A stretch of DNA of 64,000 nt. Origin: Chloranthus sessilifolius. Taxonomy: Eukaryota > Streptophyta > Magnoliopsida > Chloranthales > Chloranthaceae. The DNA is taken from contig CM037596.1 in assembly GCA_021018995.1 (NCBI GenBank), positions 13,467,501-13,531,500 on the forward strand, read 5' to 3'. The first letter of the stretch is position 1, and the number at the start of each line of letters is the position of its first letter. Of this stretch, positions 1 to 64,000 are shown piece after piece. Under the pieces are notes generated by a model. It ran no database searches. It had not been told where the DNA came from and worked only from the letters and a program-made list of their open reading frames with translations. Made by a program: the position numbers and the translations under genes.

Positions 1-299
1 AAGAAAAATAAAAGGCTCCCCAAAGGGAGAGACCCCTAGAACCAATTCCCAAGTTTGCTTAAATAGAGTTTCAGTTCTAGATTTGAAATTCAAAAATCAA
101 ATTTAAATTTTAAATTTCATGGACCATCAACTCTTTTGCTCTAATGTTCCTGTGTTTGCTGTTCTTATGCTCTTTTATCCTTTCAAATGCATCTAATGGG
201 CAAATCTTCCTGAAACAATTAGAGCTTTACAAATATGTCAAATTGCTCTCATTAGATGACTAAATGTAGGCATAAAGGGGTGAAATATGATCATATTTC
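1..299. other. AT-rich intergenic stretch, no gene seen
   Basis: No convincing coding frame, tRNA or repeat boundary was found here. Base composition is AT-rich like the rest of the non-element DNA in the window. Confidence 0.5.
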
Positions 300-317
300 A
301 CCATTCATCAAACAACA

Positions 318-409
318 ACACTAATAGCGACAGTTTTTGGTAGCAACAGGATTAGTAGCGACAATTTTTTTACAAAAAGCTGCCGTTAATAGTCTTATTT
401 TTTGTAGTG
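318..409. mobile_element. Possible CACTA-type DNA transposon end
   Basis: The stretch ends in TTTTTTGTAGTG, the reverse complement of a CACTACAAAAAA terminus, which is the usual end of plant CACTA (En/Spm) elements. Just inside it are repeated sub-terminal motifs (TAGCGACAGTTTTT, TAGCGACAATTTTT, GCTGCCGTT), as expected for subterminal transposase sites. No matching opposite end or transposase was found, so it is probably a remnant. Confidence 0.4.
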
Positions 410-550
410 AAATTATCTAATACTACGTATTATATGTATTTTCTAGTATAAAATAAGGGTACCTTTGTCCGCACTAATATAATTTTTGAGGGCGCTTACG
501 TTCGAAACCCCTTGAAACCCGTTGCTTCTTCGAATTGATCGTTCTAGATT

Positions 551-641
551 GTTTTTGTAATAATCCCACATTGGTTAAGAAAAAGTCTTAATCTTGGGTT
601 ATATATGATTGCAGACGCTACGTGTCCCAATGTATTTTGGG
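551..641. repeat. Direct repeat, copy A
   Basis: The segment starts with TAATCCCACATTGGTTAAG, continues through AAGAAAAAGTC and a TATATGATTGC motif, and ends near TATTTTGGGC. It is repeated in diverged form at 1059..1143. The opening resembles plant LTR starts, so the pair may be LTR debris. Confidence 0.5.
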
Positions 642-644
642 CAT

Positions 645-780
645 GGTATAAAAAATCGGCCAATACCGATATGTATCGGTTTCTCGGCAAACCAATACGT
701 ATCGGGGCCCCAATACGTATTAGTATCTCAACTCGGATATCTGATACGTATCGGGTATCGGCCGATACAACATTGGTTTC
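645..780. repeat. Dispersed repeat rich in GATACGTATCG-type palindromes, copy A
   Basis: It begins GGTATAAAAAATCGGCC and then alternates ATACGTATCGG, GGTATCTCGGC-like and TATCGGCCGATAC motifs. A second, diverged copy begins with the same words at about 1540. No coding potential is evident. Confidence 0.5.
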
Positions 781-1058
781 GTCGATACCTCTATTTTCCC
801 TTTTTAAAATACAATAAAATTGGTTGATACATATCGGTCGAGTTGTATCAGTCCTCCAAGTACCCATACCCAATACCGAGTCTGATTTGGACACCTTGGT
901 TTTGGGTGGGGACTTAGGCCTATGTCAAAAACAAAATCGGGGCGTGGACCTAAGCCTATAACCAGACAATATTGTGGCATGTGAGTCTGGGTCATCATAG
1001 AATGGTTTCAGAGCCGATGACGACTCTTATATAAGGTGGGAGGCTATAAGTTTATAAT

Positions 1059-1143
1059 AGTCCCACAAGATAAGAAAAAGTCCATATCATGGCTATATGT
1101 GATTGCGGATGCTACATGTCATGAAGCATTTTGGGTGGGGACT
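1059..1143. repeat. Direct repeat, copy B
   Basis: This is the diverged second copy of the repeat at 551..641. It shares the AGTCCCACA, AAGAAAAAGTC, TATATGTGATTGC and CATTTTGGG blocks in the same order. Confidence 0.5.
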
Positions 1144-1509
1144 TTTTGTGTTAGTTGAAAATGGCTTGGCTAAAAGCTGGCCGATTTGGGTAAAGGTGAA
1201 AATACAGGGCCTCTGACATAAAAGGTGTATCTGATAGGGTTGATTAGGTAAATTTCCCATAAAAAATAGATCGTCCGATGTCTCAAAATCCATTGTTTGA
1301 AAGATTGTGCTGAAAAATGATGAGCATCTTTTGAACTCAAGAAATCAATAAGTTTCGACAAATTTTGGACGTAAGCACGAACAAAGACCAGTAGGCACGA
1401 ACAAAAGTACCCTAAAAATAAAACAAATGTTAATGTTCCAAAGCCCAATGCCAAGCTAGCCTTCTAAGGCTAGATTTAGAGCTAGAGCTGACCATGTTCA
1501 AGTCAAGGT

Positions 1510-1650
1510 AACAGAATCGGACTCGGTATCAGGTATTGGGATGGTATAAAAAATCGGCCAATATCGATACGTATTGGTATCTCGACAAACTGACACGTAT
1601 CGATCCTATATCTTGGTATTGGTATCGGTATCGGCCGATACTTATCAATT
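1510..1650. repeat. Dispersed repeat rich in GATACGTATCG-type palindromes, copy B
   Basis: Second copy of the 645..780 repeat, with shared GGTATAAAAAATCGGCCAAT, a CGATACGTAT block, and a terminal GGTATCGGCCGATAC. The core is self-complementary. Confidence 0.5.
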
Positions 1651-1661
1651 TGAGCTGAGAC

Positions 1662-1817
1662 TTTTGCTTTGAATCTAGATCTTGAATGAGATTTTATATA
1701 TATATTTTAATCTTTACATCATAAGTGGCAAGATTACGCTTCTCGATGCTACCATATCATCTAAAGATTAAAAAATATCTATAAAATGTCATTCAAGATC
1801 TAGATTCAAAACAACAA
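1662..1817. repeat. Foldback (MITE-like inverted repeat)
   Basis: The left arm (about 1662..1716, TTTGAATCTAGATCTTGAAT followed by an AT-rich part) is the reverse complement of the right arm (about 1762..1817). About 45 bases separate them. The arms are some 50 bases long with small differences. This fits a foldback element or the remains of one, and its right arm is also the unit amplified in the adjacent minisatellite. Confidence 0.6.
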
Positions 1818-1820
1818 TTG

Positions 1821-1880
<60 letters not shown>

Positions 1881-2000
1881 GTCATTCAAGATCTAGATTC
1901 AAAACAACAATTGTTAATATATATATATATATATATATAATGTCATTCAAGATCTAGATTCAAAACAACAATTGTTAATATATATATATATATATAAAAC
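1785..2000. repeat. Minisatellite with TA-repeat spacers, three units
   Basis: The unit AATGTCATTCAAGATCTAG, followed by ATTCAAAACAACAATTGTTA and a variable (TA)n run, starts at 1785, 1878 and 1939. The (TA)n tail is longest in the first unit and shrinks in the next two. It lies directly upstream of the lipid-transfer gene promoter. Confidence 0.8.
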
Positions 2001-2072
2001 CTATAAAAAAATGAATAGCTAAAAGATAAATTCTCCCTTTCAATTTTTTGGGTTCTATCAATCACTACAAGA

Positions 2073-2080
2073 TATATAAA
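2073..2080 (+). promoter_or_regulatory. TATA box of the lipid-transfer protein gene
   Basis: TATATAAA lies 91 bases upstream of the chosen ATG at 2171, a normal distance for a plant gene with a short leader. Other AT-rich runs nearby could also serve, so this is a best guess. Confidence 0.5.
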
Positions 2081-2170
2081 ACGGACATTTGGGTTCCATC
2101 AACTATACCTGAAACTTGTTCTACTGCTTCTACTCTTCCCTTTTCTCTATTCACATTGTGCTTTGGAGGC

Positions 2171-2446
2171 ATGAAGCTTGCTTACCTTCTATCATTTCTC
2201 ATGTTGATCTTGCTTCTCGGCGAAGCGCCCGTAACCCTGTCAGTTACGTGCAACACGTCCGAGCTGAGCCCGTGTGCAAGCGCATTTCTGACCTTGACCC
2301 GGCCCTCAAGCCTCTGTTGCACCAAGGTGAAGGAGCAAGTTCCTTGCTTTTGCCAGTATACGAAGGACCCCAGCCTCCAGAAGTTCAAATCAGGCGCCGA
2401 GAGGATTGCTACCGAATGCGGGGTCACCTCCTTTCCAACTTGTTGA
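2171..2446 (+). CDS. Type-2 non-specific lipid-transfer protein
   Basis: A 91-residue secreted protein that binds and moves lipids in the apoplast, usually linked to cuticle or cell-wall lipid deposition or to defence. The first ATG in frame is at 2171. It opens a hydrophobic signal peptide (MKLAYLLSFLMLILLL) likely cleaved before the VTCNTSE region. The mature part has the eight-cysteine arrangement C-X7-C-X13-CC-X8-CXC-X21-C-X7-C, which makes four disulfides. The CFC triplet with a hydrophobic residue between the cysteines is the mark of the type-2 group. The last two spacings (21 and 7) differ slightly from the common 23 and 6, but the total length is kept. There is no intron, as is common for this family. 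The frame is open to a TGA, so the gene looks functional. It stands alone, with repeats on both sides, and no regulatory partner is visible. Confidence 0.88.
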   Translation: MKLAYLLSFLMLILLLGEAPVTLSVTCNTSELSPCASAFLTLTRPSSLCCTKVKEQVPCFCQYTKDPSLQKFKSGAERIATECGVTSFPTC

Positions 2447-2703
2447 TTTGAGATCGAATGGTCCATTATCAACGTCCACCAGCCCGTATTATATCTAGAT
2501 TTGCCGTTGGTGACTGAATAATTATCTGAATTATAGAACAAAAATTATCAGCTGTAACGGCCATCTTTTTAGTGTTCCCTAGTTAGCTCTTAAGTTCAGT
2601 ATTCCTAATCTTTGTAACAAATTTCGTTTTGGCCACTATTTTGTTAGAGGAACATTTGGTTCATTTCAGGTAAATTTTGGAAAAATTGAAAAAAGTTTGG
2701 GGA

Positions 2704-2735
<32 letters not shown>

Positions 2736-3310
2736 CTTAAAAATAGCTAAAATAAAATATTTCCTCGGAAATTAATAAAATTTGGGCGATTTATGAGAAA
2801 TCACCAAAATCTCGTTGAAAGTTTCATCCGACCCTATTCCGATGAATTTGGGAGGAATTTGTCACTATGATCTTTGTATGAAATAAAAGGTAAATATTTA
2901 TGTGGTCGATCACATAAACTTAACTCGTCACGACAGGTGAGGCATGAAGCATCTGTCCCAACCTACGGGTTGAGTAGACTCAAAGGTTGGGTCACTCGGG
3001 TCACAACCCAAGTACATCCAATATTTTATATAAAAAATTAAGGATAATAGGGGCGTGTTTTAAACCTGGACGGATCAGACGTCAGGTCGGATCAGTTTTG
3101 GCTCGGTCTGGCATGCAACCCTTCCAGTCGGGGTCGGGTCGGGGTGCACCATTAGCAGAGGGTCAGGCATGTGCATGTGCCCTTTACTCGCCGGCAACCA
3201 ATATTTTGGCCCACCTGGCCTGACCAGTTTTCGGTCCTCCCATATGGCCTCATTGAACTTCAGCTGGCACTCCGAGGAGCTCACTCTGTGGTCAAGAACA
3301 GACCCATGTT
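2447..3310. other. Downstream region of the lipid-transfer gene and intergenic DNA
   Basis: It contains the probable 3' untranslated part of the gene, a (TA)n run near 2706..2733 and a GC-richer stretch (3060..3300) with GGTCGG/GGTCAGG words. No conserved protein is recognisable in it. Confidence 0.4.
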
Positions 3311-3319
3311 AGGGTTGCA

Positions 3320-3745
3320 AACTATGACCTGAAACCCGAAACTGAACCAAAAATCAAGCGGACCGAACCTGCCAAAAAACTGATTCAGACCGATCTAAAC
3401 CAAACCAATTCCCTTTCGAGTTAGATTTTGGGGTGGAAAAATCAGAAGCTGAAGGGGAAGCACAAGAAAACAGACAAAATAAAATTAGAAAGAAAAAAAA
3501 CGAGAAAACTCAAAAAAACCAAAAAAGTTATAAAATAAAAGAAAATAGTAGAAAAACCAAAACCAAACCGGAAAAAGTGAAATAGTAGGGTTTCGGTTTC
3601 AGAAGAAACAAAAAGTTATTCGAAACAAAACCGAACTGATTCCGTTCGGTTCAGATCAGGCTTATCCGAACCGAAATTTTCAGTTTGGTTTTGGTTCGGC
3701 AAACCTAATTTGCATCCCTAACCATATATATATATATATATATAG
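3320..3745. repeat. CGAACCGAA/GGTTCGG-rich repeat plus (TA)n
   Basis: Many words such as AACCGAAC, GTTCGGTTC and CCGAACCGAAA occur on both strands in this interval, followed by GCATCCCTAACC and a (TA)n run at 3722..3745. A similar GGTTCGGTTC-rich block occurs at 39130..39320. It is probably a dispersed non-coding repeat. Confidence 0.4.
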
Positions 3746-3914
3746 TTGATGCCCAGCCAAATTCAGGCTAGACCTTAACGAAAGTCCGTTGCCACTAGCG
3801 AGGTAGCATTAGGTGCCCAACTAGTGCACCAAGGGCCATGCTTGGGTCAACCTCCCCTGCCATGGTGTCAAACATTGATTTATATACAGATAATTGAAAC
3901 CCTATAAATCAGGA

Positions 3915-4395
3915 AAAACAGTTTTAACATCCATTTGATGCAGTTCTAAGTCAAAATGAGCTACTAATGCCATGACTATCCGAAAGGATTTCTTTCTAGA
4001 GACAGGAGAAAATATCTCTTTATAGTCTATTCCCTCCTTTTGAGTGAAACCTTTAGCGACTAACCTGACCTTGTATCTCTCTATATTACCTTTGGAGTCT
4101 TGCTTGGTTTTAAATACTCATTTACAGTCTACAGGCTTAACTCCGTCAGGTAACTCACAAAGATCCCAGACCGAGTTATGTTTCATTGATTCCAACTCAT
4201 CTTTCATTGCTTCGAGCCATTGAGTGGATCTGTCGCTCTTCATGGCTTGGCTAAAGGAAACAGGATCTAATTCCTTTCCAAAATCAAACTCACTCTCATT
4301 AAGGTAAACTATATAGTCATCAGAAATGGCTGGCTTGTTTGCTCTCTCTGATCTACGCAATGATAGATCATTGGCAATCGCTATGAGAGCAAGAG
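3915..4395 (-). pseudogene. Copia-1 reverse transcriptase, N-terminal fragment (3' part of split element)
   Basis: Read on the minus strand, this is the start of a Ty1/copia reverse transcriptase: RRSERANKP, then DYIVYLNE, AMKSDRSTQWLEAMKDE, SVWDLCELP, and after an in-frame stop the KQDSKGNIERYK, LVAKGFTQKEGIDY and HQMDVKT blocks. It stops abruptly after VKT near 3915, so the rest of RT, RNase H and the 3' LTR are missing. The protein is continuous with the copia integrase that resumes at 17437. The two halves were separated by insertion of Tekay-1 at 4396. Confidence 0.85.
4391..4395. repeat. Target-site duplication of Tekay-1 (left)
   Basis: AAGAG directly precedes the TGTGACAG terminus at 4396 and recurs at 17437..17441 right after the other terminus. 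Confidence 0.9.
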
Positions 4396-6940
4396 TGTGA
4401 CAGCCCGGATTTCGACACCTCGAAACCCGTGCGATCAGCACGATCATCTTGACCGCGCCCCTTGACTAAGCACAAAATACTGGTATATCAAGCAACAATA
4501 ATAAACTGAAAATAGTAATTAGAATTGCAGAATAAATATCATTTTTAAAACCTTTCAAAAGACAGTTCTACCCTCATGCCTCTGCATGAGTGGAGAACCG
4601 ATCCGAACCATCGATGATAGCTAATCATCACAGATGGTTCGCCCAAAAGAATAATCCCAAACTTTAATTACATTATTTAACCAAAAATCAGGCTTGACAT
4701 ACCAAGCCGCACCACTAATCTCACAAAACTCTCAAAGCTGCACAACAGAGTCCTCTAGAAGAAGTCCTCTGGAGGTGGCTCTAACTCGTCACCAGGTGCC
4801 GGGTTTGACTCACCAGGGTCAACGTCCCCTGAAGCGTCAACAGCTGCTAATAATGGACCTACGACGTATAATCAAAAGGGTGAGCTACATCCTAGCTCAA
4901 TAGGGAACAAAACACAGTGAACATATAAATTAGAACTCACATATATTCCATGATATGCCATGCATGATGTATTTATGCAATTACTGGAAAAACAGTAGAA
5001 AAGAATTACATTTTTACTAGTAGTTTACACATGTCTTTTAATTACTCATGAATGATGCTGACTAAGCCTAAAGTAAAACTTAACCTTTCAACTTAAGTAA
5101 TCCCCGAGAACTATAGCATCGAGCCCCGATGAGATACCCTTCATCGTCATCTATATAGACAGTTTTAAACGTATTCCCTGGGAATACAAATAGTACCCAA
5201 GCTCCTTTCCCCTGGGGATCGGTGGCGGGGTTTCACTTATCATAATTCAACACCCCTGGGGTGTACTTACTATGTACGGATAAGCCTCCGCACTGGCTTA
5301 CGATTTCACCGCCGTATCGGTCACGGATATCCTGCCGCGTCAGTCGTGGGTATCCCGCCACGTCGGTGGGGTATCCTATCAAACTTCAAATAACAAAAAT
5401 ATCAGGTGTTTTACATATAGTTATTCACCGTGTAAGTGTGGTATCTTATATCAGTTAGGTCCTATCAGACATTATTCAATCATAGATACATCCCTGGGAT
5501 GTATCCATATACTTGCATCACACCTGATGCTCTTATTACTTCACTTCCTCATCCCCTTGGGATGACTCATTATGATTTCTCTTATGGATGTCACACACAC
5601 ACCCTTTTCATAAATTCTTAAACAATTAAAACAGTTTTACATTTGGATTCTATATCACTACATACATGCTCTTACAAAATAAAGTACATGTTCAAGGTGT
5701 TCCCTATCTCAAGCCTCTGTTTGATCATGCATCAAGGTCCCACGTGGCTCCTTGTGCCCAAGTTCACACATACCACCTATGATACCACATAATATATGAA
5801 ATACATCACTAAATATGTAACAAGGAAGGTCCAAGACCCTCCAAGAATCTTAAAGTCAAACTCAAAAGTCAATAAAAACTGGCACAGTCGATTAATCGAA
5901 CTCCAAAGTTGATTAATCGAATCTGATTCGATTAATCGATTTCCAAAATCGATTAATCGAAATTCAAAGTCGATTAATCGATTCCCAAAATCGATTAATC
6001 GAGATTCCCATTCGATTAATCGAATCCCAATTCGATTAATCGAAATTCTCTACTCTATCCATTCGATTCTCAATTCGAGTAATCGAATTTTCAAAATCGA
6101 TTAATCGAACCGAACTCAATTAATCAAAATTCAAACTCGACTAATCGAAATCCCAATTCGATTAGTCGATTTCCCCAGACTACAATTCTCCATCCACTGG
6201 AGGTTCTCAGTCGATTAATCGACTCTAAAATCGATTAACCAAAATCCAAAGTCGATTAATCAAAACTCAGTTCGATTAATCGAAATCGTATCTTTTGACT
6301 TTTCAACTTCTTGGCAAAAATCAATTAATTGAATCTCACTTTCGATTAATCAAAATGGCCAGATTCAGCCCCCTTTTGGGCTGTTCTTCCCAATCTTCTT
6401 CCAACTGATTTCTCTTTCTTTTCTAAGCCATTATCCTATGATTTTAGCTATTTCTAACTACAATTAAACCCTTCAATCTATGCATTTAATTTATAAGAAT
6501 TTTACCTTCAATCAATCTCCAATTGATTAGGTCAAGTGGTTGGAAAGGCCAGGGTTTCAGCTTTGCTTCTAGCGGATCCCTCGTGTCGAATCGGCCTTTT
6601 AAATGCTTGAATCTCCCTTCCAAACACTCACCATTTCTCCTTGCATTAACTATGCTCTCTCTCTCTCTCTCGTCTTTACTCTCTCTCAACAACCAAATAA
6701 AAGAACTAGGGCTATTAAATCCTTTTATCTCCCCTCTAGTTTGTGTGTTGAGCACCTGCACCGTAATAGGTGTATGTGACTTCAGATTCACATCACTCTT
6801 CACATATTCACTTGATTTCTCACATCTCATCCATTCATCGCACCCTACGCCAACTATTGAACTCCTATTTGGTCAAACCTATGACCAGTCGGGCACGAAT
6901 CCCGAGGTCATTGTTTAACGTGATTTTTCGGGATATTACA
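4396..6940 (-). repeat. Tekay-1 3' LTR (2545 bp)
   Basis: It is bounded by TGTGACAGCCCGG at 4396 and GGGATATTACA at 6940. It matches 14908..17436 over its whole length. It contains the palindrome array at 5888..6356, a CT-rich microsatellite near 6655, and GGTATCCC-type repeats near 5320..5370. In element orientation AGATAAAAGG near 6730 is a candidate TATA region. Confidence 0.93.
5888..6356. repeat. TCGATTAATCGA palindrome array in the Tekay-1 3' LTR
   Basis: About twenty exact or one-off copies of the 12-bp palindrome TCGATTAATCGA sit in this stretch, with non-conserved linkers. The first eight start at 5888, 5909, 5928, 5949, 5970, 5991, 6012 and 6032, so spacing is 19-21 bp, close to two turns of DNA. 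The array is kept in the other LTR and recurs upstream of the extra ORF. Confidence 0.9.
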
Positions 6941-6953
6941 TCCTCCCCACCTT
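6941..6953 (-). other. Polypurine tract of Tekay-1
   Basis: On the minus strand the bases next to the 3' LTR read AAGGTGGGGAGGA, the plus-strand primer for reverse transcription. The preceding TTTTCGAGGACGAAAATTC is the usual lead-in in plant chromoviruses. Confidence 0.85.
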
Positions 6954-7203
6954 GAGAATTTTCGTCCTCGAAAATAACTCAAGGGTGCGTAGGTCTGGCC
7001 CCCCCCCCCCACACTCTCAGGTGAGGTGGCCCAGTGACTCCAGACAGAGCAAGGCAATTACAAAAAATACAAGTATAGAATAGAAAATACGATGATACTG
7101 AAAAATTTACACCAAAATTTGTGATTTCTATTAAGTGTCTGAAATTTTTTACAAATTGCCAGATAGGTTGGCATACAAACACTCATACATACAAGGAAAC
7201 CAC

Positions 7204-8747
7204 TCAAAAAGAAGATGAGAGCACGAGGCTCATGCAGTGGTGGGCAGTGCTCCATCGAGCTATGGGGAGGCAGTGGAGGTGAGTGGGTGGTGGAGTGGCG
7301 ACAGGGCGCTGTGGTGTCTCGGTGGTGAGCGATGAAGTGGAAGTACCAGCGTCGGTAGCCGTGGTGGTCGGACGGAAGACAAGACCCCTATGGAAGGCGG
7401 TCCGTCCCGCGGTCCACTCCTCCTGAGCTAAGTACCGCTGATAGTCAGACGGGTAGATGTAGCGGAGCATATGGAACATAAGGAAGTCCATCCTCCGGTT
7501 CATCCGCTCGTTGTTGGCCTCCATGCGTGCCAACACGTCCTCGATGGTAGGACCGGAGTGATCTGCGCGTCGGTGGTAGGATGGCGTAGGTGTAGCTGGC
7601 ACAGACTGTGCTGGCGGTGTAGGTGTAACGGTGGTATGGGAGGGTGCCCCCTCCACAGATGGCTCAGCCGGGTGTGCCCCACCCACGGGTGGGTCCTGAT
7701 GTGGTGGTGGGGGTGGGGGTGGTGCTACTGCTGCTACTGGAACTGAACCCGGAGCCGGTAGGGTCCTCTTCAACAAGTTGTAACTACGGCTCCATGAAGA
7801 CTTCGAAAATGTCTTCACTCGGTCCGTCGCCCGCACCTCGTGGGGCGATATCGCGTACTCGGGAGCGTTAGAGTAGCACTCCAATATGCGCGAGATCAAC
7901 CGAGCATACGGCATTTTCTCTTTGGGCCTCAAGTTGCCCTTCATTAGTTTTCCTTTTATATACTTCATCCCCTCTAGGATGAGCATGGTCGCGTCGAACC
8001 ATCGGCCACAAAAGGCCACATAGAGTGCCTGCTGCACTACCTCTATCCGCTTGGTGTCGTGGCGCAACGGGTAGAGGTTACACTTGATGATGGAATCAAG
8101 CATCCACATGTAGTGGGGAAGGTCGACCCTCTTTATGGAGGCTCCCGACCCCTTTTCTCATTTTTCATGCGAGTCATGATCTCCTCAAATTTAACTTCCT
8201 CTTCAAAGGGTGGGAAGAGGGTGGTCTCTAGTGTAAAATCGAGGTAACACTCGAGTACCTCGTGTATGTGGCGACGGGTAATGGTGTAGTCCCGACCCTC
8301 TATCTTGGTCAAAATCACGTCGTCGGTAGGGCCGTCAACGAGCCCTTGGTAAAACAATCTAACTAACCTAGGGTAGTAGGAACCCTGGATTGGTTTGAGA
8401 AGATTGCCGAGACCGGCATTTCGGAGGTAGTTGTGAGCCCATTGGGTCTCGCCCGGTACATCGGGGTTCGTAAAGAGGGTTGGGTCGATGATGTATTCGA
8501 CCTCAAAGGTCTTAGCCTCCCACCACTCATTGGGTTGTAGTACGTTAGTGGGTGGTGGCGGCATGGGGGTAGATTCACGTGAAGACTCACGTGAAGATGC
8601 ACTCGTCGAACCGGACGTGGTGTCCGATGTCGACGGTGATGGAGTCCTCACTGGTGAAGGGGTAGGTGGTGGTGGTGCGGCATTCTTACGCCGGACCGGA
8701 AGTTTAGAGGTCGCCTTTGCCGAAGACAACCGTGTTTTCGGCGGCAT
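7204..8747 (-). pseudogene. Tekay-1 extra ORF (putative plant transposon protein family)
   Basis: About 515 residues read on the minus strand from ATG at 8747, with one frameshift near 8150. The N-terminus is basic and Pro/Ser-rich (MPPKTRLSS, then PSPVRTPSPST). It is followed by a globular part with PNEWWEAKTFEVEYIID, GLGNLLKP, YYPRLVRLFYQGL and RRHIHEVLE, then MWMLDSIIKCNLYP, RWFDATMLILEGM and MPYARLISRILE. A Pro-rich linker and an acidic/helical tail (VLARMEANNERMNRRMDF) follow. It lies between integrase and the 3' LTR, where envelope-like genes sit in some elements, but it has no signal peptide or membrane segment. I recognise the fold pattern as the family named putative plant transposon protein; its biochemical role is unknown to me. 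Tekay-2 has a co-linear homologue and Copia-2 a distant one. The open frame over 500 codons suggests selection until recently. Confidence 0.75.
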
Positions 8748-8975
8748 TATGGTGAAAATTCAGGAAATTAGGGTTTTTATGGCTCGAATTTGAAGAAAAA
8801 GAGTTGAACTAGGGTTTACCGTAGGTTTCATGGTAAAAGTTAGCGTCCTTGATCCGAAATCAACGAAAGAGATCCAAAACCCTAGCTTGGATGGTTGAAG
8901 GAAGAAGGAGAAGCAATGGCGCCCAAATGTAAAAATCCCAAATGATTTCGGATGAAATGAAAAAACTCATCGATT

Positions 8976-8987
8976 CATATATATAGG
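8976..8987 (-). promoter_or_regulatory. Possible internal TATA box for the Tekay-1 extra ORF
   Basis: On the minus strand CCTATATATATG lies about 230 bases upstream of the extra ORF ATG and directly downstream of the palindrome array starting at 8994. The layout array-TATA-leader-ATG resembles an ordinary promoter and suggests the ORF has its own transcript. In the leader, TTGGGCGCC is shared with Tekay-2. Confidence 0.45.
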
Positions 8988-8993
8988 CTTCGG

Positions 8994-9770
8994 CTCGATT
9001 AATCGATTTCTGAAGTCGATTAATCGAAATTTAAAATTAGGTTAAGCCGCGCGAAATCGATTAATCGATTTCCAAAATCGATTAATCGATTTCCAAAATC
9101 GATTAGTCGAAACTCAAAATCGATTAGTCGAAACCATTTCGATTAATCGAAATCGTATCCGTTTAAAATTTCAAGTTTTAGAGCTCACTGGCGCGAGCCA
9201 GTCGATTAATCGAAATCCATTTCGATTAATCAAAATTCCAAAATCGATTAATCGAAATTCACTTCGATTATTCGAAATCGTGCTGTCCCGTCCAAAGTTT
9301 TCAGGATTCTTTAAGTTACTCGATTAGTCGAACTATGATTCGATTAATCAAAATCTCAAATCGATTAATCGAATTTCACATCGATTAATCGAAATCATTT
9401 CTCATACTTCAAATTTGCTAATTTCCTTAAGTTAATCGATTAATCGAACTTCCAGTTCGATTAATCGAAACCATAAATCGATTAATCGAATTTCTCCTCG
9501 ATTAATCAAAATTTCATAAAATCCCTTTAAGTTCTTCTAAAATTCTCAATTTGTTCGATTAATCGAACCCTCAATTCGATTAATCGAAATTCTAAATCGA
9601 TTGATCGAAACCAATATCGATTAATCGAAATTTCACTGTCATTGTTCTAATCCTTATTCAAGTTCCCAGTCACTGGCGTATGCTAGTCGACTAATCGAAC
9701 AAAATCGATTAATCGAATTTCCAAATCGATTAATCGATTTGAAAATCGATTAATCGGTTTTGATCAAATT
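8994..9770. repeat. TCGATTAATCGA palindrome array upstream of the Tekay-1 extra ORF
   Basis: Some thirty or more copies of TCGATTAATCGA or close variants fill this stretch, often in runs spaced about 20-21 bp apart and separated by unrelated linkers of 30-60 bases. It starts just after integrase/chromodomain and ends at the TATA-like site of the extra ORF. The motif is the same as in the LTRs of this element. Confidence 0.9.
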
Positions 9771-9959
9771 CTGTTGGTTTTCAAATTTCTGTCTATTTGA
9801 TTTGTCTTGGTAATTTATGATATCAAGTGATCCTTGGTTCTACAAAACACATCATTATGGTCATGTGTGTATATAAAAAATTTTCTTCGTCATACTTTGA
9901 TCAAAAATTTCATTGGATTACAAGTTTTGTCAAAATTCACAAACACACTTGCGGGGGTA

Positions 9960-11344
9960 CAATTGATTCTCAAGTGGTTGGAAACAAGGCTGGATATTGT
10001 TCCTTCACATCGGCCTCTGTTTCCCATGTAGCTTCCTCGGCCGTATGATGGTTCCATCTGACAAGTACGAGTGGAATCACTTTTGTTCGCAGTACTTATT
10101 TCTTTCGATCCAAAATCTCCACCGGCTCTTCGATGATGGTCATGTCCTCATGCATCTCTAACTCTTGACCGCTCAACACGTGGTCAGGGTCGTTAATGTA
10201 CTTCCTAAGCATTGATATGTGGAAAACATTGTGCACTGAATCGAACAACGGTGGCAATCCAATACGGTAAGCAACTTCCCCTACTCGTCCCAAAACCTCA
10301 AATGGTCCAAGGTAGTGGGGACTTAACTTCCCTCTCTTTCCAAATCTCATCACCCCTTTCATAGGTGACACTTTCACAAACACGTGTTCACCCACCTTGA
10401 TATCTAGCTTCTTCTACGCTTTGTGCGTTTAAGTTTTGCATTATCACAACATAGGCTGCATTATCTTCAAGTAATTCGGGTCTCAAAATAAACTTCTCAC
10501 CCGTTTCTTCCCAATTAATGGGCGATCTATATGGCCGTCCGTAGAGTGCTCCATATGGTGCCATCCCAATGCTCGTCTGAAAATTGTTGTTATATGCAAA
10601 CTCAATCAAAGGTAGGTGCTGATCCCATGATCCTTGTAGCTCTAACATACATGCCCTAAGCATGTCCTCGATAATTTGATTGACCCTCTCAGTCTGTCCG
10701 TCAGTTTACGGATGGAATGCCGTACTGAAATCTAGTCGCATTCCCATTCCTTCTTGAAATTTCTTCTAGAACTTTGATGTGTACAATGGGTCACGGTCCG
10801 AAACAATGCTACTCGGAATCCCATGCAAACGGACAATCTCCTTCATATATAGCTGTGCCAGTCTTCCCGCCGTGTATATCGTGTTGTAAGGCAAGAAGTG
10901 CGCTGACTTGGTCAATCGATCGACCACTACCCAAATGGCATTATATTTCTTGGTAGTACGCGATAATCCTATAATGAAATCCATCGAGATGGATTCCCAC
11001 TTCCATTCGGGTATTGGTAAAGGCTGTAATAGTCCAGCAGGATGCCTATGGTCAATCTTTACCTGCTGACAGGTCAAACACCGTGACAGGTATTCGGCCA
11101 CGTCTTGTTTCAAACCTCTCCACCAATAGTTCCTTTTCAAGTCTTGGTACATTTTGGTGCTACCAGGGTGGATAGTATAATTTGACTTGTGGGCTTCATC
11201 AAGAATCGTTCGTCTTAGTTCAGCATTGTCCGGAATGCAAAGACGGCCCTTAAACAATAAAGAACCATCTTCTTTCACTGAGAAGTCCGGCCTGATGCTT
11301 TCAATCACATCTTGATGAATCTTTGTTAACGTCAGATCCTTCAT
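9960..11344 (-). pseudogene. Tekay-1 integrase with C-terminal chromodomain
   Basis: Minus-strand integrase inserts the cDNA into the genome. The parts in order are: zinc-binding H2C2 domain (HKSNYTIHPGSTKMYQDLK to CLTCQQVK), catalytic core with SMDFIIGLS and SDRDPLYTSKF, YNNNFQTSIGMAPYGALYGR, the HVFVKVSPMKGVMRFGKRGK and LGPFEVLGRVGEVAYR region, HNVFHISMLRKY, and finally a chromodomain-like tail (TKVIPLVLVRWNHH, EEATWETEADV). In-frame stops interrupt it near 10766, 10709 and 10096, and about 25 residues before HVFVKV are lost with a frame change. Chromodomains of this class guide integration to particular chromatin marks. Confidence 0.85.
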
Positions 11345-11479
11345 CTATAAATCGTAGATATGCTCAAATATTACTTGTCTCACTTATATGTTAGCCAAAA
11401 AGGATCCTGTAGCTTTCGACTCAATGTTTGTATCATAGAGTGCCAGGTCTTCCAATAATTTCCACCGGTGCATACCCAA

Positions 11480-12790
11480 AATCAAACAAGCTAACTGAGC
11501 TGAACTCTTCCGACTCAAAGCATCGGCTACCACATTAGCCTTGCCTGGATGGTACTATATAGAACATTCATAATCCTTGAGGAACTCCATCCATCTGCGT
11601 TGTCTCATGTTGAGCTCCTTCTGTGTAAATAGGTATCGGAGGCTCCTATGATCAGTAAAAATTTCAAACGTCTCCCCATACAAGTAGTGTCTCCAAATCT
11701 TCAGCGTGAAAATAACTGCTGCTAGCTCCAAGTCATGAGTCGGGTAATTTTTCTCGTGTTCTTTCACCTGTCTTGATCCGTAAGCTATCACCTTCTTGTG
11801 TTGGTTGAGCACGCAACCCAAACCATTGTATGACGCATCGCTGTTAACCGCATATCCTCCACTGCCTGAAGGAATCGCTAGCACTGGAGCTGAAGTGAGT
11901 CTCGTCTTGAGTTCTTGAAAACTCTTCTCGCATGCCTCACTCCACTCGAATCTTGAATCCTTTCGTGTCAGCTTCGTGAGAGGTCCCGAAATCCTTGAAA
12001 ACCCCTCGACGAAACGTCGATAATAGCCTGCTAACCCAAGAAAACTTCGAACATCGGTCACTGTCTTTGGTTGCTCCCATTTAACCACTGCTTCTATCTT
12101 TGCTGGATCTACCGTGACACCGTGCTTTGAGACAACATGTCCCAAAAAGCTAACCTCCTCCAACCAAAATTCATATTTATTGAGTTTGGCATACAATTGG
12201 TGTTCACGTAGCGTCTATAGAGCAATCCTCAAATGTTCTTTGTGTTTCATTTTGGATTTGGAGTATATCAAAATATCATCAACGAATACTACTACGCAGG
12301 AGTCCAAATGTGGTTTAAACACTCGATTCATCAGATCCATAAACGACGCTGGAGCATTCGTCAAACCGAACGGCATTACAAGGAATTCATAGTGTCCATA
12401 CCGTGCCCTAAAAACTGTCTTCTGGATGTCCTCTGCCTTAACTCTCAATTGATGGTATCCAGATCTCAGGTCGATCTTGGAAAAGTACCTCTCTCCTTGC
12501 AGTTGATCAAACAAATCGTTGATTCTAGGCAAAGGATAACGGTTCTTGACAGTGAGTTTGTTCAGTTGTCGATAGTCAATGCATAGCCGCATTGACCCAT
12601 CTTTCTTCTTAACAAACAAAACCGGTGCTCCCCACGGAGACACGCTCGGTCTGACAAACCCCTTATCCATGAGCTCTTGTAGTTGCTCTTTCAACTCCTT
12701 CAACTCAGCAGGAGCCATTCTATATGGTGCTTTTGAAATAGGCTCCGTTCCCGATGCTAAGTCAATGGCAAATTCTACTTCTCTCTGGAG
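11480..12790 (-). pseudogene. Tekay-1 reverse transcriptase and RNase H
   Basis: Minus strand. RT begins near [15 protein letters not shown] and shows [49 protein letters not shown] and the catalytic [10 protein letters not shown]. After a stop near 12215 it continues with [20 protein letters not shown]. RNase H follows ([50 protein letters not shown], and [10 protein letters not shown] after another stop). The frame changes near 12790 between protease and RT. The enzyme order and sequences are typical Ty3/gypsy. Confidence 0.9.
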
Positions 12791-13351
12791 GTAATCCAGG
12801 CAACTCTTCTGAAAAGACGTCGGCGAAGTCTCGCACAACTGCTATCTCAGAGATGACATTCTTTTCTTTTTTGTCCTCCTTTAAAAAAGTCAAGTACCCA
12901 CTGCAACCCTTCTTGATCATCCGCTCGGCCCTTACTGCTGAGATCAGTGGCATACATGATGACCTCACTCCTTGGAATCGAAATGATCTTCTTGTGTCGG
13001 GTCTGAAGATGACAACCTTGTTCTTGCAATCGACTATTGCACAATGCTGTGCCAACCAGTCCATGCCAAGGATCACATCAAACCCTTGCATGTCCAGTAG
13101 TATCAACTTTGCCTCCAATTCATGCACCTCCAGGTCTCGAATTGCTACAATGACAGATTTGCAAGCTAGCTCCGTGTCCATTAACTCTCCAGTCGGAATA
13201 GACACAGATAGGACAAAATCCAACGCCTCTGGAATAATCTTCATCCTCTTGGTAAATCGTGGAGTGACGAATGAGTGGGTAGACCCTGGGTCTATCAACA
13301 CTCTAGCGTCATATCCAACGAAGCATCCTTTCTCATATACAGTTAGCGTAC
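12790..13351 (-). pseudogene. Tekay-1 aspartic protease
   Basis: The minus-strand retropepsin domain cuts the Gag-Pol polyprotein. The active-site loop is RVLIDPGSTHSF (catalytic Asp near 13292), followed by GFDVILGMDWLAQH, the second conserved block of plant gypsy proteases. Translation resumes in frame after the intron at 13352..13496, giving QGTLTVYEKG across the junction. The end runs into [12 protein letters not shown], where a frameshift separates it from RT. Confidence 0.88.
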
Positions 13352-13496
13352 CTATAGTATACATACATACATACAATAATTTACATATCAATTTACACCC
13401 CTAATTCACATACAAATACACTATTCCTAATGAATGCACCTTCTCTATCTAAAATTTCCATGAAAGTTGAATTCCTTTATTTAAAAGAGATCTCAC
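13352..13496 (-). other. Intron between gag and protease of Tekay-1 (145 bp)
   Basis: On the minus strand the sequence is ATCATCCAAG|GTGAGATC ... ATACTATAG|GTACGCTAAC. Removing it joins CAA G|GT ACG in phase 1 and restores the usual IIQ-GTLTV protein. Read through, it gives a stop eight codons in. The same position, phase and GT-AG borders occur in Tekay-2 (54470..54630) and Tekay-3 (60546..60678), although the intron sequences have diverged. Confidence 0.8.
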
Positions 13497-14817
13497 CTTG
13501 GATGATGTCATGCACATTCCCTGCTTTCTGAGCAGTGACTGCATAAGCTCTTCCATGAACGATCGACTTTCGTGCTTGAATGGGTTGTGGCGCTGCAACT
13601 GAAGCCGTCTTCCCCTTATCAACCTCGGGGCAATCCTTGATCAAGTGGTCCACCTTGCCACACTTGGCACAAGTCTCTCGAGGCGCGGAAGAAACTGTAC
13701 GAGAACCCTATGTGACGGTAGCGCCAGTAGATATGACAGGGCTCTCATAGCGTAAAGGTCTCCCCGACGCAAGTAGTGGAAATCTCTGTTGGTGGTGCTG
13801 CTGCACCGGTCTTCCGAAACCCCCTTGGAACTGTGGTCTCTGATTTTGGGCCACGAACCTCGGCTTTTTATTCACCGGTTCGTAGTTCCCCGTTCTTCCT
13901 TGATCATTGCTTCCTCTTTGTTGCTCCCTCTGTCTATATCTATTTGTATTCTCCTCTTCAACCACAAGTGCTTTACTCATGACCTCTTCATAGGTCTTTA
14001 GCTGAAATGGAGTTACTCCTCCCCTAACTTCAGGCTTCAAGCCTTGCTGAAATCTCTTCGACTTCATCACGTCGGTAGCGACGTAATCCGGAGCAAAACG
14101 GGCAAGTCGTAGAAACTCAACCCCATACTCTCTCACGGTCATCCTCCCTTGCACTAGTTGCAAAAATTGAATTTCCAATTGATTTCTTACCACCTCTGAA
14201 AAATACTGTTTGTTGAACTCCTCAACAAACTCCTCCCAAGTCCACGGCAACTCTGGGGTCTCCTGGGCCCTATTCCGTATCACGGACTTCCACCAAGGCC
14301 CAGCTTCCCCGTCTAGCATGTAGGTTGCCTAGCTTACACTCTCTTCCTCCGTGCATGTCAGCACGCTGAAAACTTTCTCCATTTCCATCAACCAATTTTC
14401 TGCTGCCATCGTGTCTGCCTGCCCAGAAAATGAAGGAGGTCTCATCCTCCTAAACTCCGTGAAGGATGAAGGCACAGGCAGTACAGGTCCTACAGGTGGT
14501 GTAGGTGGCTGCTGTTCTCTTACTGCATGAGCTGCAAAGGATGCGGCTTGTTGTGCCATGGCAGCTGCCATGGTCTCCATGGTATGCATCATCCTTTGTC
14601 GCTCCTCTCTATCCTCTTATCTTTCTCTAACTCTCTCCTGTTCTCTTTGATCTCGATCCTCATCCTCCTGTTGTCTACTACTGCTGCCCTCTGGGGCCTC
14701 ACTACCTCCTAAAGGTATTCGATTGGTAGGAGAGATGTAATCATCTCCACTACGCAAACTTCTCTGTTGGCCTCCCCTCGGTCGGCCCCTTCCTCTAGGT
14801 AAAATTGATGGCTGCAT
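13497..14817 (-). pseudogene. Tekay-1 Gag
   Basis: Minus-strand capsid/nucleocapsid precursor. It starts MQPSILPRGRGRPRGG. It continues through an acidic low-complexity segment (QEDEDRDQREQER), then FTEFRRMRPPSFSG, the capsid-core words LDGEAGPWWKSV, WEEFVEEFNKQYF, VREYGVEFLRLARFAP and KTYEEVMSKAL, a basic linker, and one zinc knuckle CAKCGKVDHLIKDC (CX2CX4HX4C). In-frame stops lie near 14617, 14329 and 13708. It ends at the intron donor after VHDIIQ. Confidence 0.88.
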
Positions 14818-14891
14818 TTGAAACTAAAGTTTCGTTAGCAGAAGTTCCTATATTCTAACAAAAAGAATGATTGTCAGAATTGCTAAAAGAA

Positions 14892-14907
14892 ATGCTCTGA
14901 TACCAAC
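14892..14907 (-). other. Primer binding site of Tekay-1 (tRNA-iMet)
   Basis: On the minus strand TTGGTATCAGAGCA begins right after the 5' LTR end. It is complementary to the 3' end of plant initiator methionine tRNA, the usual primer for these elements. Confidence 0.92.
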
Positions 14908-17436
14908 TGTGACAGCCCGGATTTCGACACCTCGAAACTCGTGCCATCAGCACGATCATCTTGACCGCGCCCCTTGACTAAGTACGGAACACTGGTATAT
15001 CAAGCAACAATAATGAACTGAAAATAGTAATTAGAATTACAGAATAAATATCATTTTTAAAACCTTTCAAAAGACAGTTCTACCTTCATGCCTCTGCATG
15101 AGTGAAGAACCGATCCGAACCATCGATGATAGCTAATCATCACAGATGGTTCACCCAAAAGAATAATCCCAATTTTTAATTACATTGTTTAACCAAAAAT
15201 CAGGCTTGACATACCAAAGCCGCACCACTAATCTCACAAAACTCTCAAAGCTGCGCAACAGAGTCCTCTAGAAGAAGTCCTCTGGAGGTGGCTCTAACTC
15301 GTCACTAGGTGCCGGGTCTGACTCACCAGGGTCAACGTCCCCTGAAGCGTCAACAGCTGCTAACAATGGACCTGCGACGTATAGTCAAAAGGGTGAGCTA
15401 CATTCTAGCTCAATAGAGAACAAAACACAGTGAACATATAAATTAGAACTCACATATATTCCATGATATGCCATGCATGATGTATTTATGCAATTACTGG
15501 GAAAACAGTAGAAAAGAATCACATTTTTACTAGTAGTTTACACATGTCTTTTAATTACTCATGAATGATGCTGACTAGGCCTAAAGCAAAACTTAACCTT
15601 TCAACTTAAGTAATCCTCGAGCACTATAGCATCGAGCCCCGATGAGATACCCTTCATCGTCATCTATATAGACAGTTTTAAACGTATTCCCTGAGAATAC
15701 AAATAGTACCCAAGCCCCTTTCCCCTGGGGATCGGTGGTGGGGTTTCACTTTTCTCAATTCAACACCCCTGGGGTGTACTTATTATGTACGGATAAGCCT
15801 TCGCACTGGCTTACGGTTTCGCCGCCGTATCGGTCACGGATATCATGTCGCGTCAGTCGTGGGTATCCCGCCACGTCGGTGGGGTATCCTATCAAACTTC
15901 AAATAACAAAAATATCAGGTATTTTACATATAGTTATTCACCGTGTAAGTGTGGTATCTTATATCAGTTAGGCCCTATCAGACATTATTCAATCATAGAT
16001 ACATCCCTGGGATGTATCTATATACTTGACTCACACCTGATGCTCTTATTACTTCACTTCCTCATCCCCTTGGGATGGCTCATTATGATTTCTCTTATAG
16101 ATGTCACACACACACCCTTTTCATAAATTCTTAAGCAATTAAAACAGTTTTACATTTGGATTCTATATCACTACATACATGCTTTCGCAAAATAAAGTAC
16201 ATGTTCAAGGTGTTCCCTACCTCAAGCCTCTGTTTGAACATGCATCAAGGTTCCACGTGGCTCCTTGTGCCCAAGTTCACACGTACCACCTATGGTACCA
16301 CATAACATATGAAATACATCACTAAAGATGTAACAAGGAAGGTCCAAGACCCTCCAAGAATCTTAAAGTCAAACTCAAAAGTCAACAAAAACTGGCACAG
16401 TCGATTAATCGAACTCCAAAGTCGATTAATCGAATCTGATTCGATTAATCGATTTCCAAAATCGATTAATCAAAATTCAAAGTCGATTAGTCGATTCCCA
16501 AAATCGATTAATCGAGATTTCCATTCGATTAATCGAATCCCAATTCGATTAATCAAAATTCTCTACTCTATCCATTCAATTCTCAATTCGAGTAATCGAA
16601 TTTCCAAACTCGATTAATCGAACTGAACTCGATTAATCGAAATTCAAACTCGACTAATCGAAATCCCAATTCAATTAGTCGATTTCCCCAGACTACATTT
16701 CTCCATCCACTGGAGGTTCCCAGTCGATTAATTGACTCTAAAATCGATTAATCGAAATCCAAAGTCGATTAATCAAAACTCAGTTCGATTAATCGAAATC
16801 GTGTCTTTTGACTTTTCAACTTCTTGGAAAAAATCGATTAATCGAATCTCACTTTCGATTAATCGAAATGGCCAGATTCAGCCCCCTTTTGGGCTGTTCT
16901 TCCCAATCTTCTTCCAACTGATTTCTCTTTCTTTTCTAAGCCATTATCCTATGATTTTAGCTATTTCTAACTACAATTAAACCCTTCAATCTATGCATTT
17001 AATTTACAAGAATTTTACCTTCAATCAATCTCCAATTGATTAGGTCAAGTGGTTGGAAAGGCCAGGGTTTCCAGCTTTCCTTCTAGCAGATCTCTCCTGT
17101 CGAATCGACCTTTTCAATGTTTGAATCTCCCTTCCAAACACTCACCATTTCTCCTTGCATTAACTATGCTCTCTCTCTCTCTCAACAACCAAACGAAAGA
17201 ACTAGGGCTATTAAACCCTTTTATCTCCCCTCTAGTTTGTGTGTTGAGCACCTGCACCGTAATAGGTGTATGTGACTTCAGATTCACATCACTCTTCACA
17301 TATTCACTTGATTTCTCACATCTCATCCGTTCATCGCATCCTATGCCAACTATTGAACTACTATTTGGTCAAACCTATGACCAGTCGGGCACGGATCTCA
17401 ACGTTATTGTTTAACGTGATTTTTCGAGATATTACA
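14908..17436 (-). repeat. Tekay-1 5' LTR (2529 bp)
   Basis: It is bounded by TGTGACAGCCCGG and GAGATATTACA on the plus strand and is co-linear with the LTR at 4396..6940. It carries the same palindrome array (16400..16868). Small differences include a shorter CT microsatellite. Confidence 0.93.
16400..16868. repeat. TCGATTAATCGA palindrome array in the Tekay-1 5' LTR
   Basis: This is the counterpart of 5888..6356, with the same order of palindromes and linkers. A few point changes hit individual copies, mostly CG to CA/TG as expected from cytosine methylation. Confidence 0.9.
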
Positions 17437-18958
17437 AAGAGCCTCCTCAATATAGGGTGTTTCAATAGGTATAGCCACAGGTGCATCAACACTTGCTTGA
17501 ATAACTGGTGTTGGTGCCACTTTTTCTTGGATAAAAGGGATAGGAATTATAACCCGATTCTCCTCAAAAGTGATTTTCGTAGGCTCAACACTCTCACTGA
17601 TCTCACGATCCTCAAAGAATTTTGCATATCTAGTCTCAACAATCCGGGTACTATGAGTGGGGCAATAAAATCTGTAGCCTTTTGATCTATCAGAGTAACC
17701 AATGAAATGACAACTTATAGTTTTAGGGTCCAATTTTCCTAATTGTGGGTTGTACACCTTTGCTTCAGCCAAACAGCCCCAAATGTGTAAATATCCTAAA
17801 GTCAGTTTTCTTCCTACCCATAGCTCATAAGGAGTTTTGGAAACCGCCTTACTAAGAATTCGATTCAGGATATGCACCGCTGTTTTCAAGGCCTATCCCC
17901 ACAAGAATATAGGCAACTTAGAGTTGCATAACATGCTTCTCACCATATCCATAAGAGTACGATTCCGTCGCTCAGCTACACCGTTCTGTTCAGGTGTTCC
18001 CGGCATGGTGTATTGAGCGACAATGCCATGCTCTTGTAGATACAGGGCGAATGGTCCTGGATTGCGACCTATTTCAGAGTATCTACTATAGTACTCGCCG
18101 CCTCTATCAGATCTCACAATTTTAATCTTCGAATTGAGTTGTAACTCAACTTCGACTTTATAGATTTTAAACATATTCAGGGCCTCAGATTTTTCATGAA
18201 TGAGATATATAACCAAAACGAGAATAGTCATCAGTGAAAGTAATAAAATACTTTTGACCACCAATAGCGGGAGTTGGAAACGGTCCACAAATATCAGTGT
18301 GGACTATTTCCAATAAACTCGTGCTTCTGATGGCCCCTTTCTTATTAGTTTTTGTGAGTTTCCCTTTAACGCAATCAACACAAGTATTGAAATCAGAGAA
18401 ATTGAGCACATCGATTATATCATCTTTAATTAACCTCTCCATTCTATCCTTAGATATATGGCCTAAATGTTTATGCCATAAAATGGAGGAGTTGTCGATT
18501 GCTCGTTTTCGTTTCTTATAAATTTTATCATTCACATGCATAGAAACTAAAGATTGGGCATAAGATGAATCCAAATTCAACTGATAAAGATTGCCCACTA
18601 ATGATCCACCACCCACAATATCGGAATTAAATAATAGAGTAAACATATTATGTCCAAATTTAAATTCAAAACCTAATGAATCCAATTTAGAAATTGAGAT
18701 AAGGTTTCTAATGATACTTGAAACATAAATAGTATCAACTAAATCTAAAATGAAACCACTATCTAAAATGAGACGGAGAGTCCCAATGGCCTCCACGTCT
18801 GCTTCTACTCTATTTCTGAGTTTGATGGTACTTTCGCCTTTACTTAGCTTCCTGCTGGATAAAAATCTCTGCATTGAATTACTTATGTGAATAGTAGCAC
18901 CAGAATCTATCCACCAAGTATTGCGTGGAGCATTAATATAAAGTGATTCAAAACACAC
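17437..18958 (-). pseudogene. Copia-1 protease and integrase
   Basis: Minus strand. The protease has WWIDSGATIHISNS. The GAG-pre-integrase domain has SILWHKHLGHISKDRMERL and CVDCVKGKLTK. Integrase has VHTDICGPFPTPAIGG, FTDDYSRFGYI, IVRSDRGGEYYS and PGTPEQNGVAERRNRTL, covering the DDE residues, followed by TPYELWVGRK and CHFIGYSDRSKGYRFYCP. There is a frame change near 18200 and a stop near 17891. The last residues ETPYIEEA join directly to LIAIANDLSLRRSERANKP at 4395 once Tekay-1 is removed. Confidence 0.88.
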
Positions 18959-18988
18959 AAAGGCTAGGTCATTACCTTTCTTAACTAG

Positions 18989-19819
18989 TCAATCTCTGTA
19001 TTTCTGACAATTCTTCTTAATGTGTCCCTTCTTCTTACAGAAGTGACACTTGATGCCAGAAGTAGATGTGCTAGCTTCTCCTTGTTTGATTTTCGGTGGA
19101 GGAGCTTTCACGTTCTTTCCTTTATATTGCCCCTGTTTTCGCTTGAAATTTCGTTTCGATGGTCCAAGAGCGGCGTAATGGGCACTTTCAGGTTTTTCAG
19201 CCCGAAGTCTTTCTTCTTCTTGGACACAGTGAGCGATTAGCTCGTTCATCTTCCACTTCTCTTTCTGCGTGTTATAATTGATCTTGAACGGGCCAAATTG
19301 TGCAGGAAGAGAAGTCATAATGAAGTGAACAAGATAACCCTCATAAAAACCCAAGTCCAGTTCTTTCAATTGAGTTGTCATGCCACTCATTTTCATAATG
19401 TGCTCCCGTACGCCGCTATGACCATCATATTTCATGGTTCCCATTTTAACAATTAGACTGCTGGCAAGGGCTTTAGAAGTCCCTTGAAATTGTTCCTTAA
19501 TGGTTTGCATGTATTCCTTTGCATTATGCGAGTCAGGAATACCTCCCCGAATTGCATCAGCAATGGAACTCTTTATGATCATAAGGCTCATACGATTTGA
19601 TCTATCCCATTTTTCTAAATCCGTATTATTCACTGCCAGATCCTCAGCTAAGGCATCAGTGGTGAGCACTTTGGGTTTATCAGATCGTATAGCATAGTCA
19701 AGATCCATACAGCCTAGAACAATAGCAACTTGTTTCTTCCATTTGCCATAATTTGATTTACTCAAAAGTTCAATTCCACCAATCATATTAGTATAGAAGA
19801 CGGGTTCAATGCTGCACAA
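18989..19819 (-). pseudogene. Copia-1 Gag
   Basis: 276 residues from ATG at 19819. The copia-type capsid region is recognisable by ELLSKSNYGKWKKQV, MSLMIIKSSIADAIRGGI, AKEYMQTIKEQFQGTSKA, YLVHFIMTSLPAQFGPFKIN and NELIAHCVQEEERLR. It is followed by a Lys-rich stretch and one zinc knuckle CHFCKKKGHIKKNC. A stop just after QKYRD separates it from the protease frame, which in intact relatives is continuous. Confidence 0.88.
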
Positions 19820-19954
19820 TAATTAAGGGCTTTATTATGTCCACATACAATCGAAGTAATTATCAATTCCACAAGGTTATAATTATAGTATGTGATGCAA
19901 AAGTTAATATATGTCAAGGAATAAAATTAAAACCAATGTGGTTTTATTGAGAAA

Positions 19955-20105
19955 CAATTTGTGTCATTATAATCCTTCGTTGGGTCGAGTCATAACACAC
20001 TAGCTGCTTCCTCAATCTATATTAATGATTGTGGTACTAATTGCGTCATTATGACCCTCCGTTTGGTCGAGTCACAACACACTAGCAGTACCCACACACA
20101 AAATA
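19955..20105. repeat. Tandem duplication in the Copia-1 leader
   Basis: Two units share GTCATTATAATCCTTCG or GTCATTATGACCCTCCG, followed by GGTCGAGTCA and ACACACTAGC. They start near 19962 and 20043. They lie in the untranslated leader upstream of gag. Confidence 0.7.
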
Positions 20106-20149
20106 ATGAATAGTGAAATACAACCATCATACAACATTAAGTGATTCAT

Positions 20150-20300
20150 CACCATTGGGCAGAAAAATCCCTTATGTTGTGACGCCAACGTTCACTACAC
20201 TCTTTCACTGAATTTGTAACACGGTCTTGGACAAAATTAAACCTCACTATGAAAACTATGACACTAGGAAGGATCATCACCGTTGGGCAGAAGAATCTTT
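20150..20300. repeat. Second duplicated word in the Copia-1 leader
   Basis: ATCACCATTGGGCAGAAAAAT and ATCACCGTTGGGCAGAAGAA occur about 115 bases apart, each followed by a short CCTT or CTTTCC run. They are non-coding. Confidence 0.6.
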
Positions 20301-20689
20301 CCAAGCCATGTTTTCAAAGTAGGTTTGATAATATTTTAGATGATCGCAAAATTGATATTAAAAGAATAAGCCAAGTCCAATTCGTGTTATGAGGAGGTGT
20401 CAAAATTGACAATAAACGATCATTATAATGTGTAAGTACCAGCCATAGTGGTGGAGCACAACCTCCACTACCCAATTCTAATTAATGGTACTCAAAAAAA
20501 AAATTGATTACACAATTAAAAAATGGAAAAAATAACATCAGGTCATGAAAATATCACAACAGAGAGCTCATTGTCAAAATAGACCTCACAAATGGGTCCG
20601 AAATGCCCGAGAAAGTCAAAATTCATATATAATGTCCGAAAATCGGACCTATAAATAGCCCAGAAATGGCCGGAGAAGATTAGCAAATA

Positions 20690-20890
20690 GTGTCGGAATA
20701 ATTGGGCCAGGTATCGGGCCAAATTATGGGCCGTTGTGGTCGAATGGGCTATGGGCCCCATGGATGGGCCCTGCGGGTCAGGGCCATGAGCCAGTGGGTC
20801 GGGCTAGGGCCAAACGGGTCGGGCCAAAGGCCAGACGGGTTGGGCTAGGGCCAAATAGGCCAGGCGGGACCGAACCCGATCCGGTCCGAA
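20690..20890. repeat. GGGCC-rich stretch
   Basis: Words GGGCCA, GGGCTAGGGCC, GGGTCGGG and GGGCCC are scattered many times over 200 bases, far more GC-rich than its surroundings. An unusual composition for a copia leader, so it may be a captured or separately inserted piece. Confidence 0.6.
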
Positions 20891-21591
20891 AAAACCCTAA
20901 ACCTTCCCTTTGCATTGTTCATCTTCTCCCAGAAAAAAGAAAATTTTTTTTTTTTTTTTGAAACGCCGGGCAGATGCAGAGCGCCGGGCTTGTCCGCGCC
21001 ACCGGATCGCACCGACGGTCCGGCGCGCCACGGCTTGGCCCTCAACCATCCCGATGTCCGTCTGTGGCAGAAAAGTTATCACTCCACTCAAGAAACAAGA
21101 AGCAAAATTTTTATTTATTTATTTATTATTATTTTTTTTATTTATTGTTGCAACAGAGAGCACCAAATTAGGGGCTTACTCACCAATTAATGACCGACGG
21201 TCCGACGACGATCCGCCGGCTGAAGTTGGCGATGCCAATCCCGATCACGGAAAAAGCCTCTGCGTTGGACCACACCAAAGAATCACAAGAAAGGTTTTTT
21301 TTGAATTTACTTTAGGCGCAATGACCTCCCACGCCCATGTGGGTGACTGCATCTATGCGGTGGGTCATCCGGTCGGCCTCGACGCTAGCGTCAATCCGGT
21401 TGCCGGAAAAACCCCTATCGGCGCCCTTTTTTTTTTTTTTTTTTTTTTAAACGTGGGAACTAGAAAGTACGGTACCCAATTACCGAGTCGACTCGGTTTG
21501 TCTAATCAAACCGATCGTTAAAAAATAACGTTCGATTCAAAGGCATAGGTTTGATTTGATCTCTAAAAGGGTTTTGATCAATCATGGCCAA

Positions 21592-21608
21592 GCCGGCTCT
21601 GATACCAA
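21592..21608 (-). other. Primer binding site of Copia-1 (tRNA-iMet)
   Basis: On the minus strand TTGGTATCAGAGCCGGC follows the LTR end, complementary to initiator methionine tRNA. Confidence 0.85.
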
Positions 21609-21609
21609 T

Positions 21610-22089
21610 TGATGGAATCTAAATGGATCTATCGATCCGACCATCCAAAATTAAGTCGAAAGATCTAGGCGCATGATCAATCAAAAACAATAAATCAATA
21701 ATTTATAAATTAAATATATGTGTGCACTTTGAGTGTGAGCCATCAATAGTTGGTTGCCGAGCTTCAACGATCTTCTCGCATTCAATATCTCCTAGCACAA
21801 TGGGGATGCTTTCGCCAATGGGGAGGATTGAATTATGTCGAGCAATCGTTGGGACCAGGCACCCCTTATATTTATAGCCAAATAGTCCTATCCCATTAAA
21901 GACTGAAAATACTAATTATATTGTGATTAGAAATCACAATCATACCTTAACCGAAAGACTCAACAATCAGTTGTCTATTCTCTTCAAACTCACCGGAATA
22001 GCAACTGTACATCTCAAGACTGATCTTACACCATTCAATGGTCAAAAGTTCGACCATAGTGATGACCACCAAAATAGAAACTTCTAACA
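21610..22089 (-). repeat. Putative 5' LTR of Copia-1 (480 bp)
   Basis: In element orientation it runs from TGTTAGAAGTTTC to GATTCCATCA, ending next to the primer site. It has a clear TATA box. No second LTR survives in the window, so the outer boundary rests on the TG...CA rule alone. Confidence 0.6.
21862..21879 (-). promoter_or_regulatory. TATA box in the Copia-1 LTR
   Basis: On the minus strand GGCTATAAATATAAGGGG is a strong plant TATA context within the LTR, about 210 bases inside its start, suitable for driving the element transcript. Confidence 0.6.
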
Positions 22090-22975
22090 TAGTACACTAA
22101 TTTTTGACTGCTCTAAATCAGATGAAGGAGATTGTGTTTAACCACAATCTTCCAATGAGTGAAACTCGATGTCATAAGATCAAAGATTAGGGAGAAAAAT
22201 AATCTCTATGAACTGATTCAAAGCAATCAAAGGTTGTTTTGTCGTAGAATTCATTACTATAAGATAATAAGTAAAGGAAATATAAAAGGGCCGCAATGTA
22301 AATAGATAAAACATGAGCGGAGCTTACATAAGTCGTATATATCTAATGAGGGTAGACTGAGGTGGGGATATTACGGCTCGATCGTGAGGAACGAAAATGA
22401 CGTCACTCATACGCAATCATCCACACAATACCTTCCATAGCCGTCAGCATCACCACTGTTTGTTGGCAGCTCTTTTATGGATCGCTGGCTTGCATCTAAC
22501 ACCATCATTGGGCTTTTGTCCCGGCTGTACTATTGTGAACTAGTGTAAAATGTTGGGTTCGACTCCTGTAGTACAAAATACGCCACCGCATTTGATAACC
22601 ACTTCAATTCATTCGGTTATCTAAACTAATTATAAACCAACTCATACGATTATATTTGTAATTTTATTTATACATCATGATAATTATGTTACGCTGAAAA
22701 TTTATATGTTTTATCTTTCTACCTTCTTCTTCCTTTCCATCTTTTCTTTATTTCATAATTTTATTATGGTATTAATTCTTCACGGATTTCTGTGCCCAAT
22801 GGTTCCATGGTTCAATGTTCCCTTGTTTGTCGTCTTGTACGCTCTTTTACTCTATTGAATCATCCAACGGTTAGAATTATCTGAAACCAACAACACTCCA
22901 CAAAAGCTGTCAAATTGCTTTCATTGGATAGCTAATAAATGTATGTCAAATTTGCTCTGTTTTTTCAAATTTCTT
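22090..22975. other. Intergenic stretch, no gene recognised
   Basis: Mixed AT-rich sequence. A GGGTTCGACTCC word near 22555 resembles a tRNA B box, but no cloverleaf or A box at a proper distance was seen. Confidence 0.4.
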
Positions 22976-22978
22976 GTT

Positions 22979-23200
22979 TGAGTTGAAATCTGACTCCAAA
23001 TTTTAGATTTTGATTGGATTGATAAACAGTAGGAAATGAGTTAGAGAGATCTTCGGAAAGTATAAAATTTTGATTTTTTTTTTTTTCCTTGTTTTGAGTT
23101 GAATTCTCACTCGAAATTTCAGTTTTGGAGTCGATGGATAAACAGTGGGAAATGATTCTGAGAGATCTTATAGAATGTTTTGAAGTTTTACTTTCTTTTT
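22979..23200. repeat. Imperfect tandem duplication (about 105 bp unit)
   Basis: The block GAGTTGAAATCTGACTCC ... GATAAACAGTAGGAAATGAG ... GAGAGATCTT is repeated as GAGTTGAATTCTCACTCG ... GATAAACAGTGGGAAATGAT ... GAGAGATCTT. The second copy abuts the proteasome relic and may be part of its old 5' region. Confidence 0.7.
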
Positions 23201-23223
23201 TTTCACAGTTTCAGTCTGTAAGC

Positions 23224-23367
23224 ATGGTAAAGGGGGTAGTAGATGTTCCTCCCAAGGGTGGGTTTAGTTTTGATTTATGCCGAAGAAATGAGATGCTATC
23301 GACTAAAGGTGTTCAGCTCCCATCTTTCCGAAAGACCTGAACTACCATTGTTGGTTTAGTTTTCCAG
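23224..23367 (+). pseudogene. PBB: Proteasome subunit beta type-7 (20S beta2), exon 1 relic
   Basis: From ATG at 23224 the frame reads VDVPPKGGFSFDLCRRN and GVQLPSFRKT, then a TGA, then TTIVGLVFQ up to a GT donor at 23368. This is the propeptide and first catalytic strand of the plant beta2 subunit. The mature enzyme starts at the Thr following the Gly of the GTT cleavage site. Here that Gly codon (GGA) is TGA, so the protein would end exactly before the active-site Thr. The exon end matches a normal donor site, so this came from genomic duplication, not from a processed transcript. No second exon was found downstream. Confidence 0.85.
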
Positions 23368-23369
23368 GT

Positions 23370-24500
23370 ACACATTTACAATTATTTGCTGAAATCGCTT
23401 TATCTTCAAAGAAGTTTATGCATTAATGGTTTGTAAATTTTTTGGTCCCTAGAGAGAAGTTTTAATTGTTTACTTTAACCTGCACTCGATTTACTTAAAC
23501 TGAGTTCTTCACAGATATTTTGAGTTAAGATCTTCAACACTGCTAGTTATTTATCTAATTATGTGTTCAAAGAATTTGTTTATTGACCTCAATATAAGCT
23601 TAAAATTATACTTATTATGGAAATGCTATTGTAATTATAAAATTGTGCAATGGAATGCTACGACTTTTTCATGCTCTATATACAAAATTGTCTAGTCTAA
23701 ATGAGATGCCATGCTCTCTTAATAGAATTTTATTCCAGATGAAGAAGATTACATCCATCATTGCCAAGATGTTTGATCTTGTTAAGGGAAATTTTAAGTA
23801 CTTGAGTATTAAAGCTTAAATAATTTTATTCATTAAAAAAAAATGAGGAGGGCGAGGCCGCCACGAACCCCAATGATGATGATGATGCTGAAAGAGGAAG
23901 GGTAAGGTGCATGTGCTGGGATTGGACAGCATTAAGGAGTATACTATGGAATTTTTTTATTAGCTATCAATAATAATCAACCATGAAATAATGTTGTTTG
24001 TCACGTTGCCAAATTTCAAGTGTAAAACTAATAATAATAAATTTTATTTGTTTTATTCTTCTGCGGGCTGTTCCTTTGGCTAATAAAGATGCAAAATTTG
24101 TATTACTTACGAAGTAGTGTGTGTTGCAATCATTGGGTGGACGGAAACCTTTCTTAATTTAGTTAAAATTTTTGTTTTGGTTGATACATTAAATATTTTT
24201 TAATCTCACACCAAATTTTTCTATCTGCACAGCAACTAATTTTATTTTGTACATATAGAAATCAAAATGTGTTGTGGGTGGAGCAGCCCTCTTCATTAAA
24301 TCTATGAAATCTATGAAAAAGTCATATTTTAGAGGGATAGAGTGGCGCAAAAAACTTTTGTCATGTTTTAGAGGGGATCAGATGGCTCAAAAAATTCCCA
24401 AGGTTCATGATCATTGTTTTTTTATATCTGTAACTTATAATTTCATTAAAGTAATAAATTACAATGCGTGCTGATGTGCCACTGGAGAATGTTGGACAAA
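23370..24500. other. AT-rich stretch after the PBB relic
   Basis: No later PBB exons or other conserved proteins were recognised. A short GC-richer patch with GATGATGATGATGATG lies near 23870. Confidence 0.4.
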
Positions 24501-24503
24501 TTC

Positions 24504-24524
24504 GGGGGGGGGGGGGGGGGGGGG
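24504..24524. repeat. Poly-G run (21 G)
   Basis: An uninterrupted G homopolymer, unusual in this AT-rich context. Its exact length may be a sequencing or assembly estimate. Confidence 0.8.
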
Positions 24525-24686
24525 TTTAGGAGAGGTGTGATGTTCTCTTGCTCCTAGTTTCTTTTGTTTTTCTGGCCACTGTGGCTGGTTTCTTTTATTT
24601 TTGTTGTCCTTTATAGTTGTCTTGATCCAGCTCCTCACTGGTTTTTTTGAACGAAATCTCTTTTACCGATAAAAATATAAATAAAA

Positions 24687-24960
24687 TTACAATGCGCCTA
24701 ACAACAGTGGAAAAAGAAAAGAAAATATAAAATTTGAGGTTTCATTTGAGACTCGGTTGCAGTGATCAAAAGAAATATAATTAAAATTTGGCATCAGCTC
24801 TTCCATATCTCTAACAATTTGAAGGTGCTTCCATGAAGATTCTCCTTTGAATGAATTCCTCCCCACCACAGAATCTGAACCGATCTTGTGATCTGTGAGA
24901 AGACTAACGCCTGAGCTGGATAGAGATGACCTGTTCACGTGCTTGAACAACTGGCCTGGA
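24687..24960 (-). mobile_element. LINE-type RNase H remnant
   Basis: Minus strand: KGESSWKHLQIVRDMEELM, followed by FNYISFDHCNRVSNETSNF. It resembles the end of the RNase H domain (RVT_3) found in plant LINE elements and related host proteins, where W-HLQIVRDIEEL and F-HV-R-NxxAD occur. The last helix is degraded. The plus strand just before it (24525..24690) looks like a LINE 3' tail. Confidence 0.4.
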
Positions 24961-26160
24961 CTCTAACACTATCCTGCTTTAGAAATCGCAACCAGTCTGA
25001 AAGGAGATGATTATATCTGAATACAGATGGTATATTGCTCACTGCATTTAGATGGAAGAAGACAAGCTGTGAGATTGGGTGTAGCGGTAGAACAGCAGAG
25101 CCGATCACTCTGATACCATCTTTAATTCAAGAATACCAAAACTACCCTAACACATTATTATCTTCAACATAAGGATTTATTATTATTATTATTATTTAAA
25201 ATCAGTTTCCCTTGATCCAGTTATCCAATTTCCGTAGATATTCAACACATTTCAGCATATAGATGAACCTGTGAGTCATTGATTAAGAGTGTCCTCATCA
25301 TACTCTGAAAATACAAGCAGAGGTTTAGGCTGGCATTCCTTCTATTTGAGTCTTTCAAGCTGGTGATAACACTATGGCAAGGTGTGGAATCAAGATGATT
25401 CTTTGACTGCTGGAGCTAATTACCTCTGGGTCTGAATCCAGTAGTGGCATAACAGCCAGTATGTACAGAACTTTGAACACGGTCTAAGCAACCATGTTGT
25501 GTTGAGTCATTCTAAAGTTAGCCAGTTCAAAATAATAATAATAATAAATAAATAAATAAATAAATAAAGAGGAAGCCAGTTAGTTGAGTTATCTGCTTGA
25601 ATCTGGAAAAACAAAACTGGTAGCATTCAGAAGGTGGTGTTATCTAAAGATGCTCTGTTGGGAATGCAACGATGATGTTTGACCAATGACCTCAATGTGC
25701 CAACATGTTAGAGGTGGTTATATTTGTTGGAATTACAGCATATGCAGATAATTTCCCCTTGATATTATTAATATATACAAACTTATCCATTTCCCAGTAC
25801 TAATAATGAGGTCGAATTGAGAAAATAATATCTACCCTCATTCCTTGAGACTTGTGAGTCCTTCAGCAGATGCCTGAAAACCGCTAATTCTTGCTTCTGT
25901 TGGAAGAAATTTCAAACTTTGTGGTTTGGGTTATTTAGAAAATGTAAGATCCCACCCACAGACTGCACTCTATTGCACTTCGTAATTTGTATTGATGATT
26001 CAGATGAAAGTAGCACTATGCATTTGTCTGATCCTTTCCCTCCTTTAGTTCTCACCTTTCAGCCCATCAACGCATAAAACCGCAGAGCTCAATGAACATG
26101 AACTCCCAATTGATAAAAACATTATTTGGAAGACCATGTACAATCCCATATAGATAGAGA
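24961..26160. other. Intergenic stretch with short microsatellites
   Basis: Contains a (TTA)n run near 25170..25192 and an (ATAA)n run near 25535..25567. No gene was recognised. Confidence 0.4.
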
Positions 26161-26164
26161 TCAG

Positions 26165-26262
26165 AAAAGCAACTTTGGAACACGTGGGCATTTCTTTCCT
26201 TCCAAATTGTCTATAGACATTAAAAAATGCATTAATCCATAGGCAACTTCGCCAGGTCATTA
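26165..26262 (-). mobile_element. LINE 3'-end remnant (zf-RVT region)
   Basis: On the minus strand one frame reads TIWKERNAHVFQSC, matching the W-x-IW-x-ERN-x-R-x-F signature at the end of the zinc-binding region of plant LINE reverse transcriptases. It is only about 30 residues long. Confidence 0.4.
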
Positions 26263-26624
26263 AAAAAAGCAGCTTTTGTTAGGCTTTTATTGCCCATGTT
26301 TCATCTCATTCAGATGAACGTTCTTTGAGATGTGGTGTTTTATGCGCGACTCTATACATGGCTTTTATAGTTCTCTATTAAAGGAGGATGAATCTTGCTG
26401 TCTGTGCTGAGTTGCTTGTGCGACTCTGTTTATCATTCCTAGCTGTATAATCAGCTTGAAGTTGTTTATTGGTGTGGTTTCCTCATGCTGGTACTTTTCC
26501 AGGTGTTGAAACCATCCCATTTCCTTCTAGTCCATAAACAATTGCTTGGACAATTGGTTATGTGCAAGTATGGAAGTCAAACAGGCAGTTGGGCTGGGAG
26601 ATACAACCCCTTCATGCATCACCA

Positions 26625-26846
26625 TGATTAAATTTGACTGGAAATAATTTCCTTCCCTGGCCTCAATCCATTCTTATGTATGTTGGAGGACTTAAGAAGC
26701 TTGGGTATTTGACTGGTAAGACTGAGAAGCCATCTGAAGGAGAGGCTGAAATAATTTTTTATATTGGGATGTCTACTCAACTCTATGCAACCCTACATCT
26801 CAGCTACACACATGTTCTACAAATCAGCACATTAGTTAAAGAGTGA
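26625..26846 (+). mobile_element. Copia gag fragment
   Basis: The frame reads LTGNNFLPWPQSILMYVGG, then KKLGYLTGKTEKPSEGEAE, which is the N-terminal gag motif of copia elements (L-G-NY-W-S, LYGYLTG). It is short, without LTRs, and runs into unrelated sequence. Confidence 0.55.
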
Positions 26847-26879
26847 ATTATACTTAATTAATGTACAGTTCAGTTATTT

Positions 26880-27610
26880 GAAAGAAAAATAAAAAACCGC
26901 ATGCTTTATTTATTTACTTATTTATTGTTGAGGTTGAGGTTTTATGCAAGTCGATGGGACCTTTTCCTACCATCATGCTTCAAAGCAGGTCTAATCTAAT
27001 TAATTATAGCTATTATGACAGCATTTGCTAGTTTAATTATGTGATAGCTTACTGTTATTAAGACCATCTTCTAACACACTCTTACCTGATAACGTAGACT
27101 ACTGTAGCTGTCTAATTCTGTTTTTATGCATATGTTGATTTCTGCCACTACAGATTTTAAACCAGGTTTATACAAGCATTGATTTCTGATATTAGCATTC
27201 TCATGTTTGAATCTTTATGCATTTTACTGAAAAATATATGCTGATGATAGTTAACAAATATTTTGCAAGCTATTTTTTTAAATATTAATGTTGGAATTGT
27301 CTATGTCAGTGCTTATACAAATGTGTTGCACATTTTAGTATGGGACGAATGCACATTATCAATGCGTAAAATGGAACTTAAATCGATTCTAGTTGATGCT
27401 GAGTCACAATTTATTCATTTTCTTTTGTTGCATAATCTATCATTGATGAGTTTATCATATGGGAACTTGTATCTTTGTAGTTGGAATATATGCGATCTGA
27501 TATTAGAAAGTCCAGACAAAAATGTATCTTTGAATTTGAGAACTTGTATCTTTGTATTTGCATAATTTTATGTGTCTCTTGATTTATATATGCTCTGTTT
27601 CCATGAACAG
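26880..27610. other. AT-rich stretch before the FBPase exons
   Basis: It may be intron of the old FBPase gene, but the first two coding exons of that gene were not found in it. Confidence 0.3.
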
Positions 27611-28595
27611 GCAGGCCTTGCAAAGCTCATTGGACTCGCTGGAGAGACCAATGTTCAGGCAAGTTATCTGTGGACTTCAAATCAATGAATTGTGTTGTAA
27701 GCTCGCACCTTTTAAAAAAATTTTACTTATATTTAATGGAAAATGACTAATTTTAATAATGCAATGCAGTTTTCTTAAGTACTTGATATGATTGAACGAT
27801 GCTTCATTTATGGAATGACAGAAAGGCTAAATATGCTTTAAATGGTTTCTACATATTGTTTTCACTTTATAATGTAATGGCCTTTTAATAGTTTGTTCTG
27901 AGTCAAAAAGTAAATGTTTTCAATCCCAATTTTCAAATGCAGGGCGGAGAGCAAAAGAAAATGGATGCACTTTCTAATGAAGTTTTTGTCAAGGCTTTGA
28001 TAAGTAGTGGTCAAATGGTAAGTTTTATGGAATGTGTCATTCTGTTAAGCTTTTTTGCTATACGGAGATGGTGAATTTATGTAGTGTTTTGAGACTTTTA
28101 TATAGTGTATCCTTGTTTCGGAAGAGGGCGAGGAGGCAACGTTTGTTGAACAATTGAAGCATGGAAAGTGTGTGCAGATACCCTTAGGGTTTTTTTTTAA
28201 TGGCTTATTTCCTTAACTTGCAAAGTCAGTAATGGATTCAGTTCTTATCATTTCTGATATTGCAGGTACTGTGTCATTTTTTATCCATTGGATGGATCCT
28301 CCAACATCAACTGTGGTGTTTCCATCGGAACTGTATGTCCTTCATCTTGATACCTCACTTTTTTATTGTGCAAGCTATTGATTTGGATTTGAGTTGAATC
28401 GTATAAAACCATGGGTTCCCGGTGCTTCATTTCTGTGATGGATTGATTTTAGTGATGATTGGTAGATTTTTTTGCCTCTAGATCTTTGGAATATATCTGA
28501 TAAAAGATTATACCAAAGCAAGTGTTGAAGATGTGTTGAAACCTGGGACAAACATGCTAGCAGTTGGTTAGTGCATGTATGGAAGCTCCTGCACG
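27611..28595 (+). pseudogene. Cytosolic fructose-1,6-bisphosphatase relic, five exons
   Basis: Exons at 27611..27658 (AGLAKLIGLAGETNVQ), 27943..28017 (GGEQKKMDALSNEVFVKAL), 28106..28167 (CILVSEEGEEATFVE), 28266..28332 (YCVIFYPLDGSSNINCGV) and 28482..28595 (IFGIYLIKDYTKASVEDVL, then NMLAVG, stop, CMYGSSCT) follow the plant sucrose-pathway enzyme in order. All have AG acceptors. Donors are GT except the first, which is GC (CAG|GCAAGT). The enzyme removes the C1 phosphate from fructose-1,6-bisphosphate and needs metal-binding acidic residues. The first Asp of the DPLDGSSNID motif is Tyr here and the last is Asn, and a conserved Tyr codon is TAG at 28569. The first exons and the whole C-terminal half are absent. 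A copia element inserted 395 bases downstream. It is a duplicated, non-processed pseudogene. Confidence 0.88.
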
Positions 28596-28989
28596 GTAAA
28601 TTTAGCTATCATCATCTTTTTTCATTTATTACTCAATCATTGATTATATTTCATTTATTACTCAATTACTGAAGGAAATGCCCACAAATTTTCCTACTCT
28701 TCCAAAAATTCCTTATTCATTTGATAAGCTTTTATCGAGGAACCAAAACATCTGATAACTTCAGCAGAGGAGAATGATAAATGCTAGCATAATAGATCTA
28801 ATGTTAACTGAAATTTTGTTGAGAACCATCCTCATACTGATCATGGTTTACTCTGTATGCTTGATGATATGAGTATTTACCGATGCGTCCTTCAGTATCA
28901 AATTTTATTTTGTAAGACTAATCAATTTTCACCTAGGAAAATGGTGCTGTGCATTTTGCTGTCCCTTATGCTTCCGTGTGTGTATTTTT
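28596..28989. other. Stretch between FBPase relic and Copia-2
   Basis: Probably former intron sequence; no coding match seen. Its last five bases TTTTT are the target duplication of Copia-2. Confidence 0.4.
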
Positions 28990-29099
28990 TGTAAGACTTT
29001 TTGTCACCATCATGACTCAAAAAAACAGTATTGCTTCTTTAGGAAATAGTGTTGCCAAGTAATTAAGTTTGACAAATTGGTTTGTCATTTTTTTGACCC

Positions 29100-29169
29100 A
29101 CGGTCGTCCGTTGTACACTCACGGACGTCCGTTGTCACGGACGACCGTGAGTGATTCACGGACGTCCGT
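29100..29169. repeat. ACGGACGTCCGT palindromes in the Copia-2 5' LTR
   Basis: Copies start at 29100 (one mismatch), 29121, 29137 (one mismatch) and 29158, with spacings 21, 16 and 21 bp. The last ends 11 bases before the TATA box. The same set is in the 3' LTR at about 37833..37902. Confidence 0.92.
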
Positions 29170-29180
29170 GATCCTAAAAC

Positions 29181-29188
29181 ATATAAAT
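29181..29188 (+). promoter_or_regulatory. TATA box of the Copia-2 LTR
   Basis: ATATAAAT follows the palindrome cluster, so the palindromes occupy the proximal promoter position of the element. Confidence 0.6.
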
Positions 29189-29669
29189 TTTAGGAAGTTC
29201 GGACAGTTTCATAACTGATCCGAAAATCTTCTTTCTAAAATTTTTGTTTGTCCAAAATTGTGTCATTGAGATTACTTTACTTCTTTTGATTTCATTCTCT
29301 AATCTCTTTGATGTTTATGGGTCGTTATGATTTCATGTTTGAGAGTGTAAGACTTGTGTGAGACAAGTGAACCTTCGCAAGGAACGTAGGTTGATGGAAA
29401 TGTTCACTATGGATAGTATGATGGAGAAAGGCTGTCATGTTTGGTGATTGGAGTGCTAGGGCATATCATTCCAAAGAAGAATCAGAAAGTTTTTTGTTCA
29501 TAGTGAATTTCTTTTTGGATCCGAGATAGATCCGTGGTTTTACTGTGACGGGTTTTCCACGTTAAAAATGTCTTGCGTACTTATTTTGATTGTATGATGA
29601 TTGTGAGCAGATTTTAATTGATAAATTTAATAGATTATATTAAAAAACTTAAATTTCCCAAATTTTCAA

Positions 29670-29685
29670 TTAGTATCAGAGCCTG
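29670..29685 (+). other. Primer binding site of Copia-2
   Basis: TTAGTATCAGAGCCTGG follows the LTR. It matches the tRNA-iMet site TTGGTATCAGAGCC with one change. Confidence 0.8.
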
Positions 29686-29717
29686 GTCACTTGGTAAATT
29701 CTAACAAATTAAGTATT

Positions 29718-31560
29718 ATGTCTAATTTGGGATATCACGATCTTCCTAGAGAAGGTGCGTCTACTGCTAGACCCCCTCTGTTTGATGGCTCTAATTATCC
29801 TTACTGGAAGGCAAGGATGAGAGCATTTTTAAGTTCACTTGATCCTCACATTTGGTATTCTATTGAGGACGGATGGTTACCACCAACTACGACCTCTGTT
29901 GTCGATAATATACCACATACCACTATCAAACCTAGATCTTTATGGACGGATCAGGAATATGATAATCTTGGTTATAATTCCAAGGCCCTAAATGATTTAT
30001 TTGGAGCGATCGCTCGAAGTTTCGAATAAGTACTTGCACCATAGCCAAAGATGCATGGAAAATTCTTGAAACCACTTATGAAAGGACTCCTCAAGTAAAG
30101 ATTTCCAAACTTCAAATGCTCACTTCTCAATTTGAAAATCTTCGTATGGATGACGATGAAAAGTTTTCTGATTTCTATATTCGCTTAAATGATATTGTAA
30201 ATGGTTCATTTAATTTAGGAGAACCTGTTTCAAATACTAAAATTGTGCGAAAAATTCTAAGGTCTCTACCTAAAAGGTTCAGATCAAAAGTCAATGCTAT
30301 TGTTGAATCTAAAGATGTTGACAATCTAAACTTAGATGAACTCGTTGGGTCATTACAAACTTATGAATATGAAATTCAAGATAATCATGCCACTAAAAGT
30401 GTTGCATTTAAATCATCAAAGGTTGAGTCTGATTCTAGCAGTGATTCTGACAAATCAGATGAACTTGCTTTATTTGTTAAAAAATTTAAAAAATTCTATA
30501 AAAATAAGAAACAACCTTTTAAAAAATTTGAAAATTCTGAACAATTTAAATTATTTGAAAAGAAACCTAAAAAGGATTTTCCTGACACTACTCAATGTTT
30601 TAAGTGTCATGGTTATGGACATTACGCTAATAAATGTCCTAGTAAGAAAAATGATAAAGGAAAATCCAAAGCTTTGACTGCTTCACATGAGATTGAAATA
30701 TCAACTGAGTCATCTTCTGATGAATCTGAATCTAGTTCTTATGGATTTAGAGCGTTTGTTGCCTCTATTGTGGAAACTAATAATTATCAAACTCCTTCTC
30801 ATATTGACACTGACTCTATTGATTCAATCTCATCTGCTAATGAAATTGATGGTGATGTATTGGATATGACAAATGCCTACAGTGAACTTTATCAAGAATC
30901 AATACATCTAACTAAAGAAAAAATTAAATTAATCAAAGAAGTGACTGAGTTAAAAAACATTATAAGAAATCTCCAAGACAATGTAAATTGTTTAACTCCA
31001 AAATTTATTGAACAAGAAAATAAAGTAAATTCTCTTATTGAAATAAATGAAAATTTAAAAAGGGAACTTGTTTTTATTTCTGAAAAATATTCAAACATTT
31101 ACAAGACTAATGAGAAAATGGAAAAATTACTCAGTTCTGGTCAAAGAACAACAGATAAAACAGGTATTGGATATCATCATGTAGAAAATAAAAATCTAAA
31201 ACCTGTTGTAACTCATGCTCCAAAATTTGTTAAAGAAATCAAATCACTCTCTACAAATTCTAGACAAAAGGACAATAAATTCAAATCTTCCAATACTAGA
31301 TTTATTAATAGGAGAGTGCCAATCTGCTCTACTTGTGGATGGGAAGGGCATACTTATGTATATTGTCCATTTGACTTTGAATACTCTCAATACTATGTTC
31401 CTCACTACCAAACTTTTAAGAACAATACAGTCATTTCATTGAGTAGTTCACATAAATATAACAACAACCATGTGCTTCATAACAAATCAAATCTTAAATA
31501 CAAACGTGTTTGGATTCGGAAATCTGATTTAACTGCTCAGGTTGCTCATATTTCTCTCAA
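29718..31560 (+). pseudogene. Copia-2 Gag
   Basis: The likely start is ATG at 29718 (MSNLGYHDLPREGA). The capsid part has PPLFDGSNYPYWKARMRAFL and, after a frame change near 30028, DAWKILETTYERT, VKISKLQMLTSQFENLRM, NDIVNGSFNLGE, KILRSLPKRFRSKVNAI and NLDELVGSLQTYEYE. An acidic Ser-rich linker and a Lys/Phe-rich part lead to zinc knuckle one (CFKCHGYGHYANKC, 30597..30638). A long Glu/Lys/Asn-rich coiled-coil region follows (about 30850..31120), then zinc knuckle two (CSTCGWEGHTYVYC, about 31325..31366). It continues in frame into protease. Confidence 0.88.
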
Positions 31561-32847
31561 AGCAAGTGAATCATCTAAGTGGTTCCTTGATAGTGGCTGT
31601 TCTAGGCATATGACTAGTGAGAAATCATTCTTTTCTCATCTTAGTCCATGCTCAGAAGGAAATGTGACTTTCGGTAATGGAAGTTCTTGTAAAATTACTG
31701 GAAGAGGAACAATTAATGCTCCTGGTTGTCCTAAACTAAAAGAAGTCCTTTATGTTGAAGGACTTAAGGCTAATCTCATTAGTATTAGCCATTTAAGTGA
31801 TGATGGGATGAATATTAATTTTTCAAAAAATCTGTGCACTGTTGTTGATTCTAATGGCAAAATTGTTCTTGAAGGGATTAGATCTACTGATAACTGTTAC
31901 ACTTTTAGCGATCATCTCCAAAATAATTGTCTTATCACTAAAACAAATGAGATCAATATCTGGCATCAGAGGCTTGGTCACATGAATAAAAATGATCTTT
32001 ACAAATTAGCCTCTGATCAACTTGTTAAAGGTTTACCTAAATTAAGCAAACCAGATGGATCTATTTGTGGTGCTTGTCAAATGGGTAAACAGACCCGTGT
32101 TCCTCACAAGAAAGTAAATGTTCCTACTTCTTCTAGGATTCTTGAATTAATACATTTTGATCTTGTAGGTCCCATGAGAACAAGTAGTTTAGGAGGTAAG
32201 AAATATGTACTTGTTGTGGTTGATGATTTTTCTAGATATACTTGGGTTGCTTTTCTTAGAGAAAAATCTTAAGCTTTTGATGAATTTATTATCATCTCTA
32301 AGAGAACTCAATTTGAAAAAAATCTTTCAATAATTCGAATTCGAAGTGATCATGGTAAAGAATTTGAAAATTCATCTTTTGCAAAATATTGTGCTTCAAA
32401 TGGAATAAAGCATGAATTTTCTGCTCCTCACACACCTCAACAAAATGGTGTGGTTGAGAGGAAAAATAGGGTCCTTCAAGAGATGGCTAGGGTTATGTTA
32501 AATGCAAATAATGTGGCTAAAAATCTATGGGCTGAGGCTGTTAGTACCGCCTGTTATATTTCAAATCGAGTATACCTTAGACCAAACACTACTAAGACTC
32601 CATACGAAATATGGAATGCTAAGAAACCTCAAGTTAGTTATTTTCGAGTTTTTGGTAGTGCTTGTCACATTTTAAAAGATCGTGAATATCTTAAAAAATT
32701 TGATCCTAAAACTGACAATGGTATTTTTCTTGGTTACTCATTGAACAGCAGAGCCTATAGGGTTTTTAATTTAAGAACTCTTACTGTCATTGAATCAGTT
32801 AATGTGGTTGTAGAAGATCAAAATCGATTCTTCTTACATTTTAAATA
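31560..32847 (+). pseudogene. Copia-2 protease and integrase
   Basis: The protease active site is KWFLDSGCSRHMTSE (31577 on). The GAG-pre-integrase domain has NIWHQRLGHMNKNDLYKLA and CGACQMGKQTR. The integrase core has IHFDLVGPMRTSSLGGKK, VVVDDFSRYTWVAFL, IRSDHGKEFENSSFAKYC and HTPQQNGVVERKNRVLQEM. It is broken by TAA at 32270 between REKS and AFDEF. The frame ends in a stop at 32848, and sequence up to 33060 is degraded. Confidence 0.9.
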
Positions 32848-33064
32848 GAGATATTGATGAAGTTCTTGTTGTTCCTATTAATCATGAAAAATTAGACTGA
32901 GAACATTAATTTATCTTCGACAATGAAAATTCTACACACACTACAACTAATATTATGAAGATATCGTAGATATTCCACACAACAATATCTACGAAATGAG
33001 TCTCGACATAGGCCTTCCTATGCTCGTGATATGAAAAGTCACCCATCTTACCATCATTGGTGAC

Positions 33065-34658
33065 TTGTCCACTCAACTTCTTACTAGACGAAAATTTAAA
33101 AATCTGTCAAACCTTCTTTCTCATGTTTGTTACACATCAAATCTTGAACCAAAAAATATTAAAGAAGCTCTTCTTGATGAGCATTGGGTTACTGCGATGC
33201 AAGAAGAGCTCTCTCAATTCAAAAGGAATGATGTGTGGGAACTTGTTTCTAGACCTCCAAATATTAGAATCATCGGTACAAAATGGATTTTTAAAAATAA
33301 AACAAATGAAGAAGGTAAAATCATTAGAAACAAAGCAAGATTGGTGGCTCAAGGGTACACTCAGGTTGAAGGTATTGATTTTCATGAAACATTTGCTCCT
33401 GTAGCTAGGCTTGAGTCCATTCGCATAATCTTAGCAATGGCATGTCATTTAAAATTTAAATTATACCAAATGGATGTAAAGAGTGCATTTTTAAATGGTT
33501 TTTTGACTGAGGAAGTGTATGTGGAACAACCCAAAGGATTTGAAGATCCACATCATTCTCATGATGTATTTAAACTTAAAAAGGCATTATATGGCCTGAA
33601 ACAAGCACCTCGTGCTTGGTATGATAGACTCACAAAATACCTAATCACTAATGGTTTTAAACATGGTAGTGTGGATAAAATATTATTTTTGAAAGAAGAA
33701 TCATCTAATTTAACTGTTGCTCAAATTTATGTTGATGACATTATCTTTGGATCCACATTAGACTTAAATGCTCATAAATTTCAAACTCTAATGAGCAATG
33801 AATTTGAAATGAGTTTATTCTGTGAGTTAAATTGCTTCTTAGGTCTCCAAATAAAACAATGTTCCACTGGCATTTTCATTTTCCAATCTAAATATGCAAA
33901 AGAACTTGTAAAGAAATTTGGTTTGGAATCAAGTAAACCTGCCCGCACCCCTATGAGTACGTCAGTGAAATTGACAAAAGATGTAAATGGTAAAATTGTA
34001 GGGGATACAATTTATAGAAGCATGATAGGTAGTCTTCTCTATCTTACTGCTAGTAGACCGGATATTGCTTACAGTGTGGGTATGTGCGCTAGATTTCAGG
34101 CAGCTCCTAAGGAGTCTCATCTAACTATTCTCAACATTCGTTATGTTAACGGTACACTAGAGTTAGGCCTCTGGTATCCTTTCGATACCACATCTCATAT
34201 CATTGGTTTTTCCGATTCTGATTGGGCCGGTAACTCTGATGATCGTAAAAGCATGAGTGGCGGTTGTTTTTATATTGGAAATTGTCTTGTGTCTTGGCTC
34301 AGCAAAAAACAAGCTTCGGTTTCTTTATCCTTCTTTGAAGCAATATATTTCACGGTAATGGGTGCACTCAACTCTTATGGATGAAGCAAATGTTGTCTGA
34401 CTATGGGATTTCTCAAGGTGTAATGACCTTGTTTTGTGATAACACCGTATTTGTATTTCTGAAAATCCTGTACAACATTCTAGGACTAAACACATTGATA
34501 TTCGACACCACTTCATACGTGATTTGGTGGAAGAAAAAATTATTCTCCTGAAGCACATACACACGCAATTACAATTAGCAGATATTTTTACAAAATCGTT
34601 GGATTTTGATCGATTTGAATTTCTTCGAAAATCCATTAGTTTATGCTTCATCGATTAA
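33065..34658 (+). pseudogene. Copia-2 reverse transcriptase and RNase H
   Basis: RT shows [94 protein letters not shown] and the catalytic [10 protein letters not shown] (33728 on). RNase H has [20 protein letters not shown] and SWLSKKQ. A frame change near 34375 precedes FCDNT, RTKHIDIRHHFIRDLVEEK and LADIFTKSLD, ending at TAA 34656. The active-site residues are intact. Confidence 0.9.
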
Positions 34659-35524
34659 TCACTATTTCATCACTTGTATATATATATATATATATATTTT
34701 TTTTTTTTCTTCTTTCTTCGCAGATATTTTTATATAATTTTGTTTGATACGTTCTAAAGTTTCATGCGTGATCATGTTATAAAATTTTCTAAGAATGCAT
34801 TTGTATTATTTTGAGTTACACTGAATTGGCTTTTATTCTGTATCATCACGGTATTTTTTATTATCGTTAGTATATAAAGGAATTTTTTACTAATAGTTAT
34901 TGCAACAAGCTTATGCTCTGGGTAAATGTTGAATCTTGATTTTTTTTATTCAAATAATGTTCTGTATTCTTCTGATTTTTCTTTCAATTTGCCTTTTCAA
35001 CTCGAGTCAATAAGCCCGTGGAGTATTCTATACTTAATGCCCTAAGTCAACTGAATTAGGAGTCATTGGCCTAACCCTCGCTAAATGAGTTGAATAGAAA
35101 GCAAGTGAATTTCAGATTGAATATTCAAATTTTTCTTTCACTCTACCTTGTAGCCTAATTGACTTGAGCAAGTAAAACCGTTGGGATTTCTTCAAATCTA
35201 TTGCCCTAAACTAACTAGTTGGGAGTCAATGTTCTAAAGCTTATTAAAAAGGTCTTTTAGAAAGCTTAAAAAGGTGTGAGTATCTTTCCTTTTTGGAGAA
35301 CATTTAAAAAAAAAAAAAGTGGGAATCTCAATATTATTTGGACCATATGTTGTTGTTGCAATTAACTTTGATTTTTAAAATCTTCCTTTGTTAACTATTG
35401 TTTTCTAATGTAATACCTTTGATGTGTATAGAAAATAGTGAATTTTATGTTACTCTTATTGCTTCGTTTGCATTTTAGGATGTTTTTTTTTATTCTTTCA
35501 CATGAAATTTTATTACATATTATA

Positions 35525-35565
<41 letters not shown>

Positions 35566-35600
35566 CTATTTTTGAAAATAAAAATAAAAATTCTTAAGTG
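34659..35600. other. Copia-2 spacer between pol and the palindrome array
   Basis: Non-coding, with a (TA)n run at 34676..34698 followed by T-rich sequence, and a long poly-A run (about 35530..35562). There are no conserved proteins. Confidence 0.5.
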
Positions 35601-35602
35601 TC

Positions 35603-35951
35603 ACGGACGTCCGTGACGTCTATACGGACGTCCGTATTCTCAACCCCAAACTAATTCCATCCGGCCTTCCGTGATTCACTACGGACGTCCGTATTTCAAT
35701 AGGTTCACTGCCTCTTTTCAACGGACGTCCGTGAATCACTCCGGACGTCCGGTTTATAATCAGTTCCAAAAATTCGAACGGTCTTTCTGCAGTTATTACA
35801 CCTGACAACTGTCAGTCATTCACGGACGTCCGTGCATGTCTCCACGGACGTCCGTCAGTTCAATTTCCAAAGCATTCTCAATGCGGTTAAATTTTGTTTC
35901 CACGGATCTCAATGTCATACGAACGTCCGTGAGCTTCTGACGGACGTCCGT
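35603..35951. repeat. ACGGACGTCCGT palindrome array upstream of the Copia-2 extra ORF
   Basis: Copies start at 35603, 35624, 35681, 35721, 35741 (CCGGACGTCCGG), 35822, 35844, 35919 (one mismatch) and 35940, with a degenerate copy at 35661. They form five pairs with spacings of 21, 20, 20, 22 and 21 bp. The array ends about 100 bases before the ORF start at 36049. The motif is that of the LTR promoter. Confidence 0.92.
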
Positions 35952-36048
35952 ACAAATTTTTTTAAAAACGAAACTCTTGAACCGTCTTCTTCATTTTTCA
36001 CTCAAAATTTTTTTTCACTCTGCTCTTCATTTCAACGAAAAATAGAGA

Positions 36049-37229
36049 ATGCCTCTAAATAGGAAAAACTCTAAGAAATCTAAAGGTTCTTCCTCTTCTT
36101 CATCGCATGAACTTCAACGTTTTCCTTCCAAAAGCCATGAAGAACGTTTTCACCGTCTATTTCTTAATAGAAATCTCATCGTCGAACGGGTTGTTCTTGA
36201 CAAATTTCTCAAAGATCATGATTTGTATGACATGTTTGCTTCTCGGGGTTGGCTTTCACTTCTTTCTCTCTAGCACTCTGCTTACAGATGTGGTTGGTGT
36301 TTTATGCTAATCTCCTCAACGCCAAGATTGTAGAGAGTAGGATGGAGTGTTATGCAGTGACTTACATTTTTGGTAAACAAATCACTTTTTCTCCTTTACT
36401 TATCTCTGAAATCTTGGGCATTCCTTTAAATGAAAATGGGTATAGTTATCCTGTAGATGAAAGTCAAATTCAATCACTGTTTAGTCCTTCCACCGTCTAT
36501 GACTATGTATGCAATGCACCGTCTCAACTCACTGGAATTGCATTGCACTATTCTTCCTTGAAAATGAAATTTCAATGGCTTCGCTACGTTCTTTTTGCCA
36601 CTCTTACACCAAGAGCGGGAAATAAAGATCAAGTGCGTTGGGACATTATTTATCTAATGTTCCTCTTAGACAAAAATCGTCCTTTGTGTGTATCTTCAAT
36701 AATTTTTGAATTAATCCTTCGACGCATGAGGGATGATACCTCTAAAATGTCTCTTCCTTTTCCTATAATTATTAGCAAGATTGTTGAGTCTCAAATGACT
36801 CTTCCTCCTTTTCTGGCTACTTCTAGAGCCATGGCACCATTAGGAAAATTAAAAAAAATTGGAAAAAGAGTTACACTAGATTTGGACGATGTTGAATTAT
36901 TAGATGATACGTCTGATGAAGATGAGGCAGAAGATTTTCTTGCTCAAGAGGGTTTTCCTCAAGAAGCCGCTGCTCCACCAGCAGTTCCTCCGTATCAAGG
37001 TCAAGAGGGTCATTATTATGATCAACATTTTCATAGGATGCATACTGAGATGCAACATATGCATTCTGAAATTCAAAACTTATCAAATCGGATTGAAACT
37101 GGGTTCAATATTTATGGGGAACAAATATCTTCATTACAAATGACAATGATTGACGGTTTTGAAGCGATGATGAATCGTTTTAACAATGTCTTTCCGCCTC
37201 CAGGAGCACACTTTCCGCCTCCAGAATGA
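36049..37229 (+). pseudogene. Copia-2 extra ORF (putative plant transposon protein family)
   Basis: About 393 residues with one frameshift near 36265. It starts MPLNRKNSKKSKGSSSS, a basic Ser-rich tail. A globular part follows: RFHRLFLNRNLIVERVV, DMFASRGWLSLL, then VFYANLLNAKIVESRM, FGKQITFSPLLISEILGIP, LRYVLFATLTPRAGNKDQV, DIIYLMFLLDKNRPLCVS and MSLPFPIIISKIVE. A short acidic stretch (DDTSDEDEAED) and a helical tail with HRMHTEMQHMHSEIQNL come next, and the protein ends in FPPPE. The RGW...L-FYANL and PR...V arrangement is what I associate with the plant transposon protein family also present in the Tekay elements here. It has no transmembrane anchor, so it is not a typical envelope. The role is unknown. 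Confidence 0.7.
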
Positions 37230-37710
37230 TGTTTATTTTGTTATAATGTTGTAATTCTGACAAATTTATTCTGGTTTGAGGATATATTATGTTTTTGTAA
37301 TGCTATAATTCTTCTTTTCATGTTTTAATCTTTTAAATTTTAATATGGTGTTAAAAGTTTCCTTCATTTGTGCTTAACTTCAAAATTTATATTTGAATGT
37401 AGTTTCACTGGTTAAAAGTATCCTTTGTCACATTATGACAAAAAGGGGGAGATACTCCTTATATTTCACTTGTGCTATTAATGTGTTCTATGGTTATTTC
37501 AACAGGTGAAGAGCTACAACTAAAAGATAATTTTTTTTTGATATAGTGTTAAGGTTACACTTTTACTTGGCAAATAGGTAGGGGGAGCAAATAGAGTTGT
37601 AATTTCTGCATTTGCATTCTAGATTGATGTATAGGACTTACAAGGGAAATGAATATATTGTATTTTCTATTTTTCCAGTCCTTGTAATTTTTTTTTGTCA
37701 TGATTGTGAC
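37230..37710. other. Copia-2 3' untranslated spacer
   Basis: Non-coding. It contains an additional polypurine-like AAAAAGGGGGAGATAC at 37439, about 280 bases before the functional one. Confidence 0.5.
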
Positions 37711-37722
37711 AAAGGGGGAGAT
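37711..37722 (+). other. Polypurine tract of Copia-2
   Basis: AAAGGGGGAGAT directly precedes the 3' LTR start at 37723. Confidence 0.9.
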
Positions 37723-38381
37723 TGTAAGACTTTTTGTCACCATCATGACTCAAAAAACCAGTATTGCTTCTTTAGGAAATAGTGTTGCCAAGTAATTAAG
37801 TTTGACAAATTGGTTTGTCATTTTTTTGACCCACGGTCGTCCGTTGTACACTCACGGACGTCCGTTGTCACGGACGACCGTGAGTGATTCACGGACGTCC
37901 GTGATCCTAAAACATATAAATTTTAGGAAGTTCAGCGCATCTTTCTAAAATTTTTGTTTGTCCAAAATTGTGTCATTGAGATTACTTTACTTCTTTTGAT
38001 TTCATTCTCTAATCTCTTTGGTGTTTATGGGTCGTTATGATTTCATGTTTGAGAGTGTAAGACTTGTGTGAGACAAGTGAACCTTCGCAAGGAACGTAGG
38101 TTGATGGAAATGTTCACTATGGATAGTATGATGGAGAAAGGCTGTCATGTTTGGTGATTGGAGTGCTAGGGCATATCATTCCAAAGAAGCACTGTAAAGT
38201 TTTTTGTTCATAGTGAATTTCTTTTTGGATCTGAGATAGATCCCGTGGTTTTTGCCTGTGACGGGTTTTCCACGTTAAAAATGTCTTGCATACTTATTTT
38301 GATTGTATAATGATTGTGAGTAGATTTTAATTGATAAATTTAATAGATTATATTAAAAAACTTAAATTTCCCAAATTTTCA
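37723..38381 (+). repeat. Copia-2 3' LTR (659 bp)
   Basis: Co-linear with 28990..29668 apart from a roughly 20-bp deletion after the TATA box and a few substitutions. It is followed by the TTTTT target duplication at 38382..38386. Confidence 0.93.
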
Positions 38382-38386
38382 TTTTT

Positions 38387-38500
38387 GTTAGGCATCTACC
38401 CGTTGCTCATGGGCTTGGGCCTGGTAGGTGCATTGTGATGCAACCTGAACTTGCTGGTTCAATCCCAGCTTTCCTATCAAGAAATTAAAAAAAAAAAAAC
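38387..38500 (+). mobile_element. tRNA-derived SINE-like element
   Basis: An A-box-like TTGCTCATGGG near 38403 and a perfect B box GGTTCAATCCC near 38457 form a pol III promoter about 45 bases apart. A short body and a poly-A tail of 12 follow. It starts directly after the Copia-2 target duplication, so its 5' end may have been cut by that insertion. Confidence 0.5.
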
Positions 38501-38854
38501 TACCCATTCCACAAGTTTATTTTGTTCCATAACTTCCCTTCAAATCTAGTGGTCATATATATTTTTAGCAAGGGATCATCCCACGACATTTTGGTGATTG
38601 GGTTACAGGGTGCACACACAATCAACTTCCCTTTAATTGATTTTTGTTTTCCTTTTTATTTATCGTGTAGATTGTCTTCGTTCTAATATAAGATGCATTG
38701 CCTTCTCACTGATTTACGACAGAGATTGAACCATGTACAGGGTTATTTAAAAGGTATAACTGCTTACTTTGGTGCTACTCTACTGCATTGAGTTCAGGGC
38801 ATCATTTTAATTCTTCCTGGCTTCAATATCTGTAAGTAACACTTATCTACAAAA

Positions 38855-38901
<47 letters not shown>
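38855..38901. repeat. (TA)n microsatellite
   Basis: About 23 TA units. Confidence 0.9.
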
Positions 38902-38904
<3 letters not shown>

Positions 38905-38931
38905 GGTATTTGAGGAATGCTTTATGCTCAT

Positions 38932-39110
38932 CAAGATTCTTCTTTTGAACTATACTTATTGACACGGGGATGGAACATTTTGACCTTTGCTGTTATGTGG
39001 GCCATCTGGAGTGAAAGAAACGGAAGAGTGTTTCAGAGAAACGTCGACTGTTTGTTTGGATTATAAAATTGGCCAGAGATTTTGCAGTTCAATGGGTCAG
39101 TTTATCTGTT
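38932..39110 (+). mobile_element. LINE 3'-end remnant
   Basis: The frame reads RGWNILTFAVMWAIWSERNG followed by RVFQRNVDCLF, the W-x-IW-x-ERN-x-R-x-F signature at the end of plant LINE reverse transcriptases. A stop follows shortly after. Confidence 0.55.
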
Positions 39111-39663
39111 AACAAGAACCAGAGGGAGGGCAGAGACTTTTTTATACTCAACCAACCCCCTCGGTTTTCAGTTTGACGCCACCCAAATCGTAACTGAACC
39201 AAACCAAATTGGGGTTCGGTTCAACTTATGTCAGTTTTCAGTGAGGTTCAGTCCGATTTGGGACCCTCGGTTTCCAATTCGGGTTTGGTGTTTGTTTCAA
39301 AGCTTGCATCCCTACTGCTGTATGGATTTAACTCTCTATCACGCCAAGCAAGGACCCCTAAATTGTTCAATCTTTGCTCTCTAACATCAACCATAATATT
39401 TAATTTTAAATGACTGGTAATAAAATTCAAAAATGGGAAGGCTCACATCTACTTATTGACACGATTCCTTGGAACGAACTTTTTCTTTCACATCTACTTC
39501 TTGTGAAAGATGTGAAGGATGACTGATAATAAAATTCAAAAATGGATTTCATTTAAGTTTGCCAAACTTGAACTTTATCTTTTGTTTGAGGTGTGAAAGA
39601 TGACGATTTCTGCGAAAATATATTTAAACCATCTGATCATGAGACATATTCTTGTTACTGTAG

Positions 39664-39894
39664 GCGGAGACTCCTATAAACATCTTCGAGGACGCCGAGG
39701 ATCGATTCCAAGCATGGTCCTTACCTTCACATAATTTCACAGTCATGGCCTTATGGAGCAAATTCCTAGTACTCGGTGTAGAACAAGTAATAAATGGCTC
39801 ATCTTTGGGCATGTTTGACATCCAACTAGACCAAATTGATGACAAGTGGACATCGAAACTCGTCAGGCTCGACTACGCCATCATATCCGGTTGA
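39664..39894 (+). pseudogene. Trichome-birefringence-like (TBL) protein, single exon relic
   Basis: After an AG acceptor the frame reads AETPINIFEDAEDRFQAW, then HNFTVMALWSKFLVLGVEQ, FDIQLDQIDDKWTSKLVRLD and YAIISG, followed by TGA. This is an internal part of a TBL polysaccharide O-acetyltransferase (Golgi, cell-wall acetylation), where ED-AEDRFRTW, HNFT-x-x-x-W-x-FLV and DYVIISxxHWF are conserved. The stop falls where the HWF segment should begin. The GDS and DXXH catalytic motifs are not in this fragment and were not found nearby. Confidence 0.7.
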
Positions 39895-40527
39895 TGGAAG
39901 TAGAAAGGTTGGAATGAGTTACAAATGCCAAAATTTTTTGTTGCAGATGAAAAGAAACATTCTGGCTGTGGAGCGTGAGGCTCCAAAACTGAGGTGGAGA
40001 AAGAAATAAATTAAAAATAAATTATTATTATTAGAAAAAATTTAATTAAAACAACCCGTACGCCGACGGCTGCAATTGTAACCGTCGGCGTAGGGCGGGA
40101 AATATTTTTTTAAAAAAAATCCTACGCCAATAGCGACAGCCATCAATGATAAAATCCTCTTCAAAGATTGTATTATGACCATTAAAGGATGGGTGGTGGC
40201 GCACAGTCAGATCTCTTCCCCAAGTTTCAGCCTTAGAAGTTTCGATGCTGATCAACTCATTTATTTTATCAATGCTTTGTATTAGGGACTTCCAGTGTAT
40301 GGGGTCCAGGGAGTGTTTTCTAATTTCTTGTTTATTTTTTCAGAGGTTTTTTTTCAAACATTTCGAATTCCTCCTCATGTAGGTTTTCTCCCATGCATTT
40401 GGTTTTCCTACATTTTGCTTGGGTATCTATTATAGTTTTCTTCGGCAAGTCCAGTTTTCTAGACAGCAATGTTCGCGGGACTGACATGTTTTTATCCGGA
40501 ATTTCGAGGCACATTGATCGGTGTCGA
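39895..40527. other. Intergenic stretch with a strong hairpin
   Basis: It contains a near-perfect inverted repeat at 40059..40092 (TACGCCGACGG / CCGTCGGCGTA around a 12-base loop), similar in style to subterminal repeats of CACTA elements. No gene was recognised. Confidence 0.5.
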
Positions 40528-40763
40528 AATGTGACTATATTTTACACCTTAATGCCTATATTTAGCTAGTCGATGAAAGCATCTGATAGATGTTATGTAG
40601 TTTCAATATTTACAAGTGTTTCTGACCGCTGGATCTTCAAAGTACATAAAAGTGGATAATTAAATATTACGCAGGAGCAGTGAATCAAAAGGTCAAAAGA
40701 AGCATCGAAATCCGTGAAGTAGCTCAACATCTACCAGAAGAATGAACACTCTACCCCTATGTG

Positions 40764-40851
40764 TCAATCGATTGAGAACCAAGTGTCAATCGATTGACAG
40801 GAGAAGACAATTTTGCCCTTTCTCATTTCGAATTTGAAGTCAATCGATTGA
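40764..40851. repeat. TCAATCGATTGA palindrome trio
   Basis: Exact copies start at 40764, 40786 and 40840. The first two are 22 bp apart. The last ends 30 bases before a TATATAAA. Confidence 0.85.
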
Positions 40852-40880
40852 GCCTATGAGAAAATTGTTTTACTCGCCCC

Positions 40881-40888
40881 TATATAAA
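40881..40888 (+). promoter_or_regulatory. TATA box in the probable LTR remnant
   Basis: TATATAAA in the context CCCCTATATAAACAAAG, just downstream of the palindromes, is a strong TATA match. Confidence 0.55.
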
Positions 40889-41822
40889 CAAAGCTACGAC
40901 TTAGGGTTGAGGGCGTTGGGAATTTAGAATTATTATCTCTTTTTCTTTTAGGGTTTTCTCTGGGTAAATTGTACTTACGCTTCGACATTTCTTTTCTTGT
41001 ACAGTTTGTGAAATTATAGATTGTATTTAGGAAAAGAATTGTAAAGAGATCTTGAGTGATAAATAAAAAGTGCATGTTTAAGAGAATGATTTCGAGTTTA
41101 CAACGAGATCGCACACCAAGGATGAGCGGCTAAATCAATTGTTCAAGGAGGATGCGATCTCCAGATAAGTAATATTTTTATTATTAACTCCACAATTTTT
41201 GTGCTTCATCATGGAATCATTCTGCTAAAAAGTGTGTTTGATTGAATATCTTTTGAATACTTTATTATGACCGTTGATCTAGGTTATCAACGACCATAAT
41301 CGCTAGATCTGTACCTGCAAGCCGATCTAGGCTGCAGAGTGATTATTCGTTCATTGTCGTGATTTAAGAATCTTGATATAAGGCTATCCTTTTTACATGA
41401 TTCATACCGCAATGATAGGCTGAGTCATCGTTTTTAGATAGGGTATGCCGAATCGATGATCATATTTTCTTACGATTCATTTTTCTAGATAAATTATGGT
41501 GTGATTGATGTGTTATGGAATTGTGGGTTTAATGGTAGAAAGGTTATAAATATGGAGTATCAAATTCCTTAATAATTCTTAAAATTGTCATTTTATTTAT
41601 CAGAAATTGTTCTTGCTCAGATTAGTTATTTTTCTTACATCTAGAATAGTGTGGTAATTGTTTGGCAAATTGAATTTTCTCCCTTGGTACTTCCTTGGGT
41701 GTTTTAAATCTCTTTAAGGTTTATTTAAATTTCACGTTTCCCTGTGAATTCGACACCCTTGATTTCGCCGTGCTACGATAGATCTTATGCACTTGTAAGG
41801 GTACAATTTTAAGACCGATCAC

Positions 41823-42938
41823 ACATGATTCAATGTTTTTTACTCAATAAATTATACGAAGTTTAGAAAACAAGAAAATAACTGTTGGCAAATATAGAAT
41901 GAAATAAAATGTTTGATACCATTATCTACGCCCCTTCAAACGGTAATCAAATCAATTAATAACAACATCAAGTAATCAAGGCTGTAATTAAATTTATAAT
42001 AATAAAATCTAGGCAGTAATTAAATTTATAATCCTTATAAAAAAAATTAAATTTATAATAAAATCTAGGCAGTAATTAAAAGTTAATTACATTTATTGGT
42101 ATGCTTTTTCACGATTCGCAACTCGTTCTTTGCACGGTACCCTCACCCTGTCAGTGGACGACAACCAAGATTGTCACATAGCTCTCGGTAGGTACCCACC
42201 GACCACATGCTTACAAAATTCTCACATTTTTTTTACGGGCTTTCGATTTAGACCCGACACCAAAATATTGTTTAAATGATCTTATGCCATCATGAGTTTA
42301 AAAGTTTAATTTTAATGGCATAAAACATTTAAACTAAAAATGTAATGGCATGTATAAAATGCATATCTATATAAATAAATAAAAATCCATGTAGAAAATG
42401 TAATGGCATTTTAGTCATTTAGGATTAATTTTTAGGCCTTTTTGGGAATAAAACGTGGCAAGGGAAAATTTTGGGAAAAAATACCAAAAAAGGAAAGTAG
42501 AAAAAAGGAGAGGAAATTGGAATACAAAAAAAATACGGCAATAGAAAAATTCAGAAAAATGAAAAACATAAGTATAAGAAAAAATATAAAAATATATAAT
42601 AAATGTAAGAAAATATAAATTTATTTAGTTAAGCCTTTTTCATTAAAATCATTTCATAAGCAAAATGTATAAATAACATTTTAAAGGGGAAAGTTTTGTT
42701 TTATTCATTTTTTTTTAAATGTCTATATATGTTTGGAGAAAAAAATGCACTTTAAATGCTTTTTTTAATGACGACTCTGACAGACATTTTAGCACAAAAA
42801 TGGTGTTTAAATGATCTTCAACCATTAAAATTAAAAAAAAAATCTCCCACTATTGAAGGTTGAATTATCATGCCATGTGGCTTAAATTTGTGATCAATCT
42901 AAATTATTAAGAGTGGCAATCCATTATTGCAACATATT
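41823..42938. other. AT-rich intergenic stretch, no gene seen
   Basis: Contains short local repeats (TAGGCAGTAATTAAA near 42010 and 42070) and A-rich runs. There are no conserved proteins. Confidence 0.4.
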
Positions 42939-45290
42939 TGTAACAACCCAAGTCAAACATTTGACCTAGGTAACGTGATTTTAAGCCCCACTTGTTATAA
43001 TTGGGGTTACGCGTCAAGCACATTAAATTCCAACTCGTAATCTATATAGAGTGTATGTGTGTTGGTGCATGTTATATATGAACCCGAGCTCAATAATCCA
43101 ACTTATCACGTGGCACCCAACCAAGTGTACATGTTTGGCAGGTCGCACAATGTCACCTTAAATTTTTAGGATAAATAATTAATAAGAATGAAATTTCGTG
43201 TGAATAGTAAGGCTAGATATTATGTTTTAGCCTTTGGAAAGGAGCCCGTATGTATACCAATTCATGGTGTATCGGTCTAACACTAAGTTTGACCCATAAG
43301 TTAAAAGTGGATGTGAATGAGCTTCGTGAGAACATCAGTGAGGACAGACCTAGTTATGCGAAAATATAGTAGAAATAAGTTATATTTGATTTGACAATAG
43401 AGCTATTAGCCCCATCAAAGATACAAATAGTAGCAAGGTAACTGATGTAGGAGGATCCAAGTCAGATGACATTGAGTTGGCAGATTCTAAGTTGTTGGCA
43501 TTGTGATACCTTGAGTTGGCAGATCAACGCAAAGATGGTAGGTAATCGAGATCTTTTCATAATTGAGGCAGTTTTGGGTGTATTTCGGTATTTTGGCCAT
43601 AACTTTGGCTTCGATTATCAGAATTGCACAAATGACCTCATTTCAGAAAGCTCTTCACGGTGCGCACGTCGTGGCTACCTTTGGTAGGATTTTTTTCATA
43701 TTTTGCAGAACATAACTCAGGACAGATGATCTAATCAGATAATACAGACAGAATGATCAGATATATGATGCAGAACTTTAAAGAATAGAACAGATGCAGA
43801 ATATCATAAGTAGACTTTATTCCCAAAGTTTTCAGATGTTATACATATAGTATTTAGTGACTTAAATTTCATACTTAAATAACTCCCGTGAATATAATAC
43901 GTGATAGCCAGATGTTTGCCGATGGGTAACCCCGATTATCGTCGTTCAATGAATAATTTCATATATTTGCATCAAGCCTCTTCAAAGGAGAGTAACTTGT
44001 GTCAGAGGGTTTACAAATCAGATACACGGATGTCCCGTCGTGCCGATCGTGGATATCCTGTCACGTCAGGGAGATTCGTCACATGAACTTTAAATCAATA
44101 CATATACAGAACATCAGGAATCAGATAGCAGAGATCAGAATATAGAAATTAGAGATGACAAAGTGTTTATTACATGCAAGATATGCTTTTAAAATAGAAG
44201 TCAAAATACAGATGCTAGGAGACCATGTAGTCATAATCAGATACAAGTTAAATTGATTTCCCCTACCTCAAATCAGATCTTTCTAAGCAAATCTAAAGCT
44301 TTTTAAAGTGTCTCAGCCATAACCTAGACCAATAGTACAGTGTACTAAGTGTCAGAGATGTCAGAAAATTATTTGGTACACTGCCCAGCAGTGTCTTTCC
44401 CATAAAACCAAAATAGGCAAAACAGGAAAATTCGATCGATCAACTTTCCTATCTGAACTTCAGATTCACCATCTAATCAATGAATCACTTCATTTGATTG
44501 GTCGGATCCCATAATCCAACATAGACAGAACAGGGGAATCTAATCGATCAGCTTCCTTATTTGATCAATCAGATTCACTATTCGATAGATCATTTACTTA
44601 ATTTGATCGATCAGATTCCAAAAATTTACATATATAGAATAGAGGAATTTGATCGATCAAATTCTAAATTTGATAGATCAATTCTCAAGTTTGATCAATC
44701 AGATTTCAAAGTCAAAATTTCATAATTTCAGACCTCCTATTCTATAAGGCATTCATATATTTCGATCAAACAGTTTTCCAAAATGAACAATCTTTTTCCC
44801 AAAATGATCGATCAATCTCACAGTTCGATTAATCAATTTCTCAATTGATCGATCAGTTTACCACTTGATCAATCACTTTATAGTTTGATCGATCAGGTCT
44901 AAATTTGATCGATCAGATTTATCGAGCATCAACTTCCTCAAAATCACCCTCCTATTCTATAGGGGATATATAAAATTTGATTGATCAAATCTCAAATTTG
45001 ATCGATCGGATTATAATTTGATCGATCAAATACTCAATTTGATCGATCAGAAATGACAGTTTCTGTCATTAATGCGGTTCGTTGATTTTTAACCTATTTC
45101 TTATATGATTCATTATGATTCTCCATGAATCATACAAGCATACTCATGCACATATTTATGACATCTAAACCTCTACAAATACTTAATAACTCACCTCTTT
45201 TAGAGTCGATTACGTGGTTCACGGCATCCTTGGCTCAAGGTAGGTTTCGAATTCGAAATTTGAGAGTTTGTTGATTTGAGCTCTCCGATG
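42939..45290 (-). repeat. Truncated Tekay-type LTR in minus orientation
   Basis: It begins TGTAACAACCCAAGTC, the form expected for the end of a Tekay LTR on the opposite strand. From about 43700 to 45290 it is the reverse complement of sequence at 47930..49010 plus 58525..58600. It carries the TTTGATCGATCAAA array (44420..45060). The part of the LTR nearest the element 5' side is missing. The 42939..43690 segment is assigned only by position. Confidence 0.6.
44420..45060. repeat. TTTGATCGATCAAA-type palindrome array (minus-oriented LTR)
   Basis: About twenty copies of TTTGATCGATCAAA or variants. A clean run starts at 44648, 44669 and 44690 (21-bp steps). It is related in style, but not in sequence, to the TCGATTAATCGA arrays. 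Confidence 0.88.
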
Positions 45291-45293
45291 AAC

Positions 45294-45720
45294 CAAGGCT
45301 CGAGAAACCCTAGATCGTGGATCCTCTGAGTTAGAACATGAAGGAATCGACGTGTGTACGTCGAATCAATTTGGGAAAGCAAAACACATCAGTGTATTGA
45401 CGTGGTGATACACCTCTAGTTCATCGGAGAGCTCAAATCAGCAAACTCTCAAATTCCGAATCCGAAACATGAGCTGAAGATGCCGTGAACCACGGAAAAC
45501 GAGATAAACTAAAATTTTCTAATAGGAATATTAATATCAATATTATTAATCCATAGGCGTGCGAAGTGATGTCACAAGCAACACAAGTCTGAGTTGCGAT
45601 TAGACCCTTTGTAGAATGTTATATACGTGAGAGTAGTGTATGCACTCAATACCGGAGTGAAAGATTTAAAAATAGAAATATCCTGGATATTTCTCTTTGG
45701 TAGCTTATAAGAGAAGGAAG
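45294..45720. repeat. Rearranged LTR pieces in direct orientation
   Basis: 45294..45470 matches 47742..47930, and 45508..45720 matches 47434..47656, both in the same strand sense but in swapped order. They appear to be fragments of one Tekay LTR joined out of order. Confidence 0.7.
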
Positions 45721-45722
45721 GT

Positions 45723-45857
45723 TCATGGGATCAACATTTGCCTCTGATTGAGTTTGCGTATAATAATAGTTATCAATCCAATATTGGCATGGCACCCTAC
45801 GAAGCTTTATATGGACGATGATGCAGATCTCCATTGAATTGGGAGGAAGTCGACTGA
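45723..45857 (+). pseudogene. Tekay integrase fragment, plus strand
   Basis: The frame reads SWDQHLPLIEFAYNNSYQSN, then IGMAPYEALYGR, stop, CRSPLNWEEVD, stop. It is the end of the integrase catalytic domain. It abuts an inverted segment. Confidence 0.8.
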
Positions 45858-46345
45858 AAATCCAAGACGTGGATTGGGTCTTTCACGTTTTTCTTCAACA
45901 TGGAAACATGGAATACGTTATGCATACCAGCTGTGGTATAGTTGGTTGTCCTTGAGTGTTTGAAAAGCAACTCGTAAATGTTGCACATGTTTCTCTCTTG
46001 TTTTTGAATATATGAGGATATCGTCAACAAAACCCACCACTGATTTATCGAGGTGTGGCTTGAATATTCGATTCATTAAGTTCATAAATGATGCAGGTGC
46101 ATTCATTAGCCCAAAAGGCATAACCAAGAACTCATAATGACCATATCTCGGGCGAAATGCAGTCTTGGAGATGTCGTCCACCTTAATCTTAAGTTGATGG
46201 TAACTCGACCTCAGATCAATCATTGAGAAGAACCTTCCGCCTTGCAGCTGATCCAAAAGGTTGTCAATCCGTGGAAGTGGGTAACAATTCTTAATCATTA
46301 TCTTGTTTAACTGGCGATAATCGATGCACAGTCCAAGCGAGACCA
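45858..46345 (-). pseudogene. Inverted Tekay fragment: RT fused to integrase C-terminus
   Basis: On the minus strand RT motifs ([70 protein letters not shown]) run straight into [16 protein letters not shown] of the integrase tail. RNase H and most of integrase were deleted, and the piece is flipped relative to both neighbours. Confidence 0.85.
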
Positions 46346-46821
46346 CCTTATCAACTCGGAGGCTTTGCTCAATCCAAGCCAGAGCCGAGCCTACCGAGCG
46401 AGCTCCAGATGTGGGTCAGGCACAGCCTGATCTTTCACCTCAGCCGAACATACCTGCTAGACCGGTCCCCGTTCCTACACACCGACCTACATGCGCTAGC
46501 ACCTCTCGACATTCTGCGCCATCCACCACTACCCTTGAAAGTGTGCTCGCCGCGATCAATGAAGGCAACACATGGGTTCATGCATGGCTCAATGAGATGT
46601 AGGAGTTCCATCGTCAGGTGCATCGACGGTTAGATTTTCATGAGGGGATGCTCACTCTGTTGATGCAGCACGCTTACTCGACCACAGCTACCCCTATGAT
46701 CGGTCACACTTGTCTGCATGTCGTGGACCCTCGTGATTACTGCACCGAGCCACCCAGACCCAGTGGACCCGCACCTACGGAGCCTGGATCATCATCTGAT
46801 CCACCAGCAGGTGGCCACTAG
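46346..46821 (+). pseudogene. C-terminal part of a Tekay extra ORF
   Basis: The plus-strand frame shows a Pro-rich linker (VPVPTHRPTCASTSRHSAPS) and TTTLESVLAAINEGNTWVHA, then a stop and VHRRLDFHEGMLTLLMQHA, ending PPAGGH. It parallels the tail of the Tekay-1 extra ORF (IEDVLARMEANNERMNRRMD). It therefore shows that this third Tekay lineage also had the ORF before its 3' LTR. Confidence 0.65.
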
Positions 46822-47356
46822 ATCTTTAATTTAATTTATAATTTTATGCATATATTTCTGATTTCATATTTGATTTTTGTTCATGAATGCTTTCCTGTAT
46901 GATTTAAATTTTTGACTGCCTTTGCATGCTATATTTGATATCTGTTATGCATACTTAGCACTCTGTACACCCTATATGTTGTATCTCTGCTCTATATTTA
47001 GTTTCTGCCTACACCCTTTGGGGGAATTTTGTTAACTGTATGTATGTTTGATCTGTGTGTGGGGTCGTTTGAGTCATAGTGACGTGTCCTTCCGAGCATG
47101 TGCAACTAGGGACGGATGCATCCATGTATGGATGCAATCCTCTATGGCATTATAGGATGTCACATGCAGTACATCTAGGTTACTATGGATCCCAAGCCTT
47201 CATAAGTATGCTTAGCAAAGTCTATTGCACTGTGACCCACTCTTTCCAGTTAGAACCATCTTTTCTATGCTTAGTTCTGAGCGAGATTGTTAAGGTTAGG
47301 GCACACTGTAGGCCTGTCTGAATATGTCTGGCATTTTCGAGGATGAAAATTCCTAA
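46822..47356. other. Tekay 3' untranslated region
   Basis: Sequence between the extra ORF and the polypurine tract. It ends with TTTTCGAGGATGAAAATTCC, the usual chromovirus lead-in. Confidence 0.55.
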
Positions 47357-47367
47357 CGGAGGGATAA
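47357..47367 (+). other. Polypurine tract, plus-oriented Tekay
   Basis: CGGAGGGATAA directly before TGTAATGACCC at 47368. Confidence 0.75.
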
Positions 47368-49010
47368 TGTAATGACCCTAAAATTCTGAAACATAATTGA
47401 CTGCTTTGGTATACGTGCCTGACACGAAAAGTGAGATATACTTAAAATTTTCTAATAGGAATATTAATATCATTATTATTAATCCACAGGCGTGTGAAGT
47501 GATATGTCACAAGCAACACAAGTCTGAGATGCGATTAGACCCTTTATAGAATGTTATATACGTGAGTGTAGTGTATGCGCTCAACACCGGAGCGAAAGAT
47601 TTAGAAATAAAAATATCCTGGATATTTTTCTTTGGTAGCTTATAAGAGAAGGAAGGTTAGAGAATACCATATCTCTTCCTTGCTCTGAATTTCTGCTTGC
47701 AAGCTATTTTACTCGCAAGAGAACTCCCTGTGAAACCAAGGCTCGAGAAACCCTAGATCATGGATCCTCTGAGTTAGAACGTGAAGGAATTGACATGTGT
47801 GCATCTTTGAGTTAGAGCGTGAACGTCATATATGTTTGGGAAAGAAAAACACATCAGTGTATTGACGTGGTGATACACCTATGGTTCATCGGAGAGCTTA
47901 AATCAGCAAACTCTCAAATTCCGAATCCGAAAGCCACTTTGAGCAGAGGATGTTGTGAACCACGAAATCGACTCTGAAAGAGGTGAGTTACTACGTATTT
48001 GTAGAGGTTTAGATGTCATAAATATGTGCATATGTATGCTTGTATGATTCGTGGAGAATCATAATGAATCATGGAAGAAATAGGTTAAAAATCAACGAAC
48101 CTCATTAATGACAAAAACTGTCATTTTCAATCGATCAAATTGAGTATTTGATCGATCAAATTTGGGATTTGATCGATCGAATTTTATATATCCCCTATAG
48201 AATAGGAGGGTGATCAATCAAATTTAGACCTGATCGATCAAACTATCAAGGAATCTATCAAGTGGTAAACTATCGATCAATTGAGAAATTGACCAATCGA
48301 ACTGTGAGTTTGATTGATCATTTTAGGAAAATGATCGATCGAAATGTATGAATTCCTTATACAACAGGAGGTCTGAAATTTTGAAAATTTGACTTTGATA
48401 TCTGATCGCTCAAATGAGCAAGTTGATCGATCAAATTCCTTTGTTTTGTATATGTAAATTTTTTAGATCTAATCGATTAAATTGAGTAAATGATCGATTG
48501 AATAGTGAATCCGATCGATCAAATAAGGAAGTTGATCAATCAAATTCCCATGTTCTGTCTATGTCAGATTATGGGATCCGATCGATCAAATGAAGTGATT
48601 GATTGATCAGATGGTGAATCCGATCGATTAAATAGGAAAGTTGATCGATCGAATTTCCCTATTTTGCCTGTTTTGATTTTTTGGGAAAGACACTGCAGGG
48701 CAGTGTACCAAATAGTTTTCTGACATCTCTGACACTTAGTACACTATACTATTAGTCTAAGTTAAGACCGAGACACTTTAAAAAGCTTTGAATTTGTTTA
48801 GAAAGATATGATTTGAGGTAGGAGAAATTAAACTTAACTTGTATCAGATTATGACTACATGGTCTCCTAGCATCTGCATTTTGACTTCTGTTTTAAAGGC
48901 ATACCTTACATATGATAAAAACTATGTCATCTCTGATTCCTATTTTCTGATCTCTGCTAGTGGTAATCATTGGGATACATATACTGCATAGTTTGGTATA
49001 GGAGGAAATC
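47368..49010 (+). repeat. Tekay-3-lineage LTR, left part
   Basis: It starts TGTAATGACCCTAAAATTC after a polypurine tract and holds the TTTGATCGATCAAA array (48125..48660). It breaks at about 49010, where Tekay-2 sequence begins, and continues at 58525..59152. Comparison with the inverted copy indicates about 330 bases missing at the break. Confidence 0.75.
48125..48660. repeat. TTTGATCGATCAAA-type palindrome array (plus-oriented LTR)
   Basis: This is the reverse-complement counterpart of the array at 44420..45060, with many copies spaced around 20-22 bp but more diverged. Confidence 0.85.
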
Positions 49011-50225
49011 AAATCAGTGGTTCATCTGTTGATTGTTTGTCGCCATCCTGGCCAAAACATCATCTATGGTCACTGTGGTCCGAGGTGCACATCGGCGGTG
49101 AGGTGGTGGCACAAGAATAGCTGGAGCCGACTGCGTAGGAGCAGTAGGTGGTACAAGGGGCTGCTCTGCAGGCTGTACAAGGTCAGGAGACTGCTCCCCT
49201 GCTGCTGAGTGGTCTTGCTGTGGTGGGGCATCATCAGCGGGGGCAGGTGCTGGTCCCTCCGGTGGTAGCACCTTTTTCAAAAGGTTGTAGCTTCAGCTCC
49301 AGGAAGCGATGGAGTAACTTTTGATATGGTCAATAGCCCTCGACTCGGTCTCAAGAATAACGTACTCTACGGCAACAGAGTAGCACTCAATCATGCTAGA
49401 AATAAGATGAGCATATGGCATATGTTCCTTAGGTCCTAAGGGTCCATTCATCATCTTACCCTTGATGTAAATCATGCCCTCCAACACCAATTTAGTAGCG
49501 TCGAACCAACGGCCTTGGTATGCCGCGTACAATGCATGTTGCACCACCTCCACCCTCTCGGTGTCATGGTGCATGGGGTAGAGGTTGCACTTAATAATGG
49601 TGTCGAGCATCTACAAATGAGGAGGTAGGTCAACCTTCCGAATGAACTTTTCGGACCCTTTATTTCCCTTAGTCATCTCAGTTCTAATTTCCTCAAAATC
49701 TATGGGTTGATCGAATGGGGGTAAAAGGTTGGTCTCGGGTAAGTATACATTAAAACACTACAAGGATTCATGAATGTGGCGCAGGCTAAAAAGATATTTA
49801 CGACCATCGATTTCGGTCGTAATGGTGTTGGTCTCCCTACCCTTATTCAGATTTTGGTAAAATAACCTAACCAACCTAGGATAATAATAGTTGTGTAAAG
49901 GTTTCAAGAGATTACCGAGGCCCGCATCAATGAGGTATTTTCGGGCCCATTTTGTCTCACCCTCAACCTCCGGATCCTCAAAGAGAGATTCGTCTATGAT
50001 GTATTCATTCTCAAAGTTCTTTGCAGCCCACCATTCATTTGGTTGCGGTAATTGGCCGGGTTGAGGTGGTGGCGGTGACAATTGGCATGATGTCGCCTCC
50101 GTCAAATACGAAGACAAAGAGGACAGTGAAGGTGAAGGTGATGGCGGTGCTGGCGTTGCGCTCTTACGCCGTAAGGGTAGTTTAGAAGCCACTTTCTTAA
50201 AAGATTGTTGGGTTTTAGGCGGCAT
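49011..50225 (-). pseudogene. Tekay-2 extra ORF (putative plant transposon protein family)
   Basis: Minus strand from ATG at 50225. It has MPPKTQQSFKKVASKLPLRR, PNEWWAAKNFENEYIIDESL, GLGNLLKPL, YYPRLVRLFYQNL and LRHIHESL, then after stops MLDTIIKCNLYPMHHDTERV, RWFDATKLVLEGM, MPYAHLISSMIE, and a Pro-rich tail ending VLARMATNNQQM at the deletion edge. It aligns end to end with the Tekay-1 protein. The best-kept block is PNEWW to FYQ. Stops lie near 49758, 49611 and 49282. Confidence 0.75.
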
Positions 50226-50469
50226 TCTAGGGTTTTAAAGTCAAAAAATTTCAACCTAGGGCTTTAAAAATACTCTAAATGCAAGGAAATTTGGTGAGAT
50301 TTAGGGCATAAACCATCCAAATGGCTAGGGTTCTTAATTCGATCTTGATCCCCAAGTCCCTCAAACCCTCTCTGTTGTCGCCAGCCAAAGGAAGAAGAAA
50401 GGCGCCCAAAATACAAAAAAAATAGATTGAATTTCGAAGGGGGAGAAATTTCCCCAAAACTGCTACTTA

Positions 50470-50745
50470 TCGGGAAAAATTGATTAATCGATTTTAAAAT
50501 CGATTAATCGGTTCTGACTACTCAAACCCAGCTGCCCAAAATCGATTAATCGATTTCAAAAATTGATTAGTCGATTTTCAAAATTGATTAATCGAATTTA
50601 TTTCGATTAGTCGAATTTAACTCTAAAATTTTTCCAGGTCCCTCAGCTCACTGATGTGAACCAGTCGTCCAATCGAACAATTTTTGATTAATCGAAAATC
50701 AAAATCGATTAATCGATTTTTAAATCGATTAATCGGTTTTGACAG
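50470..50745. repeat. TCGATTAATCGA palindrome array upstream of the Tekay-2 extra ORF
   Basis: About a dozen copies or variants between the integrase end and the extra ORF, about 245 bases upstream of its ATG, as in Tekay-1. Confidence 0.88.
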
Positions 50746-51059
50746 AAATTGCAAAAAGTTTTATTTTTGATTTTCCTTCATTATCTTCCTCCCTTTTGTC
50801 AAGTTCCCTATGGCTTTTAAGCTAGTCACATATTGAGTTTCCCTTTGCCTGCCACTACCTATTGCTACACCTATAAACCTAAAATCAAGACTTGGCATTC
50901 ATTAATTTCTTGATATATACACATTCATGGTAAACATGCTAGACTTCACAAAAAAAAAAACAATTTATAAACAATATTTTTCTTTTCATTCCCTTAGTAA
51001 GGTTAATGTATACATACGGACTTTCGCTTACATAGACATGTCAATTTCACAAAAATACA

Positions 51060-52446
51060 TGCAATGATACATGTATGCTCTCAGCTCTCCTCAAACAAGT
51101 TTGGATATTGTTCCCTCACATCTGCCTCGCATTCCCAAGTAGCTTCTTCTGTCGGATGATTACTCCACCAGACAAGCACTAAAGGGATAACCTTCGTGTG
51201 TAAAACTTGTTCTTTTCTATCCAAAATTTGGGCCGCTTCTTCTATTATGGTCATGTCTTTATGCATCTCGATTGGCTAATCTCCCAAGACATGTGTAGGG
51301 TCATTTATATACTTTTGGAGCACGGATACATGAAATACGTTATGTACCCGTTCAAACAACGGAGGTAATCCAACGCGATAAGCGACCTCACCAACTCGAC
51401 CTAAAACCTCGAAGGGCCCAAGGTAACGGGGACTTAGCTTTCCCCTCTTCCCAAATCTCATGATGCCTTTCATGGGCGATACCTTTACGAACACATGATT
51501 GCCAATGGCGTAGTCCACGCTTGTTCTTTTAATATCGGCATAGCTCTTCTGTCTGGTCTAAGCAGATTTAAGTCCCTCTCTTATCATACAAACAATGATG
51601 ACATTATCTTCAAGTAATTCCAGTCCTAATACAAACTTTTGCCAATTTTGTTCCAATTGATAGGCGATCCATATCGCCTTCCATAGAGAGCTTCATAAGG
51701 TGTCATTCCAATGCTCGCTTGAAAGTTATTATTGTATGCAAATTTGATCAACGGTAGATGTTGATCCTATGATTCTTGTAATTCAAGCATACACGCTCTG
51801 AGCATATCTTCTATTACTTGATTTATCTGCTCTGTTTGCCCATCAGTCTGCGGATGGAACACCGAATTGAAATCCAATCGAGTACCCATGCCTTCCTGAA
51901 ACTTTTGCCAAAATTTAGAAGTATACAACGGGTCATGATCAGAAATGATGCTACTAGGAATCCCATACAATCGTACAATCTCCTTCATATAAAACTCTGC
52001 GAGTCTTTCTGTCGTACACATCGTGTTGTAGGGTAAGAAGTGAGCTGACTTGGTCAGCCGATCAACGACTACCCAAATGGCATTATACCTTTTTGCTATA
52101 CGCGATAACCCTACAATAAAATCCATGGAGATTGATTCCCACTTCCACTCCGGTATAGGTAGAGGTTGCAACAATCCAGCAGGGTGTCTATAGTCCACTT
52201 TCACCTGCTGACATGTCAAACACATTGACACTACTTGACTACATCTTGCTTCAGACCTCTCCACCAGTAACTCTTCCTCATGTCCCAATACAATTTGGTG
52301 CTATCGGGGTGAATGGCATATCTAGATTTGTGAGCCTCATCTAAAATGGTTTGCCGCAAATCGGCATCAACAGGAATGCAAAGGCGTCCCCTGAATAGTA
52401 AGGAACCTTCTTTCACTGAGAACTCCGGTTTGGTGCCCTCAATCAT
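51060..52446 (-). pseudogene. Tekay-2 integrase with chromodomain
   Basis: Minus strand: FSVKEGSLLFRGRLCIP, then the H2C2 zinc domain (HKSRYAIHP to CLTCQQVK), WKWESISMDFIVGLS, VVDRLTKSAHFLPYNT, SDHDPLYTSKFWQKFQEGM, FHPQTDGQTEQINQVIEDML, VFVKVSPMKGIMRFGKRGK, HNVFHVSVLQKYINDP, and a chromodomain tail (VIPLVLVWWSNHPTEEATWE). Stops and frame changes occur near 52240, 51765 and 51275. Confidence 0.87.
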
Positions 52447-52449
52447 ATC

Positions 52450-53960
52450 TTGTCGAATCTTGATTAACTCTGTGCTCGTGAATATGCTTAAAGATCGTCG
52501 GTCTCATTGTGATGTTGGCCAAGAGATCCCCTGAAGCTTGTACCTCGATTTTTGTATCATATAGGAAAAGATCTTCAAACAGCTTCCATCTGTGCATCCC
52601 CATGATAAGATTAGCCAACTGAGCCGAACCCTTACGACTCAAGGCATCTGCCACTACGTTCGCTTTGCCTGGGTGGTATTGTATGGAACAATCATAGTCC
52701 TTAAGAAACTTCATCCACCTGCGCTGTCTCATATTCAATTCCTTCTATATAAATAGGTACCTGAGGCTTTTATGGTCGGTGAAGATCTAAAAGTTCTCAC
52801 CATATAAATAGTGTCTCTAAATCTTCAATACAAATATGACCGCTGCTAGTTCCAGGTCATGTGTCGGATAGTTCTTCTCATGATCTTTCAGCTGCCTTGA
52901 TCCATAAGTAATCACTTGCTTCTTCTGATTGAGCACGCAACCTAAACCACTATGTGAAACATCACTAAATACCATAAATCCTCCATTGCCTGAAGGAATC
53001 GCTAGCACTGGAGCTGAAGTGAGTCTCTTCTTGAGTTCTTGAAAACTCTTTTCACATGCTTCAGTCCACTCAAATCTCACATCTTTCCTTGTGAGTCTCG
53101 AAAGCGGTCCCGATATTTTTGAAAATTCCTTCATAAAATGTCGATAGTACCCAGCTAGACCGAGGAAACTACAGATATCTGTCACCGTCTTTGGTTGTTC
53201 CATTGTACCACTGCTTCGATCTTAGCCGGATCTACCGTGACACCATCCTTTGAGACGACATATCCTAAAAAACTAATTTTCTCTAACCAAAACCCACACT
53301 TACTGAGCTTGACATATAGTTGGTATTCACGTAGAGTTTATAAAGCAATTCTCAAATATTCTTCATGCTCCTTTTTCGATTTTGAATATATCAGAATGTC
53401 GTCGACGAATATCACGACGCAAGTGTCCAAGTGTTGTTTAAACACCCAATTCATCAGGTTCATAAGTGGCGCCGATACATTCGTCAAACCAAACGACATC
53501 ATTAAAAACTTGTAGTGTCCGTACCATGTCCTGAACGTCATCTTCTGGATGTCCTCTGCCATGACTCTCAGCTGATGGTATCCTGATCTCAGATCGATCT
53601 TAGAAAAATATTTCGCTCCTTACAACTGATCAAATAAATCGTCGATCTTAGGCAAGGGATATCGATTCTTGATGGTCACTTTGTTTAGCTGACGATAGTC
53701 GATGCACAGTCCCATCGACCCATCTTTCTTCTTTACAAAAAAGATCGATGCTCCCTATAGAGACATGCTAGGTCTTACGAACCCCTAATCCATGGGCTCT
53801 TGCAACTACTCTTTCAACTCCTTCAACTCAGCAAGAGCTATTCGATATGGTTCTTTAGAAACAGGTTCCGTTCCAGGTGCTAACTTGATAGCAAATTCTA
53901 CCTCTCTATCTGGAGGTAACCCTGGTAATTCCTCTGAAAAGATATCCTTAAACTCACTTG
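52450..53960 (-). pseudogene. Tekay-2 reverse transcriptase and RNase H
   Basis: Minus strand. RT blocks include REVEFAIKLAPGTEPVSK, a degraded palm region, [17 protein letters not shown] and [10 protein letters not shown]. RNase H has [31 protein letters not shown] and [13 protein letters not shown]. Many stops are present (for example near 53563, 53337 and 52817). Confidence 0.85.
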
Positions 53961-54469
53961 CAACCGCAATCTCTGAAATGATGTTCTTTCCTTCCTTGTC
54001 TTTTTTCAAAAATGCTAAGTAGCCACTGCATCCCTTCCTGATCAAGCGCTCAGCTCTAACAACTGACACAAGTGGCACAAACTTTGATCTCATTCCTCGA
54101 AATTGGAGTGATCTCCTCGTATTTGGTCTGAAGATAACTACTTTGTTATTACAATCAGCCGTTGCACAATGAGCTGACAACCAATCCACGCCAAGGATCA
54201 CATCGAATCCTTGCATATTCAACAGAACTAAATTCGCTATCAGTTCATAGACGTTCCCATCTCTAATAGCCACTACCACCGACTTACAAACCAAGTCCGT
54301 ATCGATCGATTCTCCAGTCGGAATAAACATAGCCAAGATAAAGTCTAACGTCTCTGGTTCATCTTCTTTGTAAATCGAGGAGTAATAAATAAATAGGTAG
54401 ACCCTGGGTCTATCAACACTCTAGCCTCATATGCTACGTTACTTTCCTTTTCGTACAATTATAAGGTAC
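53961..54469 (-). pseudogene. Tekay-2 aspartic protease
   Basis: Minus strand: after the intron the frame reads QGTL, stop, LYEKE, then EARVLIDPGSTYLF and GFDVILGVDWLSAHCA. Asp-Pro-Gly-Ser-Thr is kept as in Tekay-1. The following [17 protein letters not shown] joins RT in frame here. Confidence 0.83.
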
Positions 54470-54473
54470 CTAT

Positions 54474-54507
<34 letters not shown>

Positions 54508-54630
54508 ACATACTTGTACATCAAAAATTAATATACAGGAATGAGTCTACACTACTTCCTACATGGATGCACCTTCTCTATCTAAAAACTTTAAGTAATT
54601 GAAATTCTTAATTTTAAAAGAAAATCTCAC
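54470..54630 (-). other. Intron between gag and protease of Tekay-2 (161 bp)
   Basis: Minus strand: ATTATCCAAG|GTGAGATT ... ATGATATAG|GTACCTTA. It is phase 1, at the same codon as Tekay-1. A (TA)n run lies near the acceptor. Read-through stops six codons in. Confidence 0.78.
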
Positions 54631-56030
54631 CTTGGATAATGTCATTGACATTCTATGCTTCCTGAGCAGTAACTGCATAGGCTCTTCCTTGTACGACCGG
54701 CTTCCTTGCTTGTATTAGTCTCGACATGGAGGCAGAAGTCGCTCTCTCCTTGTTCATCTCAGAAAAATCTCGAATCATGTGGCCTATCTTTCCACACTTG
54801 TAACAACCTCGCGTACCCAGTCTATAATCTACCGTTTTATAAGACTTGCCATATTTGGCATAAGTCTCATTTGGTGTAGAAGAAGCTGCTCGTGAGAAAC
54901 CCTGAGTAACTGATACTCCGGTGGTGGTAGCAAGGTTCTCATATCTAATAGGTCTCCCAGAAGCAAGCACAGGTACTCTCGGATAATTTTTCTGCTACGT
55001 CGGTCTGATATAATTGGTTTGAAACTACTGCCTCTGCATGGGTGCTCCGAATCGCGACTTTTTGTTCACCGACTCATAGTTTCCCACTTTATTCTGATAT
55101 GTCCTTCCTCTCCCTTGTTGGTCTCTCCTTCAGTATCGATCTTCATTGTCTTCTTCTATTACTAAGGCCTTGCTCATAACCTCTTCATATGTCTTCAATT
55201 CAAAGGCTGCCACCTTTCCCCTGATATCCGACCTCAAACTGCGTTGAAGCCTCTTGGCTTTCATCAAGTCTGTAACCATAAAATCAGGAGCAAAGCGAGC
55301 AAGCCTCATGAACTCAACTCCATATTCCCTTACCGACATCCTTCCCTACTCGAGCTGAAGAAATTTCACTTCCATTTAATTGCGCACTACCTCAGGGAAG
55401 CACTGTTTATTAAATTCGCCCACAAATTCCTCCCATGTCTATGACAATCTTGGGGTTTCCTGAGCTCTAGTCCTCGACACAGACTTCCACCATAGGCCTG
55501 CCTCCCCATCTAACATATATGTCACGCAACAGTCACTTTCATCTTCAGTGCACGTAAGCACACTGAACACCTTCTCCATCTCACTTAGCTAATTCTCTGC
55601 ATCCATTAGCTCTGCTTGGCTTAAAAAACTCAAAGGACGCATCCTTCTAAACTCTGTGAACGCTGAGGGCAATGGTTGTGTAGTACCCACTGGAGGCATA
55701 GGTGGTGGCTGATGCTGGTCATTAGCGTTATGAGCTACCAAGGACGCCATTTGCTGAGCCATGGCATTTGCCATGGTTTCCATGGTGGGCATCATCTTCT
55801 GACACTCTTCTCTTTCCTTATTTATTTCTCTAATCCTTTCTTGTTCTCTTTTATCTCCATCCTGATTTCCCTCTCGGTCTTTGTTCCCCAGACTACTGCC
55901 TCCTGAGGCATCGCTATTCCCCAACGGCACTCTATTTAAAGCTGAGATAAAACTGTCTCTGCTCCGCAAGTTTCTATCATGGCCGCCTCTCAGCCGACCC
56001 TCTCTTTAGAAGACATAATGCTCTGCAACA
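54631..56030 (-). pseudogene. Tekay-2 Gag
   Basis: Minus strand: SFISALNRVPLGNSDASGG, an acidic/basic segment, METMANAMAQQMASLVAH, FTEFRRMRPLSFLSQ, LDGEAGLWWKSVSRTRAQE, VREYGVEFMRLARFAPDF, LKTYEEVMSKAL, and a zinc-knuckle region with CYKCGKIGHMIRDF, where the last Cys is Phe, and an upstream knuckle with Cys changed to Tyr. There are multiple stops. It ends NVNDIIQ at the intron donor. Confidence 0.85.
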
Positions 56031-56107
56031 TGAAACTGCAGTTTCATTAGTAAAAGGTCCTATGATCTGAAAAAAATCAAGACTTATCAGAAATTCTAAA
56101 AGAAATA

Positions 56108-56121
56108 GCTTTGATACCAAC
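56108..56121 (-). other. Primer binding site of Tekay-2
   Basis: Minus strand GTTGGTATCAAAGC next to the LTR, one mismatch from the tRNA-iMet complement. Confidence 0.82.
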
Positions 56122-58524
56122 TGTGACATCCCAAATTTTGACACTCCAAAACCCGTGCTATCAACACGACCCTCAAGCCCGTGCCCCATATTACTACACG
56201 GAATATTTGGTATATCCACATAATTTTAAAGTAAAACATGCACTAAAGCTAATATTAAACTAAATCTCCAGTTCTATAATATAGGCCAAAAATGCGTACC
56301 CAAAAGATAGTTCTAATCTCATGTCACCGCATGAGCAAAAGAACCAACCCGAACCATCAATGACGACACAGCAGTCACCCCGGATGGTTCACCAAAAGAA
56401 GGTCTCACAATTATTACATTATCTCAAAAATAGGGCTAGACATACCAAGCAGTACAATCTCTCTCACAAAACAATCAAAGTACGCAGAGGGTCTTCTAAA
56501 AGAACTCCTCATGAGGGGGCTCAGACTCTTCCCCAGGCATGTACTCAGGATCCTCCGGATCCACGTCTCCCGAAACAACAGCAATAGCTAGCACCGGACC
56601 TGTGATGTATAGTCTAAAGAGTGAGCTACATCATAGCTCAATAGGGAATTAACTGAATGACCATATAAACCTATCTTACTCAAATATATTCCATGACATA
56701 ACAGGACATGATTTATCAATAAAAGACAGCTAGAAAATAGTTTTTAAGTTACTGAAAGCATGAACTGATGTATCTGCTACTCTACACGTGTTAACTCATT
56801 TTCAACTTGTTCACATAAGACAAAGATCGGTCTCAAAACTTAAATCAAATAACTTAAATAATCCTTGAGCACTATAGCATTGAGCCCCGATAGAATACCC
56901 ACCATCGTAATCCAATCAGACTATTTTCCTTCATGTAATACTACCTAAGTCCCTACCTCATAGGCGACTGGACACAAAGCTCACATACATCCAAGGGATG
57001 TCATACTGGCGTACGAATATCCCACCGTACCAGTCACGAATATTCTGCTGAATCAATCGCGAGTATACCGTCGCGTCGGTGAGGTATTCTAGGAACCTTA
57101 AATCAATTGTGCAAAAGTACATATAGTTTTCACCATGTAATCATGCTAAATATAGTAGTTAATGTTTATTCAAATCTCATTCAAACAACTTCACATCACT
57201 TGGATGTTCACGTTTCTCATACATCCCTGGGATGTCACCTATTCATATGCATCGCCTAGATGCCCGCATCACATTTACACCCCTTGGGATGTCACATATT
57301 CATTAACATGCCTATTTCCTTACTTAGTGTTCACCCACACACACACCTTAGTTCCACATGCTTAGCTACTTTTCAAAAACACTAGCATATCTCGATGCTC
57401 TCAACACATGCATACATATTTTCACATCACTACATACATGCTATCATAATCAAAGTATATGTTTAAAATATTCCCTACCTCATGTGCTTTAATCACCATG
57501 CATCAAGGTCCAAGGTGGCTCTACATGCTCTTATCCAAGTGGTTAACCTAAAGTACATCATGTCATGCGCAAAGCATCAATAACGATGCATAAAAGAAGG
57601 GTACAAGGCCCTCCCAAAACTCCAAGGTCCAAAGCAGAACTCACACAAAAATTGTCAAAATCGATTAATCGATCCCAATATCGATTAATCGAAATTTCAA
57701 AATCGATTAATCGATCCCAAAATCAATTAATCAGTTTTTCCAACCTCCACATTTTTCAGCCACTGGGAGTACCCAGTCGATTAATTGATTCCAAATCGAT
57801 TAATCGAAATCAAAAATCGATTAATCAAAATTAAATTCGATTAATCGATTTTGTGTTGCAGTACCCAGATTTGCTTTCTATCCAAAATCGACTAATCGGT
57901 TTTCAAATTGCTTAATCGATTTTGACTGAAAACCAGCCCTTTTCGGGCAGTTCTTCCAGCTTTGTTTTCTCTCAATTTTTTCCACTTCCTATTTCTTTAA
58001 TTCACCATTAATTCAATAAATTCATGCACAAATATTACACACATCATAATTTAATGAAATCTTACCTCAAGTCTCATATATGAGTGATTCAATGGCTTGT
58101 ATCAAGGGTTAGGGTTCTTAGCATTGATTCCACGAATTCACACACGTTGCCTTCGAGATTAACAGCCCACGTATGGCTTCAATCCGCAATTCCACACAAA
58201 ATCCTTAGCATTTACTCCCTCTCCCTTCCTCACTCTCCCTCTCTCTCTTCATAAATCCTTAATCACCTACCAAAATCAAGGATAAATAACTTCTCTTAGC
58301 CTTTAACCCTTTTGACCCAATCCTTCTTTGGTGTAAAATACATACACCCCTAACAGGTGTATATGGCCTTATAAATAGATCCATCACTACATACATGTGC
58401 ACTTTTACCTCAAACCTCATCTAACCTAAGTCATCAAGTTGACTTTCACTCAATCACACGAGTGACCAGACTGGCACGCATCCCGAGGATACTATTCAAA
58501 GTCTAAATTTTCAAGGGTGTTACA
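56122..58524 (-). repeat. Tekay-2 5' LTR (2403 bp)
   Basis: Bounded on the plus strand by TGTGACATCCC and GGGTGTTACA. It is co-linear with the Tekay-1 LTRs, including GTATACCGTCGCGTCGG-type words near 57065 and the palindrome array at 57656..57925. Confidence 0.9.
57656..57925. repeat. TCGATTAATCGA palindrome array in the Tekay-2 LTR
   Basis: About twelve copies or variants, several at 19-21 bp steps. It is a shorter array than in Tekay-1. Confidence 0.88.
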
Positions 58525-59152
58525 TGATCATTTTGTCTGCATTCTCTTATTTGACCATCTGTTCTGAGTTATTTTCTGCAAACCATATTTTATATTTTAG
58601 ATGTAATTTAATTGAGTTTCTTCTATTGAGCTTAGATGGTTAACTCACCCCTGATTTTATATCATAGGTTCTGAGACTAGGGCTCCCGACAGAGTGACTT
58701 CTAGATTATCGGCCGAGGAGGCCGAAATTTGGTTTGAGTAGCTTGGGTATTTAGTTTTGCATTTTGAGATCTATACATGTGTATTTTGGATTATCTGTGT
58801 GCCTGGTGGCCACATTTCTGTATTAATTATTGTAAATGTTTATTTACTGTTTTATACATTCTATAGGAACCATAATTAGGAACCACTGTTTTGAGTGATG
58901 GATGTCCATCACCAGTGGTTCTTCTTGGTTTCTTTTTGAGGATGTATATTCTTTTGATTATATTTATATATATAGTTTTGTTTCCTTTCTTTCTATTTAG
59001 AGCCTTATATGATGACTCGATCTGCTACATTAGTTAGTGTCTGTTCTGATTTATGCTAGATGAGCAGATACTCATTGGTTTGTTCTGGGGATCATCAAGG
59101 TTTGTGATCCTGATGGCACGGGTTTTTGGGTGTAGAAATATGGGCTGTCACT
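58525..59152 (+). repeat. Tekay-3 LTR, right part
   Basis: TGATCATTTTGTCTGCATTC onward matches the reverse complement of about 43770..43690. It ends ATGGGCTGTCACT before the primer site. Together with 47368..49010 it forms one LTR split by Tekay-2. A 30-base inverted repeat GGAACCACTG/CAGTGGTTC lies near 58880..58925. Confidence 0.72.
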
Positions 59153-59167
59153 GTTTGTATCAGAGCC
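59153..59167 (+). other. Primer binding site of Tekay-3
   Basis: TTTGTATCAGAGCC, one change from the tRNA-iMet site, two bases after the LTR end. Confidence 0.8.
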
Positions 59168-59262
59168 TAGGCTTGAGGTCGAACCACGGGGATTATAGGT
59201 TTGATTATTTTTATAATCTATGTACTGATCAATATTATTATTTTCACAATGACAGACTAGTA

Positions 59263-60545
59263 TTATGACCCCACGGTTCAAAGGACGTGGCAGAGGTAGA
59301 GATGGACCGAGAACGGTTCATATGGAAGAAATAGACGAGGGCAGTAGTCATTTACATGGAGCAAGGTTTGCTTCTGCTTCTAATACTATTCCCTTAAGAG
59401 CAGGAAGAGGAGGTGGTGATAAAAGAATGAAGCAAGTGTTGGAAGCTTTGGCTGCCAACGTAGCTCAATAGACGGCTGTGATGAATCAACAAGTAGCGAA
59501 ACCACCTTATCAACCTAGAGGCTTTGTCGAGTTTAGGAGAATGAGACCTCCTAATTTCTCAGGTCAAATAGATCCGATTGAAGTTAAGGGTCGGATAGAA
59601 GAGATGGAGAAAGTCTTTGAGGTGCCTCAATGCACTGATGTTGAGAAGGTGCGTTGGGCAACCTTCAAGCTCGATGGTGAGGCTGGGCCTTGGTGGAAAT
59701 CAGTATCGAGGTACCGTGAACAAGAATTCCCCAATACCCCTTAGACATGGGCTGAATTTGTTAAAACTTTCAACGATAAGTACTTTCCCAAGATTGTGAG
59801 ACATCAGTGGAAGTAAAATTTATAAAGTTAGAACAAGGTGCTATGACAGTGAGTGAGTATGGTGATGAGTTTGATAGGTTATCAAGATTTTCTCTGCAAC
59901 ACGTAGCCACAGAATCGATGCGAGCTCAAAAATTTAAACTTGGCTTGAGGCCCAACCTACAGAAAGAAGTGGCCTTATGGGAGTTGGAGACGTATGCGGG
60001 TGTTATATCTAAGGCTCTCATTTCCGAAGAAGAGAATTAAAAGTAATATATATGGAGAGATAGGCAGAATAAGGAGAGGTCATTTCAGGTACACTCTAAT
60101 GACCCTGATCAGTCAAACAAGAGGACTAGGTTCTCAAGACCTCCTAGATACCCTACTCACTCTAGACCAGCAGTATCTTCAGGGCCGAGCTCTTATCAGA
60201 GGTCAGCGGTACCTATGTCATCCAGACCATTCAGATCTTCTGGATCTTTTCCTAGTGGTGCTTCTATTACACAAAGATCTTCTCGGGTCTTTTCATTTAG
60301 TTCAGCTCCATCATGTGAAAAGTGTGGGAAGTCACACAAAACAAAGGACTGCAGGAGAGATATAGGAGCTTGCTTCAGGTGTAGTAAGATGGGTCACATG
60401 GTTAGAAATTGTCTTGAGGAGAGCAAGGAAAATAAGGAGAAGGTTGGATCGGTATCTACTCAGAGATCTTCTCGACCTATTATTCAAGGTCGAGTATATG
60501 CCATCACAGCAACTGATGCCCTGACATCAAATGGCGTCATTCAAG
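59263..60545 (+). pseudogene. Tekay-3 Gag
   Basis: It starts MTPRFKGRGRGRDGP. Blocks are GFVEFRRMRPPNFSGQ, FKLDGEAGPWWKSVSRY, VSEYGDEFDRLSRFS and LETYAGVISKALISEEE. A Ser/Pro/Arg-rich linker follows, then two zinc knuckles, CEKCGKSHKTKDC and CFRCSKMGHMVRNC. Stops at 59469, 59742 and 60038 and a frameshift near 59810 break it. It ends TSNGVIQ at the intron donor. Confidence 0.86.
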
Positions 60546-60678
60546 GTATCTTTATGCTTTGAGAGTTAAATTGATTCATTGATATTCATATGTTATAGTA
60601 TGTTTTGATGATTTTATACATAGAAATATTGGTGACTGCTGTACAATTAACCTTGTATGTTTAATATACAAATAAAAG
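60546..60678 (+). other. Intron between gag and protease of Tekay-3 (133 bp)
   Basis: GTCATTCAAG|GTATCTTT ... AAATAAAAG|GTACCCTTG. Removal joins CAA G|GT ACC in phase 1, giving IQGTLVI as in the other two elements. Read-through gives IFML and a stop. Confidence 0.78.
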
Positions 60679-61170
60679 GTACCCTTGTCATATGTTGTAA
60701 AGGCAACGAGAGTCAAGTAGATGCTCGAGCATGATAGATCCCGGGTCTAATCATTCATTTATCACTCCGTCATTCCTTGAGAAGTTAGGCATCGTTCCTA
60801 AAACCCTTGATTTTATCACGGATATAGTTTGTCAATCAGTTATAGTGATGATTGTGGATCACGAAATAATGTCAATCAGTTAAATATGACGTGATCCTTG
60901 GAATGGATTGGCTGTCAGCATACCATGCAAGCGTGGATTGTCTTCGAAAGAGTGTGAGCTTCCGACCTCCAAAGAGAAAGTTCTTTCACTTTTGTGGAAT
61001 CAAATCCAAAGTCGCACCGTTCATTTCAGCTATCCGAAAGGAGCGTATGATGAAGAATGGATGTGTTGGATATCTTGCTTATTTGTAAGATCATCAGGAG
61101 AAGAAAAGCGGCATTGTTCTTATCACAGTTGCATGTGAATACCCAGATGTTTTCCCTGAAGAATTACCCG
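60679..61170 (+). pseudogene. Tekay-3 aspartic protease
   Basis: QGTLVICCKGN, then after a one-base frame change MIDPGSNHSFITPSFLEK, and MILGMDWLSAYHASVDC. Further frame changes lie near 60880 and 61085 before [13 protein letters not shown]. Confidence 0.8.
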
Positions 61171-62450
61171 GATTGCCACCTGATTGGGAGATTGAATTCG
61201 CAATCGAGTTAGCACCGAGTAATGAACCGTTGTCAAAGGATCCGTACAGAATGATGCCTATTGAGTTAAAGGAACTGAAGGATCAGCTTCAAGAGCTGTT
61301 GGATAAAGGTTTCATTAAACTGAGTGTCTCCTTGGGGAGCACCTGTATTATTTGTGAAGAATGATAGTTCGATGCGGTTGTGCATCGATTACCGCCAGTT
61401 AAACAAGATGACGATTAAGAATCGTTACTCACTTTCGCGAATTGACGACCTTTTTGAACAGCAAGGCGCAAGGTTCTTCTCAAAGATTGATCTGAGGTCG
61501 GGTTACCATCAACTTAAGATTAAGGTGGATGACATCTCCAAGACCGCGTTCCGCACGAGGTATGGCCATTATGAGTTTTGATTATGCCTTTTGGGCTAAC
61601 GAATGCACCTGCATCCTTTATGAACTTAATGAATCGGGTATTCAAGCCACACCTCGATAAATCAGTGGTGGTTTTTATTGACGATATCCTCATATATTCA
61701 AAAACAAGAGAGGAACACGTATAGTATTTATGAGTTGCTCTTTAAACACTCAAGGACAACTAACTATATGCCAAGCTTAGCAAGTGCGAATTTTAGCTTG
61801 ATCAGGTCAGTTTTTTAGGCCACGTTTCTGAGAAGGGTATAACAATCGATCCTACAAAGATCGAATCTGTAGTGAATTGGGAGCAACCGAAGACGATAAC
61901 AGAAATCTTTAGTTTCTTTGGCTTGGTGGGATACTATAAACGATTTGTAGAAAGGTTCTCTAAACTCTCAGGTCTGCTTACTCAGCTTACAAAGAAGAAT
62001 GTTAAGTTTGATTAGACGGAGCAGTATGAGAAGAGTTTCCAAGAACTTAAGACATGTTTAACTACAGCACCAGTACTAGCTATACCTTCTGGTGGAGAAG
62101 GTTTTGTAATATAAGAAAGTTATCGCTTACGACTCTAGACAACTCAAGGACCACGAGAAGAACTATCTGACCCATGATCTAGAGTTAGCATCTATAATTT
62201 TTGCTTCGAAGATCTGGAGGCACTACTGATATGGTGAGACATTTGATATCTTTATCGATCACAAGAGCCTTAAATACCTATTCACCCAGAAGGACTTGAA
62301 CATGCGACAGTGAAGATGGATGGAGTTCTTAAAAGATTACGATTATTTCATCCAGTATCATCCTGGGAAGGCCAATGTAGTGGCGGATGCTTTGAGTCGA
62401 AAGTCTTCGGCTCAGTTATCGCATCTTATGACGAGAGTGCATCGGTAGCG
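61171..62450 (+). pseudogene. Tekay-3 reverse transcriptase and RNase H
   Basis: [33 protein letters not shown] (frameshifted), [42 protein letters not shown] followed by a frame change, [29 protein letters not shown]. RNase H has [34 protein letters not shown] and [12 protein letters not shown]. The DD pair is kept (FIDD in place of FVDD). There are many stops. Confidence 0.85.
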
Positions 62451-62599
62451 CTTACTTGAGGATATGGCCTTATGTGATACAAGATTCGATGTTAAAGGTA
62501 CAAGAGCTTTGATGGTCACCCTTATTATCAGGCTAATATTATTTGACAATATTCGCAAACTCCAAATGGTTGATGATGAGCTTATGACCATTAGATAAG

Positions 62600-64000
62600 G
62601 AGTGATCAGTGGAACTCGAGCAGATTTCTCCATCAGGGAGGATGATACTTTGTTATTTAGGGATCGATTATGCATACCTACCAGTGTTGAGCTTCGGAAC
62701 ACTATTTTAGAGGAAGCCCATAAATCAATATTCGCTATACATCCTGAGAGTACTAAAATGTATCAAGACTTGAAGAAAAGCTTCTGGTGGAGAGGCTTGA
62801 AGAAGGACGTCGCTGAATACGTGTCCAAATGCTTAGTCTGCCAGCCAGTAAAGGTAGATCGTCAAAATCCGATAGGATTGTTCCAACCATTACCAATACT
62901 TGAGTGAAAATGGGAAGCCATTTCTATGGATTTTATATTAGGATTGCCGAAGACATTGAGAAAACACAATGCCATCTGGGTCATTGTGGATAGACTGACA
63001 AAGTCTATATATTTTCTGCCATATAGCACTACGTATACCGCCAGCAAGCTTGCAGAGTTGTATCTTAAAGAGATAGTTAGATTTCATGATATACCGATCA
63101 GTATTATGTCTGATTGCGATCCGTTTTATACATCACAGTTCTGGCAGAGATTCCAAGAAGGCATGGGGTCTAGACTTGATTTCAACTCAGTGTTTCATCC
63201 TCAAATAGATGAGCAGACTGAAAGAGTGAATCAGATCATGGAGGATATATTGCGTGCATGCATATTAGACTTTCATGGATCATTGGATCAACATTTACCT
63301 CTGATTGAGTTCGAGTACAATAATAGTTATCAGTTCAGTATTGGCATGGCTCCCTACAAAGTTTTTTATGGACGACGATACAGATCTCCATTGAAATGGG
63401 AGGAAGTCGGCGAAAAACTTATTTTGGGACCTGATATCGTGGACAGTACAACTGAGACGGTTCGATTGATCTGCGAGAGATTGAGAGTTGCTCAAAGTTG
63501 CCAGAAAAGTTATGTCGATCTTCATCGAATGCAAGTTGAGTTTCAGGTATACTTGATTGTGTTCAATACTTTAAGATTCCTTGTTTGCTCAATTCGTATA
63601 AAGTTAACACCTGTTTTCAAGTAGGAGACAATGTCTTTGTCAAGATCTTGCCAACCAAGGGGGTGATACGTTTTCGAAAACGTGGAAAGCTAAGTGCATA
63701 TTACATTGGACCTTTTGAAGTGTTGGATCAGGTTGGAGAAGTCGCGTATGGATTGCACTGCCACCACAGCTGGCAAGCATGCATAACGCATTCTATGTTT
63801 CCATGTTGAAGAAATACGTAAAAGACCTAACCCACGTCTTGGATTTTCAACCGATCAAACTTCAAGAGGATCTGACTCTGATAGAGGAGCCTATACAGAT
63901 TCTGGATCATAAGGAGCAGGTTACAGACGAAGATTCCACTTGTGCTAGTAAAGTGACGGAATCATTCCTCTGCAAAGGCTACTTGGGAGCGTGAAGCAAA
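62600..64000 (+). pseudogene. Tekay-3 integrase and start of chromodomain
   Basis: SGTRADFSIREDDTLLFRDR, H2C2 zinc domain (HKSIFAIHPESTKMYQDLKK to CLVCQPVK), SMDFILGLPKTLRKHNAIW, VDRLTKSIYFLPYSTTY, SDCDPFYTSQFWQRFQEGM, FHPQIDEQTERVNQIMEDIL, YNNSYQFSIGMAPYKVFYGR, then a 74-base insertion at 63547..63620, VGDNVFVKILPTKGVIRFRK, HNAFYVSMLKKYVKD, and a frame-shifted chromodomain start (TKIPLVLVK) at the window edge. The insertion starts with GT and ends near AG, but its removal as a GT-AG intron does not restore the frame cleanly. Confidence 0.85.

Follow-up and report, generated by a model that had tools for sequence, protein, structure and literature searches.

Family-specific palindromes common to the LTRs and the upstream region of an extra gene suggest self-recognition by Chloranthus retrotransposons

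In a 64,000-nucleotide stretch of the Chloranthus sessilifolius genome, here called the window, a copia retrotransposon carries sites of a 12-base palindrome, ACGGACGTCCGT, ahead of the TATA box in both long terminal repeats (LTRs) and again upstream of an extra open reading frame (ORF). Copia and gypsy families each pair a palindrome of their own with a possibly related gene, an arrangement suggesting that every element encodes a protein able to find copies of itself. Our best explanation, whose probability we put close to an even chance though short of it, is that the ORF protein (PF20167 family) binds the palindromes and acts on the LTR and internal promoters of its own element. The palindromes would then be binding sites of one regulator serving two promoters of the same element: that of the LTR, which gives RNA of genome length, and an internal one immediately ahead of the extra ORF. 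From the sequence we infer that this regulator is most likely the extra-ORF protein and that it binds the symmetric sites as a dimer, with 21-bp pairs (two DNA turns) occupied next to each other on the same DNA face. Bound to the copies of its own family, it would switch on their transcription or hold off silencing, and via the internal promoter it would boost its own synthesis; in related elements, diverged ORF versions would go with matching diverged words. More tentatively, Sirevirus “envelope-like” genes and Tekay-type extra ORFs could all belong to a single ancient family of DNA-binding regulators specific to their elements, each recognizing its own palindromic word in 21-bp pairs at the LTR and at the gene's own promoter, with gene and word co-evolving as a private address that lets an element find its own kind alone and activate or un-silence it.

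What the third gene of plant LTR retrotransposons does is still debated, and a passage of a 2020 review describes an envelope function as controversial (PMC7264820). If the gene is a regulator that reads the palindromes, one binding assay could answer the question of its role, and VANC-like self-recognition would exist among plant retroelements of both superfamilies. Family-specific words, present in as many as 241,617 exact copies across the genome, would then be a large natural set of protein–DNA specificity pairs.

All features of the copia element that were compared with those of Sireviruses (gag-pol type, LTR boxes, linker boxes, polypurine tracts, and inverted repeat) agree with that group. 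Its 5′ and 3′ LTRs (28990..29668 and 37723..38381, both on the + strand) align with 646/683 positions identical and 28 gap positions, and the 5-bp flank TTTTT on either side is weak evidence because it is of low complexity. Between the LTRs lies a gag-pol of copia type, as in Sireviruses, with several broken frames (29634..34384, +) and matches to Retrotran_gag_2 (1.5e-19), gag_pre-integrs, rve (below cut-off), SH3_retrovirus, and RVT_2 (4.6e-71). Sirevirus-like, too, are the polypurine tracts ahead of the 3′ LTR, three of them GGGGGAG-like (37445..37721, +; at 37445, 37581, and 37714), the last of which, GGGGGAGATTGT, forms an AT-TG junction with the LTR, and an inverted repeat (37697-37713 / 37733-37749, thus 37697..37749, +; 16/17 complementary) that spans this tract and the LTR edge.

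Four palindromes occupy the 5′ LTR (29100..29169, +), at 29100, 29121, 29137, and 29158 (spacing 21, 16, and 21). Those at 29121 and 29158 are exact and the other two have one mismatch each, so that sites 1 and 3 have one variant half apiece (CGGTC / GACCG); similar variant bases occur in the LTR sites of other copia copies (frequency table of 133 LTR sites). The 3′ LTR repeats the set at 37833, 37854, 37870, and 37891 (37833-37902). The LTR TATA box, TATAAA (29182..29187, +), lies 12 bp past the last palindrome, a geometry that recurs in other copies, and palindromic CGG-CCG boxes upstream of TATA are a Sirevirus feature. Palindromes in maize Sirevirus LTRs were reportedly the subject of a 2016 study in Genome Research. 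The internal array (35603..35951, +), whose layout recurs in related copies, consists of five pairs of ACGGACGTCCGT-type sites, at 35603/35624, 35661/35681, 35721/35741, 35822/35844, and 35919/35940, with within-pair spacings of 21, 20, 20, 22, and 21 bp; in the second pair, the first site (35661, locus L035) is degenerate, recognizable only by position and with 2 mismatches to the 10-bp core. Like Sirevirus linker boxes, which lie upstream of the gene in the ENV position, the array precedes the extra ORF, ending at 35951 with the ATG at 36049. A preliminary description of this DNA, which had reported the sites before the TATA box in both LTRs, five array pairs at 20-22 bp, and an array end about 100 bases short of the ORF, is therefore borne out, with one pair member degenerate.

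The window holds 19 matches to ACGGACGTCCGT (≤2 mismatches) against 0.46 expected (100 shuffles), 17 of them inside the copia element (four per LTR and nine in the array), and the genome (2.17 Gb) has 9,483 exact occurrences against 14 for the word's reverse. Steps of 20-22 bp make up 171/345 of those in copia arrays. The preliminary description had named an ORF without palindromes as the case that would count against it; four of 48 distinct copia loci have fewer than three array sites (three with gag-pol adjoining the ORF, judged by eye, and the fourth with LTR-like sequence upstream), whereas 42 keep at least three array sites plus at least one LTR site.

An array of this kind might instead be a relic: part of the LTR promoter, duplicated to a position ahead of the ORF and since propagated through copying, with no present function. 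A stretch of 21 identical bases, in inverted orientation, is indeed common to one array site and the LTR's last site. However, LTR and array have little in common beyond site-sized words (in the window's copy, the longest matches are 21 identical bp and 26 bp at 88%), and the sites are more alike than the spacers in copies whose ORF domains, among the 22 compared, are down to 86% identical in DNA. Conservation is 0.90 in site columns versus 0.72 in intervening columns, despite three CpGs per site, in a comparison biased by the way sites were defined. Gypsy families, further, show a similar arrangement with different words, and we regard the relic as very improbable.

Downstream of the last copia array site is an AT box, TTTTTTAAAAAC (35957..35968, +), at a place taken by TATAAA in roughly half of the other copies. 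Such a box follows 43/44 last array sites (20 with TATA and 23 with a weaker AT box, a pattern picked after the sequences had been seen) versus 1/347 other array sites (0 and 1, respectively). Similarly, in copia LTRs TATA follows the last site in 40/46 cases and other sites in 2/100. The copia array is probably a second, internal promoter for the extra ORF, and this TATA/AT-box geometry is added here to the known Sirevirus layout. A repressor blocking the TATA factor would be equally at home on sites that abut TATA at about 9-13 bp, so the ORF protein might bind the palindromes but repress (negative autoregulation, copy-number control), or it might mark the element's DNA for some other step, for instance targeting or assembly. 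Exact sites of the family words number from 9,483 to 241,617 in the genome, however, and such amplification success fits self-activation slightly better than repression; we consider this variant unlikely.

The extra ORF of the window's copia copy is broken into two frames. Its N-terminal piece (36049..36270, +), which begins at the ATG with a basic start and ends at a stop, has no Pfam match, and the second piece, in another frame (36231..37229, +), matches PF20167 (Transposase_32) over residues 23-186 with 5.6e-12 and 46.4 bits, over the 45-bit family cut-off; the L066 ORF, at 60.9 bits, also exceeds it. The ORF is under purifying selection, with a median dN/dS of 0.18 in 137 pairs of 22 copies that were selected for strong domain matches without stops. 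We know of no DNA-binding fold for PF20167. Outside the Chloranthus sessilifolius genome, none of 1,359 candidate homologs of the ORF protein reached E ≤0.001; in viral contigs, one stretch fits the peptide pattern yet encodes no relative, and none carries the motif pair. A sequence search of solved structures gave a chance match only (E 0.81), and a single-sequence AlphaFold model was useless (mean pLDDT 43). A C-terminal coiled coil was considered as a dimerization device and is not claimed, because heptad tests were non-significant (0.08 copia, 0.65 Tekay), although a long helix is predicted in the copia protein. A fourth PF20167 family (locus L065) has an array of CTCGCGAG, with seven exact sites in the first 450 bp, a number reached in 0/2,000 mononucleotide shuffles, at spacings other than 21 bp and with TATAAA about 40 bp past the array; a further 1.9 kb contains no additional box or recognizable LTR.

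Two gypsy families of Tekay type have other palindromes, each common to LTR and array. On the − strand, Tekay-1 has an array of TCGATTAATCGA sites (8995..9757), mostly 20-21 bp apart, with TATATATAT 9 bp past it (8985-8977), and an extra ORF in two frames (7204..8759, ATG 8747) whose first piece matches PF20167 at 7e-4, below cut-off. The same TCGATTAATCGA palindromes stand in its 3′ LTR (5888..6353, −) and 5′ LTR (16401..16866, −), and the word is identical in LTR and array both in the window copy and in a second copy, L067. The Tekay-2 array of TCGATTAATCGA (50480..50736, −) is upstream of ORF pieces at 50234-49293, and TCGATTAATCGA sites at 57661..57919 (−) belong to its presumed 5′ LTR, an assignment by position only. 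Tekay-3 has TTGATCGATCAA palindromes in its LTR (48127..48652, +) and a C-terminal ORF fragment at 46423-46821; its array word was predicted from the window LTR and then found in another copy, L068, with 13 matches (≤2 mismatches) in 12 separate places, two overlapping. Pol domains in the Tekay-type comparison elements are RVT_1, RT_RNaseH, Integrase_H2C2, and SH3_Tf2-1, with no chromodomain match in the piece searched.

The “same layout” that had been proposed for copia and Tekay elements extends to the array plus ORF and to the spacing (19-22 bp in 92/120 array steps of Tekay-1/2). It does not extend to the LTR, because in gypsy LTRs no TATA box directly follows the palindromes; the L067 LTR stretch has TATA words only at 3045 and 3105, which precede the first site, at 3488, by some 380 bp or more. 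TATA stands 9 bp after the array in two of four gypsy arrays and is missing there in the other two, Tekay-2 (none within 60 bp) and Tekay-3 (L068/L069). The preliminary description had also suggested that each element has its own address word and had asked whether motif tracks ORF. Among the copies read, motif and ORF family do go together: in the three families where both LTR and array were seen, the two carry the same motif, and two gypsy ORFs with 29% identity across 265 residues have different words. Recognition by the ORF protein is the predicted part. Within copia copies the word is invariant, so covariation of word and ORF rests on three families. As to its view that a recognition module was acquired or evolved in parallel, the copia and Tekay extra ORFs may, on their sequences, be remote homologs rather than independent acquisitions. 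The open-frame L067 copy of the Tekay-1 ORF matches PF20167 at 4.6e-9 and 36.8 bits, and Tekay ORF pieces of the window score 20 and 18.5 bits, all under the 45-bit cut-off and compatible with a remote relation; Tekay-3 ORF pieces have no PF20167 match, and BLASTP between copia and Tekay extra ORFs gave nothing significant.

A serious rival to the ORF protein as binder is occupation of the palindromes by transcription factors of the host, which would drive the two promoters, with the extra ORF an unrelated passenger (e.g., an envelope-like or particle protein) that has an LTR-type promoter. The copia word contains GACGTC, which we take to be the bZIP C-box. Each of the three families nevertheless has a word to itself, with a single stray cross-match (≤1 mismatch) among the three, and in two gypsy families of one host the words differ as the ORFs differ. 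A single bZIP host factor is further opposed by those Sirevirus words whose halves are separated by a base: these lack ACGT, and one bZIP therefore cannot read all Sirevirus words. We consider host-factor binding plausible, though less likely than binding by the ORF protein; it is close to what Bousios et al. proposed in passages of their paper, where the boxes are said to resemble stress-factor sites (Bousios et al. 2010; PMC2829016).

Those passages also make clear that the copia-side arrangement, palindromes in the LTR and before an extra gene, is not new. They describe Sirevirus RM (repeated motif) boxes, palindromic CGG-CCG motifs that form clusters shortly before TATA in the LTR and also ahead of the ENV gene, and Usier's box GTCGGACGTCCGAC holds the CGGACGTCCG core present in our copia word. 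Of 13 elements that carry boxes, 9/9 with ENV and 0/4 without it have linker boxes, and 77/79 linker boxes are upstream of ENV (Bousios et al. 2010; PMC2829016), an association of array and ORF that speaks against host factors. In favor of host factors, OPIE-2, PREM-2, Osr8, and Tnd-1 lack ENV but retain LTR boxes, and six ENV-containing Sireviruses have no boxes (Bousios et al. 2010; PMC2829016); thus, neither strictly requires the other. The same passages point to stress-related factors, report no conclusive identification of an internal promoter, compare classic Ty1/copia elements only, and do not mention PF20167 or box-bearing gypsy elements. New relative to that study are the TATA/AT-box geometry, the ORF family, and the gypsy counterparts.

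A literature search by exact motif words, with subscription papers mostly outside its reach, returned only matches titled on a Vibrio and a chloroplast genome. In a passage on sunflower, an Athila element has a 3′ additional ORF with similarity to Transposase_32 (PF20167) and a predicted nuclear localization signal, much as in our ORF-bearing elements; unlike here, palindromes go unmentioned there, and the sunflower Tekay ORF is 5′ of gag-pol and has no known domain (PMC11728184). Retand elements likewise carry, between pol and the 3′ LTR, an extra ORF and tandem repeats for which a regulatory role has been suggested, but that ORF is antisense, with predicted DNA binding and another domain (TRP28), and the passage does not mention PF20167 (PMC11963269). 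Another parallel is offered by the VANC anti-silencing proteins of Arabidopsis VANDAL transposons, with binding proven for VANC21 (Hosaka et al. 2017; PMC5735166). According to passages of that paper, VANC carries DUF1985 and DUF287; neither matched six extra ORFs or pieces here at E ≤10, which rules against kinship through DUF1985. VANDALs are also DNA transposons whose words are non-palindromic and same-oriented. In our elements the binding of protein to word is predicted. What the systems have in common is an element-encoded protein together with family-specific short words that cluster in non-coding parts and diverge between related families (PMC5735166).

The Sirevirus-like copia retrotransposon of the window has LTRs at 28990-29668 and 37723-38381, a broken gag-pol, a palindrome array at 35603-35951 and an extra ORF, also broken, that runs in two frames (36049-36270 and 36231-37229), with a 5.6e-12 match of the second piece to Pfam PF20167 (Transposase_32, "putative plant transposon protein"). 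Aligned to each other, the LTRs differ by nine substitutions in 655 ungapped columns and by a short replaced patch directly after the TATA box (29201-29229 in the 5' LTR, 37934-37939 in the 3' LTR), the remainder differing by few bases. LTR sites 1 and 3 (29100-29169, 37833-37902) each carry one variant half (CGGTC/GACCG) that recurs in other copies, and a CGGTC half-site is listed for Osr10, Osr8 and Vitis (Bousios et al. 2010, PMC2829016). The 12-base palindrome of this element, hereafter the copia word, has 19 matches in the window at up to two mismatches, against 0.46 expected, and 9,483 exact matches genome-wide (2.17 Gb, 32 contigs), against 14 for a reversed control; the words of the gypsy elements Tekay-1 and Tekay-2 (TCGATTAATCGA) and Tekay-3 (TTGATCGATCAA) occur 241,617 and 65,226 times, with 55 and 317 for their controls. 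The abundance of these palindromes is not due to chance.

A PF20167 search of the genome returned 13,855 first-look candidates, 150 of which were scored, all above cut-off, and found none in 14 control genomes; the copia ORF piece as query returned 1,430 candidates, with 121 scored at 71-100% identity. The first 30 places of each search (60 of the 271 scored, with 1.5 kb of flank on each side) comprise 48 distinct loci once repeats are removed. Related copia elements having the ORF and no palindromes would count against the preliminary description; of the 48 loci, 42 carry three or more array sites plus one or more LTR sites, two (L058, L060) have the array and no LTR site within the stretch, and four have fewer than three array sites. 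Three of these four (L005, L043, L063) show, by eye, gag-pol sequence next to the ORF at the expected array place; in L053, sites and a TATA of LTR-like type lie upstream in place of the array. The five-pair layout is found again in other copies (for example 857/878, 919/939, 979/999, 1080/1102, 1177/1198). Across 43 loci (these four and L064 left out), 171 of 345 neighbor steps in the array are 20-22 bp and 74 are 40-42 bp; LTR steps are 21-22 bp in 62 of 92 cases and 16 bp in 26.

The geometry downstream of the array sites points to a probable second promoter. Measured from the 10-bp core, a TATA word lies 11-14 bp past the last LTR palindrome in 40 of 48 loci, and 11-13 bp past the last array palindrome in 22 of 48, including the atypical L043 and L053. 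A stricter count gave an LTR TATA after 40 of 46 last sites versus 2 of 100 other sites. Among the 44 loci that have three or more array sites, the last site is followed by a TATA in 20 and by an AT box (e.g., TTTTAAAAA), a pattern chosen after the sequences had been inspected, in 23 more; the 347 non-last array sites gave no TATA and one AT box. The copy in this window has only the AT box. The last array core lies 97-100 bp from the ORF ATG in 29 of the 31 loci with a matched start. Bousios et al. (2010) suspected an internal promoter, stating that it had not been conclusively identified.

The elements labeled Tekay in the preliminary description have gypsy domains, with no chromodomain match in the one piece searched. 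In Tekay-1, TCGATTAATCGA is present in each LTR and in an array ahead of the ORF, and the same holds for L067, a copy elsewhere in the genome whose ORF has an open frame and a PF20167 resemblance of 4.6e-9, under the family cut-off; in both, TATATATAT lies 9 bp past the last array site. Tekay-2 has TCGATTAATCGA in an array and in an LTR at the expected 5' place, and from this position we infer a single element; no TATA lies within 60 bp of its array. The description had given copia and gypsy the same layout, which fails for the LTRs, because gypsy LTRs have the likely TATA upstream of the sites, unlike those of copia. Two TTGATCGATCAA LTR-like stretches (44200-45700 and 47400-48900) appear by eye to be in opposite orientation, and a foreign LTR of this kind follows the Tekay-2 ORF, a sign of nested insertions. 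Three TCAATCGATTGA palindromes at 40764-40851, spaced by 22 and 54 bp, stop 29 bp ahead of CTATATAAAC, with TATATAAA at 40881, in a stretch with no other assignment; it may represent another LTR of this type, since the word is similar to the Tnd-1 box ACAATCGATTGT (Bousios et al. 2010).

In the window, Tekay-3 consists of an LTR with TTGATCGATCAA (48127-48652) and an ORF fragment, the array being absent. Before upstream sequence was obtained, we predicted that its array word would be that of the LTR, and in the one copy tested, located through its ORF, 13 TTGATCGATCAA matches at up to two mismatches, many in 20-21 bp steps, precede the ORF; the three weak TCGATTAATCGA matches there all coincide in position with TTGATCGATCAA matches. 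This copy (L068/L069) has no TATA within 500 bp of the array. The Tekay-3 ORF is 29% identical to that of Tekay-1 over 265 residues and gave no PF20167 match. With no more than one mismatch allowed, matches to the copia, Tekay-1 and Tekay-3 words number 545, 0 and 0 in the 60 copia loci (repeats kept), 0, 117 and 0 in Tekay-1/2 stretches, and 0, 1 and 26 in Tekay-3 stretches. The two gypsy words are similar (T-C/T-GAT halves), so that their separation rests on few bases. The proposal that motif goes with ORF type is supported in these loci and stretches, with one stray match. A fourth PF20167 ORF family (L065, 3252-3701 on the minus strand, within G000:C9 44343400-44347100) has irregularly spaced CTCGCGAG boxes, not at 21 bp, then TATAAA about 40 bp past the array, followed by the ORF; its word CCTCGCGAGG has two matches in the copia loci at up to one mismatch.

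Sites and ORF both appear constrained in sequence. In 42 aligned copia array regions, likeness is 0.90 for columns within sites and 0.72 for those between sites (Mann-Whitney p 5e-18, a value too good because sites were defined through the motif and copies are related). Each copia site holds three CpGs, which are expected to decay fastest when DNA is methylated. In the window copy, sequence common to LTR and array barely exceeds site size (longest identity 21 bp, plus a 26-bp stretch matching at 88%). Median dN/dS of the ORF domain is 0.18 (137 pairs with dS >0.1, from 22 stop-free copies out of 30), somewhat lowered by picking copies for strong matches.

By its symmetry, the 12-bp dyad would be read by a dimeric protein, the 21-bp spacing would put two dimers on the same helix face, and the sites would lie at two promoters of a single element. 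That factor would come from the host or be encoded by the gene lying between those promoters. The center of the copia word is C-box-like, which counts toward the host; gypsy arrays without a TATA, and the absence of structural signs of DNA binding, also weaken the case for the element's protein. We nevertheless favor the protein of the element's own extra ORF: inside one genome the word goes with the ORF family, and the expectation derived from the LTR held ahead of the matching ORF. In the table of Bousios et al. (2010), linker boxes occur in 9/9 box-carrying elements with the third gene, ENV, and in 0/4 without it, which argues the same way; against it, some ENV-less Sireviruses retain LTR boxes and six ENV-bearing ones are reported without boxes.

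The layout is real and functional-looking, half known and half apparently new. With boxes ahead of the LTR TATA and of the third gene, several polypurine tracts and an inverted repeat around the edge of the 3' LTR, the copia element joins the Sireviruses described by Bousios et al. (2010) as a new member; the tabulated Usier box GTCGGACGTCCGAC includes the core of the copia word, and the OPIE-2 box CACCGGACTGTCCGGTG has the same halves separated by one base. This copia layout has been known since 2010. The literature searched, with subscription papers mostly outside it, gave us no account of the gypsy words, of an ORF relation spanning the two superfamilies, or of the TATA geometry. An Athila ORF of sunflower has PF20167 similarity and a nuclear localization signal (PMC11728184). 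The best functional model is the anti-silencing VANC proteins of Arabidopsis VANDAL transposons (Hosaka et al. 2017, PMC5735166), although a domain search does not place the extra ORFs among them. What deserves a bench test is the apparent match between word and ORF family in both superfamilies, for which one prediction was borne out.
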